Origin: Athalassotoga saccharophila
Lineage (GTDB): Bacteria; Thermotogota; Thermotogae; Mesoaciditogales; Mesoaciditogaceae
DNA length: 43,534 bases
Assembly (NCBI RefSeq): GCF_009936215.1
Contig: NZ_AP019553.1
Location: forward strand, 1 to 43,534
Direction of reading: 5' to 3'
A program made the translations under genes and the position numbers. The notes beneath the pieces are model-generated. The model searched no databases, was not told where the DNA came from, and saw only the letters and a list, made by a program, of their open reading frames with translations. Below are positions 1 through 43,534 of this stretch, piece by piece (within the stretch, counting starts at the first letter, position 1; each line of letters opens with the position of its first letter).

Positions 1-1446
1 ATGGAATATAACGATGAAACATTGCATAAAGTTACAAAAGTTGAAGATAAGAACATAGTGGTTTTAGATAATGCTATAGTTGAAGCACGATATGTTATGT
101 CTCTTAATGAACAAAAGTTATTTCTTGCTTTGGTATCTTTAATAGGACAAGATGATGAAGAACTTAAGAAATATTTTATCAATGCTAATGCTTTAAAAAG
201 TATTCTAAACATTCAAAGTAAAAACATATATGATGACGTTAAAACAATAGCACGTCGTTTGGTAAAAAAAACTTTATTTATTGAAGATAAGTCAAGAAAA
301 AAATGGGTAGAGTACCCTTTATTCTCTGTGATGGAGTACGAAGATGGAGTTCTATACGTAGAATTTAATCAGAAGATAAAACCCTTTTTGCTAAAGATAA
401 AACAAGAGTTTACTAAATTTCAGCTGAAAGAATTTAAACCTTTTAAATCAAAGTATTCTATAAGAATTTATCAGTTGCTTAAACAATATGCTATTTTAGG
501 TGAAAGGCTTTTTGATATTATTGATTTGAGATTAAAACTTGGTATAGAAGAGAAAGAGTTAAAACAATTTATCGAATTTAGAAGATACGTTTTAGATATA
601 GCTCAACGTGAACTTGAAAATACACCTATGGCTTTTGATTGGATAGCCGTGAAAGAAGGGCATAAATTTACTAAAATAAAATTCATTTTGAAAAATAAAA
701 TCAAAGCAATCTCTGCTTTGGAAACTTCTTACGTAAAGGCTAAAGAACAGGAAGGAACTACCGCTCAAGTTGGTTCAGACCCTTCTGAATTTCAATCTCC
801 AGAACAGGAAGTAGTTGAATCAATAAATGATAATGAAAGAACTATAGGAGAACTTATCTTGTTGTTGCCAAAAAATGAAAGAACTAAAAATGCTGAAAAA
901 CTTATCTCGGAACTTTTACAGAATCACGATAAAGAGTATATAGCCAAGCAAATTGATTATACAAATAATCATAACACAAAGAATTATCTTGCCTATTTGA
1001 AGAAAGCCGTCGACAATGATTATGCCAATTTTGAAAAATCAGAATTGGAAGATAAAATTAAAATTGAGCAGCTGACAAAGCGTATGCAAAGCGAACTTGA
1101 ACAACTTGAGAAAAAATTAAAGCATGATATCGATTCTCATATTTTTGCTGAAGAGAAGAGAATTTATAAGTCATATATGAATTCATTAACTAAAGAACAG
1201 CAAGAACAACTTCGAAATGAATTTATGCCTAAAGCATTAGCCCAAGAGCCTGGGTTACGCGATATGGCATTGGATTTTGCAATAGAAAGACTTATAACTG
1301 AAAAGATAATTGGAGAAAGTGAAGAATTGAGGAACAGGATATCTGATTTAAAAAATCGTCTTGAACAAAACGCTGCTCAAATTATAGAGCAGCAAAAAGA
1401 ACAATACATAGAGCAAATTGAAGGACTTAAAAACAGAAATAAATAA
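1..1446 (+). CDS. rep: Rep_3-family plasmid replication initiator
   Basis: Plasmid replication initiator expected to bind the iterons at 43337-43468 and open the origin. The N-terminal part has the Rep_3 signature: residues 20-50 read like the family's first winged-helix start (VLDNAIVEARYVMSLNEQKL) and about residues 145-162 carry the second conserved block (FKSKYSIRIYQLLKQY). Residues 1-240 are the initiator; the remaining half is a Glu/Lys/Gln-rich helical extension (about 270-481) with coiled-coil character, making the protein longer than most Rep_3 members. The start is fixed by an AGGAGG 8 nt upstream, which lies at the very end of the window (about 43520-43526), so the molecule is circular. 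The iterons directly upstream make autoregulation by Rep likely. Family call is firm; the role of the C-terminal extension is unknown. Confidence 0.9.
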   Translation: MEYNDETLHKVTKVEDKNIVVLDNAIVEARYVMSLNEQKLFLALVSLIGQDDEELKKYFINANALKSILNIQSKNIYDDVKTIARRLVKKTLFIEDKSRKKWVEYPLFSVMEYEDGVLYVEFNQKIKPFLLKIKQEFTKFQLKEFKPFKSKYSIRIYQLLKQYAILGERLFDIIDLRLKLGIEEKELKQFIEFRRYVLDIAQRELENTPMAFDWIAVKEGHKFTKIKFILKNKIKAISALETSYVKAKEQEGTTAQVGSDPSEFQSPEQEVVESINDNERTIGELILLLPKNERTKNAEKLISELLQNHDKEYIAKQIDYTNNHNTKNYLAYLKKAVDNDYANFEKSELEDKIKIEQLTKRMQSELEQLEKKLKHDIDSHIFAEEKRIYKSYMNSLTKEQQEQLRNEFMPKALAQEPGLRDMALDFAIERLITEKIIGESEELRNRISDLKNRLEQNAAQIIEQQKEQYIEQIEGLKNRNK

Positions 1447-1582
1447 AAGTAAAATTCAAGCGCCTAAATTACAACAAATACTCAATTTATTAATGCTGGT
1501 CCTTGATATGTTAGAGAGAGCAAACTGAGAAAAATTTTTAAAATTTGATAGATCAAAAGAACATATATTTTAGCAGACCCAT

Positions 1583-1846
1583 TCAAATAATGCCATCTTT
1601 TATCAGAATCATTTTTATTGTTGCAGAAATAGATAGCCCTAATTTTTTGGCATAATTTTCTAGAGACTCTTTTTGCTTTTTGTTGAGGTTTATAAAAACT
1701 TGTTCTGAAGCTTTTTCATCATCAGTTTTTTTAGGTCTGCCTATTTTTTTACCTTTTGATATTTTGTCAACCATATCGGCTTTTTTGATAAATTCTGAAA
1801 TTTTTTTGTCTTGGGGATTTAAGTCATTTAATTCTACTATATCCAT
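1583..1846 (-). CDS. Small ribbon-helix-helix protein, probable ParA partner
   Basis: An 87-residue basic protein encoded just downstream of parA on the same strand, 34 bp away. The C-terminal half (about residues 48-87, with VFINLNKKQKESLENYAKKL followed by a second helix ending in KMILIKDGII) has the strand-helix-helix layout of CopG/Arc-type repressors; the N-terminal 45 residues are Lys-rich and probably flexible. Small RHH proteins commonly serve as the centromere-binding ParB-type partner of single-domain ParA ATPases, and the ATPase-then-DNA-binder order fits. An AGGAGG sits a few bases before the ATG. I infer the partition role from context; a stand-alone repressor is the alternative. 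No parS-like repeat was identified with confidence. Confidence 0.7.
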   Translation of the reverse strand: MDIVELNDLNPQDKKISEFIKKADMVDKISKGKKIGRPKKTDDEKASEQVFINLNKKQKESLENYAKKLGLSISATIKMILIKDGII

Positions 1847-1880
1847 TTCGCCCTCCTAAATATTTGCATTATTATGCTTG

Positions 1881-2534
1881 TTATTTATATGTTTTAAATT
1901 GTATTAAACTATTTATTTCTGTTATTAACAGTTGCATTTCTTTAGAAGCTTTACTATGAGGTTTTAATTCTAAAACAGTTAATCCATGTTCATATGCTAC
2001 CTTAAAATCATTTCTGCTGTGGATCACTGTGTCAAGTAAGTTTAAATATTGAGGGTTATTTTTGATGTATAATTTAAGTTCTTCTATTCTTTTTTGTGAT
2101 CTACTATCAACATTATTTATCAAAACACAGGTGCTTATTAATCTGCCCAAAATATCACTTGCTTCTTTTAAAATATTTCTGAATTTCTGTAGTCCAAAAA
2201 TTTCTATTTGAGATATTCCCACAGGTGTTATTATTAAATCTGCCTTTGCGAGGATAAATCTATTGATTTGTGAGTCATAACCACCAGAATCTATAACTAT
2301 AAGATTGTCTGTTCTCCCCTTATATATTGATAAAACAGACTCTATCTCCGCAATATTAGTTGGTGTTAGACATTCTATAGTTTCTCTTTTATTTAAAGTT
2401 CTTAATTGATTGAATAATACGGAAGAATGTTGACTGTCGAGGTCAATAATGGCACATTGGTTAGCATAAGCATAGTTAATAGCCAATGTTGATTTTCCAA
2501 CGCCACCTTTTTGATGAGCAAACAATATTATCAT
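1881..2534 (-). CDS. parA: ParA-type partition ATPase
   Basis: 217-residue ParA/MinD-superfamily ATPase for plasmid segregation. The deviant Walker A motif KGGVGKST is at residues 9-16, with the signature first lysine. A Walker A'-type aspartate occurs in IIDLDSQHSS (about residues 29-38), and VIDSGGYDSQ (about 80-89) is the Walker B region. The protein lacks an N-terminal HTH, so it is a small type Ib-like or MinD-like form that would rely on the downstream RHH protein for DNA binding. The start is the ATG at 2534, preceded by AAGGAG. Transcribed divergently from the phase-variable locus to its right. Confidence 0.9.
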   Translation of the reverse strand: MIILFAHQKGGVGKSTLAINYAYANQCAIIDLDSQHSSVLFNQLRTLNKRETIECLTPTNIAEIESVLSIYKGRTDNLIVIDSGGYDSQINRFILAKADLIITPVGISQIEIFGLQKFRNILKEASDILGRLISTCVLINNVDSRSQKRIEELKLYIKNNPQYLNLLDTVIHSRNDFKVAYEHGLTVLELKPHSKASKEMQLLITEINSLIQFKTYK

Positions 2535-2876
2535 TTTTAATCTCCTTATTTTGATATTTATTTCGTCAATATTATACCATAAAATATAATATAATTAATA
2601 TATAATACTGAATATTTTAGTTTTTAATATTATTTTACTATAATAAAACTTGAATAAAAAATAGGCGTTGATTGTATGACATTCAAATCATATCTTCCAC
2701 TTTGTTTCGCTGAAAAATTTTCTTCTAATCTATCACATAAACTGTAAATTCATTATGGTATTTTAAATGCTAAAATTTGAATGTAGAAGGTGAAAAACTT
2801 ATTAGAAGAGATTACTTTTATGAAATGGTAGAAGATTCAACACAACACCTTGCATAAGGTCAAGCAAAGTAACTTA
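2535..2876. other. Non-coding stretch upstream of parA
   Basis: About 340 bp of very AT-rich DNA. The first 80 bp next to parA contain several TATAAT-like runs (2570-2610) suitable for a parA promoter on the minus strand. A small dyad (ACCTT-GCAT-AAGGT, near 2846-2860) is visible. No convincing gene; a 26-codon open stretch around 2785-2860 on the plus strand looks like a remnant at best. Confidence 0.5.
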
Positions 2877-3240
2877 AAAGCCCTATGTTAAATTCACATA
2901 ATTTTAAAATGTTTGTTAGTGGTTACATCATGAAAACAACACAAACACGACTAAAGTTTTTCAAACCTTTGCCGATAATTCATTTGAGGTGAGAAAATGC
3001 AGGGGTAACACTTCATTTCGATTTTCCATTTGTTATCAAATCCAAATTGTATCTTAAAGTAATAACTCGAGAAAGAGAGAGAGAGAGAGAGAGCCAGAAT
3101 TAATAGAAATAGTAGGCAATTCTGTCTTTGTTCCCCATGATGAATTTTTATACAGGATATATCTTCAGAGTGGAGAATTTTGTTATCCCACAAACAACCA
3201 CGGAATAAAAGTTATAGACAAAGTCCCATGGGCTTCTACA
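2877..3240 (+). repeat. Left copy of an inverted 5' module
   Basis: This stretch recurs in inverted orientation at about 10215-10622. Similarity is patchy over the upstream part (2877-2990), essentially perfect from about 3003 to 3140 apart from one AG unit, then fades beyond about 3230 where the two downstream coding halves diverge. It contains the presumed promoter/leader, the start of a reading frame and the AG tract. The pair lies 7 kb apart facing each other, so homologous recombination could invert the DNA between them. Confidence 0.85.
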
Positions 3241-3630
3241 AAAATATCTTCAAACTCCCACGTAAAGATTGACAATGTCCAGATATCGGACACATATCCC
3301 ATAGACTGGAAATTCCCTTACGAAAAGAGAGTCTTTTACAAAGGTCAAGACAATATGGCCTCGACCTTGTTTTGTGTTTATGGCATAAATAAGCCCGCAC
3401 TTTTTACGTTTTTGTTTTTAAACAAAAATAAAAGATTGTTACTCATGAGAGAGCGCATTATAAACCGCTCTCCTAAAGTTCAAATATTCGACAGATTCAA
3501 GTTTAATTCATCTTACCTGAAGGGTGGTGACGAATATGTGCTTGGATACGTCGTAGACGGTAGATTACTCGTGCTAAGAAGTATCGAGTACAAGGATTGG
3601 ATATATGATTTTTCTAAAAATATTTTATAA
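3002..3630 (+). pseudogene. Frame-broken or phase-variable gene of unknown family (left paralogue)
   Basis: Two open frames that meet at the AG tract. The upstream frame (from about 3002) encodes about 30 residues, GVTLHFDFPFVIKSKLYLKV and then Arg-Glu repeats. The downstream frame (open from 3058 to the stop at 3628-3630) encodes about 180 residues and has no start codon before Met at 3355, so it must depend on the upstream part. The right paralogue (9838-10497) has the same layout, nearly the same first 60 residues after the tract, and a diverged C-terminal half sharing a phenylalanine-rich LFLN/LFFN strand, FKFNSS, a GG(D/E)(E/D)YVL block and a final YDFSK. A second defect may exist at the beginning: the ATG at 2997 after GAGGTGAG reads only three codons before TAA unless the G4 run becomes G5. 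I do not recognise the family. Whether this is a contingency gene in the OFF state or a decaying pseudogene cannot be settled from one sequence. Confidence 0.6.
3074..3093 (+). repeat. (AG)10 dinucleotide tract within a reading frame
   Basis: Ten uninterrupted AG units following CTCGAGAA and ending in CC. The upstream frame reads ...KLYLKVITRERER and enters the tract, then stops at 3101-3103; the downstream coding frame (PELIEIVGNSVFVPHDEF...) is in a different phase. Nine or twelve units would join the two frames. The inverted copy has eleven units. Confidence 0.9.
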
Positions 3631-3647
3631 TCAAGGAGATGATTGGA

Positions 3648-3968
3648 ATGTATGAAATTAATGGGATTGGAAATAATAATACTCAGTATTATGGAATCAC
3701 GCCGTCTTCAGATTCGACGGTTGCGCCAAGAAATATTTCAATTTCAAATAATACAAATGGCTCTCATTTCAACACTAATGATGGACCTAGTTCATTGCCA
3801 AATACAAGTGATGTTTATCATCATGTTATCGATTCAGCTGAATCTTCAGCTGCACATGGAGATTTGATACATAATTTAGATGAACAATATACTGAATATA
3901 TGAATTCTGAAGGTCTTACACCAGCAGAGTTGCGAGCGGATCAAGACCAAGAAGAAGGTAGTGATTAA
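3648..3968 (+). CDS. Small secreted-peptide-like protein (left paralogue)
   Basis: 106-residue protein starting 17 bp after the preceding gene. The ATG at 3648 is chosen because AAGGAG lies 9 nt upstream; the ATG at 3639 is too close to it. It is Asn/Ser/Thr-rich with an acidic tail (ends DQDQEEGSD) and has no cysteine or membrane segment. The N-terminus shares a motif with the other small protein at 9494-9808: IG-x-N...Y-(G/N)-ITP-x3-ST-x2-P-x-N. After that motif the two sequences differ. A shared leader with variable cargo is typical of ribosomally made peptides, and the other cassette carries CPBP membrane proteases, so a peptide precursor is a reasonable hypothesis. No known leader class is recognised. 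Confidence 0.65.
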   Translation: MYEINGIGNNNTQYYGITPSSDSTVAPRNISISNNTNGSHFNTNDGPSSLPNTSDVYHHVIDSAESSAAHGDLIHNLDEQYTEYMNSEGLTPAELRADQDQEEGSD

Positions 3969-3983
3969 ATCTTATTTCCCAAA

Positions 3984-4016
3984 GCATCCGGTCATTTGAG
4001 AAAATGGCTGGATGTG
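3984..4016 (+). promoter_or_regulatory. Hairpin between small-peptide gene and YVTN gene
   Basis: Arms around GCATCCGGTCATTT and AAATGGCTGGATG with a GAGA loop form an imperfect hairpin just after the stop of the small protein. There is no T-run, so it is more likely an mRNA-stabilising or processing element than a terminator. The second small-protein gene is also followed by a hairpin (9455-9482). Confidence 0.55.
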
Positions 4017-4043
4017 CAAATAAAGTACAAAGGAGATGATGAT

Positions 4044-5039
4044 ATGAGAAGATATTTATTCTGGTTCATTATGATCACGATTGTAGTGCCTAATTTTGTA
4101 ATTGCTTCAACGATAGCAGATATTCCTGTAGGCAAGTGGCCGGATAGTGTTTGTATAAATCCCAAAACGGATATGATCTACGTTGCTGACTGGGGAAATA
4201 ACACTGTCAGCGTGATAAACGGTAAGAATTACTCTGAAGTAGCAGTTATAACTGTTGGCTCTTCACCTATTTCTATCGGTGTAAATCCTGTAACAAACAG
4301 AATTTATGTTGTAAATTTTAACGATAACACAATTAGCGTAATAGATGGTACAAATAATTCTGTGATTGCGACCATACCTTTGTCGATTGCCGAAAATTAT
4401 CCTGCCTGCGTTAGCATAGATTCGGGTAGGAATATTATATATGTAACTAATTCGATAGGCAATACAGTAACCGTAATAAACGGTAATGATAATTCCATTA
4501 TAACATCTGCACAGATAAGTAGCGGCCTTAGCGGAGCATATGGAGTGGCATTAAATCCAATCACAAATATAATTTACGTTACCAATTTCAAACAAAATAA
4601 AGTCAGTGTAATAAGTGGCAAAATATTACTTTCGACTTTAGGATATTCCAATTCATTAATATTATCAAATGTATTAGTTGGAGAACAACCGGGAACTATT
4701 GCTGTAAATCCATACACAAATACGATTTATGTTGCTAACTGGGGGAATGGAACTCTTAGCATAATAGATGGCACAAATAATTCTGTAATTAAAACCCTGC
4801 ACGTTGGAAATAATCCGGATGGCATAGCTGTCGATACCCGTACGGATATAATCTACGTTTCTAACTGGGGAAGTAACACAGTCAGCGTAATAAATGGAAA
4901 GAACAATTCAATTTTAAAAAATATATATGTTGGAAGAGGACCATGGGGCATATGTGTGGATCAAAATAAGAATATAGTCTATGTTGCCGTTGAAGGGCTG
5001 AATATGGTAAAGGCCATTCGCGGTTTTACGGCACCATGA
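4044..5039 (+). CDS. Secreted YVTN beta-propeller protein
   Basis: 332-residue exported protein. The ATG at 4044 (AAAGGAG 9 nt upstream) gives a clean signal peptide, MRRYLFWFIMITIVVPNFV followed by a small-residue cleavage region (IAS). The rest is a run of about seven YVTN-type blades of roughly 42 residues, each with the pattern VNPxTNxIYVxNxxxNTVSVIDG. Such 40-residue repeat propellers are surface-exposed binding or adhesion modules; no enzymatic residues are expected. It follows the small peptide gene in the same direction and is followed by a paralogue (6327-7520) that was its direct neighbour before an IS3-family insertion. Ligand unknown; binding the neighbouring peptide or a cell-surface partner is speculation. 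Confidence 0.85.
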   Translation: MRRYLFWFIMITIVVPNFVIASTIADIPVGKWPDSVCINPKTDMIYVADWGNNTVSVINGKNYSEVAVITVGSSPISIGVNPVTNRIYVVNFNDNTISVIDGTNNSVIATIPLSIAENYPACVSIDSGRNIIYVTNSIGNTVTVINGNDNSIITSAQISSGLSGAYGVALNPITNIIYVTNFKQNKVSVISGKILLSTLGYSNSLILSNVLVGEQPGTIAVNPYTNTIYVANWGNGTLSIIDGTNNSVIKTLHVGNNPDGIAVDTRTDIIYVSNWGSNTVSVINGKNNSILKNIYVGRGPWGICVDQNKNIVYVAVEGLNMVKAIRGFTAP

Positions 5040-5156
5040 AATAAGAAGAGGAGGGAACAAATGTGATATGCCCCCAAAGTTGATACAGTCAAAAGTAGAG
5101 ACCTTGTACTTATGAATGTATCATTGCAGGATCAACTGATCCTGCAAAAGTCGAAT

Positions 5157-5962
5157 TCAGTAAGACCTAAGATAGAATTTTACAGGTGTTTCGTAATCAA
5201 TCGCACTATGTGGTCTTTGATAATTATACCATTTGAACCAGTCCGTTATGGATGATTTTATCTCGTCGATAGATAAAAGGTCAAAATCAATTCCTTTGAG
5301 GCATTCGTCGCTGAATCTGGAATTGAATCCTTCGCTGAAGCCATTCTGGTAAGGCTTGCCTTTATCTATGAACTCGTGCTTGATTCTGTTGTTGGAAAGG
5401 AAGAGATTGAAATTTTTCCTGAATTCAGAGCCGTTATCGGTTCTAAAGACTCTGGGTCTTGAGAAGAGTTTTATTGAGTTTTCAAAGACCTCAAGGACTT
5501 TCTGACCGGAAATGGAGAAGTCCATGTAATAAGATATGATTCTTTTTGAGAAATCATCTATGATGACAAAGATTCTAAACTTTCTTCTTCTTACCATACG
5601 CTCGACGAAATCAGCAGACCAAACATGGCCTGGAAACAAGGGCTGAGTGAATTGAGAATAACGCTGATGGGTATGAATGCGTCTTGATACATTTAGAAGT
5701 CTTTGAAGGTCACAAGATGTATAAATACGATATACCTTCTTATGATTGATGCTTTATCTTGTTTTAAAAGAGCGAAGATACGTCTGTATCCGAAGGAAGG
5801 ATTTCGCAAAGCGATATCTTTTATCTTCTCTTCCAAAGGGTCGTAATGTTTGTTATCACCTTTGATGATACGATAAACGGTGGAACGTGACAGGTTGAAA
5901 TCTTTTGAAATACGCGTTATAGGTAAGCCGAATGAGACAAGGAAAGAGATGATCTGGTTCAA
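5157..5962 (-). pseudogene. IS3-family transposase OrfB, frameshifted
   Basis: Catalytic part of the IS3 transposase in two frames. Codons from 5962 to about 5695 give the HTH_21 region (SFGYRRIFALLKQDKASIIR), and from about 5690 to 5157 the rve integrase core with the DDE residues visible in order: D in WSADFVE, D in FRTDNGSEF and E in NGFSEGFNSRF, ending with NYQRPHSAIDYETPVKFYL. The frames are interrupted by a frameshift near 5640-5695, so no complete OrfB can be made without recoding. Confidence 0.8.
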
Positions 5963-6222
5963 AGGTTGTTTTTAGAGAATTCTCTGAGAGCATTGATTTC
6001 TAATTCTTTTTCAGCGAGCAATTTCTTGAGTTCAGCGTTTTCAGATTCGAGCAAGAGAAGACGTTTTGCATCGTTGGTAGAGAACCCTGAGAACTTTTGA
6101 ACCCATTTGTAATAGGTAGAAGAAGAGATTTGATACTTTCTGCATACTTCAGATACAGAAGTGACTTTAGCCTCTGTAAGAATCTGGATGATCTTTTCGA
6201 CTGAGAACTTTGAAACTTTCAT
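5959..6222 (-). CDS. IS3-family transposase OrfA
   Basis: 87-residue helix-turn-helix protein. Residues 1-50 carry the IS3 OrfA HTH (KFSVEKIIQILTEAKVTSVS then EVCRKYQISSSTYYKWVQKF), and residues 57-85 form the leucine-zipper-like coiled coil (LLLLESENAELKKLLAEKEL). In intact elements it is joined to OrfB by a -1 programmed frameshift; here the overlap with orfB is only 4 bp and orfB is damaged, so the element is probably not autonomous. Confidence 0.85.
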   Translation of the reverse strand: MKVSKFSVEKIIQILTEAKVTSVSEVCRKYQISSSTYYKWVQKFSGFSTNDAKRLLLLESENAELKKLLAEKELEINALREFSKNNL

Positions 6223-6326
6223 GATGCACCTCCCAAAAATATTTTACAAAAGATTCTACTTTTGAACGTATCTTTTTAGGGGAGCATCACAAATGAAAAA
6301 GACCTACTCTAAAGGAGATAATCGAT

Positions 6327-7520
6327 ATGAGGAAAATCTTTTTGATCTTTTCATGTTTCTTGATTGGAATTTTAGGATTTTCTTACACTATTTCCGGATA
6401 CGTGGACGATGCGAATCAAAATGCCATACCGGGCGTGAACATCCTCGTCAACGGTCAACCATTTACATTCTCGAACACGGACGGCTCATGGAGCGTTCAA
6501 TCGAGTGGTACAGTAAAGATAGAACCATATCTGAAATGGTGGAAATTTGACCCTCGGGAGGTAACTTTAGATAATTCTCAAACCAACGTTGATTTTGTTG
6601 GATCATACACAGGGCCAGAGTTGAGTGAAATAACGGTTGGTACATCTCCGGATGCCGGCTTTTTTGATCCCAAAAACGGGATGGTCTACGTCGCAGACAA
6701 TTTGGATAACAGCATCGTCGTGATAAATGGTCAAAAAGACACATTCGAGAACGTATTTCAAAATATCCCCGTCGGGGTAAATCCATCCGCGCTCGCGATA
6801 AATCCCGACACAGGGCTTATGTACATAGCCAACGAAAGTGCAACGGCCTTTTATTCTATAGGGATTTACAATACTGTTAAAAACAGATTCGAAGGTTCAA
6901 TTCCTTTGAATTATGCCCCAGGTGGAATAGGAATAGATCAAAAGACGGATACTTTATATGTCACCGAAAGTTACAATTCGGCTTATTATGGAAATCGTGT
7001 AGATGTTATAGACCTAAAGACAAACTCGATTATCGGCAGAATAAATGTGGGAAATGACCCATGCTGTATATTCGTTGATCAGGATACAAACAGGATCTAC
7101 GTTGTGAATAATTATGATAACACGCTTAGCGTGATCGATGGGAATAATGTAATTGCGACCATACCGGTTGGACAGGCACCGCTTAGCGTTTGCGCAGACA
7201 AAGATAAAATTTATGTCGCCAACTCTGGAGATAACACCGTCAGCGTCATAAGCGCGAATACTTACGAATTGTTAAAAACAATTCCAGTAGGAATACACCC
7301 CAGTTCGGTTGTAATAGATCCAAAAGACGACCTTATCTTTGTTGCAAACACGGACAGCAATTCGGTAAGTGTAATAGATGGATCAACGGATCGTGTTATA
7401 AGCGTTATACCCGATTCATACTCTCCTTACTCTTTGGTCATAAATTTTGCCATGAAAAAACTTTACATGATAAATCAAAAAAGCAATAATGTTACCGTTG
7501 TGGATTATTATGGAATATAG
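6327..7520 (+). CDS. Secreted YVTN beta-propeller protein with N-terminal carboxypeptidase-regulatory-like domain
   Basis: 397 residues. ATG at 6327 follows AAAGGAG by 9 nt. Residues 1-20 are a signal peptide (MRKIFLIFSCFLIGILGFSY). Residues 20-95 match the carboxypeptidase regulatory-like beta-sandwich (ISGYVDDANQNAIPGVNILV, then a NTDGSWSV turn and FDPREVTLDNSQTNVDF). From about residue 100 to the end there are seven YVTN blades (for example DTNRIYVVNNYDNTLSVIDG). It resembles the protein at 4044-5039 in its propeller but has the extra domain, typical of surface or envelope proteins that display a binding domain. Both genes are in the same direction after the left small peptide. Function beyond binding is not evident. 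Confidence 0.85.
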   Translation: MRKIFLIFSCFLIGILGFSYTISGYVDDANQNAIPGVNILVNGQPFTFSNTDGSWSVQSSGTVKIEPYLKWWKFDPREVTLDNSQTNVDFVGSYTGPELSEITVGTSPDAGFFDPKNGMVYVADNLDNSIVVINGQKDTFENVFQNIPVGVNPSALAINPDTGLMYIANESATAFYSIGIYNTVKNRFEGSIPLNYAPGGIGIDQKTDTLYVTESYNSAYYGNRVDVIDLKTNSIIGRINVGNDPCCIFVDQDTNRIYVVNNYDNTLSVIDGNNVIATIPVGQAPLSVCADKDKIYVANSGDNTVSVISANTYELLKTIPVGIHPSSVVIDPKDDLIFVANTDSNSVSVIDGSTDRVISVIPDSYSPYSLVINFAMKKLYMINQKSNNVTVVDYYGI

Positions 7521-7651
7521 ATTGTCCGCGATTTTGACTAGTGTGGCTGAGAAATTGTGTTAACTCTAATGGGTGGAAGTCTCATCGAAATAATGCCTAA
7601 CCAGCAGTTTCGTAGTTAGCCTTGGAGATATTCAGGTAACTGAATACTTTA
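7521..7651. other. Intergenic stretch after the YVTN operon
   Basis: 131 bp without a gene. It contains a weak dyad (CTAAC near 7600 paired with GTTAG near 7615). It may be part of a degraded element because the adjoining 118 bp are insertion-sequence relics. I see no clear terminator. Confidence 0.35.
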
Positions 7652-7740
7652 AGATACTCTAATAAAATCAATAGTGTACAGTTATACAGTATTTTATTTT
7701 TTTAATCAAAGTTCTTCAACTATTATTCTACACGAGTATA
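7652..7740. mobile_element. Internally deleted IS110-family relic (both ends, no transposase)
   Basis: The first about 69 bp (AGATACTCTAATAAAATCAA...) match the right end of the IS110 element at 17631-17700 and the last 20 bp (TATTATTCTACACGAGTATA) match its left end. Everything between is missing, leaving a MITE-like remnant. Confidence 0.75.
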
Positions 7741-7769
7741 TTTCTGATCAAAGATGTGCGAAATGTGGG
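7741..7769. mobile_element. IS1634-family terminal remnant
   Basis: The 29 bp ending GATGTGCGAAATGTGGG are the reverse complement of the left end of the IS1634-family element found whole at 34427-36270 (CCCACATTTCGCACATC...). It abuts the IS110 relic, so the IS110 element apparently inserted into an IS1634 copy that has since been lost. Confidence 0.75.
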
Positions 7770-7960
7770 ATATACCTTTTGAAATGCCGGCAGTAAAAAC
7801 TGAACTCCTTCCAGTAACAGACATGTAAAAGAACGAAACAAATTTAGTTTGTTTGCTATACCCTTATATCTGAGCCTCCTATTCACTTCACTATCTTACA
7901 AAATTTCATTCAATTTCGAATAAAGTCTAATGTTTTATCAATGAATTTCATCACGTAAAT
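7770..7960. other. Intergenic stretch at the point where the two operons converge
   Basis: About 190 bp with no open frame of note and no clear terminator. It separates the plus-strand YVTN genes from the minus-strand CPBP gene. Confidence 0.4.
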
Positions 7961-8650
7961 TTAATAATATATCGTTAAAACGTTGGACACCAAGTGCAAA
8001 AGCCAACCTGTATATATTGACCATCCACTGCTTTCATATGCAAATTGAAAAAATAAACCGTATATCGTTCCAAGTATTAAAGATTCAAATGGACCACTTA
8101 TTCCGTCTTTGTAAAAATGCCCGCTTCCAAATATCAAAGATGCTATTATGTAAACAATTAAAGCATTTATTTTCTTTTCTCTCAAATGTTTGAATAATCC
8201 GTACCTGAATATAAGTTCTTCTTCCAATGTCAATGGAATCCAAAAGATAAAATTTTTGAATAGATTTTCAAGAGATATTATGTGCGGTAAACGGAAAAGG
8301 TACATTGAAACGAATAACGCTAAAAATATCAAAAATATTTTGAACTGTTTCTTTTTAGGTTTAAATCTTAAAAAGCCTGCATCCTGCAAAAGATATAGGA
8401 AATCACCGGTGAATCTTATCTTTTTTTCTTTATCTGTTCTGTACCATGAAATAAGCATTGAAAGAAGAATGAATATGAACACAAGATACGTGTAATCCCT
8501 TACAAGGTCTACTGTGTTAAATACAACAAGTACATTTTCAAATGTCGAAAAATCTCTAAACCCGAATGCCGTGTAATTGGCTACTATCGAAAATATCTGT
8601 ATAAGAGCCAAAAAGAAGAAATAAAAAATCTCACGTATCGTTTTCTTCAT
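7961..8650 (-). CDS. CPBP-family intramembrane metalloprotease
   Basis: 229-residue polytopic membrane protein of the CPBP (CAAX protease and bacteriocin-processing, formerly Abi) family. All three catalytic motifs are present: EEELIFR at about residues 142-148 (the EExxxR motif), FGSGHFY at about 173-179 (FxxxH) and HLVSN at about 218-222 (HxxxN). About six hydrophobic helices. CPBP proteins cleave prenylated proteins, or in bacteria process or give immunity to peptides such as plantaricins. It is the last gene of the minus-strand operon, 9 bp after the membrane protein gene, downstream of the small peptide at 9494-9808. Processing of, or immunity to, that peptide is the inferred role. Confidence 0.85.
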   Translation of the reverse strand: MKKTIREIFYFFFLALIQIFSIVANYTAFGFRDFSTFENVLVVFNTVDLVRDYTYLVFIFILLSMLISWYRTDKEKKIRFTGDFLYLLQDAGFLRFKPKKKQFKIFLIFLALFVSMYLFRLPHIISLENLFKNFIFWIPLTLEEELIFRYGLFKHLREKKINALIVYIIASLIFGSGHFYKDGISGPFESLILGTIYGLFFQFAYESSGWSIYTGWLLHLVSNVLTIYY

Positions 8651-8659
8651 AACCTGTAC

Positions 8660-9433
8660 TTAAACAACGCCAATTTTAATCGCATAATAAAAGTTTCCCA
8701 ACGTTTGAATCATAGACATTAATATCCACGAATAATAGATCGAATTGTCAGACCAGTAGTACATAATCATCATCCATGGTGCAATAACAAAAGAATCTCT
8801 CAAAATTCCCATAATTGTTATATTTACATTGAATAGTACTTTTACTGCTAAGTATGTGATCAACAGAAAAATAGCGGAATATACATAAGCCAATTTTTGT
8901 GATTTAAGTATGTCTAAAAAATAATCAAATATTGCAAAAAATAAAACCGCTTTCCCTAAAAACATTATGAATATAAAAACGTTTATTTCTATAAAAGAAA
9001 TGTAAGGTCTAAAACTGTAAATTATTTTATTGTTTATAGATGAGAATATTTGTATCCCAACAACTAAGATTAAAATGATAGAAAAATAAAATGGCCATCT
9101 TTTTAAAAATTCTCCTCTTTTAAATCCGATGTCCCTTAGCGCTTGAAACAAATAATTCTTGTCCTTCTCCTTAAAAAAAATAGATAAATTTCCCGAGTAT
9201 TTAAGTTTAAATGTTATTACTAAAAAAAGAATCAATAAAGTGTCTAATATACCTAAAATAATTGAATATGAATAAGTCTCTAAAAAATTTTTCAAAGTCA
9301 AAGATGTTATTGTAAAAAGACTATGCTGTCTTGAATCCAAATATATAAAAATAAAACTTACCATCCAAAGTAATGCAATATCAGAAAAATTAATGCTACT
9401 TAAACTTTTATTTATTTTGTTCAAATCATCCAC
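8660..9433 (-). CDS. Polytopic membrane protein upstream of CPBP protease
   Basis: 257 residues with about seven hydrophobic segments and no soluble domain. The GTG at 9433 is chosen because AAAGGAGAG precedes it by about 8 nt. The C-terminal 140 residues resemble the truncated protein at 11473-11881 in order and hydrophobicity (both contain YxWSDxSxYY near the end: YYWSDNSIYYSW and YEWSDYSVYYVL), and each is followed immediately by a CPBP gene. The conserved pairing suggests the two proteins work together in the membrane, for example as a transporter or immunity partner. I do not recognise a named family. Confidence 0.7.
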   Translation of the reverse strand: MDDLNKINKSLSSINFSDIALLWMVSFIFIYLDSRQHSLFTITSLTLKNFLETYSYSIILGILDTLLILFLVITFKLKYSGNLSIFFKEKDKNYLFQALRDIGFKRGEFLKRWPFYFSIILILVVGIQIFSSINNKIIYSFRPYISFIEINVFIFIMFLGKAVLFFAIFDYFLDILKSQKLAYVYSAIFLLITYLAVKVLFNVNITIMGILRDSFVIAPWMMIMYYWSDNSIYYSWILMSMIQTLGNFYYAIKIGVV

Positions 9434-9454
9434 AAAAATCTCTCCTTTCGAATT

Positions 9455-9482
9455 TTCCCCTCTTCTACGTAGAAGAGGGGAA
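9455..9482 (-). promoter_or_regulatory. Perfect 28-bp palindrome between peptide and membrane-protein genes
   Basis: Arms TTCCCCTCTTCTAC and its exact complement, centred on ACGT. There is no T-run on either strand, so it is not a classical terminator. It lies inside the operon between the stop of the small peptide and the ribosome-binding site of the membrane protein, a position where hairpins stabilise an upstream short transcript and lower downstream expression. It could also be a DNA-binding site. Confidence 0.7.
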
Positions 9483-9493
9483 TGAAAAATTCT

Positions 9494-9808
9494 TTATTTA
9501 AGCAAGTCTATACCTATAGATTCTCCCATTTCAGCCAAGGCTTCAAGTCCTTCATAAAAATCAGTTAGATCATGTTCTGATGAATACTTTCCAAATCTAT
9601 ATGCTGCTTTTACAGCATCTTCAACTGGATCTGCGTGTTCTTGCACAAAGTTGTAAGTTGCTTTTGCTCCATTTTCTATCGCATTTGTTAAAGGTCCTCC
9701 TTTTTTTACCGCGTTATAATTTGGCACGGTTGTTGAATTAGCAGCAGGAGTGATGTTGTAAAGTTGATTTTGACCGATATTTTGAGTATCCGTTACTGTT
9801 AAACCCAT
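9494..9808 (-). CDS. Small secreted-peptide-like protein (right paralogue)
   Basis: 104 residues. Starts with ATG at 9808 after AAGGAGTAG. The N-terminus (IGQNQLYNITPAANSTTVPN) aligns with that of the small protein at 3648-3968. It is followed by KKGG at about residues 35-38 and then a 66-residue helical part rich in Ala/Glu with alternating polar and hydrophobic positions (AIENGAKATYNFVQEHADPV, then GLEALAEMGESIGIDLLK). The GG could be a processing site as in double-glycine leaders, but the rest of the leader does not match the class II bacteriocin pattern, so this is only suggestive. It lies between the frame-broken gene upstream and the membrane protein/CPBP pair downstream, all on the same strand. 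Confidence 0.65.
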   Translation of the reverse strand: MGLTVTDTQNIGQNQLYNITPAANSTTVPNYNAVKKGGPLTNAIENGAKATYNFVQEHADPVEDAVKAAYRFGKYSSEHDLTDFYEGLEALAEMGESIGIDLLK

Positions 9809-9837
9809 CTTTCTCTACTCCTTCCTTAAGAATTATA

Positions 9838-10497
9838 TTATTTTCTTGGTAATTTTGAAAAATCATATATACCTTCTTCAAAATGAATCTTCCTTGTGGC
9901 AAGAATTTTGCCACTTAGGATGTATTCAAGCACATAATCTTCACCTCCCATCAATTTCGAGGAGTTAAACTTGAAACTTGCATACATTTTGATATATGAT
10001 TTTCTATTTCCACTTTTTGGAATATCTTTCGTTGATACAACTTTTTCCTTTAGAAGGACTATATTCCGTTTGTTGTTGAAAAATAAGAAAATAAACACTT
10101 CCGTATCCAAAATTCCATGAATATCACAAAGCGTGGATACCATATTATCCACGCCTCTGTAAAACGTTGATTTTTCGTATGGAAATGTGAAATTGTTGTG
10201 GTAAGTGTTAGATATTTGTATGTTGTCTATGTAAGCATTTTTTGAAGATGATTTAGAAGTACTCGCCCATGGGACTTTGTTTATGACTTCTATTCCGTGG
10301 TTATTTGTTGGATAACAGAATTCTCCATTCTGAAGATGTATCCTGTATAAAAATTCATCATGAGGAACAAAGACAGAATTGCCTACTATTTCTATTAATT
10401 CTGGCTCTCTCTCTCTCTCTCTCTCTTTCTCGAGTTATTACTTTAAGATACAATTTGGATTTGATAACAAATGGAAAATCGAAATGAAGTGTTACCC
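9838..10497 (-). pseudogene. Frame-broken or phase-variable gene of unknown family (right paralogue)
   Basis: Mirror of the gene at 3002-3630. Upstream frame GVTLHFDFPF... meets an (AG)11 tract at 10405-10426 and then runs into a stop, because eleven units put it out of phase with the downstream frame. The downstream frame reads PELIEIVGNSVFVPHDEF, then HNNFTFPYEKSTFYRGVDN, and continues through MVSTLCDIHGILDTEVFIFL to the stop at 9838. Without an upstream join the only in-frame Met codons are near 10143-10152. The C-terminal half differs strongly from the left paralogue although the first 60 residues are nearly identical. Immediately downstream is the small peptide gene (29 bp gap). Confidence 0.6.
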
Positions 10498-10622
10498 CAG
10501 CATATTCTCACCTCAAATGAATTATCGGCAAAGGTTTGAAAAACTTTAGTCGTGTTTGTGTTGTTTTCGTTATACAATCATTGGCAAACATTTCAAACTT
10601 ATGTGAATTTAACACAGGGCTA
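10215..10622 (-). repeat. Right copy of the inverted 5' module
   Basis: Inverted copy of 2877-3240. Near-identical over the segment around the AG tract, including the upstream AACACAAACACGACTAAAG block and the G4 run. The candidate ATG at 2930 in the left copy is ACG here, so that ATG is not a conserved start. Confidence 0.85.
10405..10426 (-). repeat. (AG)11 dinucleotide tract (CT on the plus strand)
   Basis: Eleven uninterrupted units with the same flanks (CTCGAGAA ... CC on the minus strand) as the ten-unit tract at 3074-3093. The one-unit difference within otherwise identical flanks is direct evidence that this tract changes length. Confidence 0.9.
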
Positions 10623-10651
10623 AATGTGAAATACCTTCAAGAATTTGTGAT

Positions 10652-10766
10652 GTGTTGTTCTACTTCATCCTTACGCTGTTAAGAACTATCTTAGATCTCA
10701 ATTCCAAATCAGATACTCTTGATGCAAAGAATCTCGCTCTCGCTCTTTTTAGACTCGGAGATGATT
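10652..10766 (+). pseudogene. Internal fragment of an IS110-family transposase
   Basis: About 115 bp nearly identical to the complement of 18510-18640 within the IS110 transposase (encodes SDTLDAKNLALALFRLGDD). It has small deletions and no ends. It separates the 3' end of the second CPBP gene from the promoter side of the right 5' module. Confidence 0.8.
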
Positions 10767-10790
10767 CTGATCATGTTATCAACAAATCTG

Positions 10791-11486
10791 TCATGTGATG
10801 TTATTAATAAGGTGTAGAATCCATGGTGTATATATCGACCATCCTGTATTTTCATAAGCATATTGACAGAATAATCCAAATATGAAATTGTAAATAAAAG
10901 AAAACCATGGCGAATAGCCTGAGTTATAATAAAAGTGCCCTGATGAAAATATAGCGGCTGAAATTATGTATACCATAAATGCATTTAGACGCATTTCCCT
11001 TAAAACTTTAAAAATTGCGTATCTGTAAAATATTTCTTCTCCCAATGTCAGAGGGACCATTAATATAAAAATTTTTAGTTCATTAAAGGAAAGAGATATA
11101 AATAACAGTTTTAAGGAAGTGTACAGGAATATTATTAAAAGCGCCACTCTCTTCCATCTAACAGGTGTTAACTTAAATTTTTTGATCTTAAAGCCGATTT
11201 CATTCAGTTCATATTTGAATAAATCTTTTATTCTTATGGCAGGATAATCCGAGTGTTTGAAATATTCAAAATGGATAAAACTTACAACAATTAAACTCAG
11301 CGCAAAATAAATATAAGCCATAAAAATATCTTTTGGGGACGTTGCATCTTTTAAAATATATGTATACTTCAAAACCCCATCTCTTAGAAGTGATGGCCTT
11401 GTAAGATCTATCGCTCCTATTGCCAAAAATAATATTAAAAAATAGTAAACAATATCTCTTTTCCTGTGTCCACTATTTAATTCCAA
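10791..11486 (-). CDS. CPBP-family intramembrane metalloprotease, second copy
   Basis: 231 residues, paralogue of the protein at 7961-8650. Motifs: EEIFYR at about residues 150-155, FSSGHFYY at about 180-187 and HLINN at about 226-230. The start is a TTG at 11486, chosen because AGGAGG lies 6 nt upstream; it overlaps the end of the preceding membrane-protein gene by 14 nt, so the two are translationally coupled. The C-terminus stops a few residues earlier than the paralogue, right where degraded IS110 sequence begins, and may be slightly truncated. Active-site residues are complete. Role inferred as for the paralogue. Confidence 0.8.
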   Translation of the reverse strand: MELNSGHRKRDIVYYFLILFLAIGAIDLTRPSLLRDGVLKYTYILKDATSPKDIFMAYIYFALSLIVVSFIHFEYFKHSDYPAIRIKDLFKYELNEIGFKIKKFKLTPVRWKRVALLIIFLYTSLKLLFISLSFNELKIFILMVPLTLGEEIFYRYAIFKVLREMRLNAFMVYIISAAIFSSGHFYYNSGYSPWFSFIYNFIFGLFCQYAYENTGWSIYTPWILHLINNIT

Positions 11487-11881
11487 TTAGACCTCCTAAT
11501 CCACCCGCAATGGATATCAAAAACAATTCTATAAGGACATAATAAACAGAATAGTCAGACCATTCATATTGATAGATAAGAAAGCAAGGTATAATTGAAG
11601 CAATAATAACTGATAATAAAGCATTGTTATCATATAATGGAAAGTTAAAATATACAATTCCTAACAAACTATAAACTGCCATAAAGACAAAGGTTATCAT
11701 ATAGGAAATAGTTCTTTGTTTTGTTTTGTCAAGCAGATACTGATAAATTCCATGAGTAAAGATCGTAATGCTGGTCAGTGAGGCAAAAATTTCAAATAAA
11801 ACTATCTTGAGCATCGTTGTAGAAAAAAGTAAATTGAAATTGAATTTAGGATCTTGAAGAATGGCTCCAAACATAATTATA
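11473..11881 (-). pseudogene. Membrane protein paired with CPBP, N-terminus removed by IS256
   Basis: About 135 residues of a polytopic membrane protein equivalent to the C-terminal half of the protein at 8660-9433 (shares YEWSDYSVYY). The frame runs straight into the left end of IS256 copy A; the in-frame ATG at 11913 belongs to the insertion sequence (MEVYTNNLILP...) and has no ribosome-binding site, so I treat the gene as truncated. The upstream part is not found elsewhere in the window. Confidence 0.75.
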
Positions 11882-13215
11882 GGGAGTATAAGATTATTTG
11901 TGTAAACCTCCATTTTGAGTAAAATAAACTCAAAGGAGGAGAATCATGGAAAAGAAAAGACTAATGTCCAAAGATGAGATCAGAAAGTTTATCAAAGACA
12001 ATGATATCAAAGATATTGCAGGTATCGAAGAATCTCTAAAAAGGATGTTTTCATCGGTTATTGAAGAAATGCTTGAGGCTGAATTAGAGGACCAACTTGG
12101 ATATACCAAATACGATTACAAGTCTAAGATGACGGATAATTCAAGAAATGGCAAATCGAAGAAAACGGTTATGTCGAAATACGGTGAAACTGAAATAGAA
12201 GTTCCACGAGACAGGAATTCCGATTTTGAACCTCAGGTTGTTAAGAAACGCCAAAGAGATATTTCTGGTATAGAAGACAGGATAATATCCATGTATGCTA
12301 ATGGGATGACATTCTCCGAAATTGGGAATCAGATAGAGGATATTTACGGAGCGGAACTTTCAAATGAAACCTTATCGAGGATAACGGATAAGATAATACC
12401 GCTCATGGAAGAATGGAGAAACAGGCGGCTTGAAGAAGTATACGCCATAGTTTATCTTGACGGGATAAGGTATAATGTGCGGGAAAATGAACAGGTAATA
12501 AACAAGACGGTTTATTTTGCGGTAGGAATAGATTTAGGTGGACAAAAAGATGTTTTAGGTATGTGGATAGCAGAAACAGAAACATCCAAGTATTGGGCCA
12601 AGGTTTTAAGTGATTTACGAAATCGTGGTGTTAAAGACATTCTCATAATGACAACAGATGGACTTAGTGGGATGAAAGAAGCGGTTGAAGCGATTTATCC
12701 TGAAACTGAATTGCAGGGATGCGTCGTTCATGTCATAAGGAATGGAATGAAATACGTTTCGTACAAGGATTTAAAAGAGTTCTCCAAGGATACGAAGAGT
12801 ATATATCAAGCGCCGACAGAAGAATCGGCACGAAAGGGATTAAACGCTTTGAAAGAAAAGTGGTCTGAGAAATATCCTTTAGCTGTGAATGTATGGGAAA
12901 AGAGTTTTGACAGGATATCCACGATGTATCAATTTACTCCTGAGATAAGGAAACTCATCTATACTACAAATCCGATAGAAAGTTTTAACATGCAATTGAG
13001 GAGGAAAACAAAGAACAGAGATGTTTTACCTAACGATACGGCTATATTCAAATTGCTTTATTTGGCAGTAGTTGAGATAAAGAAAAAATGGGTGATGAAG
13101 GTAAAAGACTGGAATCAAATTTTACAGCAATTAAAGGTACATTTTGGGGAAAGAGTGTCTAAATACTTATGAATACTGACAAAAATGGAGTTTACACAAA
13201 ACTATTGACAGACCC
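11882..13215 (+). mobile_element. IS256-family element, copy A (full length)
   Basis: 1334 bp, bounded by GGG...CCC. The imperfect terminal repeats share TTTGTGTAAAC and CTCCATTTT blocks. The 8-bp flanks differ (TAATTATA left, TTACTCCA right), so this copy no longer sits at its original insertion site: a deletion or recombination between copies has replaced at least one flank. Confidence 0.95.
11946..13172 (+). CDS. IS256-family (mutator-type) transposase, copy A
   Basis: 408-residue DDE transposase; the protein is the same in every full copy here. Catalytic residues are in VYLDGIR (D about 171), MTTDGLSGM (D about 237) and TNPIESFNMQLRRKTKNR (E about 344), with the family's conserved C/H block GCVVHVIRN. 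The start has GGAGGA 6 nt upstream. A dyad TTTGAGT/ACTCAAA (11914-11934) immediately precedes the ribosome-binding site and could limit translation of read-through transcripts. Length is normal for IS256, and the gene should be functional. Confidence 0.95.
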   Translation: MEKKRLMSKDEIRKFIKDNDIKDIAGIEESLKRMFSSVIEEMLEAELEDQLGYTKYDYKSKMTDNSRNGKSKKTVMSKYGETEIEVPRDRNSDFEPQVVKKRQRDISGIEDRIISMYANGMTFSEIGNQIEDIYGAELSNETLSRITDKIIPLMEEWRNRRLEEVYAIVYLDGIRYNVRENEQVINKTVYFAVGIDLGGQKDVLGMWIAETETSKYWAKVLSDLRNRGVKDILIMTTDGLSGMKEAVEAIYPETELQGCVVHVIRNGMKYVSYKDLKEFSKDTKSIYQAPTEESARKGLNALKEKWSEKYPLAVNVWEKSFDRISTMYQFTPEIRKLIYTTNPIESFNMQLRRKTKNRDVLPNDTAIFKLLYLAVVEIKKKWVMKVKDWNQILQQLKVHFGERVSKYL

Positions 13216-13257
13216 TTACTCCAGTATCAACAACGTGGACTGTGAAAATTGAAAAAT
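13216..13257 (+). pseudogene. 3' tail of a lost plus-strand gene
   Basis: Directly after IS256 copy A an open frame reads TPVSTTWTVKIEK and stops at 13255-13257, followed 10 bp later by a strong terminator. It looks like the last codons of a gene whose body was removed along with the original flank of the insertion sequence. Weak evidence because of the small size. Confidence 0.35.
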
Positions 13258-13267
13258 AATTAATCAT

Positions 13268-13300
13268 ACTAACGCGGCCTTAAAAGCCGCGTTAGTTTTT
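13268..13300 (+). terminator. Rho-independent terminator
   Basis: Arms ACTAACGCGGC and GCCGCGTTAGT around a CTTAAAA loop, followed by TTTT. Oriented to end plus-strand transcription, which fits a lost plus-strand gene upstream of it. Confidence 0.85.
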
Positions 13301-13377
13301 GTAATTTTTAGAAGTAGGAAGTGAAATTTTATCTTACTAAATCCAACAAATTCTTTACTTGTTAAAATATGGCTGAG

Positions 13378-13614
13378 TTAAAGAGATATCTCACATTTAT
13401 CATGACCGACAAGCACATTTTTGTTAATTGCTTCTATGATTATCTTCCCCATATCCGCCTGTCTTGATGCATTAAGTATTTCTATTGCAACCGCTTTTCC
13501 ATCTTCATCATAATCAATTATGATGTCTTCATTTATTTGATCGGTATCTTCGATTTTTTTGTCGCTAAATCTGACATATATGGCATCTGCTTCTTTTGAA
13601 TAATTTATTTTCAT
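13378..13614 (-). CDS. DUF2283 protein, probable antitoxin-like partner
   Basis: 78 residues with the DUF2283 pattern from the first residue (MKINYSKEADAIYVRFSD, then DEDGKAVAIEILNASR). Its ATG overlaps the stop of the upstream DUF4258 gene by 4 bp, the standard coupled arrangement of DUF4258/DUF2283 pairs, which are usually regarded as toxin-antitoxin-like. Role inferred from the pairing; no activity can be read from the sequence. Confidence 0.8.
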   Translation of the reverse strand: MKINYSKEADAIYVRFSDKKIEDTDQINEDIIIDYDEDGKAVAIEILNASRQADMGKIIIEAINKNVLVGHDKCEISL

Positions 13615-13865
13615 TTTGACTCTCCTTTCGAAAGATATTTCGATATTTTCTTTGTAAAATATGCGGTTATTATCTTGTCACCATCAACAATGACTCTTAG
13701 CAGTTTATCTTCAAACTTCTTTTGATAAATTTTTCTTTCACGATTTCCCACTGCTATTTCATCTGGATTGTCAAGAGTTAGTTCAATAAGATTCTCTTGA
13801 ATATTGCGTTCTTTCATTTGGGAAATAACATGATCTGTCCATTTCCAGCCCAAAATCCACCTCAT
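13611..13865 (-). CDS. DUF4258 protein, probable RelE-fold toxin-like partner
   Basis: 84 residues matching DUF4258 (KWTDHVISQMKERNIQENLI, then NPDEIAVGNRERKIYQKKF and LLRVIVDGDKIITAYFTKK). The family is a small BECR/RelE-like fold often paired with DUF2283, as here. The ribosome-binding site before the ATG is weak. The region upstream is degraded, so the promoter may have been altered. Confidence 0.8.
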   Translation of the reverse strand: MRWILGWKWTDHVISQMKERNIQENLIELTLDNPDEIAVGNRERKIYQKKFEDKLLRVIVDGDKIITAYFTKKISKYLSKGESK

Positions 13866-14147
13866 CTCGTCAATACCAGAAATTCTTTGGCAAAAACATT
13901 GAATCTATTCGTCTCATCGTATGCCTTTATCGATTTGAGCCCTTCGTTTCAACATCTTTTGTATTTTCTTTACAATCCTGCCTTTTTCATTTACAATATG
14001 CTGCGGCTTAAGATCACCTTAGATCGGAGCATGCCGTATCAATTTTTAACTTCAATAAGTTGCAAAAATGATTCAGGCTCAAGAACTATTTCTCTTTTTC
14101 ACGAATTATTTAAGCTTTTTCTTCAAACCTTTGGCTCTTCGTTCAAC
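13866..14147. other. Degraded stretch between two toxin-antitoxin-like pairs
   Basis: 282 bp with short minus-strand open stretches separated by stops (for example one containing KGRIVKKIQKMLKRRAQIDK and one with KGLKKKLK). It looks like the remains of one or more small genes, possibly including the missing C-terminus of the adjacent RelE-like toxin. No intact gene. Confidence 0.4.
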
Positions 14148-14336
14148 TTAGGCTGTACCTTTCATCGAAAACTCAAGAGATCTAACTCCGTATATACTAC
14201 CCTTTAAAGCGTGTCCTTTGTACGGATCGCCTTTTAGAACTGTTAGTTCATCAAGGGCTTCATTCATAAGATCTTTTAATGCTATCAAATCTTTTTCTGC
14301 ATTTCTTGTCAACCTAATTTCGAACGTATTTTTCAT
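14148..14336 (-). pseudogene. RelE/ParE-type toxin, C-terminally truncated
   Basis: 62 residues aligning with the first two thirds of RelE/ParE toxins (FEIRLTRNAEKDLIALKDLM, then GDPYKGHALKGSIYGVRSLE). The family normally continues for about 25 residues with the YRVxYxI strand and the catalytic tail; here a stop follows FSMKGTA. The missing tail suggests an inactive toxin. Its ATG overlaps the antitoxin stop by 4 bp. Confidence 0.7.
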
Positions 14337-14578
14337 TTATAAAGTTCTTGTTTTATTTCATCAATACTTTTAGTGTTTCCCAATTTGTACTCGTTAATGG
14401 CATCTTTTGCCAACAGATCAAGACTGTTAATAGCTTTGGATAGCAAGATCATTTTTGATTTCGGTTCATATTGCAAAAATAAATTGTCACCCGGATTTAT
14501 CCCTACAATCTCCCTTATGTTCTTAGGCAAAGTTAATCTTCCCTTACCATCAACATGAATTACTACTTGTTTGTTCAT
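14333..14578 (-). CDS. AbrB/SpoVT-type antitoxin
   Basis: 81 residues from the ATG at 14578, preferred over the one at 14587 because AAGGAG abuts the latter. The N-terminal swapped-hairpin AbrB domain is clear (VVIHVDGKGRLTLPKNIREI, then GINPGDNLFLQYE), followed by a helical toxin-binding tail. A perfect inverted repeat and a TATAAT box sit directly upstream (14591-14619), as expected for an autoregulated antitoxin. The linked toxin is truncated. Confidence 0.85.
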   Translation of the reverse strand: MNKQVVIHVDGKGRLTLPKNIREIVGINPGDNLFLQYEPKSKMILLSKAINSLDLLAKDAINEYKLGNTKSIDEIKQELYK

Positions 14579-14590
14579 TTTTACCATCTC

Positions 14591-14619
14591 CTTAGTGGGA
14601 TTATCCCACTAAGATTATA
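14591..14619 (-). promoter_or_regulatory. Palindromic operator plus -10 box of the antitoxin gene
   Basis: Perfect inverted repeat with 10-bp arms (CTTAGTGGGA and TCCCACTAAG around TTA) at 14591-14613, overlapping the ribosome-binding region and lying just downstream of a minus-strand TATAAT (14614-14619). A likely binding site for the AbrB-type antitoxin. Confidence 0.65.
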
Positions 14620-15411
14620 TCACCAGTTCGCCCTCGACAGATCTTTTGCAACCTCTTCATCTGTCAGTTGCAAATACTTCTGAGTCGTCGACAAACTCGC
14701 ATGGCCTAACATCCTCCGGATACTTTCAATGTTCGTCCCATTTTTAAGATACAAAGTCGCAGCAGTGTGCCTTAGAGTGTGTGGATGTATCGGCTTTCTT
14801 ATCCCGGCTCTCTTCGCAAGATCCTTTACAAGCAATTCAACACGCCTTCGGGATATATCAAAGATCCTATCCTCGACCGGAATCCCACGAACATATCCTC
14901 TTAGCAACCTCACAAGACCTTTGTCGACAATCGGAATCCTTCTGTCCTTCTTCCCCTTCGTATGCCTTACTATAATAAACGTTATCCCGTTATCCTCGAC
15001 TACATCTCCTCCGACTAAACCCAGTACCTCCCCAAGACGCAGACCCGCTCTCAACATCAACTCTATGAGCAATCTGTCGCGTTTGGAATTTCTCGTTCTG
15101 GATGCCTCCTCTAACAAAGCCTTTGCCTCCGGCTGGGTTAGAACAAATGGCAACGGCTGGTTAACTCTTATTGGCGCGAGATTGAGAGGCTCCTCTTTGA
15201 ACTTGTAGTAGTTTATCAAAGAGGCACGCTTTCTCATCAGGGTAGAATTGGTGCATCCTTTCCGCTTGAGATCTTCTAAGAAACTTTCAGGATCAAGATC
15301 TGATTCTAAAAATTGTCGTATGTCGGATACAAATGCCTTAACCGAATTTTCTGCAAGCCCTCTTGAGATAAGATGGGATTCGAATGACTTTATATCGTAC
15401 ACTTTTGCCAC
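14620..15411 (-). CDS. Tyrosine recombinase (XerC/D-like)
   Basis: 263-residue site-specific recombinase. The SAM-like core-binding domain covers about residues 1-85; the catalytic domain follows with R in RAGLRLGEVLG, K in RHTKGKKDRR, HxxR in HTLRHTAATLY, H in MLGHAS and the nucleophile Y in TQKYLQ, all in order. Short for the family but complete. GTG start at 15411 with GGAG upstream. On a plasmid it may resolve multimers or move cassettes; the toxin-antitoxin-like pairs beside it and the flanking IS256 copies make the segment 13216-15473 look like a mobile island. Base composition is visibly more GC-rich than the neighbours, hinting at a separate origin. Confidence 0.85.
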   Translation of the reverse strand: MAKVYDIKSFESHLISRGLAENSVKAFVSDIRQFLESDLDPESFLEDLKRKGCTNSTLMRKRASLINYYKFKEEPLNLAPIRVNQPLPFVLTQPEAKALLEEASRTRNSKRDRLLIELMLRAGLRLGEVLGLVGGDVVEDNGITFIIVRHTKGKKDRRIPIVDKGLVRLLRGYVRGIPVEDRIFDISRRRVELLVKDLAKRAGIRKPIHPHTLRHTAATLYLKNGTNIESIRRMLGHASLSTTQKYLQLTDEEVAKDLSRANW

Positions 15412-15428
15412 AGGATCATCTCCAAAAG

Positions 15429-15446
15429 TCCCGCCATAAGGCGGGA
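15429..15446. promoter_or_regulatory. Hairpin upstream of the recombinase gene
   Basis: TCCCGCC-ATAA-GGCGGGA inverted repeat 17 bp upstream of the recombinase GTG. On the minus strand it is followed by CTTTT, so it could be an attenuator; alternatively it is a recombinase target site. Confidence 0.5.
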
Positions 15447-15473
15447 GAATAAAGGATTATTATGACGGATTTA

Positions 15474-16807
15474 GGGAGTATAAGATTATTTGTGTAAACC
15501 TCCATTTTGAGTAAAATAAACTCAAAGGAGGAGAATCATGGAAAAGAAAAGACTAATGTCCAAAGATGAGATCAGAAAGTTTATCAAAGACAATGATATC
15601 AAAGATATTGCAGGTATCGAAGAATCTCTAAAAAGGATGTTTTCATCGGTTATTGAAGAAATGCTTGAGGCTGAATTAGAGGACCAACTTGGATATACCA
15701 AATACGATTACAAGTCTAAGATGACGGATAATTCAAGAAATGGCAAATCGAAGAAAACGGTTATGTCGAAATACGGTGAAACTGAAATAGAAGTTCCACG
15801 AGACAGGAATTCCGATTTTGAACCTCAGGTTGTTAAGAAACGCCAAAGAGATATTTCTGGTATAGAAGACAGGATAATATCCATGTATGCTAATGGGATG
15901 ACATTCTCCGAAATTGGGAATCAGATAGAGGATATTTACGGAGCGGAACTTTCAAATGAAACCTTATCGAGGATAACGGATAAGATAATACCGCTCATGG
16001 AAGAATGGAGAAACAGGCGGCTTGAAGAAGTATACGCCATAGTTTATCTTGACGGGATAAGGTATAATGTGCGGGAAAATGAACAGGTAATAAACAAGAC
16101 GGTTTATTTTGCGGTAGGAATAGATTTAGGTGGACAAAAAGATGTTTTAGGTATGTGGATAGCAGAAACAGAAACATCCAAGTATTGGGCCAAGGTTTTA
16201 AGTGATTTACGAAATCGTGGTGTTAAAGACATTCTCATAATGACAACAGATGGACTTAGTGGGATGAAAGAAGCGGTTGAAGCGATTTATCCTGAAACTG
16301 AATTGCAGGGATGCGTCGTTCATGTCATAAGGAATGGAATGAAATACGTTTCGTACAAGGATTTAAAAGAGTTCTCCAAGGATACGAAGAGTATATATCA
16401 AGCGCCGACAGAAGAATCGGCACGAAAGGGATTAAACGCTTTGAAAGAAAAGTGGTCTGAGAAATATCCTTTAGCTGTGAATGTATGGGAAAAGAGTTTT
16501 GACAGGATATCCACGATGTATCAATTTACTCCTGAGATAAGGAAACTCATCTATACTACAAATCCGATAGAAAGTTTTAACATGCAATTGAGGAGGAAAA
16601 CAAAGAACAGAGATGTTTTACCTAACGATACGGCTATATTCAAATTGCTTTATTTGGCAGTAGTTGAGATAAAGAAAAAATGGGTGATGAAGGTAAAAGA
16701 CTGGAATCAAATTTTACAGCAATTAAAGGTACATTTTGGGGAAAGAGTGTCTAAATACTTATGAATACTGACAAAAATGGAGTTTACACAAAACTATTGA
16801 CAGACCC
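15474..16807 (+). mobile_element. IS256-family element, copy B (full length)
   Basis: 1334 bp, GGG...CCC ends, flanked on both sides by the 8-bp duplication CGGATTTA (15466-15473 and 16808-16815). An undisturbed insertion, in the same orientation as copy A 2.3 kb away. Confidence 0.95.
15538..16764 (+). CDS. IS256-family transposase, copy B
   Basis: 408 residues with the same sequence as copy A, including the DDE residues (YLDGIR, TTDGLSG, NPIESFN) and the GGAGGA start site. The lack of divergence implies recent spread. Confidence 0.95.
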   Translation: MEKKRLMSKDEIRKFIKDNDIKDIAGIEESLKRMFSSVIEEMLEAELEDQLGYTKYDYKSKMTDNSRNGKSKKTVMSKYGETEIEVPRDRNSDFEPQVVKKRQRDISGIEDRIISMYANGMTFSEIGNQIEDIYGAELSNETLSRITDKIIPLMEEWRNRRLEEVYAIVYLDGIRYNVRENEQVINKTVYFAVGIDLGGQKDVLGMWIAETETSKYWAKVLSDLRNRGVKDILIMTTDGLSGMKEAVEAIYPETELQGCVVHVIRNGMKYVSYKDLKEFSKDTKSIYQAPTEESARKGLNALKEKWSEKYPLAVNVWEKSFDRISTMYQFTPEIRKLIYTTNPIESFNMQLRRKTKNRDVLPNDTAIFKLLYLAVVEIKKKWVMKVKDWNQILQQLKVHFGERVSKYL

Positions 16808-16815
16808 CGGATTTA

Positions 16816-17175
16816 CACGATTATACCACAAAACAGGGCCCGAAGGCCCTGTTATAACAAGTATCGGCGGGAGTCACATCTGCTTAGACCGACAAAGAAA
16901 GGATGAGGAAGAACTACTTAATTATTAGACATGTCAGATATGGAATAGGTTCTGAAAGTTATATACGCATAATGTATAGGCAGGAGAGAGATATATATAT
17001 TATTCGCGAAGTATATGCAGGGTAAGGTACGCATAAGGAATCTTATCCATTCCACAGCTCCTTACCATTCCTTCCTCCAACTAAGCCGAGCGGCCTCCGC
17101 CGCTTCGGCTTCTTACCTTGTTATACTCAACCAAGTTTAAATTCCGAATCTCCGGTATAAAAGCACGACCAAATT
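16816..17175. other. Intergenic stretch with two strong hairpins
   Basis: 360 bp without a gene. It holds AACAGGGCC-CGAA-GGCCCTGTT at 16832-16853 and a longer GC-rich hairpin at about 17082-17111 (arms AAGCCGAGCGGC and GCCGCTTCGGCTT). Neither has a good T-run. The middle part is AT-rich with no recognisable signal. Confidence 0.5.
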
Positions 17176-17630
17176 CTAACCATTTATGATCTGAAATTTG
17201 GTGCCTATGAAAGTCTTCAATTCCAATTTTATCAGTTTGTCTTTTACCTCTTCTTCAAAAAATTCCTTTATCTTTGATTTGAATTTCTCTTTCTTTTCAT
17301 AATAGACCTGCAATAGAGCATCTTTCGAATATTTCCACAGTCTTTCTATCAGATTCAGGTTCGGTGAGTAAGGCGGCAAATATATCACTTCTATCTTAAT
17401 TCCTTTTTCGCTTCTTATCTGTTTGAGATATTCTATGAATAACTTCCCGTGATTGTATTTCGCGTTGTCCATCACAAGAAATAACTTCCGTTTCCGCCTT
17501 ATCCATAGGTCCGTAAAACTGTTTTCTATGATCTTATCCACCAATTTAATGTTCGATTGCTGATTTACGTTTTCTTCATGCTCTATACAGATTACTTTCT
17601 GATTCACAGGTCGGATTTTGAACCTGCTTT
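17176..17630 (-). pseudogene. IS630-family transposase, C-terminal part
   Basis: About 150 residues of the DDE_3 domain: VMDNAKYNHGKLFIEYL holds the second Asp, and LPPYSPNLNLIERLWKYSKD holds the final Glu with its hallmark context. The N-terminal HTH and the first Asp are missing because the frame ends where the IS110 right end begins (17631). The reading frame begins with a GTG at 17607 only by chance. Inactive. Confidence 0.85.
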
Positions 17631-17700
17631 AGATACTCTAATAAAGTCAATAGTGTACATTTATACAGTATTTTATTTTTTGAATCAAAGGTCTTTGAAG

Positions 17701-18861
17701 TTAAGGCATAGATGGGTTAAAATCAACTCCTTTCTTCCATATCGAATAAGTCAATTCAACCAACTTCCTTGCTATGGCAGTAAGAATTACTTTAGGATGC
17801 TTCCCTCTTTGTTTCATCTGGTCATACTTGTTTCTATACTTTGGAACTATTCTTAAAATCCTAACAGCAAAGTTATAAAAGATTTTTCTGAGGAATGAAT
17901 TACCCTTCCTGGATATCCCTCCAAAGTGAATGCTATTTCCACTTTGCTTAATGACCGGATCAAGTCCAATGAATGAAACAAATTGTTCTTTGGTGGGGAA
18001 TCGTTGGATATCTCCTATTTCAGATATTATCGTTGCCGCAGTTATACTTCCCATTCCAGGAATCGTTGAGATTGGATTGTGAGGGAAGGTTGAAAATATC
18101 TTTTCTATCTCTTTGTCAACATTCTCGATTAATGCTTTCTGTCTCTTAAGATTATCTACCAAAGCGGAGATTATAGTTGAGTCCACGTCGAAAGAATCGG
18201 TAAGTCCTATTGAGGATTCTAACTTCATGACAAAGGATTTAGCCTTATCCTCAGACCATCCTCTCAAAGAAGAAAGGAGTTGAATAACTTCATCCTTGTT
18301 CTCAAGAATGGACTTTCGAGAAGGGAAAGTGGAGAGTAGTTCAATTATTCCAGCAGAATTAACGCTGCTAAAGAAATCAAATATTTCAGGCATGTTGGTT
18401 CTAAGGATATTTCTGAGTTGCTTTTGAATGTTAGAATATTCTTGAACAAGGGATGTGCGGAACCTTATAAGTTTCTTCAAAGCGGCAAATTCATCCGGAA
18501 CTGGTGAAGAGACTATCGCATCATCTCCAAGTCTAAAAAGAGCGAGAGCGAGATTCTTTGCATCAAGAGTATCTGTTTTGGAATGATTTCGAGATCTAAG
18601 GTAATTCTTAACAGCATAAGGATGAAGTAGAACAACATTTAATCCTAAATCTTTGAGATATTGAAAGAGATTATTGCTATATGTGCCAGTCGATTCCATG
18701 GCAATTGAAAAATCGTCATGAAGATTGTTCAATTTGTCCAAGAATTTGTTAAAGCCGTTTTGGGACTGCCTAAAGGTCAGGACAACATACTTATCATTCT
18801 GTGGATAGTAAAAAGCGACATCGAATTTCTCAGCAGAGATATCTACACCAACATATACCAT
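17701..18861 (-). CDS. IS110-family transposase (DEDD recombinase)
   Basis: 386 residues. The N-terminal RuvC-like DEDD domain shows VGVDISAEKFDVAFY (D), MESTGTYS (E) and KTDTLDAKNLALAL (D and D). A coiled-coil linker follows, and the C-terminal Tnp20 domain contains IPGMGSITAATIISEIGDI and the serine motif GGISRKGNSFLR. Full length for the family. Established work shows that IS110 recombinases are guided by a bridge RNA made from the element's own non-coding end, and the non-coding DNA here lies upstream of the gene as in the IS110 subgroup. Probably active. Confidence 0.95.
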   Translation of the reverse strand: MVYVGVDISAEKFDVAFYYPQNDKYVVLTFRQSQNGFNKFLDKLNNLHDDFSIAMESTGTYSNNLFQYLKDLGLNVVLLHPYAVKNYLRSRNHSKTDTLDAKNLALALFRLGDDAIVSSPVPDEFAALKKLIRFRTSLVQEYSNIQKQLRNILRTNMPEIFDFFSSVNSAGIIELLSTFPSRKSILENKDEVIQLLSSLRGWSEDKAKSFVMKLESSIGLTDSFDVDSTIISALVDNLKRQKALIENVDKEIEKIFSTFPHNPISTIPGMGSITAATIISEIGDIQRFPTKEQFVSFIGLDPVIKQSGNSIHFGGISRKGNSFLRKIFYNFAVRILRIVPKYRNKYDQMKQRGKHPKVILTAIARKLVELTYSIWKKGVDFNPSMP

Positions 18862-19187
18862 ACAAATTCCTCCCTTTCATACACTCGTTATAAGTCCGAC
18901 CTTTTGAGGTCATTACTCTAAATCATGTTTGTGGAGGAAGCTAAATCTAAACACAAGCTCAGAGGCTTAAGTATATAGCTAGCTTTCTACACAGAATCTG
19001 ATTTGGGTTTCAAGGCTCTTTACTTATTATTCTACACGAGTATATAGCTAGCTTTCTACACAGAATCTGATTTGGGTTTCAAGGCTCTTTACTTATTATT
19101 CTACACGAGTATATAGCTAGCTTTCTACACAGAATCTGATTTGGGTTTCAAGGCTCTTTACTTATTATTCTACACGAGTATATTTAT
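18862..19187 (-). ncRNA. Candidate bridge-RNA region of the IS110 element
   Basis: Non-coding left-end region between the transposase start and the element end. In IS110-type elements this segment encodes the bridge RNA. A hairpin GACCT-TTTG-AGGTC is near 18898-18911. Without the two extra 69-bp units the region would be 188 bp, close to the 182 bp in the relic at 26962-27143 and similar to known bridge-RNA loci. The exact RNA ends and loops cannot be set by eye. Confidence 0.5.
18970..19176. repeat. Three tandem 69-bp repeats at the IS110 left end
   Basis: Units begin AGTATATAGCTAGC at 18970, 19039 and 19108 and are identical; a partial fourth unit (AGTATA) follows at 19177. Each junction reproduces the element's outer end (CTACACG|AGTATA). 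The relic at 26.9-27.1 kb has only one unit. Confidence 0.95.
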
Positions 19188-19411
19188 GTTATCATCTTTT
19201 ACCAAATTTTAAAAGTGAAATGTAATTTAGCATAGAACGGAACAAAAACTAAGGGCAAATGTTGGAGCCAGTAACATAAGCGCGTGATACATGGGAAAAC
19301 AGAATTAAACATTAATTTCAAAAAAAAGAAACCTTTAAATCGTTATTCAATGCTATACTTAAACAGAGATAAGAAAGTTTGATGAATATAACTTTATGGA
19401 GGCGAATGGTT
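19188..19411. other. Intergenic region upstream of the flavodiiron gene
   Basis: 224 bp, AT-rich. A TATACT about 60 bp upstream of the gene start could be a -10 box, but no good -35 is seen. No metal-box palindrome was recognised by eye. Confidence 0.4.
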
Positions 19412-20593
19412 ATGTCAGTTCAAAAAATCAAAGAAGACGTTTTTTCTTTAAGGGCCAACGACTGGGACAGAACACTTTTCGATGAACTCATCCCTCTGCC
19501 CGACGGCACAAGTTACAACGCTTACGTTGTTAAAGGGAAGAACAAGATCGTACTCATCGATACCGTGGATCCCAGAAAAACAAAAGAACTCATCGATGAT
19601 TTGAAAAGTTTGGATTTGCACCGGATCGATTACATCGTATCCCAGCATTCCGAGCAGGATCATTCCGGATCCATTCCTGAAATTTTGAAGATGTATCCCA
19701 TGGCCGAAGTTGTCACAAACAAAAAAGGAAAGGAATTTTTGACCGAACTTGTGAAGGTGCCAGAAGACAAATTTTTGGTTATCGAAGACATGGGTACAAT
19801 AGACATTGGCGGGAAAACTTTAAAGTTCATCTTCACACCGTGGGTTCACTGGCCCGAGACTTTTTCGACTTACCTTGAGGAGGATAAAATACTTTTCACA
19901 TGCGATTTTTTTGGATCTCACATAGCCACAAACGATCTTTTCGCAACGAATGAAGGTAAAGTAATGGAGGCGGCCAAAAGGTATTATTCGGAGATAATGG
20001 TGCCGTTCAGAACCTCCATAAGATCAAATCTTCAAAAGATAAAAGATTTTGACTTCGAGATAATAGCACCATCCCATGGATGCATTTATCAAAATCCAAA
20101 GATGATAACGGATGCCTACAGTGATTGGTCTTCCGATGACGTCAAAAACACCGTTGTCATTCCTTACCTTTCCATGCACGGAAGCATTCAAAAGTTCGTC
20201 GATCGTTTTGTAAGAAAACTCCAAGAGAAAGGAATCGATGCAAGGCCATTTGACGTCGTAACAGCAGACATAGGCAACATGGCAATGGCTTTAATAGACG
20301 CGGCAACGATAGTTATTGCATCTCCGACAATGCTTAGCGGGGTCCATCCGAAGATCGCTTACGTCGCATATTTGGCAAATGTGTTAAGGCCGAAGGCAAA
20401 GTTCGCATCCGTAATAGGTTCTTACGACTGGGGAGGACGCGAGGTCGATGTACTTTCAGGTTTACTGGGCAATTTGAAGGTTGAGATGATACCGCCTGTA
20501 CTCATAAAAGGAGACGGCAGGGAGGAAGATTTGAAAGGAATAGATGATCTTGCAGAACGAATATCTCAAAAACACAGATCGATCAACCTCTAA
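19412..20593 (+). CDS. fprA: A-type flavoprotein / flavodiiron protein (FprA family)
   Basis: 393 residues from the ATG at 19412 (GGAGG 9 nt upstream). The N-terminal beta-lactamase-like di-iron domain has its ligands: HSEQDH at about 79-84 (H-x-E-x-D-H), the H of TPWVHWPE, the D of FTCDFFGSH and the H of PSHGCIYQNP. The C-terminal flavodoxin domain binds FMN (PYLSMHGSIQKFVDR, SPTMLSGVHP, GSYDWGGREVDVL). Flavodiiron proteins reduce O2 to water or NO to N2O in anaerobes, with electrons from rubredoxin or F420. It is the first gene of a three-gene unit with an NRAMP transporter and a DtxR-type regulator, linking oxidative defence with metal supply. Confidence 0.92.
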   Translation: MSVQKIKEDVFSLRANDWDRTLFDELIPLPDGTSYNAYVVKGKNKIVLIDTVDPRKTKELIDDLKSLDLHRIDYIVSQHSEQDHSGSIPEILKMYPMAEVVTNKKGKEFLTELVKVPEDKFLVIEDMGTIDIGGKTLKFIFTPWVHWPETFSTYLEEDKILFTCDFFGSHIATNDLFATNEGKVMEAAKRYYSEIMVPFRTSIRSNLQKIKDFDFEIIAPSHGCIYQNPKMITDAYSDWSSDDVKNTVVIPYLSMHGSIQKFVDRFVRKLQEKGIDARPFDVVTADIGNMAMALIDAATIVIASPTMLSGVHPKIAYVAYLANVLRPKAKFASVIGSYDWGGREVDVLSGLLGNLKVEMIPPVLIKGDGREEDLKGIDDLAERISQKHRSINL

Positions 20594-21800
20594 GCACAGA
20601 TTTCGTCACCGTCATCACATGCACCTTTTCGGTCCCGCATGGCTTACCATGATGGCCGATATGGATGCCGCAAGCACGATAAGCGCGGCCGAAGTGGGTG
20701 CAACGTTTAAATATGGACTGATATGGTTTATGTTATTGCTTATAATTCCGCTTTTTTTCATTCAAGAAGCGGCGGGCAGAATAGGCGTCGTGACCCAGCA
20801 GGGGCTCGGAACGGTGATAAGAAAGCATTACTCAAAAAGTACTGCCCTTGCGCTTACGATTCCTATGGTTATAACGGACGTTATAACCTACATCGCCGAA
20901 TATGCGGGCATAGCGATAGGACTTAAGATTTTTGGAATATCTCCTTTCATATCTTTGCCCGTTGTTTTTGTTTTACACGTCCTGCTTATAACGAAAAGAA
21001 AATACGCCCAATTCGAAAAATTATTGCTTGCAATCTCGGGCGTTTTGATAACGACATTCGTTATCACGTTGATTTTCCGTGGAATTAAGCCTTACTCACC
21101 GATCTACGTACTTCCGTCAACTTCTTTCTTCTTCATGCTTGCGGTGACCGTTGGAGCCGTGGTAATGCCTTTTATGCTCTTTTTTCAGGCTTCGGCTGCG
21201 GGAGAAAAGGTCTCGTCCGCACGTGAACACTTAGGTGAAGAGGGAGAGACGTATTTGAAAAGAAAGGCCCTTTCCCTTTCAAAAAAGGAAACTTTGATAG
21301 GGGCAATAGTCACGGAGGTTTTGATGGTTGTGGTTGAAATGGTTGCGACCGGTATCGATCCATCCGATAATCTCATGTCACCCAAAGAACTCTCGACGAT
21401 ACTCTCTTCGATAGCCGGCCCTCTTTCTCCTTACATATTCGGTATAGGACTCGCCGCCGCAGGCTTCCTTGCGCTTGTGGTTGTATCTTTGGGAAGTGCA
21501 TGGGGATTTGTGGAGGCGGCAAACATTCCAAAGGATAAAGCGTGGATAGTCTATGTTCTTGAAAGTTTGCCGGCAGTTTTTGTTCCGATGATCTTCAGTT
21601 CGGATCTTATAAATTTCATGCTTAATTTGATGGTTGTCTTTGTTTTCGTGCTCATAGGTCCGGGAATAATGGTAGGCGTTATTTCTTCAAACAAAAAGAT
21701 CATGGGAGAATACGTATCCAACAAAAAATGGAAAGCATTTTACTGGGGAAGTCTTTCATTTGTTTTGATCTTTGGATTTATAGCCTTAAAGAGTCTGTGA
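20544..21800 (+). CDS. Divergent NRAMP-family metal transporter
   Basis: 418-residue, roughly 11-helix transporter of the NRAMP/SLC11 family. The first helix region reads PAWLTMMADMDAASTISAAE, where classical NRAMPs have DPGN, and helix 6 reads VVMPFMLFFQASAAGE, where they have MPH. The aspartate, a metal-ligand position, and the helix 6 Met-Pro are kept; the asparagine and histidine positions differ. Substrate may therefore differ from Mn2+/Fe2+ (Mg2+-type NRAMP relatives exist). The start overlaps fprA by 50 nt; AAGGA precedes the ATG by 5 nt, although a later Met (HHMHLFGP) is possible. An MntR-like gene follows 7 bp downstream, which favours manganese or iron. Confidence 0.85.
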   Translation: MILQNEYLKNTDRSTSKHRFRHRHHMHLFGPAWLTMMADMDAASTISAAEVGATFKYGLIWFMLLLIIPLFFIQEAAGRIGVVTQQGLGTVIRKHYSKSTALALTIPMVITDVITYIAEYAGIAIGLKIFGISPFISLPVVFVLHVLLITKRKYAQFEKLLLAISGVLITTFVITLIFRGIKPYSPIYVLPSTSFFFMLAVTVGAVVMPFMLFFQASAAGEKVSSAREHLGEEGETYLKRKALSLSKKETLIGAIVTEVLMVVVEMVATGIDPSDNLMSPKELSTILSSIAGPLSPYIFGIGLAAAGFLALVVVSLGSAWGFVEAANIPKDKAWIVYVLESLPAVFVPMIFSSDLINFMLNLMVVFVFVLIGPGIMVGVISSNKKIMGEYVSNKKWKAFYWGSLSFVLIFGFIALKSL

Positions 21801-21807
21801 GGGAAAA

Positions 21808-22323
21808 ATGGAAAATATAAATGATTTGAGCAGCAATTTTCAAGATTATCTTTTGGATATATTGAAATTGAGCGATGAAAAGAAAGTCGTAAGGTTAAAA
21901 GATATAGCCGAAAAAAGAAAGGTGAAAATGCCTGCGGTAAATGTGATGTTGAAAAAAATGGAGAAGGCGGGACTCATCGTCCACGAAAATTACGGGTACG
22001 TTGAATTGACGGGAAAAGGAATGGAACTCGCAGCACAAATAGAAAAAAGGCACAAAGTACTTTACGAATTTTTAAAAGACATTCTTAATTTACCTCAAGA
22101 AATTGCAGAAAAAGACGCTCACAAGATAGAGCATGATCTTGATGAAAAAGCAATCAAAAATATCTCTGCTTTTATGGAATTTGTGGATCTCATGGAGAAG
22201 AAATTTCACACGCGCGAGTGTTTTTGTTTCTCATATTTTTCGGAAAATGGCGATCTTCCACCCGAAGACGTGTGTAAAACGCGTTTGTTGTTGAGGTTCA
22301 AAGATGAGTCAAAAAATACTTGA
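21808..22323 (+). CDS. mntR: DtxR/MntR-family metal-dependent regulator
   Basis: 171 residues. An N-terminal winged helix (YLLDILKLSDEKKVVRLKDI, then VNVMLKKMEKAGLIVHENYG and the VELTGKG wing) is followed by the dimerisation/metal domain with RHKVLYEFLKDIL and DAHKIEHDLDEKAI, which place the His and Glu ligands of MntR/DtxR proteins. The tail (about 135-171) contains two cysteines in RECFCFSYF and a third in EDVCKTR, unusual for MntR. Co-transcribed with the transporter, it probably represses the unit when Mn2+ or Fe2+ is sufficient. Confidence 0.85.
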   Translation: MENINDLSSNFQDYLLDILKLSDEKKVVRLKDIAEKRKVKMPAVNVMLKKMEKAGLIVHENYGYVELTGKGMELAAQIEKRHKVLYEFLKDILNLPQEIAEKDAHKIEHDLDEKAIKNISAFMEFVDLMEKKFHTRECFCFSYFSENGDLPPEDVCKTRLLLRFKDESKNT

Positions 22324-22339
22324 TCAATTGTGACATGCT

Positions 22340-22362
22340 CCCACCACTTATAGAAGTGGGGG
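22340..22362. mobile_element. Hairpin resembling an IS200/IS605-type end
   Basis: CC-A-CCACTT-ATAG-AAGTGG-G-GG stem with the downstream context GGGGGAATTCTTGC, reminiscent of IS200/IS605 end hairpins. No tnpA or tnpB is present, so at most a relic; it could also be the terminator hairpin of the mntR unit. Confidence 0.35.
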
Positions 22363-22384
22363 AATTCTTGCTTAAAGAGTGTTA

Positions 22385-22406
22385 AAAAGGCTCGAAAGAG
22401 CCTTTT
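22385..22406. terminator. Bidirectional terminator between mntR and the PhaR-like gene
   Basis: AAAAGGCTC-GAAA-GAGCCTTTT stem-loop, with T-runs on both strands (TTTT on plus, TTTTT on minus). It lies between two convergent genes. Confidence 0.8.
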
Positions 22407-22432
22407 GAAAAAGGTAAAAAAGGTATTGAGTA

Positions 22433-23125
22433 TTATGGGATCGTCCATATCCATGATTCAATTCCGCCTTTTTGTTTGACGTTTAAAAAGTGTTTTCTTA
22501 CAAGATTATCTCTTACATTCTCGAAATGCTCTAAAGACCAATTTAGAGATTTTGCCGCTTCTTTTGGATCTACAATATTATCACTTGCCTTTGATTTTAT
22601 ATAAACTATAAGTTCGTCATAACTGAGAAGACCTGTTAACTTTAAAAGTTCATTCCATATTTTTCTCTGCTCTGATTCAACGATTGCTTTTTCTATTTTG
22701 ACATTCCTTTCTTTTAAAATATCATACAATGTTTTTTCAACGTCTATGGCTATCTCGGCATTTATAACGCCTTCATCGGTCAATTTATTGACAATTTTAT
22801 TTAAGATATCTCTATCGGTCGAGGCAAGTTTAAGAAGGTCATATATGACCTCAAGAGATCTTTTCACCTTTATCATGTTTATCTTATTCTTAATAAGATC
22901 AAGAGGCGATTCACCTGAAATATCAAGAAGTTGTCTATTATGATCGAAATGTTTTTGGATCAGTGTTGAAATTACATGATCTGTAACGTCTTCTCCGTTT
23001 TTATCGATAACTTTAACAATATCGCCAGCATTTATCATTCTGGCGATATTGTTTAAGGTTGTAAAACACTTATTTGTGGTATCGTAAAGTTTTCTGTTAG
23101 AATATCTTTTTATAATTATATTCAT
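22433..23125 (-). CDS. PhaR-like protein with PHB/PHA accumulation regulator DNA-binding domain
   Basis: 230 residues. The first 60 match the PHB_acc_N domain: IIKRYSNRKLYDTTNKCFTT, then LNNIARMINAGDIVKVIDKN and GEDVTDHVISTLIQ. The remaining part is helical and not recognised, without the usual PHB_acc regions. PhaR repressors control polyhydroxyalkanoate granule genes, but no pha genes are here and the domain occurs in other bacteria with unclear roles. A TATAAT lies only 8 nt before the ATG with no ribosome-binding site, suggesting a leaderless message. Confidence 0.75.
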   Translation of the reverse strand: MNIIIKRYSNRKLYDTTNKCFTTLNNIARMINAGDIVKVIDKNGEDVTDHVISTLIQKHFDHNRQLLDISGESPLDLIKNKINMIKVKRSLEVIYDLLKLASTDRDILNKIVNKLTDEGVINAEIAIDVEKTLYDILKERNVKIEKAIVESEQRKIWNELLKLTGLLSYDELIVYIKSKASDNIVDPKEAAKSLNWSLEHFENVRDNLVRKHFLNVKQKGGIESWIWTIP

Positions 23126-24301
23126 GCTTCAATTATAACATTTTTAGAAATAAACAGTACCATTCGTGTGTATATAATATAGGGGTGTGAAGATGAAAGG
23201 AGGGAGAAAAAGGCTTCCCGATAGGGAAGCCAACATCCAAAATGTCATCACTAATTTTACCAGATGATTTTAAAGATGTGGACGAATTCTTCGAAAAACT
23301 AATAAAAGAATTTCTTGACACGGTCATGAAAGAGTTGGATGAGGAGTTATGTTCCGCTTATTTGGAAAAGGGATACAAGGTATTAAGGACCAAGAAGAGG
23401 AAGATAAAAGTGCTTTTTAATTCTCATTATCTCGAAATATCCTTTACGTATAGGGTGCTTAAGAATGCCAAGAATGAGAAGATAAAGCCCTTGATTGAAT
23501 TTCTTAAGATAAAGCCGAGAGACATTTACACTTCCTCTGTCAAAGAGAAAGCAATAGCGCTTGCAACTGAGATGACATTTTCGAAGGTATCTTCAATTAC
23601 AGGTGCATCTGCAATGAGCATATGGAAATGGCTTCAATTAAATAAGATAGATGAAGATGAAATCTCGACTTACCAGGGGAATACACCTGAGGTTAGAAGT
23701 GAATCGGATGGGATGTTCATATCCGTTAGAGGAAGTGAAAGGAAGGAAGAGATAAAGGTTGGAATAATTTATGACTCAAAGAGGATGATAGGAAAGAATG
23801 GAGATAGGATGAGGAATGAACTTGTGAATAAGAAAATAGTGATTTCATATCCTTGGGAGTTTTCAAAATATTTTTCGGGTCAGATACATTCACGTTCATC
23901 ATATTCGAGCATAATTTATTACTCTTCTGACATGGGAGAGGATGAGAAGAAGGCAGCGGGTGATGTGGGGTTTACGGATAGATTCATAGATCTTTTTCAT
24001 CTTGTAAGATTGGGAGGGAGAAAGGAAGAACTGGTCAAATCTTTTGAATACAAGGGATATTTTGGTTCATGCGAAAGCAACGTCAAAAAAGTAAAGCAAA
24101 GGCTTAAGGGTAGGAGTTGGTCAAAGAGAGGGTTATCTAACATGATAAGGCACATGACGATATCTTTAAACTCTGAGAAAGTGCTAAAGATTCACGAGGT
24201 TAAAGCGCAGAAGAAGCACATTAATGATCAAGACACTCATTTAGGATATATTGATTGTACATTAGCAACTCTGAATAATACTTATGCGGAAGACAAAATT
24301 A

Positions 24302-25635
24302 GGGTCTGTCAATAGTTTTGTGTAAACTCCATTTTTGTCAGTATTCATAAGTATTTAGACACTCTTTCCCCAAAATGTACCTTTAATTGCTGTAAAATTT
24401 GATTCCAGTCTTTTACCTTCATCACCCATTTTTTCTTTATCTCAACTACTGCCAAATAAAGCAATTTGAATATAGCCGTATCGTTAGGTAAAACATCTCT
24501 GTTCTTTGTTTTCCTCCTCAATTGCATGTTAAAACTTTCTATCGGATTTGTAGTATAGATGAGTTTCCTTATCTCAGGAGTAAATTGATACATCGTGGAT
24601 ATCCTGTCAAAACTCTTTTCCCATACATTCACAGCTAAAGGATATTTCTCAGACCACTTTTCTTTCAAAGCGTTTAATCCCTTTCGTGCCGATTCTTCTG
24701 TCGGCGCTTGATATATACTCTTCGTATCCTTGGAGAACTCTTTTAAATCCTTGTACGAAACGTATTTCATTCCATTCCTTATGACATGAACGACGCATCC
24801 CTGCAATTCAGTTTCAGGATAAATCGCTTCAACCGCTTCTTTCATCCCACTAAGTCCATCTGTTGTCATTATGAGAATGTCTTTAACACCACGATTTCGT
24901 AAATCACTTAAAACCTTGGCCCAATACTTGGATGTTTCTGTTTCTGCTATCCACATACCTAAAACATCTTTTTGTCCACCTAAATCTATTCCTACCGCAA
25001 AATAAACCGTCTTGTTTATTACCTGTTCATTTTCCCGCACATTATACCTTATCCCGTCAAGATAAACTATGGCGTATACTTCTTCAAGCCGCCTGTTTCT
25101 CCATTCTTCCATGAGCGGTATTATCTTATCCGTTATCCTCGATAAGGTTTCATTTGAAAGTTCCGCTCCGTAAATATCCTCTATCTGATTCCCAATTTCG
25201 GAGAATGTCATCCCATTAGCATACATGGATATTATCCTGTCTTCTATACCAGAAATATCTCTTTGGCGTTTCTTAACAACCTGAGGTTCAAAATCGGAAT
25301 TCCTGTCTCGTGGAACTTCTATTTCAGTTTCACCGTATTTCGACATAACCGTTTTCTTCGATTTGCCATTTCTTGAATTATCCGTCATCTTAGACTTGTA
25401 ATCGTATTTGGTATATCCAAGTTGGTCCTCTAATTCAGCCTCAAGCATTTCTTCAATAACCGATGAAAACATCCTTTTTAGAGATTCTTCGATACCTGCA
25501 ATATCTTTGATATCATTGTCTTTGATAAACTTTCTGATCTCATCTTTGGACATTAGTCTTTTCTTTTCCATGATTCTCCTCCTTTGAGTTTATTTTACTC
25601 AAAATGGAGGTTTACACAAATAATCTTATACTCCC
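24302..25635 (-). mobile_element. IS256-family element, copy C (full length)
   Basis: 1334 bp on the minus strand, flanked by the 8-bp duplication CAAAATTA (24294-24301 and 25636-25643). Inserted into the ISLre2 transposase gene. Confidence 0.95.
24345..25571 (-). CDS. IS256-family transposase, copy C
   Basis: 408 residues, same protein as copies A, B and E, with all catalytic residues. Its own GGAGGA start site and leader dyad are intact. Confidence 0.95.
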   Translation of the reverse strand: MEKKRLMSKDEIRKFIKDNDIKDIAGIEESLKRMFSSVIEEMLEAELEDQLGYTKYDYKSKMTDNSRNGKSKKTVMSKYGETEIEVPRDRNSDFEPQVVKKRQRDISGIEDRIISMYANGMTFSEIGNQIEDIYGAELSNETLSRITDKIIPLMEEWRNRRLEEVYAIVYLDGIRYNVRENEQVINKTVYFAVGIDLGGQKDVLGMWIAETETSKYWAKVLSDLRNRGVKDILIMTTDGLSGMKEAVEAIYPETELQGCVVHVIRNGMKYVSYKDLKEFSKDTKSIYQAPTEESARKGLNALKEKWSEKYPLAVNVWEKSFDRISTMYQFTPEIRKLIYTTNPIESFNMQLRRKTKNRDVLPNDTAIFKLLYLAVVEIKKKWVMKVKDWNQILQQLKVHFGERVSKYL

Positions 25636-25700
25636 CAAAATTAAGACTCTTCTAAATCCACATTTTACATAATCGTTACACCCCATTACTTTATACACAC

Positions 25701-26771
25701 GTTCTTTGTTTTCCTCCTCAATTGCATGTTAAAACTTTCTATCGGATTTGTAGTATAGATGAGTTTCCTTATCTCAGGAGTAAATTGATACATCGTGGAT
25801 ATCCTGTCAAAACTCTTTTCCCATACATTCACAGCTAAAGGATATTTCTCAGACCACTTTTCTTTCAAAGCGTTTAATCCCTTTCGTGCCGATTCTTCTG
25901 TCGGCGCTTGATATATACTCTTCGTATCCTTGGAGAACTCTTTTAAATCCTTGTACGAAACGTATTTCATTCCATTCCTTATGACATGAACGACGCATCC
26001 CTGCAATTCAGTTTCAGGATAAATCGCTTCAACCGCTTCTTTCATCCCACTAAGTCCATCTGTTGTCATTATGAGAATGTCTTTAACACCACGATTTCGT
26101 AAATCACTTAAAACCTTGGCCCAATACTTGGATGTTTCTGTTTCTGCTATCCACATACCTAAAACATCTTTTTGTCCACCTAAATCTATTCCTACCGCAA
26201 AATAAACCGTCTTGTTTATTACCTGTTCATTTTCCCGCACATTATACCTTATCCCGTCAAGATAAACTATGGCGTATACTTCTTCAAGCCGCCTGTTTCT
26301 CCATTCTTCCATGAGCGGTATTATCTTATCCGTTATCCTCGATAAGGTTTCATTTGAAAGTTCCGCTCCGTAAATATCCTCTATCTGATTCCCAATTTCG
26401 GAGAATGTCATCCCATTAGCATACATGGATATTATCCTGTCTTCTATACCAGAAATATCTCTTTGGCGTTTCTTAACAACCTGAGGTTCAAAATCGGAAT
26501 TCCTGTCTCGTGGAACTTCTATTTCAGTTTCACCGTATTTCGACATAACCGTTTTCTTCGATTTGCCATTTCTTGAATTATCCGTCATCTTAGACTTGTA
26601 ATCGTATTTGGTATATCCAAGTTGGTCCTCTAATTCAGCCTCAAGCATTTCTTCAATAACCGATGAAAACATCCTTTTTAGAGATTCTTCGATACCTGCA
26701 ATATCTTTGATATCATTGTCTTTGATAAACTTTCTGATCTCATCTTTGGACATTAGTCTTTTCTTTTCCAT
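25701..26771 (-). pseudogene. IS256-family transposase, copy D, truncated
   Basis: The first about 357 codons of the transposase, then four foreign residues (VCIK) from the ISLre2 end and a stop. It still includes all three catalytic acidic residues (the E in NPIESFN is about residue 344) but lacks the last 50 residues, and the element has only one end. Confidence 0.9.
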
Positions 26772-26835
26772 GATTCTCCTCCTTTGAGTTTATTTTACTC
26801 AAAATGGAGGTTTACACAAATAATCTTATACTCCC
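25701..26835 (-). mobile_element. IS256-family element, copy D (3'-truncated)
   Basis: Identical to the other copies from its left end (26835) down to the junction at 25701, where ISLre2 sequence begins; about 200 bp including the right terminal repeat are lost. It sits in an IS110 relic (flank TGTCCAAG on the 26836 side). Confidence 0.9.
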
Positions 26836-27143
26836 TGTCCAAGAATTTCTTAAAGCCGTTTTGGGACTGTCTAAAGGTTATGACAACATACTTACATTGT
26901 GTGGATAGTAAAAAGCGGCATCAAATTTCTCAGCAGAGATATCTACACCAACATATACCATACAAATTCCTCCCTTTCATACACTCGTTATAAGTCCGAC
27001 CTTTTGAGGTCATTACTCTAAATCATGTTTGTGGAGGAAGCTAAATCTAAACACAAGCTCAGAGGCTTAAGTATATAGCTAGCTTCTACACAGAATCTGA
27101 TTTGGGTTTCAAGGCTCTTTACTTATTATTCTACACGAGTATA
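26836..27143 (-). mobile_element. IS110-family relic (5' part of transposase and left end)
   Basis: Matches 18735-19187 of the full IS110 element: the first about 42 codons of the transposase (ATG at 26961, VYVGVDISAEKFD...) with small deletions, then the non-coding left region with a single 69-bp unit, ending at CTACACGAGTATA. Interrupted by IS256 copy D. Confidence 0.85.
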
Positions 27144-27189
27144 ATATAGAGTGATTAATCTTTAGCACTAATTTGGAGGAAAATCAAAA

Positions 27190-29667
27190 GTGAACACAAA
27201 AGAGGAAAAGTTTTATGAAGCGTTGAGGAATGTGTTTATTGGAGCAAATGTAGAAGGACAAGGTGGCTTCATAAACTTAATGAAGATAAAGTCTAATTAC
27301 TACAGTAAAATTGAACAATTACTTCATGAAGACATCGAAAGCGCATTAAAAAAATATCCCAATTTCAGGGATGAGTTGTTTGACAAATTATATTCTTTTT
27401 TTAGCCGTTACTTTACCGAGAGTGGTTCAATCTATTTCAATTCAACGCCTTTTCATAATAATATCTATGAAAAAGTTTATACAGACGACAAAGATGTTAT
27501 TTTATTTTGGAAGACGCAAATGCTTTATTACGTGAAGACAGACCGTATATTTAGAAGTATGCCTGTTGAATTCGATAATTTTAAGTTTTATTTTGATGCT
27601 TCTACTACTGAAAACAAAAAGGCTAATGAAAAGCGCAATTTGATTTATGAACTTAAAGAGGTAAAAGATGATAAAACAATAGTATTCAATGTTATTTATT
27701 CTGAGAAAGGGAAAGTAACCAAAAATGATGACATAATTAAACAGCTTAAGAAAAATAACATTCAGATAACAGATGAGGATTTAGATAGAGCATTTAGGAT
27801 ATTTGAAAAACAAAGTGAAGTAGATTTCTTCATTAACAAAAATGCTAAAGCATTTCTTCAAGAGCAATTTAAACTTTGGAGTTACCAATACTTCTGGGAA
27901 GGTGCCAAGGAATGGACATCTGACCGTGTAAATGAGTTGCAGATACTAAAAGATATAGCATTTAAGATAATCGATTTTATTTCTCAATTTGAAGATGAAC
28001 TTGTAAAGATATGGAATAAACCAAAGTTTGTCAAAAATAGCAATTATGTTATTACACTGGATAGGATAAAAGATGAAAAACTTATTGAAAAGATTCTAAA
28101 CCACAAAAATATTAATGAGCAGATAAAAGAGTGGCAAGAACTTGGAATTGTGGATGAACAATTCAAAATTGAAGATGTTGTAGTTACTGATCTTACAGGA
28201 GTACACTTAAATGATAAATACAAATTTTTGCCAATCGATACTAAATACTTCAAAGACCTTGAATTAGAAATTTTGGATTTATTTGATGATTTAGACAAAT
28301 CTTTAGACGGCTGGCTGATTAAGAGCGAAAACTACCAGGCATTGAATACAATCTTGCCAAAATTCAAAGAGAAAGTGCAGACAATTTATATTGACCCACC
28401 GTTTAATCTTGATTCATCTGATCAGTTTTTATACCGAACCAATTACAAAGATGCTAACTGGGCAACATTGCTGGAAAACAGATTGAAAATTGCAAAAGAT
28501 TGGCTGAATGGAAAAGGAAGCATTTTTGTAAGATGTGATTATAATGGGAATTGGATTGTAAGACCACTGATGGATAATATTTTGGGGAAAGAGAATTTTA
28601 AGAATGAAATAATTATAAATAAATCAATTAGAATTAAAACTGAAGGTAATAAATTCCCAACATGGCATGATACTTTTTATTTTTACTCAAAGAATGGTGA
28701 TAGTTCGTTTTTCAACCACGTAACCGAGAGAAGGAAAGAAGAAGAATGGCGATCAATTGACACAGAAGGGGAATCATGGGAAATTGTGTCTAGAGATATG
28801 CTGAATTTATTTTCGAAGGAGAATCTTAAAATAGATAAAGAAGGGAATTACATAACACGAGCAAGAATAGTGTTAGGAAGAGAAATAGTTCCGAGAGAAG
28901 GTCGTAGATTTCCATCACAGAAAGTTATCTCTGAATTAGAAAAACAAGGCAGAATAAGGTTTAGTCAAAATGGTAACCCACAAATGTTAAAACCAAATGA
29001 AATATATTTAACAGATAATTGGTCTAATATTTATGGTTATGCAAGTGAATGGGATTTCCAAACTGAAAATTCAGAATTTGGAGTAATGCGTTGTATAGAA
29101 TCTACTTCCAACAATGGCGATTTGATTCTCGATTTCTTTCTTGGGTCTGGGACAACAACAGCAGTAGCACATAAACTTGGCAGAAAATGGATCGGCATTG
29201 AGATGGGAGAACATTTTTACAGCGTAGTTTTGCCAAGAATGAAAAGGGTTTTGTTTTATGATAAATCTGGAATCTCAAAAGATGTGCAAGAATATTACAA
29301 CGAAAAACAAGCAGGCGGATTTTTTAAATACTACGAACTTGAGCAGTATGAAGAAGCACTTGCGAATTGTAAATATGAAGATGGAGACTTGTTTAATTCG
29401 CCAGGCAAAAATCCGTATCAAGAATATGTTTTTATGAAAGATAAAAAGATGCTTGATGCGTTAGAGATTGATTATAAAAGCAACAAAGTGAAAGTGGATT
29501 TGTCACAACTCTATCCAAATATTGATATTGCTGAGACTCTATCTAATCTTACTGGCAAATGGATAAAGAAAATTAGTGAAAGTGAAGTAGAATTTGAAGA
29601 TGGAACAAAGATTAACATACAAGACTTAGATTATAAACTGATAAAGCCTTTAATTTGGTGGGAATGA
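27190..29667 (+). CDS. mod: Type III restriction-modification methyltransferase (Mod)
   Basis: 825-residue adenine-N6 DNA methyltransferase. Motif order is of the beta class: the catalytic motif DPPF (DPPFNLDSSDQF) at about 402, then the AdoMet-binding motif DFFLGSGTTTAVAHK at about 648. The N-terminal 390 residues and the segment between the motifs provide target recognition. The GTG start at 27190 is preceded by GGAGG. The stop overlaps the res start (ATGA at 29664-29667), so the two subunits are translationally coupled. Mod alone can methylate; with res interrupted the plasmid would currently have an orphan methyltransferase. Confidence 0.9.
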   Translation: MNTKEEKFYEALRNVFIGANVEGQGGFINLMKIKSNYYSKIEQLLHEDIESALKKYPNFRDELFDKLYSFFSRYFTESGSIYFNSTPFHNNIYEKVYTDDKDVILFWKTQMLYYVKTDRIFRSMPVEFDNFKFYFDASTTENKKANEKRNLIYELKEVKDDKTIVFNVIYSEKGKVTKNDDIIKQLKKNNIQITDEDLDRAFRIFEKQSEVDFFINKNAKAFLQEQFKLWSYQYFWEGAKEWTSDRVNELQILKDIAFKIIDFISQFEDELVKIWNKPKFVKNSNYVITLDRIKDEKLIEKILNHKNINEQIKEWQELGIVDEQFKIEDVVVTDLTGVHLNDKYKFLPIDTKYFKDLELEILDLFDDLDKSLDGWLIKSENYQALNTILPKFKEKVQTIYIDPPFNLDSSDQFLYRTNYKDANWATLLENRLKIAKDWLNGKGSIFVRCDYNGNWIVRPLMDNILGKENFKNEIIINKSIRIKTEGNKFPTWHDTFYFYSKNGDSSFFNHVTERRKEEEWRSIDTEGESWEIVSRDMLNLFSKENLKIDKEGNYITRARIVLGREIVPREGRRFPSQKVISELEKQGRIRFSQNGNPQMLKPNEIYLTDNWSNIYGYASEWDFQTENSEFGVMRCIESTSNNGDLILDFFLGSGTTTAVAHKLGRKWIGIEMGEHFYSVVLPRMKRVLFYDKSGISKDVQEYYNEKQAGGFFKYYELEQYEEALANCKYEDGDLFNSPGKNPYQEYVFMKDKKMLDALEIDYKSNKVKVDLSQLYPNIDIAETLSNLTGKWIKKISESEVEFEDGTKINIQDLDYKLIKPLIWWE

Positions 29668-30411
29668 TAAAAATGGAACTATACTTACAAAATATAATGG
29701 AATCAATACAATTTGAAAATTTACCTTCAGAGTGGACTAACTTTGACTTTGTCAAGTTTTCAGATAAAAAGAAACTATTTGATTACCAACAGGATGCATT
29801 GAAAAACGTATTGAAAGCTTTGTATAAGTATTACAAAGATTTCAATGCAGATAAAAGACTATTCTTTCAATTTTATAAAAACAATGGTTTCTCTGAAAAT
29901 TTAGATTTTGTGATTAATAATAATAAGATCCTAAGTATCTTTGAAGAATTTAACAATGATTATGGAATTACAGGAAATACAATTGCTTTTTATAACTTCA
30001 TAAACCGTATGAGTTTCTGGATGGCTACAGGTAGCGGTAAAACTATTGTCATCGTTAAATTAATTGAATTGCTTATCAACTTAATGAAAGAGAATCAAAT
30101 ACCCAAAAAAGATATACTCTTTCTTACATACAGAGAGGATCTTATAGATCAGTTTAAAAGTCACATAGAAGAATTTAATAAGTCTATAGGCAATTTGAAT
30201 ATAAATCTAAATGATCTAAAGCAATATGACAGCATAAAAAGAGAAAGTAGAATGAACATTAACAATGGAGTTGATATTTTTTATTACCGAAGTGATTTAA
30301 TATCAGACGAACAGAAAGACAAAATCATAGATTTTAGAAATTACGATAATAATGGTAATTGGTATATTTTACTTGATGAAGCACATAAAGGGGACAGAGA
30401 AGACAGTAAAA

Positions 30412-31745
30412 GGGTCTGTCAATAGTTTTGTGTAAACTCCATTTTTGTCAGTATTCATAAGTATTTAGACACTCTTTCCCCAAAATGTACCTTTAATTGC
30501 TGTAAAATTTGATTCCAGTCTTTTACCTTCATCACCCATTTTTTCTTTATCTCAACTACTGCCAAATAAAGCAATTTGAATATAGCCGTATCGTTAGGTA
30601 AAACATCTCTGTTCTTTGTTTTCCTCCTCAATTGCATGTTAAAACTTTCTATCGGATTTGTAGTATAGATGAGTTTCCTTATCTCAGGAGTAAATTGATA
30701 CATCGTGGATATCCTGTCAAAACTCTTTTCCCATACATTCACAGCTAAAGGATATTTCTCAGACCACTTTTCTTTCAAAGCGTTTAATCCCTTTCGTGCC
30801 GATTCTTCTGTCGGCGCTTGATATATACTCTTCGTATCCTTGGAGAACTCTTTTAAATCCTTGTACGAAACGTATTTCATTCCATTCCTTATGACATGAA
30901 CGACGCATCCCTGCAATTCAGTTTCAGGATAAATCGCTTCAACCGCTTCTTTCATCCCACTAAGTCCATCTGTTGTCATTATGAGAATGTCTTTAACACC
31001 ACGATTTCGTAAATCACTTAAAACCTTGGCCCAATACTTGGATGTTTCTGTTTCTGCTATCCACATACCTAAAACATCTTTTTGTCCACCTAAATCTATT
31101 CCTACCGCAAAATAAACCGTCTTGTTTATTACCTGTTCATTTTCCCGCACATTATACCTTATCCCGTCAAGATAAACTATGGCGTATACTTCTTCAAGCC
31201 GCCTGTTTCTCCATTCTTCCATGAGCGGTATTATCTTATCCGTTATCCTCGATAAGGTTTCATTTGAAAGTTCCGCTCCGTAAATATCCTCTATCTGATT
31301 CCCAATTTCGGAGAATGTCATCCCATTAGCATACATGGATATTATCCTGTCTTCTATACCAGAAATATCTCTTTGGCGTTTCTTAACAACCTGAGGTTCA
31401 AAATCGGAATTCCTGTCTCGTGGAACTTCTATTTCAGTTTCACCGTATTTCGACATAACCGTTTTCTTCGATTTGCCATTTCTTGAATTATCCGTCATCT
31501 TAGACTTGTAATCGTATTTGGTATATCCAAGTTGGTCCTCTAATTCAGCCTCAAGCATTTCTTCAATAACCGATGAAAACATCCTTTTTAGAGATTCTTC
31601 GATACCTGCAATATCTTTGATATCATTGTCTTTGATAAACTTTCTGATCTCATCTTTGGACATTAGTCTTTTCTTTTCCATGATTCTCCTCCTTTGAGTT
31701 TATTTTACTCAAAATGGAGGTTTACACAAATAATCTTATACTCCC
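30412..31745 (-). mobile_element. IS256-family element, copy E (full length), in res
   Basis: 1334 bp on the minus strand with the 8-bp duplication CAGTAAAA at 30404-30411 and 31746-31753. Inserted directly after the codons for DEAHKGDREDSK. Confidence 0.97.
30455..31681 (-). CDS. IS256-family transposase, copy E
   Basis: 408 residues, same protein as the other full copies; intact catalytic residues and start signals. It is antisense to res. Confidence 0.95.
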   Translation of the reverse strand: MEKKRLMSKDEIRKFIKDNDIKDIAGIEESLKRMFSSVIEEMLEAELEDQLGYTKYDYKSKMTDNSRNGKSKKTVMSKYGETEIEVPRDRNSDFEPQVVKKRQRDISGIEDRIISMYANGMTFSEIGNQIEDIYGAELSNETLSRITDKIIPLMEEWRNRRLEEVYAIVYLDGIRYNVRENEQVINKTVYFAVGIDLGGQKDVLGMWIAETETSKYWAKVLSDLRNRGVKDILIMTTDGLSGMKEAVEAIYPETELQGCVVHVIRNGMKYVSYKDLKEFSKDTKSIYQAPTEESARKGLNALKEKWSEKYPLAVNVWEKSFDRISTMYQFTPEIRKLIYTTNPIESFNMQLRRKTKNRDVLPNDTAIFKLLYLAVVEIKKKWVMKVKDWNQILQQLKVHFGERVSKYL

Positions 31746-34426
31746 CAGTAAAAGGCAACAATTTTATTCTTTATTATCTCGTAATGGTTTCTTATTTAAT
31801 TTTTCTGCTACTTTTACAGATCCAATAGATTTTGCAACATGTGCTTTTAATTTTAATTTGGAAAAATTTATTCAACAAGGATATGGTAAGCATATTTATA
31901 TTTCGCAATCAGATATATCAGCATTAGCAAAAAAAGAAGATTTTACGGAAACACAAAAGAAAGTTACTATTCTTAAAGTATTACTCTTACACACTTATAT
32001 TAAGAAACAAAAGAAGGATATTTCCAAATATTATCATAATCCGTTAATATTGACGCTTGTAAATTCTGTAAATACAGAAGATTCTGATTTGTATTTATTT
32101 TTTAGGGAAATAGTAAATATTGCAAATAAAGATTTTGATAATGATGTACTATCAAAAGCAAAGCAAGAATTATTAAGAAATTTGAATGGACAATGTGAGT
32201 TTGATAATGAAAAAATTGATTTACTACAAAACACGATAGATAATTTAACATATGAAGACATCTTAGAAGGTGCTTTTAATTCAAACAATCCTGGTAGAAT
32301 AGAAATTTTAAAAATACCTGGCAATAGACAAGAAATCATTTTAAAACTCGCGACGAGTGATAGGCCTTTTGCTTTAATTAAGATAGGTGATATTTCTGAT
32401 TGGTTAAAGAATAAACTTAATGGATATCAGATTATAGAAAGATTTGATAATGAGAGCTTTTTTAGAGATATTAATAGAGACAATTCAGATATAAATATTT
32501 TGATGGGATCTCGTTCATTTTACGAAGGCTGGGATAGTAATCGGCCAAATATAATTTTATATATAAATATCGGTAAGGGAATTGACGCAAGAAAGTTTGT
32601 TCTTCAATCCATTGGTAGAGGAGTAAGAGTGGAACCACTACCAAATAAAAGAAAACGGTTGCAATTTTTATATAATAACAATGAAATTGATATTAGTATC
32701 TTCAATAATCTTAAAGATAAAGTCAAATTCATTGAAACTTTATTTGTATTCGGCACTAAAGTAGAAAATTTAAAGGAAGTAATTGAAACGCTCAAAGAGG
32801 AAGAACAGGAGGAACTCATAGGAGACTTATTTGAAATTAATCCACAAATAAAAGACAAATTATTGCTTATACCTACATATAAAGAAAGTGGCAAACTTTT
32901 GGTAGATGAAAGAAATACTTTTCCTATAAATAAAGAAGATTATGATTTAATCAAGAATTATGTTAATTTCGTCGATGATAAAATCAAAATTGTTAAATAT
33001 GATTGCCAGCCTAAAGTATTAGTTAAAATAAAAGATAGTCTTTCAGATAGCACTTATACCAATTATTATAAAATAGACGGAAATATCATGGCTTTAAACA
33101 AACCAGAATTAATATTTACTTCTATTTTAAAGCATTTTTCTATTCATGATGATGAATTGTCAGAATTTAAAAAAATTGAAAATGAGATTATACATTTTAA
33201 ACAGATAAAAATATCAAAAGATAAAGCCAACAATATAAGAGAAAAGATTGAAAAAATTAGGAATTACGATAAAAAACAAGATGAAATAAACAAACTTAAA
33301 AATGATTTGAATTCAGGGTCAATAAACCTTGATCAATTTACAGAAAAGATACAAAAATTAGGAGAACAATATCCAGAATTTCTTAAGGAAGATCATTTAC
33401 ATATAAAATATCTGTCTAAATATTACTATATTCCCATTCTCCTTTCAGAAGATGATAACATTATATACATTAAGCACATTATCAAAGTAGGCAGTGAGTC
33501 TAAATTTGTGGAAGACTTAGAAGAATATTTAAAGAAAGATAGTAACTTTTTCAGTAAATTTGATTGGTGGTTTTTTTCAAAAATTGATGAAACATTAGAT
33601 GAGATTTACATTCCTTACTACCAGCCTAAGGTAAATAAAATGGAGAAGTTCAAGCCTGATTTTATTTTTTGGATGCAAAAAGGGAATGAATATATAATTT
33701 TGTTTGTTGATCCTAAGGGAACAGAATTTTCAGATGCATATAGAAAAATAGATGGATTTAAACACATATTCTCGGACGAATCGGGTAAGTGCAAAATATT
33801 CAAATATAACGAATTTAGTGTAAAAGTTTGTCTATTATTGAAGACTGAAGATATAAGTAAAGTTCCGCAAGAATATAGGCAATACTGGTTTGATAATTTA
33901 GAAATTCTTGCACACAAAATTTTTGAATTAACGAAGCTGGAGAAGTAATTCATATCAAACACAAGATAAACCAAAGTACGTATTTATAAAATATAGTCAT
34001 TGGAAAAAACTGGGAGTATAAGATTATTTGTGTAAACCTCCATTTTGAGTAAAATAAACTCAAAGGAGGAGAATCATGGAAAAGAAAAGACTAATGTCCA
34101 AAGATGAGATCAGAAAGTTTATCAAAGACAATGATATCAAAGATATTGCAGGTATCGAAGAATCTCTAAAAAGGATGTTTTCATCGGTTATTGAAGAAAT
34201 GCTTGAGGCTGAATTAGAGGACCAACTTGGATATACCAAATACGATTACAAGTCTAAGATGACGGATAATTCAAGAAATGGCAAATCGAAGAAAACGGTT
34301 ATGTCGAAATACGGTGAAACTGAAATAGAAGTTCCACGAGACAGGAATTCCGATTTTGAACCTCAGGTTGTTAAGAAACGCCAAAGAGATATTTCTGGTA
34401 TAGAAGACAGGATAATATCCATGTAT

Positions 34427-36270
34427 CCCACATTTCGCACATCTTTGATCAGAAATAATATTTTTCATATTCAACTCCCAAAAGTCTTATCACTTTGATC
34501 TGCAAATCTTTTAAATTCGCTATCTGTGTGGTTGTTTGCCCATCTGTAACCACATTTACAACGGTTATGTTCATGAAGTTCTGACATATCCACCTGAATG
34601 TCGGCCTGTTTGTCGGCTTTTTCAACTGATTCGGAAATGTTTGCCCTGTCTCTTTCAATGTGCGCCTTATTTCCCATTCCGAAAGCGAGTACACCAATAA
34701 CGTCAATACCATTATCATCACAAGTGCCTGAATCCGTCCGGGCTTTTTCAGATACACATCGCTTACTCCGAAACTTTTGTCTTTCAAAAACCTGAATCCT
34801 CTTTCGACCGTTGTCTGGTTTTTGTAATATTCGAGCACTTTTTCATCTTCAAGTTCAATGTCGTTCGTTGAAAGTATGAATCTTCCGAGTTTTGCTTTGG
34901 CCTTTTCAACCGCTTCTTCATTCAGACCTATCTCAGCATCTATTTCATACATTTCTATCGTCGGATCCCCATCTTTAGGCCTTCCTCTTTTCCCGTCAGT
35001 TCTGACTCTTACGCTCTTTATCTCAAACTTGTCGTATTTGAAAAGAGGATGAGCTTCCATCCATTGTCTGGACTTGTTTATTCCGTCTTCAGAACAAAAA
35101 TACCGTTCTTTCGTCACAGTCTTTTTCAATGACTTTTCCGCTTCTGTCTTGCTTTTTTTCAAATGCCTGTCAAATGTTTTCAGTTCCTGTTCTTTAAGAT
35201 ATTTCGAATTCACCATTATCCATTTTTGTTTTATCCCGCCGTAATTGCTTATTTCGGAATACACTTCATATCCTTCAATTTTGGTCGGACGAAATTCAAC
35301 TTCTTTATTTAGCATTTCTTCAGCCTCTTTTATCGTAGACGGCACATGGCTTATCCAGTATGTTGTTCTGAGTTCGCTAATGTTTTCCGCAGTGTAGAAA
35401 GCACTGTCTGCCACATGATAGACTTTCTTGTCTTTGTCAATGTTCTTCCTGATTGCTTTGACCATTTCTTTGATCGACTCTTTATCCGATTCGTTCCCGT
35501 TGTATGTTTTGGCAAACATCGGCATTCCATGCTGATTTACAACCATCCCTATCACGAATTGTTTCAAATCCTGTCTGTGATCTTTCGAATGACCGAAGGT
35601 GATCTTAAAACCATTCGTCCCGTCTTCCATCTCGTAATTGCCGCTTACACTCACGCTTGTGGTATCGGTGTGAACGAGGTGAACATCCATTTCAAGTTTG
35701 TTCAAAGCGTGCGCCGCTATCTCTTGAAATAATTCCGTTGGACCGTAATCATAAATCTTGTCAAGCACTCTGCCGAGAGCGTCATCGTTAAGATCTTCCG
35801 GTTTAGTTCCTTCGCCTAAAAGTTTCTCAACATCCCAGTTCTCAAAATAACTCCCTGCAAAGTACAATCTCCTGTCAACAAAACCAAGCCCGAGTATGAT
35901 CATCGCTTTTATTATCGCAGACGTTGAAAGATTGAAGTTCCGGACTTTCGGTATTCTCTTTTCAATGACCTCTCCCATTTCAAATTTATCAAATGTCCCA
36001 GCCACAAGTCCATGGTGATCAAGTTGCTTTGTAGTGATTTCCATTTTTCTACCTCCGCTGTCTTTTTCAAATAGATCATAGCAGCAGAAAGGCATAAATC
36101 AATGGACTCTATCCGAAACGGTAAATAGTGGTATAATCTTTGTGATGTGCGTCAAGGTTACAGCAAATGCTTCTTTGGCTATTACTGACTCTAATCATTT
36201 CCCACTTTCAATTTTAAAACATGAGTTTCAAATAAATCCAAAAAACTGTTTTTTATCTGCGGAAAGTGGG
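34427..36270 (-). mobile_element. IS1634-family element (full length)
   Basis: 1844 bp. Terminal inverted repeats CCCACATTTCGCA and (complement) CCCACTTTCCGCA; the 6-bp target duplication ATGTAT is at 34421-34426 and 36271-36276. Inserted in IS256 copy F. A fragment of the same element's end survives at 7741-7769. Confidence 0.93.
34449..36044 (-). CDS. IS1634-family transposase
   Basis: 531 residues from the ATG at 36044, selected because GGAGG lies 7 nt upstream; an earlier ATG at 36095 lacks a site. Features of the IS4-superfamily IS1634 group: the N-terminal DUF4277-like region (LDHHGLVAGTFDKFEMGEVI), the first catalytic Asp in LVHTDTTSVSVSG, the second in YHVADSAFYTAENI, and the Y-x2-R-x-x-E type block YKNQTTVERGFRFLKDKSFG carrying the Glu. 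Full length, likely active. Confidence 0.9.
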   Translation of the reverse strand: MEITTKQLDHHGLVAGTFDKFEMGEVIEKRIPKVRNFNLSTSAIIKAMIILGLGFVDRRLYFAGSYFENWDVEKLLGEGTKPEDLNDDALGRVLDKIYDYGPTELFQEIAAHALNKLEMDVHLVHTDTTSVSVSGNYEMEDGTNGFKITFGHSKDHRQDLKQFVIGMVVNQHGMPMFAKTYNGNESDKESIKEMVKAIRKNIDKDKKVYHVADSAFYTAENISELRTTYWISHVPSTIKEAEEMLNKEVEFRPTKIEGYEVYSEISNYGGIKQKWIMVNSKYLKEQELKTFDRHLKKSKTEAEKSLKKTVTKERYFCSEDGINKSRQWMEAHPLFKYDKFEIKSVRVRTDGKRGRPKDGDPTIEMYEIDAEIGLNEEAVEKAKAKLGRFILSTNDIELEDEKVLEYYKNQTTVERGFRFLKDKSFGVSDVYLKKPGRIQALVMIMVLTLLVYSLSEWEIRRTLKETGQTFPNQLKKPTNRPTFRWICQNFMNITVVNVVTDGQTTTQIANLKDLQIKVIRLLGVEYEKYYF

Positions 36271-37195
36271 ATGTATGCTAATGGGATGACATTCTCCGAA
36301 ATTGGGAATCAGATAGAGGATATTTACGGAGCGGAACTTTCAAATGAAACCTTATCGAGGATAACGGATAAGATAATACCGCTCATGGAAGAATGGAGAA
36401 ACAGGCGGCTTGAAGAAGTATACGCCATAGTTTATCTTGACGGGATAAGGTATAATGTGCGGGAAAATGAACAGGTAATAAACAAGACGGTTTATTTTGC
36501 GGTAGGAATAGATTTAGGTGGACAAAAAGATGTTTTAGGTATGTGGATAGCAGAAACAGAAACATCCAAGTATTGGGCCAAGGTTTTAAGTGATTTACGA
36601 AATCGTGGTGTTAAAGACATTCTCATAATGACAACAGATGGACTTAGTGGGATGAAAGAAGCGGTTGAAGCGATTTATCCTGAAACTGAATTGCAGGGAT
36701 GCGTCGTTCATGTCATAAGGAATGGAATGAAATACGTTTCGTACAAGGATTTAAAAGAGTTCTCCAAGGATACGAAGAGTATATATCAAGCGCCGACAGA
36801 AGAATCGGCACGAAAGGGATTAAACGCTTTGAAAGAAAAGTGGTCTGAGAAATATCCTTTAGCTGTGAATGTATGGGAAAAGAGTTTTGACAGGATATCC
36901 ACGATGTATCAATTTACTCCTGAGATAAGGAAACTCATCTATACTACAAATCCGATAGAAAGTTTTAACATGCAATTGAGGAGGAAAACAAAGAACAGAG
37001 ATGTTTTACCTAACGATACGGCTATATTCAAATTGCTTTATTTGGCAGTAGTTGAGATAAAGAAAAAATGGGTGATGAAGGTAAAAGACTGGAATCAAAT
37101 TTTACAGCAATTAAAGGTACATTTTGGGGAAAGAGTGTCTAAATACTTATGAATACTGACAAAAATGGAGTTTACACAAAACTATTGACAGACCC

Positions 37196-37461
37196 AATAT
37201 AACCTCAAGACTGTTGGGTGACTATGGTATATGCTACAACCCGACAGAGGCTGGATCCCGTGCAAATACAGTCCATTATGCATCCTTCCGGATTGTCTCT
37301 ATTTGTTTTAATCAAAGACTATAATATATGATCTGACAGATATCATTATACCTTACCGTACAAATGAATATTCTATTTCACAGATCACAAAATAAACTTA
37401 CTATCAAGCCTGGAATCCAAATCGGTCTACAACTGGCCTGCCACATTTCCAGCATCGCTAA
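37196..37461. other. Non-coding stretch after IS256 copy F
   Basis: 266 bp with frequent stops in all frames. No signal recognised; probably the degraded 5' side of the next, partial gene. Confidence 0.4.
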
Positions 37462-37782
37462 ATCCTGCCTGTAGAATCCATCTTTTATCTCCGCTTAGAT
37501 GAGTTTGTAATTTCAGGTGCCAAAGTCGAGTGGGTTTCCCTCCCATCAGGATACGTTATATTCAACTTCGAATACGGAAGAACCAAAATGAATATTCTTG
37601 CAGATGAGGATGTATGTATTGAGACAGTACGTACCTTTGTAAGCCGGTTGAAGGAGAACCATACCCCGAACGAGATAAACGAAATCACAGAGAATTCAAA
37701 CAATTCAATGCCATCCAACATAATCAATGTGGACATGACAACTATAAGAGAACTTCTTGAAAAAAGAAAGGTAAAGACATAA
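37462..37782 (+). pseudogene. Partial plus-strand gene of unknown family
   Basis: A frame open from 37462 to the stop at 37780-37782 encodes 106 residues: LPVESIFYLRLDEFVISGAK, then VEWVSLPSGYVIFNFEYGRT and an acidic/Asn-rich tail ending RELLEKRKVKT. There is no ATG, GTG or TTG before Met at 37588, where translation would lose the well-ordered first 40 residues, and no good ribosome-binding site there. I read it as a 5'-truncated gene. Function unknown. Confidence 0.45.
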
Positions 37783-38260
37783 TCTGTACCACATACCTGT
37801 CTTCTAAAATATAGAGCACGTAAACGACGTTAACTGTCAGTCATCCCGAGCATCTCAGCCTTTAAATTTAGACTCTGAAGATCAAATAAGACGATTTACA
37901 CGGGTAAAGCCTCAACATACACAAATCAAATAAACTAACCTCTGAATAAAGACGGCACAAGTAAATAGCGTGCAAAATTAAAATCACGACACGCTTATGT
38001 GTTTGTGTGTATTTGGCAAGATTGCATTTGGCAAGATCAAATTTATCCACACCGCGAAATTGATCCGCGAATATAATCTGCCTTTTTATATATCGCTAAA
38101 GAAAGGTAACTAAGCATGTAAAATAACAATTCAAAAGGCAATGCGTTATTTACACCTATATTATTGCGTGTTATTTTAGGCGCTTTGTGTACGATTATAA
38201 ATTCATTTTGCAACAAAATATATGTTATTTATTTTCGTGAATATATTAGAATATACTATA
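37783..38260. other. AT-rich non-coding region with a consensus DnaA box
   Basis: About 480 bp. It includes a direct repeat ATTTGGCAAGAT (near 38011 and 38025), a perfect TTATCCACA at 38043-38051, a short dyad-like CCGCGAA...CCGCGAA, and three TTATTT-containing motifs around 38140-38235. It may be an auxiliary origin or regulatory region; no gene seen. Confidence 0.45.
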
Positions 38261-38289
38261 TTGATAATTTATCTATTTTATGATATTAT
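38261..38289 (+). promoter_or_regulatory. Promoter of the coiled-coil gene
   Basis: TTGATA (38261-38266) and TATTAT (38284-38289) with 17-bp spacing, 33 bp upstream of the ATG at 38323, which has AGGAGG in front. Confidence 0.6.
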
Positions 38290-38322
38290 ATTTATGCATT
38301 ATGCGTGTTTTAGGAGGATGGT

Positions 38323-39411
38323 ATGGACTACGACGAGTTTGTCTCTTTTATGGCAGATTACAATCAACGACTTTATCCAAATCACAACAATATGTGGAAA
38401 AAGATCCATCTTCTCAATTCCGAAAACCTAAACCGACAAACCCTCAAAACTTTAGACCGCTTTGAATCTACTCTCTCAAAAGCATTAAAGCGTTTTTCGA
38501 AATCAGATATCGAGAGTCTCCTTAATACAGATCACGGTCCAAGACCCCATCCAAATACATTTATCCTTAAGAAACTCGGTATCAGTCCAAAGACATACAA
38601 AACGATCCGGTACGCAATCTTTAACCACACAAGGCATGCAGATGGAAACAATCCGGATAATCTTGTGCCGTCTGTGAATAAATATAATCCCTATATTGAT
38701 AATATTGGTAATTCCCAGAATGAGGAAATAAAGTCTGTTCTGGAGTATGAACCTAAATCATCTTCAGAGGAGAGTAGTCAAGATTGCGAAGTTCAAATTA
38801 AGCAGTTGCAAAGTCAAATTGACGGGATTAAATCCGCAATCAAAAATATGTCCGACAATCTGACAGAGTACCTTATTTCCTACATAACAGACTTTGAAAA
38901 TGATCAAAAAGAAAAACTAAGGGATGATCTTAGAGCGGAGATAAAGCAGATACGGCAGCAAATATCTAAAAAGTATGCACAGATTCAATCTGCAAATGCA
39001 GGAGAGGCTTTTCTTGGTGGACTTTTAGGTGGCGGTGCCGTATTAGCAATTGAAGAGATCATCAAAAAATTGACTTCAAATCCAATTGAAGACCTTGAAA
39101 ATAGAATAAACGAGATTTCGCAAAATATTTATCAAATGAATCAATCTCTTCAAATTCAACAAAGAAATATTGAGATCCTCTTTGAATGGGTAAAATCTAT
39201 AGCTAACATAACAGATGGATTTAATTATCTGAGATTATTTCGTGTACCTATAACGCAAGAAGACTGGGATAGACTTTCAGACGATGTAAAGCAAAGCTGG
39301 TCTCCTTTTCATATAAAACCTCCTCTTACAGATGAAAAGCGGAAAGCGATAGCAGAGTTTATAAAGCGGAATGAACCTCCTACTGTGGAGATGTGTTATG
39401 ACCTCGGATGA
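38323..39411 (+). CDS. Unknown coiled-coil protein with central glycine-rich hydrophobic segment
   Basis: 362 residues; AGGAGG 5 nt upstream of the ATG. Layout: residues 1-110 basic helical region with a possible DNA-binding or HTH character (FILKKLGISPKTYKTIRYAI); 110-155 low-complexity linker; 155-225 coiled coil (CEVQIKQLQSQIDGIKSAIK); 226-245 a glycine-zipper-like hydrophobic stretch (GEAFLGGLLGGGAVLAIEEI); 250-295 a second coiled coil; then a conserved-looking C-terminal domain. The Gly-rich segment could insert in a membrane or mediate assembly. It overlaps the WGR-like gene by 14 nt, so they are probably one operon. No family recognised. Confidence 0.65.
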   Translation: MDYDEFVSFMADYNQRLYPNHNNMWKKIHLLNSENLNRQTLKTLDRFESTLSKALKRFSKSDIESLLNTDHGPRPHPNTFILKKLGISPKTYKTIRYAIFNHTRHADGNNPDNLVPSVNKYNPYIDNIGNSQNEEIKSVLEYEPKSSSEESSQDCEVQIKQLQSQIDGIKSAIKNMSDNLTEYLISYITDFENDQKEKLRDDLRAEIKQIRQQISKKYAQIQSANAGEAFLGGLLGGGAVLAIEEIIKKLTSNPIEDLENRINEISQNIYQMNQSLQIQQRNIEILFEWVKSIANITDGFNYLRLFRVPITQEDWDRLSDDVKQSWSPFHIKPPLTDEKRKAIAEFIKRNEPPTVEMCYDLG

Positions 39412-39643
39412 AATGATTAGATTCACAAAGGTAGACGAAAGCAGGAATATGAAAAGGTTCTATATCCTTTATCCAGTCTACGACACACTTTTAGATGGGG
39501 TGTATGCCGTTGTCTCCGAATACGGAAGGATTGGAAGGACGGGGAGAACCTTCATAAAGCTCTTCACAGATCACAAAAGTGCTGTCAGCTACTATAATCA
39601 CTGCATCTCAAAAAGAATCTATCATGGATATTCAAGAAATTAA
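39398..39643 (+). CDS. WGR-domain-like small protein
   Basis: 81 residues from the ATG at 39398 (GGAG 7 nt upstream). The core VVSEYGRIGRTGRTFIKLFT followed by SAVSYYNHCISKRIYHGY matches the WGR pattern (W/Y-G-R-I-G, aromatic strand, then K...GY). WGR domains bind nucleic acid or link to PARP and helicase-like proteins. As a stand-alone domain coupled to the coiled-coil gene it may be an adaptor. Family call is moderately secure, function unknown. Confidence 0.65.
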   Translation: MTSDEMIRFTKVDESRNMKRFYILYPVYDTLLDGVYAVVSEYGRIGRTGRTFIKLFTDHKSAVSYYNHCISKRIYHGYSRN

Positions 39644-39703
39644 AATCTCTCAAGGAATGGATCTTTATATTTGACCTTGCACATTCAGATATTGCATATG
39701 GCT

Positions 39704-39928
39704 TTACGATTTGTCCATATCCGGTGATAACGACAACATTAACGAAGGTGTTATAGTGCTTATTGCATGCTTGTAGATGATGCTTTGCTGTTTCCCGTCA
39801 TCGACAAACACAACATACTGGTCAAAGGCCTTTACAATCCCATCCACATGGACTCCGTTGACAAGGTACACCCTGACCTCAATCTTTTTGTCTTTGAGTA
39901 TCCCAAGCATTCCGTCTTGAACTGACAT
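39704..39928 (-). CDS. hfq: Hfq-family RNA chaperone (plasmid-encoded)
   Basis: 74 residues with the complete Sm-like fold: Sm1 region KIEVRVYLVNGVHVDGIVKA and FDQYVVFV, then the Sm2 hallmark IIYKHAISTI (family consensus YKHAISTI). The N-terminus MSVQDGMLGILKDKK matches the Hfq start (usually Q-D-x-x-L-N). Hfq forms hexamers that pair small RNAs with mRNAs. The start has AGGAGG 6 nt upstream. It is divergent from the HU gene; their promoters overlap around 39962-39990. A plasmid-borne Hfq is uncommon and could alter host sRNA regulation or act on plasmid RNAs. Confidence 0.92.
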   Translation of the reverse strand: MSVQDGMLGILKDKKIEVRVYLVNGVHVDGIVKAFDQYVVFVDDGKQQSIIYKHAISTITPSLMLSLSPDMDKS

Positions 39929-39961
39929 TATTCCCTCCTGCAGCGTTCGCTATTTTATTTA

Positions 39962-39990
39962 TTGACATTATACTCCAACGATGGTATATT
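39962..39990 (+). promoter_or_regulatory. Promoter of the HU gene
   Basis: TTGACA (39962-39967) and TATATT (39985-39990) with 17-bp spacing, 32 bp upstream of the HU ATG. A minus-strand TATAAT (39967-39972) for hfq overlaps it, so the two divergent promoters may compete. Confidence 0.75.
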
Positions 39991-40022
39991 CATCTAAATC
40001 GCTAACCAAAGGAGAGGATACC

Positions 40023-40292
40023 ATGAACAAAAAGGAACTTGTCAATGAAGTTTCCAAATACACCGGCATGACAAAAAAAGATGTCGCCGAGATCATCGAT
40101 GCAATAACAAGAACTATAGAGAAAACTGTTGGCGGGGGAGAAGAGGTATCTCTGACAGGCTTTGGTAAGTTTCTATCGTATAAAAGGGCCGAGAGGAATG
40201 GAAGGAATCCGAGGACTGGAAAGACAATGAAGATAAAGGCAAAGAAGGTTCCAAAGTTTAGAGCTGGAAAAGATCTTAAGGTCAATTTGTGA
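40023..40292 (+). CDS. hup: HU-family nucleoid DNA-binding protein
   Basis: 89 residues from the ATG at 40023 (AAAGGAGAGG upstream). Canonical HU/IHF fold: MNKKELVNEVSKYTGMTKKD, VSLTGFGKFLSYKRAERNGR and NPRTGKTMKIKAKKVPKF, including the DNA-intercalating proline of the R-N-P loop. Full length. It probably bends DNA at the plasmid origin or in general compaction. Followed by a 208-bp gap. Confidence 0.93.
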   Translation: MNKKELVNEVSKYTGMTKKDVAEIIDAITRTIEKTVGGGEEVSLTGFGKFLSYKRAERNGRNPRTGKTMKIKAKKVPKFRAGKDLKVNL

Positions 40293-40500
40293 CAGTATTG
40301 GTTGTGACCGTTGTCGACGTCGTATCGGGATCGGGTGTATCGGGGGATACTCAATCTTTTTAGAGGGAAGGAAAACATCCCCGTAAAGGGCCCAAAAATG
40401 CGTTTAGAGAGGTTTTGGGGGTGGGGAGAGTAAAAGATACCCAAAACTAATTTACCCCCTTTTTTGGACCTATAGGAGCGTATGGCGGGAGGAGATTGGC
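40293..40500. other. Gap between HU and DUF488 genes
   Basis: 208 bp, locally G-rich. Short repeats of ATCGGG are present around 40325-40350 with a following TTTTT near 40361, possibly a weak terminator. An AGGAGG at about 40489 serves the next gene. Confidence 0.4.
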
Positions 40501-40866
40501 ATGATAAAGGTAAAGCGTGTATACGATGAAGCTGAAAATGATGACGGAAAACGCTTTCTGGTTGAAAGGCTTTGGCCGAGAGGAATCAAGAAAGAATCGA
40601 TAAAGTGCGAATGGCTTAAAGATGTGGCCCCGGATACCAAACTGAGAAAATGGTTCAATCATGAACCTGAAAAATGGGAAGAATTCAAAAAAAGATACTT
40701 TGCACAATTAGAGAATAACAGACATTATCTCGAGCCAATACTTAATGCTGCAAAGAATGGAAATGTTACCCTCTTATACAGCGCGAGAGATAGGATACAC
40801 AACGGAGCCATTGTTTTGAAAGAATACATCGAATCTTTAACGCATGAGGTCGATTCGAATACCTAG
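40501..40866 (+). CDS. DUF488-family protein (YeaO-like)
   Basis: 121 residues spanning the whole family: IKVKRVYDEAENDDGKRFLV, ERLWPRGIKKESIK, the WLKDVAPDTKLRKWFNHEPE block, FKKRYFAQLE and a TLLYSARDRIHNGAIVLKEY end. Conserved arginine and aspartate residues of the family are present. Members are small single-domain proteins, some linked to heme or metal stress, with no established reaction. It stands alone between HU and the helicase, which is on the opposite strand. Confidence 0.88.
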   Translation: MIKVKRVYDEAENDDGKRFLVERLWPRGIKKESIKCEWLKDVAPDTKLRKWFNHEPEKWEEFKKRYFAQLENNRHYLEPILNAAKNGNVTLLYSARDRIHNGAIVLKEYIESLTHEVDSNT

Positions 40867-40881
40867 CATATCATTTTTCCG

Positions 40882-43056
40882 TTATTCTTTCTGAGTGTCA
40901 TCAATTTCTAACATTGTCTTTTCTACGATCCTTTTAATGTCTCCGGAAAAGAGTGTATCGCTGTTTTCAATATCTGCGATATCTGCCTTTTCCCGTGCCC
41001 TTGTCACAGCCACGTAGAGCAGATTTATTTCCTCGATTATGTCCTCTATCTCATTGCTCTCGCCCTTATTTTGCATGTAAATGAATCTCGGTATCCCGCC
41101 CCTTCTTCCTATCGCCTTGAATAAATTGGGATAATCATCTGAGAGATGGATCTCGTCCCATTCAAGTCCTTTGGACGTATGTGCAGTTGTAAGGTAGACC
41201 CGAGCATTTTCTAAATTGAACTGATCCATTGCCTTAAGAAAGCATTTCTCTATCACGGAAGATTTACGCTTTGCTATGCTTATTGCAGACATCATCTCTA
41301 TGTCGTTAACATCTCTTGCATATTCTTCGAGCTCATCCAGTCTTTTGAACCTTTCGAGAAAAGATAGATCCGCTGGAATTTCGTAATTTATCCTTGGATT
41401 CGTGAAAAGTTTTGTAATCGACATTGGAAGTTTGAAAAGTTCGCGGGGATCTCTAACCGTCTTCCAGTCATTGTTTCTAATCATCCAAGAAATTATCTCG
41501 ACTATCTTTGCATTTGTTCTCGTTATAAACGCCTTGTTTGATACGCTTCTGTGTGGCGCAACACCACGTATTCTTATTCTTTCGGCCTTCAGGGTGGAAA
41601 GCAGATTGTTAGCAAGTGTGGCTATTTCTTCATGAAACCTGAAAGAATTGGTAAGAGGCATTTCCTCGGCTCTATCCGAAAGGAACCTTCCAGAGATGTC
41701 AAGACTATTTCTGAATCCATAAATCTTTTGATGCCTGTCTCCTATAACAACCTTCTGACCCTTTATCCTGTTGACTATATCGTAGGTAATAAGATTGCTG
41801 TCTTGTGCTTCATCTAAAAGAATCGCGTCGTATCTCACGCTGTCCGCCATTCCAAGGCGCTGAAATTGCTTGAGATAGAAATTGTGTGTAACAGGGATCT
41901 TTCCATCCTCCATCTTCCTGTAGAACTGTTCGGTGTATCTTAACGCCTTCCCGATGCTTATGGCACCGGTTTTAACAAGAGATAACAGATCAATGTTGTC
42001 CCTGAAAAAAAGGCTGAAATCAAGATCTCCAATCTCCATGACATTGCTGTAGCAAAACTCGTCAAAGATGATTTTGACAGCCCTCGCATAGTCGTAATCT
42101 ACGCCAAGCGTATCTGCTATATTCGGTATCTGGTAGTTATTTACAAAGTTTGATACATTGATTTTATCCTTCATGAAGCCGAAGGCAAGAGAATGTATAG
42201 TTCTTACACTGACATTGCTACCAAAAGTCTTCCTTGCACTCTCGGCAGCAACCCTGTTAAAGACGATATATAAGAACCTTCTCTTTGGATATGTCAGTGT
42301 CAGCAACTTGAGAGTTGTCGTTTTCCCGGTACCGGCAAAGGCACGAACGAGGATGTTCTTCCCATCTCCAAACCTTTTTATTATCTCTTCCTGCTCGTCT
42401 GTCGGTTTTAAGTTCGAAGATTTCGAATCCAAAGACTTTGAATCCAATCGCTTCAATTCTGAAGGTGAAAAAGAAGCGCTGAAAGTTTTAGTGACAGATT
42501 CTGAATCTGGAGATTCTAATTCTGGGTATTTCAAAGGTTTCAGAGACTTGGAGGAAGATTTTACATCTGGATGATCTGGAAGGGTTGATGAACTGGATTT
42601 TTGATTATTTTTGTCATCCAGCTGTGATGTGAAAGATGATCTGAGAAGTTTATCTATTGTTGTGTATTTCGGCCTTGTGTGGATAAAACCGGTCTTCTTA
42701 CTCGAATCATCTACAATTGGGCTACATGGCTTTATCTTATCGAGGATAAAGATTGTCTTTCTCTCTCCGGAGGCAAGAGATTTTACGAATCCTGCGTCTC
42801 TAATTCTTAAGTAATCGATAAAGGGGATATTAGTACCTGGATATATATCGTGGATAAGATCAACATCATCTAATACGGATACGATCCTTGCAAATACCCT
42901 TATGATACCATCTGAATAGAAAGCGATGTATTTTGATGGTTTAAAAGGCCTTCTATTTTTTGCTATGAATAAACCGTACTTAATTGCTGCTTCCTCGTAT
43001 TTGAACCCTGGGATGATAAGAACGTTATTTGTATCTTTCCATTTTCTTTTGATCAC
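40882..43056 (-). CDS. UvrD/Rep-like superfamily 1 helicase with unusual N-terminal extension
   Basis: 724 residues. Residues 1-150 form an unrecognised domain; 150-215 are a Ser/Lys/Asp-rich linker with repeated LDSKS-type units. Helicase core: Walker A VRAFAGTGKTTTLK (about 237-250), Walker B ILLDEAQDS, motif III VIGDRHQKIYGFR, motif V TTAHTSKGLEWDEI, motif VI LLYVAVTRARE. The short core with motif III of this form resembles Fbh1-like SF1A helicases. It ends close to the DUF488 stop (15 bp) and its start faces the origin, so a role in plasmid replication is plausible. The extension may recruit Rep or other partners. Confidence 0.88.
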   Translation of the reverse strand: MIKRKWKDTNNVLIIPGFKYEEAAIKYGLFIAKNRRPFKPSKYIAFYSDGIIRVFARIVSVLDDVDLIHDIYPGTNIPFIDYLRIRDAGFVKSLASGERKTIFILDKIKPCSPIVDDSSKKTGFIHTRPKYTTIDKLLRSSFTSQLDDKNNQKSSSSTLPDHPDVKSSSKSLKPLKYPELESPDSESVTKTFSASFSPSELKRLDSKSLDSKSSNLKPTDEQEEIIKRFGDGKNILVRAFAGTGKTTTLKLLTLTYPKRRFLYIVFNRVAAESARKTFGSNVSVRTIHSLAFGFMKDKINVSNFVNNYQIPNIADTLGVDYDYARAVKIIFDEFCYSNVMEIGDLDFSLFFRDNIDLLSLVKTGAISIGKALRYTEQFYRKMEDGKIPVTHNFYLKQFQRLGMADSVRYDAILLDEAQDSNLITYDIVNRIKGQKVVIGDRHQKIYGFRNSLDISGRFLSDRAEEMPLTNSFRFHEEIATLANNLLSTLKAERIRIRGVAPHRSVSNKAFITRTNAKIVEIISWMIRNNDWKTVRDPRELFKLPMSITKLFTNPRINYEIPADLSFLERFKRLDELEEYARDVNDIEMMSAISIAKRKSSVIEKCFLKAMDQFNLENARVYLTTAHTSKGLEWDEIHLSDDYPNLFKAIGRRGGIPRFIYMQNKGESNEIEDIIEEINLLYVAVTRAREKADIADIENSDTLFSGDIKRIVEKTMLEIDDTQKE

Positions 43057-43336
43057 TTCATTTACCTCTTTTGCTCATCTATGATAATTATACCCGATGA
43101 TAGTTATGAGTTGGATCGATTAGATTTGTGTGTTTAACGTTGTTATTTGGTTTTACCAGATCTATATTGATATAAAATCTTACTTTGAACTTATTTGTTA
43201 GTTTTTAATTTCATATAGGACACAGACGAACTTTATCTGTTTTGTTGTGTTTTAATTGTTTTAAAACTGTTTTGTTAGTTTTCGGCTGCGTCTTTCGGCT
43301 TCGGAGAATGGCTTAAAATAAAGAAAAATAGATTGG
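43057..43336. other. AT-rich origin flank
   Basis: 280 bp between the helicase gene and the iterons. It contains loosely repeated TGTTTTGTTAGTTTT-type units (around 43240-43285) and a GC-rich dyad (TTCGGCTGCG/TTTCGGCTTCGG near 43282-43305). Likely part of the origin (unwinding element) and the helicase promoter; no gene. Confidence 0.5.
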
Positions 43337-43468
43337 AAAAAAGAGTTTTTGGAATACTAAAAAAGAGTTTTTGGAATACTAAAAAAGAGTTTTTGGAATA
43401 CTAAAAAAGAGTTTTTGGAATACTAAAAAAGAGTTTTTGGAATACTAAAAAAGAGTTTTTGGAATACT
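43337..43468. repeat. Six tandem 22-bp iterons (plasmid origin)
   Basis: Six exact copies (starts 43337, 43359, 43381, 43403, 43425, 43447) of a 22-bp unit: six A followed by GAGTTTTTGGAATACT; a partial seventh unit begins at 43469. The 22-bp spacing puts the sites on one face of the helix, as expected for Rep binding. They lie upstream of rep across the junction. Confidence 0.95.
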
Positions 43469-43502
43469 AAAAAAGAGATCTGTATTTAATTATCTCTTTT
43501 TT
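43469..43502 (+). promoter_or_regulatory. Hairpin overlapping the rep promoter
   Basis: An 11-bp stem (AAAAAAGAGAT and ATCTCTTTTTT) with a 12-nt loop. Its left arm repeats the first nine bases of the iteron. A TATAAT follows at 43507-43512. Rep dimers often bind such inverted half-iterons to repress rep. Confidence 0.7.
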
Positions 43503-43506
43503 ATAG

Positions 43507-43534
43507 TATAATCCTTTTCAAGGAGGTATCTATT
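43507..43534 (+). promoter_or_regulatory. rep -10 box and ribosome-binding site at the circular junction
   Basis: TATAAT at 43507-43512 and AAGGAGG at about 43520-43526; the window ends 8 nt later and base 1 is the rep ATG. A convincing -35 is not seen. Confidence 0.8.

What the first reader, a model, noticed from the sequence alone, without database searches (positions are those of the whole stretch)
2877..11913. Two convergent peptide cassettes with CPBP proteases, membrane partners and YVTN propellers: candidate new peptide system
Seen: on both arms a shared 5' module leads into a diverged gene, then a 104-106-residue protein with a common N-terminal motif, then a hairpin, then downstream genes (two secreted YVTN proteins on the left; a polytopic protein plus CPBP protease on the right). 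A second membrane protein/CPBP pair lies upstream of the right arm. Known: CPBP members process peptides or give immunity to them. Inference: the small proteins are substrates or secreted peptides, the membrane/CPBP pair handles processing, export or self-protection, and the YVTN proteins are surface partners.
Basis: partly seen in the sequence, partly recalled or inferred. Interest (0 to 1): 0.82.

Follow-up and report, generated by a model that had tools for sequence, protein, structure and literature searches.

The report
Switchable small-protein cassettes with matched partners
On a plasmid of a heat-loving bacterium from a deep branch of Thermotogota lie two copies of a modular gene cassette, in which a gene with a stuttering AG repeat (a probable on/off switch) precedes a small protein and its matching membrane or secreted partners; it looks like a self-protected small-protein weapon or signal, but no function has been tested.

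Summary
The window is a whole 43,534-bp contig, the size of plasmid pATS2 of Athalassotoga saccharophila NAS-01. Its two arms are members of a cassette family found only in Mesoaciditogaceae (5 of 103 Thermotogota genomes).

The "shared 5' module" is the 5' part of an orphan gene (A). It is interrupted by an (AG)n tract that differs between copies (10, 11, 13, 10, 5, 10 units). Five of the six copies would read through A at 6, 9 or 12 units; all six are frame-shifted as sequenced. A relative in G012 has no tract and is fully open. In the 10 family genomes, (AG)7 runs occur only in gene A, and codons beyond the tract are under purifying selection. This is the pattern of a phase-variable gene; switching itself was not seen.

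A's 3' end carries TATAAT 7-24 nt before the small gene (B) in 11/11 cassettes, against 2/205 control ORFs, and survives where A is truncated. A strong hairpin follows most B genes. Next come either an active CPBP plus, in several copies, a catalytically degenerate CPBP paralogue, or secreted beta-propellers. CPBP-linked B proteins are more hydrophobic.

Best reading: bacteriocin-like secreted small proteins with cognate self-protection. The structural claim is strong; the function is inferred.

The parts
2879..3233 (+). Shared 5' module, left copy: upstream region plus 5' part of gene A
   Evidence: Inverted repeat I1/I2 with 10265-10621, 93-94%; identity falls off on both sides
10265..10621 (-). 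Shared 5' module, right copy
2997..3008 (+). Mini-ORF ATG-CAG-GGG-TAA behind a Shine-Dalgarno-like GAGGTGA; the same ATG-NNG-GGG-TAA stands at the start of A in 7/7 copies
   Evidence: 7 hits in 250 kb of strands scanned, all at gene A
10492..10503 (-). Mini-ORF ATG-CTG-GGG-TAA, right copy
3005..3630 (+). Gene A, left copy (about 207 codons if the tract were in frame; frame-shifted as sequenced)
   Evidence: homologue open without a tract in G012
9838..10495 (-). Gene A, right copy (about 217 codons if in frame; frame-shifted as sequenced)
3074..3093 (+). (AG)10 tract inside gene A; out of frame, 9 or 12 units would open A
10405..10426 (-). (AG)11 tract inside gene A; out of frame, 12 or 9 units would open A
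3626..3631 (+). TATAAT (-10-like) at the 3' end of A, 16 nt before B1
   Evidence: 11/11 cassettes versus 2/205 control ORFs
9832..9837 (-). TATAAT (-10-like) at the 3' end of A, 23 nt before B2
3648..3968 (+). B1, 106-aa acidic small protein, no signal peptide, no Cys
   Evidence: chromosomal paralogue B4 86% identical
9494..9808 (-). B2, 104-aa small protein with helical C-terminal half (low-confidence model)
3984..4015 (+). Hairpin after B1
   Evidence: z -5.35 for 3966-4045
9455..9482 (-). Hairpin after B2 (12-bp stem)
   Evidence: z -3.81 for 9430-9497
4044..5039 (+). Secreted YVTN beta-propeller Y1
   Evidence: TIGR02276 6e-43; N-terminal signal sequence MRRYLFWFIMITIVVPNFVIAS
6327..7520 (+). 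Secreted YVTN beta-propeller Y2 with N-terminal CarboxypepD_reg-like domain
5072..6282 (.). IS3-type insertion (28-nt inverted repeats at its ends) between Y1 and Y2; orfB broken
   Evidence: (I6), ORFs 5157-5639, 5693-5962, 5959-6222; family assignment by reading, not searched
7961..8650 (-). CPBP intramembrane protease of the right cassette, motifs EExxxR, FxxxH and H intact
   Evidence: PF02517 6.7e-12; alignment
8660..9433 (-). Pseudo-CPBP partner (CPBP fold, catalytic motifs lost)
   Evidence: hhalign A4 vs A2 probability 98.2%, E 3.9e-14
10791..11486 (-). Second CPBP, remnant of a further cassette
   Evidence: PF02517 1.1e-14
11473..11880 (-). Second pseudo-CPBP, 5' end lost to an IS256-type insertion
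   Evidence: (repeat D1 starts at 11880)

Best explanation
The two arms are modular cassettes of one family, confined to Mesoaciditogaceae. Each has (i) gene A, about 205-230 codons, with an (AG)n repeat that by slipped-strand mispairing would put the rest of A in or out of frame; (ii) a small gene B, strongly marked for expression (its own TATAAT inside A's 3' end, a good ribosome site, usually a hairpin after its stop that would set B mRNA apart from the genes behind it); and (iii) partner genes matched to B's type: an active CPBP protease (with a degenerate CPBP partner in several copies) for membrane-active B, or Sec-exported beta-propellers for acidic soluble B. The most likely working: B is a secreted antagonistic (bacteriocin-like) or signalling small protein, the partner genes protect the producer or receive B, and A is an accessory factor fitted to B through its C-terminal part. 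Subpopulations would switch A on and off at random. Cassettes diversify by recombination in the conserved 5' half of A. Shown by sequence: cassette architecture, tract variation, selection on A beyond the tract, mosaic A genes, conserved TATAAT, hairpins, pseudo-CPBP. Inferred: switching, promoter activity, secretion, antagonism, immunity, role of A.
For: Tract lengths differ between copies, and five of six copies read through A only at unit numbers divisible by 3. The 254-aa relative in G012 is open without a tract. (AG)7 occurs in the 10 family genomes (~19 Mb) only inside gene A. Codons between tract and C-terminal part have dN/dS 0.05-0.34 and no ATG/GTG/TTG start of their own, so they must be read through the tract in some cells. 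Mosaic: in G016 the two A copies have dS 0.14 before but 1.35 after the junction. TATAAT before B: 11/11 versus 2/205. Hairpins: 7 of 9 cassettes z about -3 to -6. CPBP-linked B proteins (n=4) are all more hydrophobic than YVTN-linked ones (n=5), and three have glycine-rich GxxxG-type C-termini. Partner is a dead CPBP paralogue. Pseudo-CPBP matches occur only in genomes that also carry A. B is conserved as protein (dN/dS 0.10).
Against: All six tract-bearing copies are out of frame, and four further copies have only a remnant of A, which also fits decay. The start codon of A is unresolved: the well-placed ATG runs into TAA after three codons in 7/7 copies. The pre-tract segment shows no clear purifying selection (dN/dS 0.1-0.9). 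B has no leader of a known export route, and C39 exporters are absent. B2 is less clearly membrane-active than B8-B10. If B has its own promoter, A's switch need not control B. A has no known relative and its model failed (pLDDT 35).
Confidence: 0.5

Rival explanations
1. Gene A is a decaying gene whose AG tract is an accident; only B and its partners are functional, and the A 3' end is kept merely because it holds B's promoter.
For: All six tracts out of frame; A reduced to its last 30-55 codons or internally deleted in four cassettes that keep B and partners; TATAAT conserved in all; one copy (L031) carries a further frameshift.
Against: Purifying selection beyond the tract and in the C-terminal part in shifted copies; tracts in four genomes at the same place and nowhere else; an intact tract-free A in G012.
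Confidence: 0.27
2. One reading: B is a substrate or pheromone that the CPBP/membrane pair processes or exports, with YVTN proteins as surface partners.
For: Fixed gene order B then CPBP pair or propeller; some CPBP proteases act in peptide maturation (general knowledge).
Against: About half of the cassettes have no CPBP next to B; one of the pair has lost the catalytic residues; no shared cleavage site in B; no exporter or modifying enzyme in the cassettes.
Confidence: 0.15
3. Cell-surface variation system: B and propellers are toga or surface components, and A's tract provides antigenic-type variation towards phages.
For: Propellers carry signal peptides; phase variation often affects surface features (general knowledge).
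Against: A and B have no signal peptides; the CPBP branch has no surface component; A's tract does not obviously control the propellers because B has its own TATAAT.
Confidence: 0.08

Closest known systems
Class II bacteriocin loci with CPBP (Abi) self-immunity genes, e.g. the streptococcal blp3/angicin locus with a CAAX/CPBP gene (PMC8692603, which cites Kjos et al. 2010)
   Same: Small protein gene followed by a membrane CPBP protein; some B proteins have GxxxG-rich C-termini
   Different: No double-glycine leader or C39 exporter, mostly acidic B proteins, paired active and dead CPBP, beta-propellers in the same slot in half the cassettes, and a switchable gene in front
AG-repeat phase-variable mod genes, e.g. 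MmyCI of Mycoplasma mycoides (PMC3498834)
   Same: (AG)n in the coding frame; the unit number decides between a truncated and a full-length product
   Different: A is not a methyltransferase, has no known relatives, and heads small-protein cassettes
blpA frameshift repeat in pneumococcal bacteriocin loci (PMC6422914)
   Same: Short-repeat frameshift switching off one function of a peptide locus while the rest stays
   Different: There the exporter is hit by a 4-bp repeat; here an orphan gene with a long dinucleotide tract
Polymorphic toxin cassettes (PMC3482391)
   Same: Conserved 5' part with variable 3' part and matched partners, diversified by recombination
   Different: The variable unit is a separate small gene, and A is not an evident toxin carrier

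Membership tests
Simple-sequence-repeat phase-variable gene | Short repeat within a reading frame | tested here: met
   (AG)10 and (AG)11 in gene A; homologue open without tract
Simple-sequence-repeat phase-variable gene | Repeat number differs between copies or strains and decides the frame | tested here: met
   10, 11, 13, 10, 5, 10 units; frame open at 6, 9, 12 in five of six copies
Simple-sequence-repeat phase-variable gene | Frame on both sides of the tract under selection | tested here: inconclusive
   Beyond the tract dN/dS 0.05-0.34; before it 0.1-0.9 on 22-39 codons
Simple-sequence-repeat phase-variable gene | Switching seen within a population | not testable with these tools
CPBP intramembrane protease (PF02517) | Domain score above cut-off and EExxxR / FxxxH / H motifs | tested here: met
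   for 7961-8650 and 10791-11486
CPBP intramembrane protease (PF02517) | Catalytic motifs in the partner 8660-9433 | tested here: not met
   Fold related (98.2%), motifs absent in the alignment
Class II bacteriocin with CPBP immunity | CPBP gene next to a small protein gene | tested here: met
   Right arm and L029, L032
Class II bacteriocin with CPBP immunity | Double-glycine leader with C39 exporter | tested here: not met
   PF03412 0 of 10 family genomes
Class II bacteriocin with CPBP immunity | Killing and immunity activity | not testable with these tools
   Needs expression experiments
RiPP precursor with radical SAM maturase | Maturase with the cassette | tested here: not met
   rSAM near one chromosomal cassette is not co-conserved with A
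YVTN beta-propeller (TIGR02276) | Repeat score above cut-off | tested here: met
   6.2e-43 and 2.7e-40

The most novel reading that the evidence does not exclude
A new kind of modular antagonism or signalling system in the deepest branch of Thermotogota: a phase-variable orphan adaptor (A), possibly started through a built-in stop or frameshift site (ATG-NNG-GGG-TAA), whose C-terminal part is fitted to a separately transcribed small protein (B), guarded by an active/dead CPBP pair or by secreted propellers used as immunity proteins.
Probability: 0.3. Interest if true: 0.8.

Novelty: new variant of a known kind. Interest (0 to 1): 0.6.

Why it matters
A literature search in the held library found no report of repeat-driven phase variation in Thermotogota or of such a switch in front of bacteriocin-like cassettes (titles and abstracts of open-access papers only). 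If real, a thermophile uses stochastic switching, a strategy known mainly from host-associated bacteria, and the cassettes offer a new set of small-protein/CPBP and small-protein/propeller pairs. A. saccharophila is in culture, so tract length and B expression can be tested directly.

Tried and rejected
AlphaFold of A (7 sequences) failed, pLDDT 35; B2 alone gave pLDDT 48 with three C-terminal helices and no usable fold, so no fold search was run. A and B have no convincing match in Pfam, NCBIfam, PHROGs, PADLOC or PDB sequences. B2 and A are absent from viral contigs. The right arm has no DNA match in plasmids. RiPP reading rejected: rSAM not co-conserved. C39 exporters absent. YVTN genes as markers: the other YVTN genes examined sit among unrelated genes, many beside pgk/tpiA-like genes, or beside an rSAM or exporter fragment, without a recognisable A, so YVTN alone does not mark the system. 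Polarity of A on B as the main switch was weakened by B's own TATAAT.
Full report
What the window is. The window is the whole of contig C3 (43,534 bp) of a three-contig, 2.04-Mb genome. The published complete genome of Athalassotoga saccharophila NAS-01 has a 43,534-bp plasmid pATS2 and a 1,957,762-bp chromosome (PMC7163026). Both sizes match, so I take the window to be pATS2.

Check of the observation. The two arms begin with a 94% identical module in inverted orientation. Each then has a diverged ORF, a small ORF of 104-106 codons, a hairpin and downstream genes. B1 and B2 share their N-terminal 25-30 residues (shuffle p 0.0005) but not the rest (p 0.88).

The 5' module is part of a gene with an AG tract. 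Relatives of the diverged ORF (gene A) occur in G012, G013, G015 and G016 of the same family and as remnants on the own chromosome. No other of 103 phylum genomes has a convincing copy, and a scan of 84,980 species genomes found only Mesoaciditoga and other Thermotogota MAG contigs. In G012 (L030) A is one open frame that runs from inside the 'module' to the end of the diverged ORF. In the other copies the same place holds a perfect (AG)n run of 10 (left), 11 (right), 13, 10, 5 and 10 units. Changing only the unit number in silico, five of the six copies read through A at 6, 9 or 12 units and at no other tested number from 4 to 13; the sixth (L031) has a second frameshift. All six are shifted as sequenced, and for random lengths this has probability 0.088. 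(AG)7 occurs in the ten genomes of the family only in gene A, and about a dozen times in the other 93 phylum genomes.

Selection on A. Between copies, the 87-88 codons after the tract have dN/dS 0.05-0.34 and the C-terminal part 0.10-0.29, although these copies are out of frame. No ATG, GTG or TTG stands in that stretch, so the protein must be made through the tract in some cells. The 22-39 codons before the tract give no clear answer, 0.1-0.9. In G016 the two neighbouring A genes have dS 0.14 after the tract but 1.35 in the C-terminal part, a sign of recombination in the 5' half with the C-terminal part staying with its own B. How A starts is open: a well-placed ATG is followed in 7/7 copies by NNG-GGG-TAA, and A's frame is -1 to it. 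A slippage on GGGG before the stop would join them, but I have no test of this.

The small gene B. In 11 of 11 cassettes TATAAT stands 7-24 nt before B, at the very end of A; in control ORFs 2 of 205 have it. It is kept where A's stop lies elsewhere (right arm, L031) and where A is otherwise lost (B3, B4, B9, B10). T. maritima has a class of 11-17-nt leaders (PMC3636130), which fits. After B, seven of nine cassettes tested have a hairpin with z about -3 to -6, of mostly unrelated sequence. B6 and B7 from different genera are 66% identical with dN/dS 0.10, so B is a protein gene. B proteins lack Cys and a signal peptide.

The partner genes. Cassettes carry either an active CPBP, in several copies with a degenerate CPBP paralogue (hhalign 98.2%), or secreted YVTN or PQQ-type propellers. 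Profile matches to the degenerate CPBP lie only in G000, G012, G015 and G016, all of which carry A. B proteins next to CPBP (B2, B8, B9, B10) are all more hydrophobic than those next to propellers (B1, B3, B4, B6, B7; 1 in 126 by rank), and three have glycine-rich GxxxG-type ends. B8 has an in-frame stop, so that copy may be dead. The second pair in the window (10791-11880) is a cassette remnant cut by an IS.

How it most likely works. I favour an antagonistic or signalling small protein with cognate self-protection, and a phase-variable accessory factor A. CPBP proteins as bacteriocin self-immunity are known (PMC8692603 and its citation of Kjos et al. 2010); propellers as immunity are my inference. 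A's role is the weakest link: it is matched to B by its C-terminal part and by position, but B appears to have its own promoter, so the switch may decide B's maturation, export or target rather than its transcription.

Compared with known systems. The AG tract behaves on paper like that of the MmyCI mod gene of Mycoplasma mycoides, where 12 units stop translation and 10 units open the frame (PMC3498834). A repeat frameshift that silences one function of a bacteriocin locus is known for pneumococcal blpA (PMC6422914). Neither combines the switch with an orphan gene, a separately marked small gene and alternative partner modules.

Limits. No reads, expression data or structures were available. 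Cassette counts are small and copies are related, so p-values are only guides. Organism identity rests on contig sizes. Several relatives are MAG contigs that end inside the cassette.

Noticed in passing
L033:10352-11983 (-), L034:231-365 (+), L034:508-600 (+), L034:770-2116 (+): Chromosomal locus with a large regulator carrying an HTH domain (TPR-like by eye), a divergent 44-aa secreted peptide (MKRIFILLIICLLLFMSMLSFADDNGGGSQEGNPNPPVAASQIP), a 30-aa peptide ending in STCIFDMCANGG, a radical SAM/SPASM maturase and an MFS gene: looks like an RRNPP-type quorum-sensing/RiPP system in Thermotogota.
   Followed up: partly
L104:5269-7226 and L107:2074-3901: Two more regulator/secreted-peptide divergent pairs in relatives, peptides with a DDxGxTNxTN-like stretch.
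   Followed up: no
window 2997-3008 (+), 10492-10503 (-): ATG-NNG-GGG-TAA mini-ORF behind a ribosome site at the start of every gene A copy (7/7), frame -1 to A; possible recoding site or leader.
   Followed up: partly
window 11946-13172, 15538-16764, 24345-25571, 25686-26771, 30455-31681, 34076-37152: Four complete and one shortened near-identical IS256-type transposase genes plus one split by another transposase gene (34449-36095); one copy splits a restriction res-like gene (29655-30425 / 31714-33948) downstream of a methyltransferase gene (27190-29667).
   Followed up: no
G024:C1:1161070, G028:C11:94731, G028:C16:72723, G029:C12: Other (AG)7+ tracts in Thermotogota genomes outside the family, not examined for phase-variable genes.
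   Followed up: no
L047:7384-7562 and L048 (reverse strand, near its start): Gene A remnants fused directly to the leader of a YVTN gene; in L048 the break lies at the position of the AG tract and B is gone, as if lost by deletion.
   Followed up: partly
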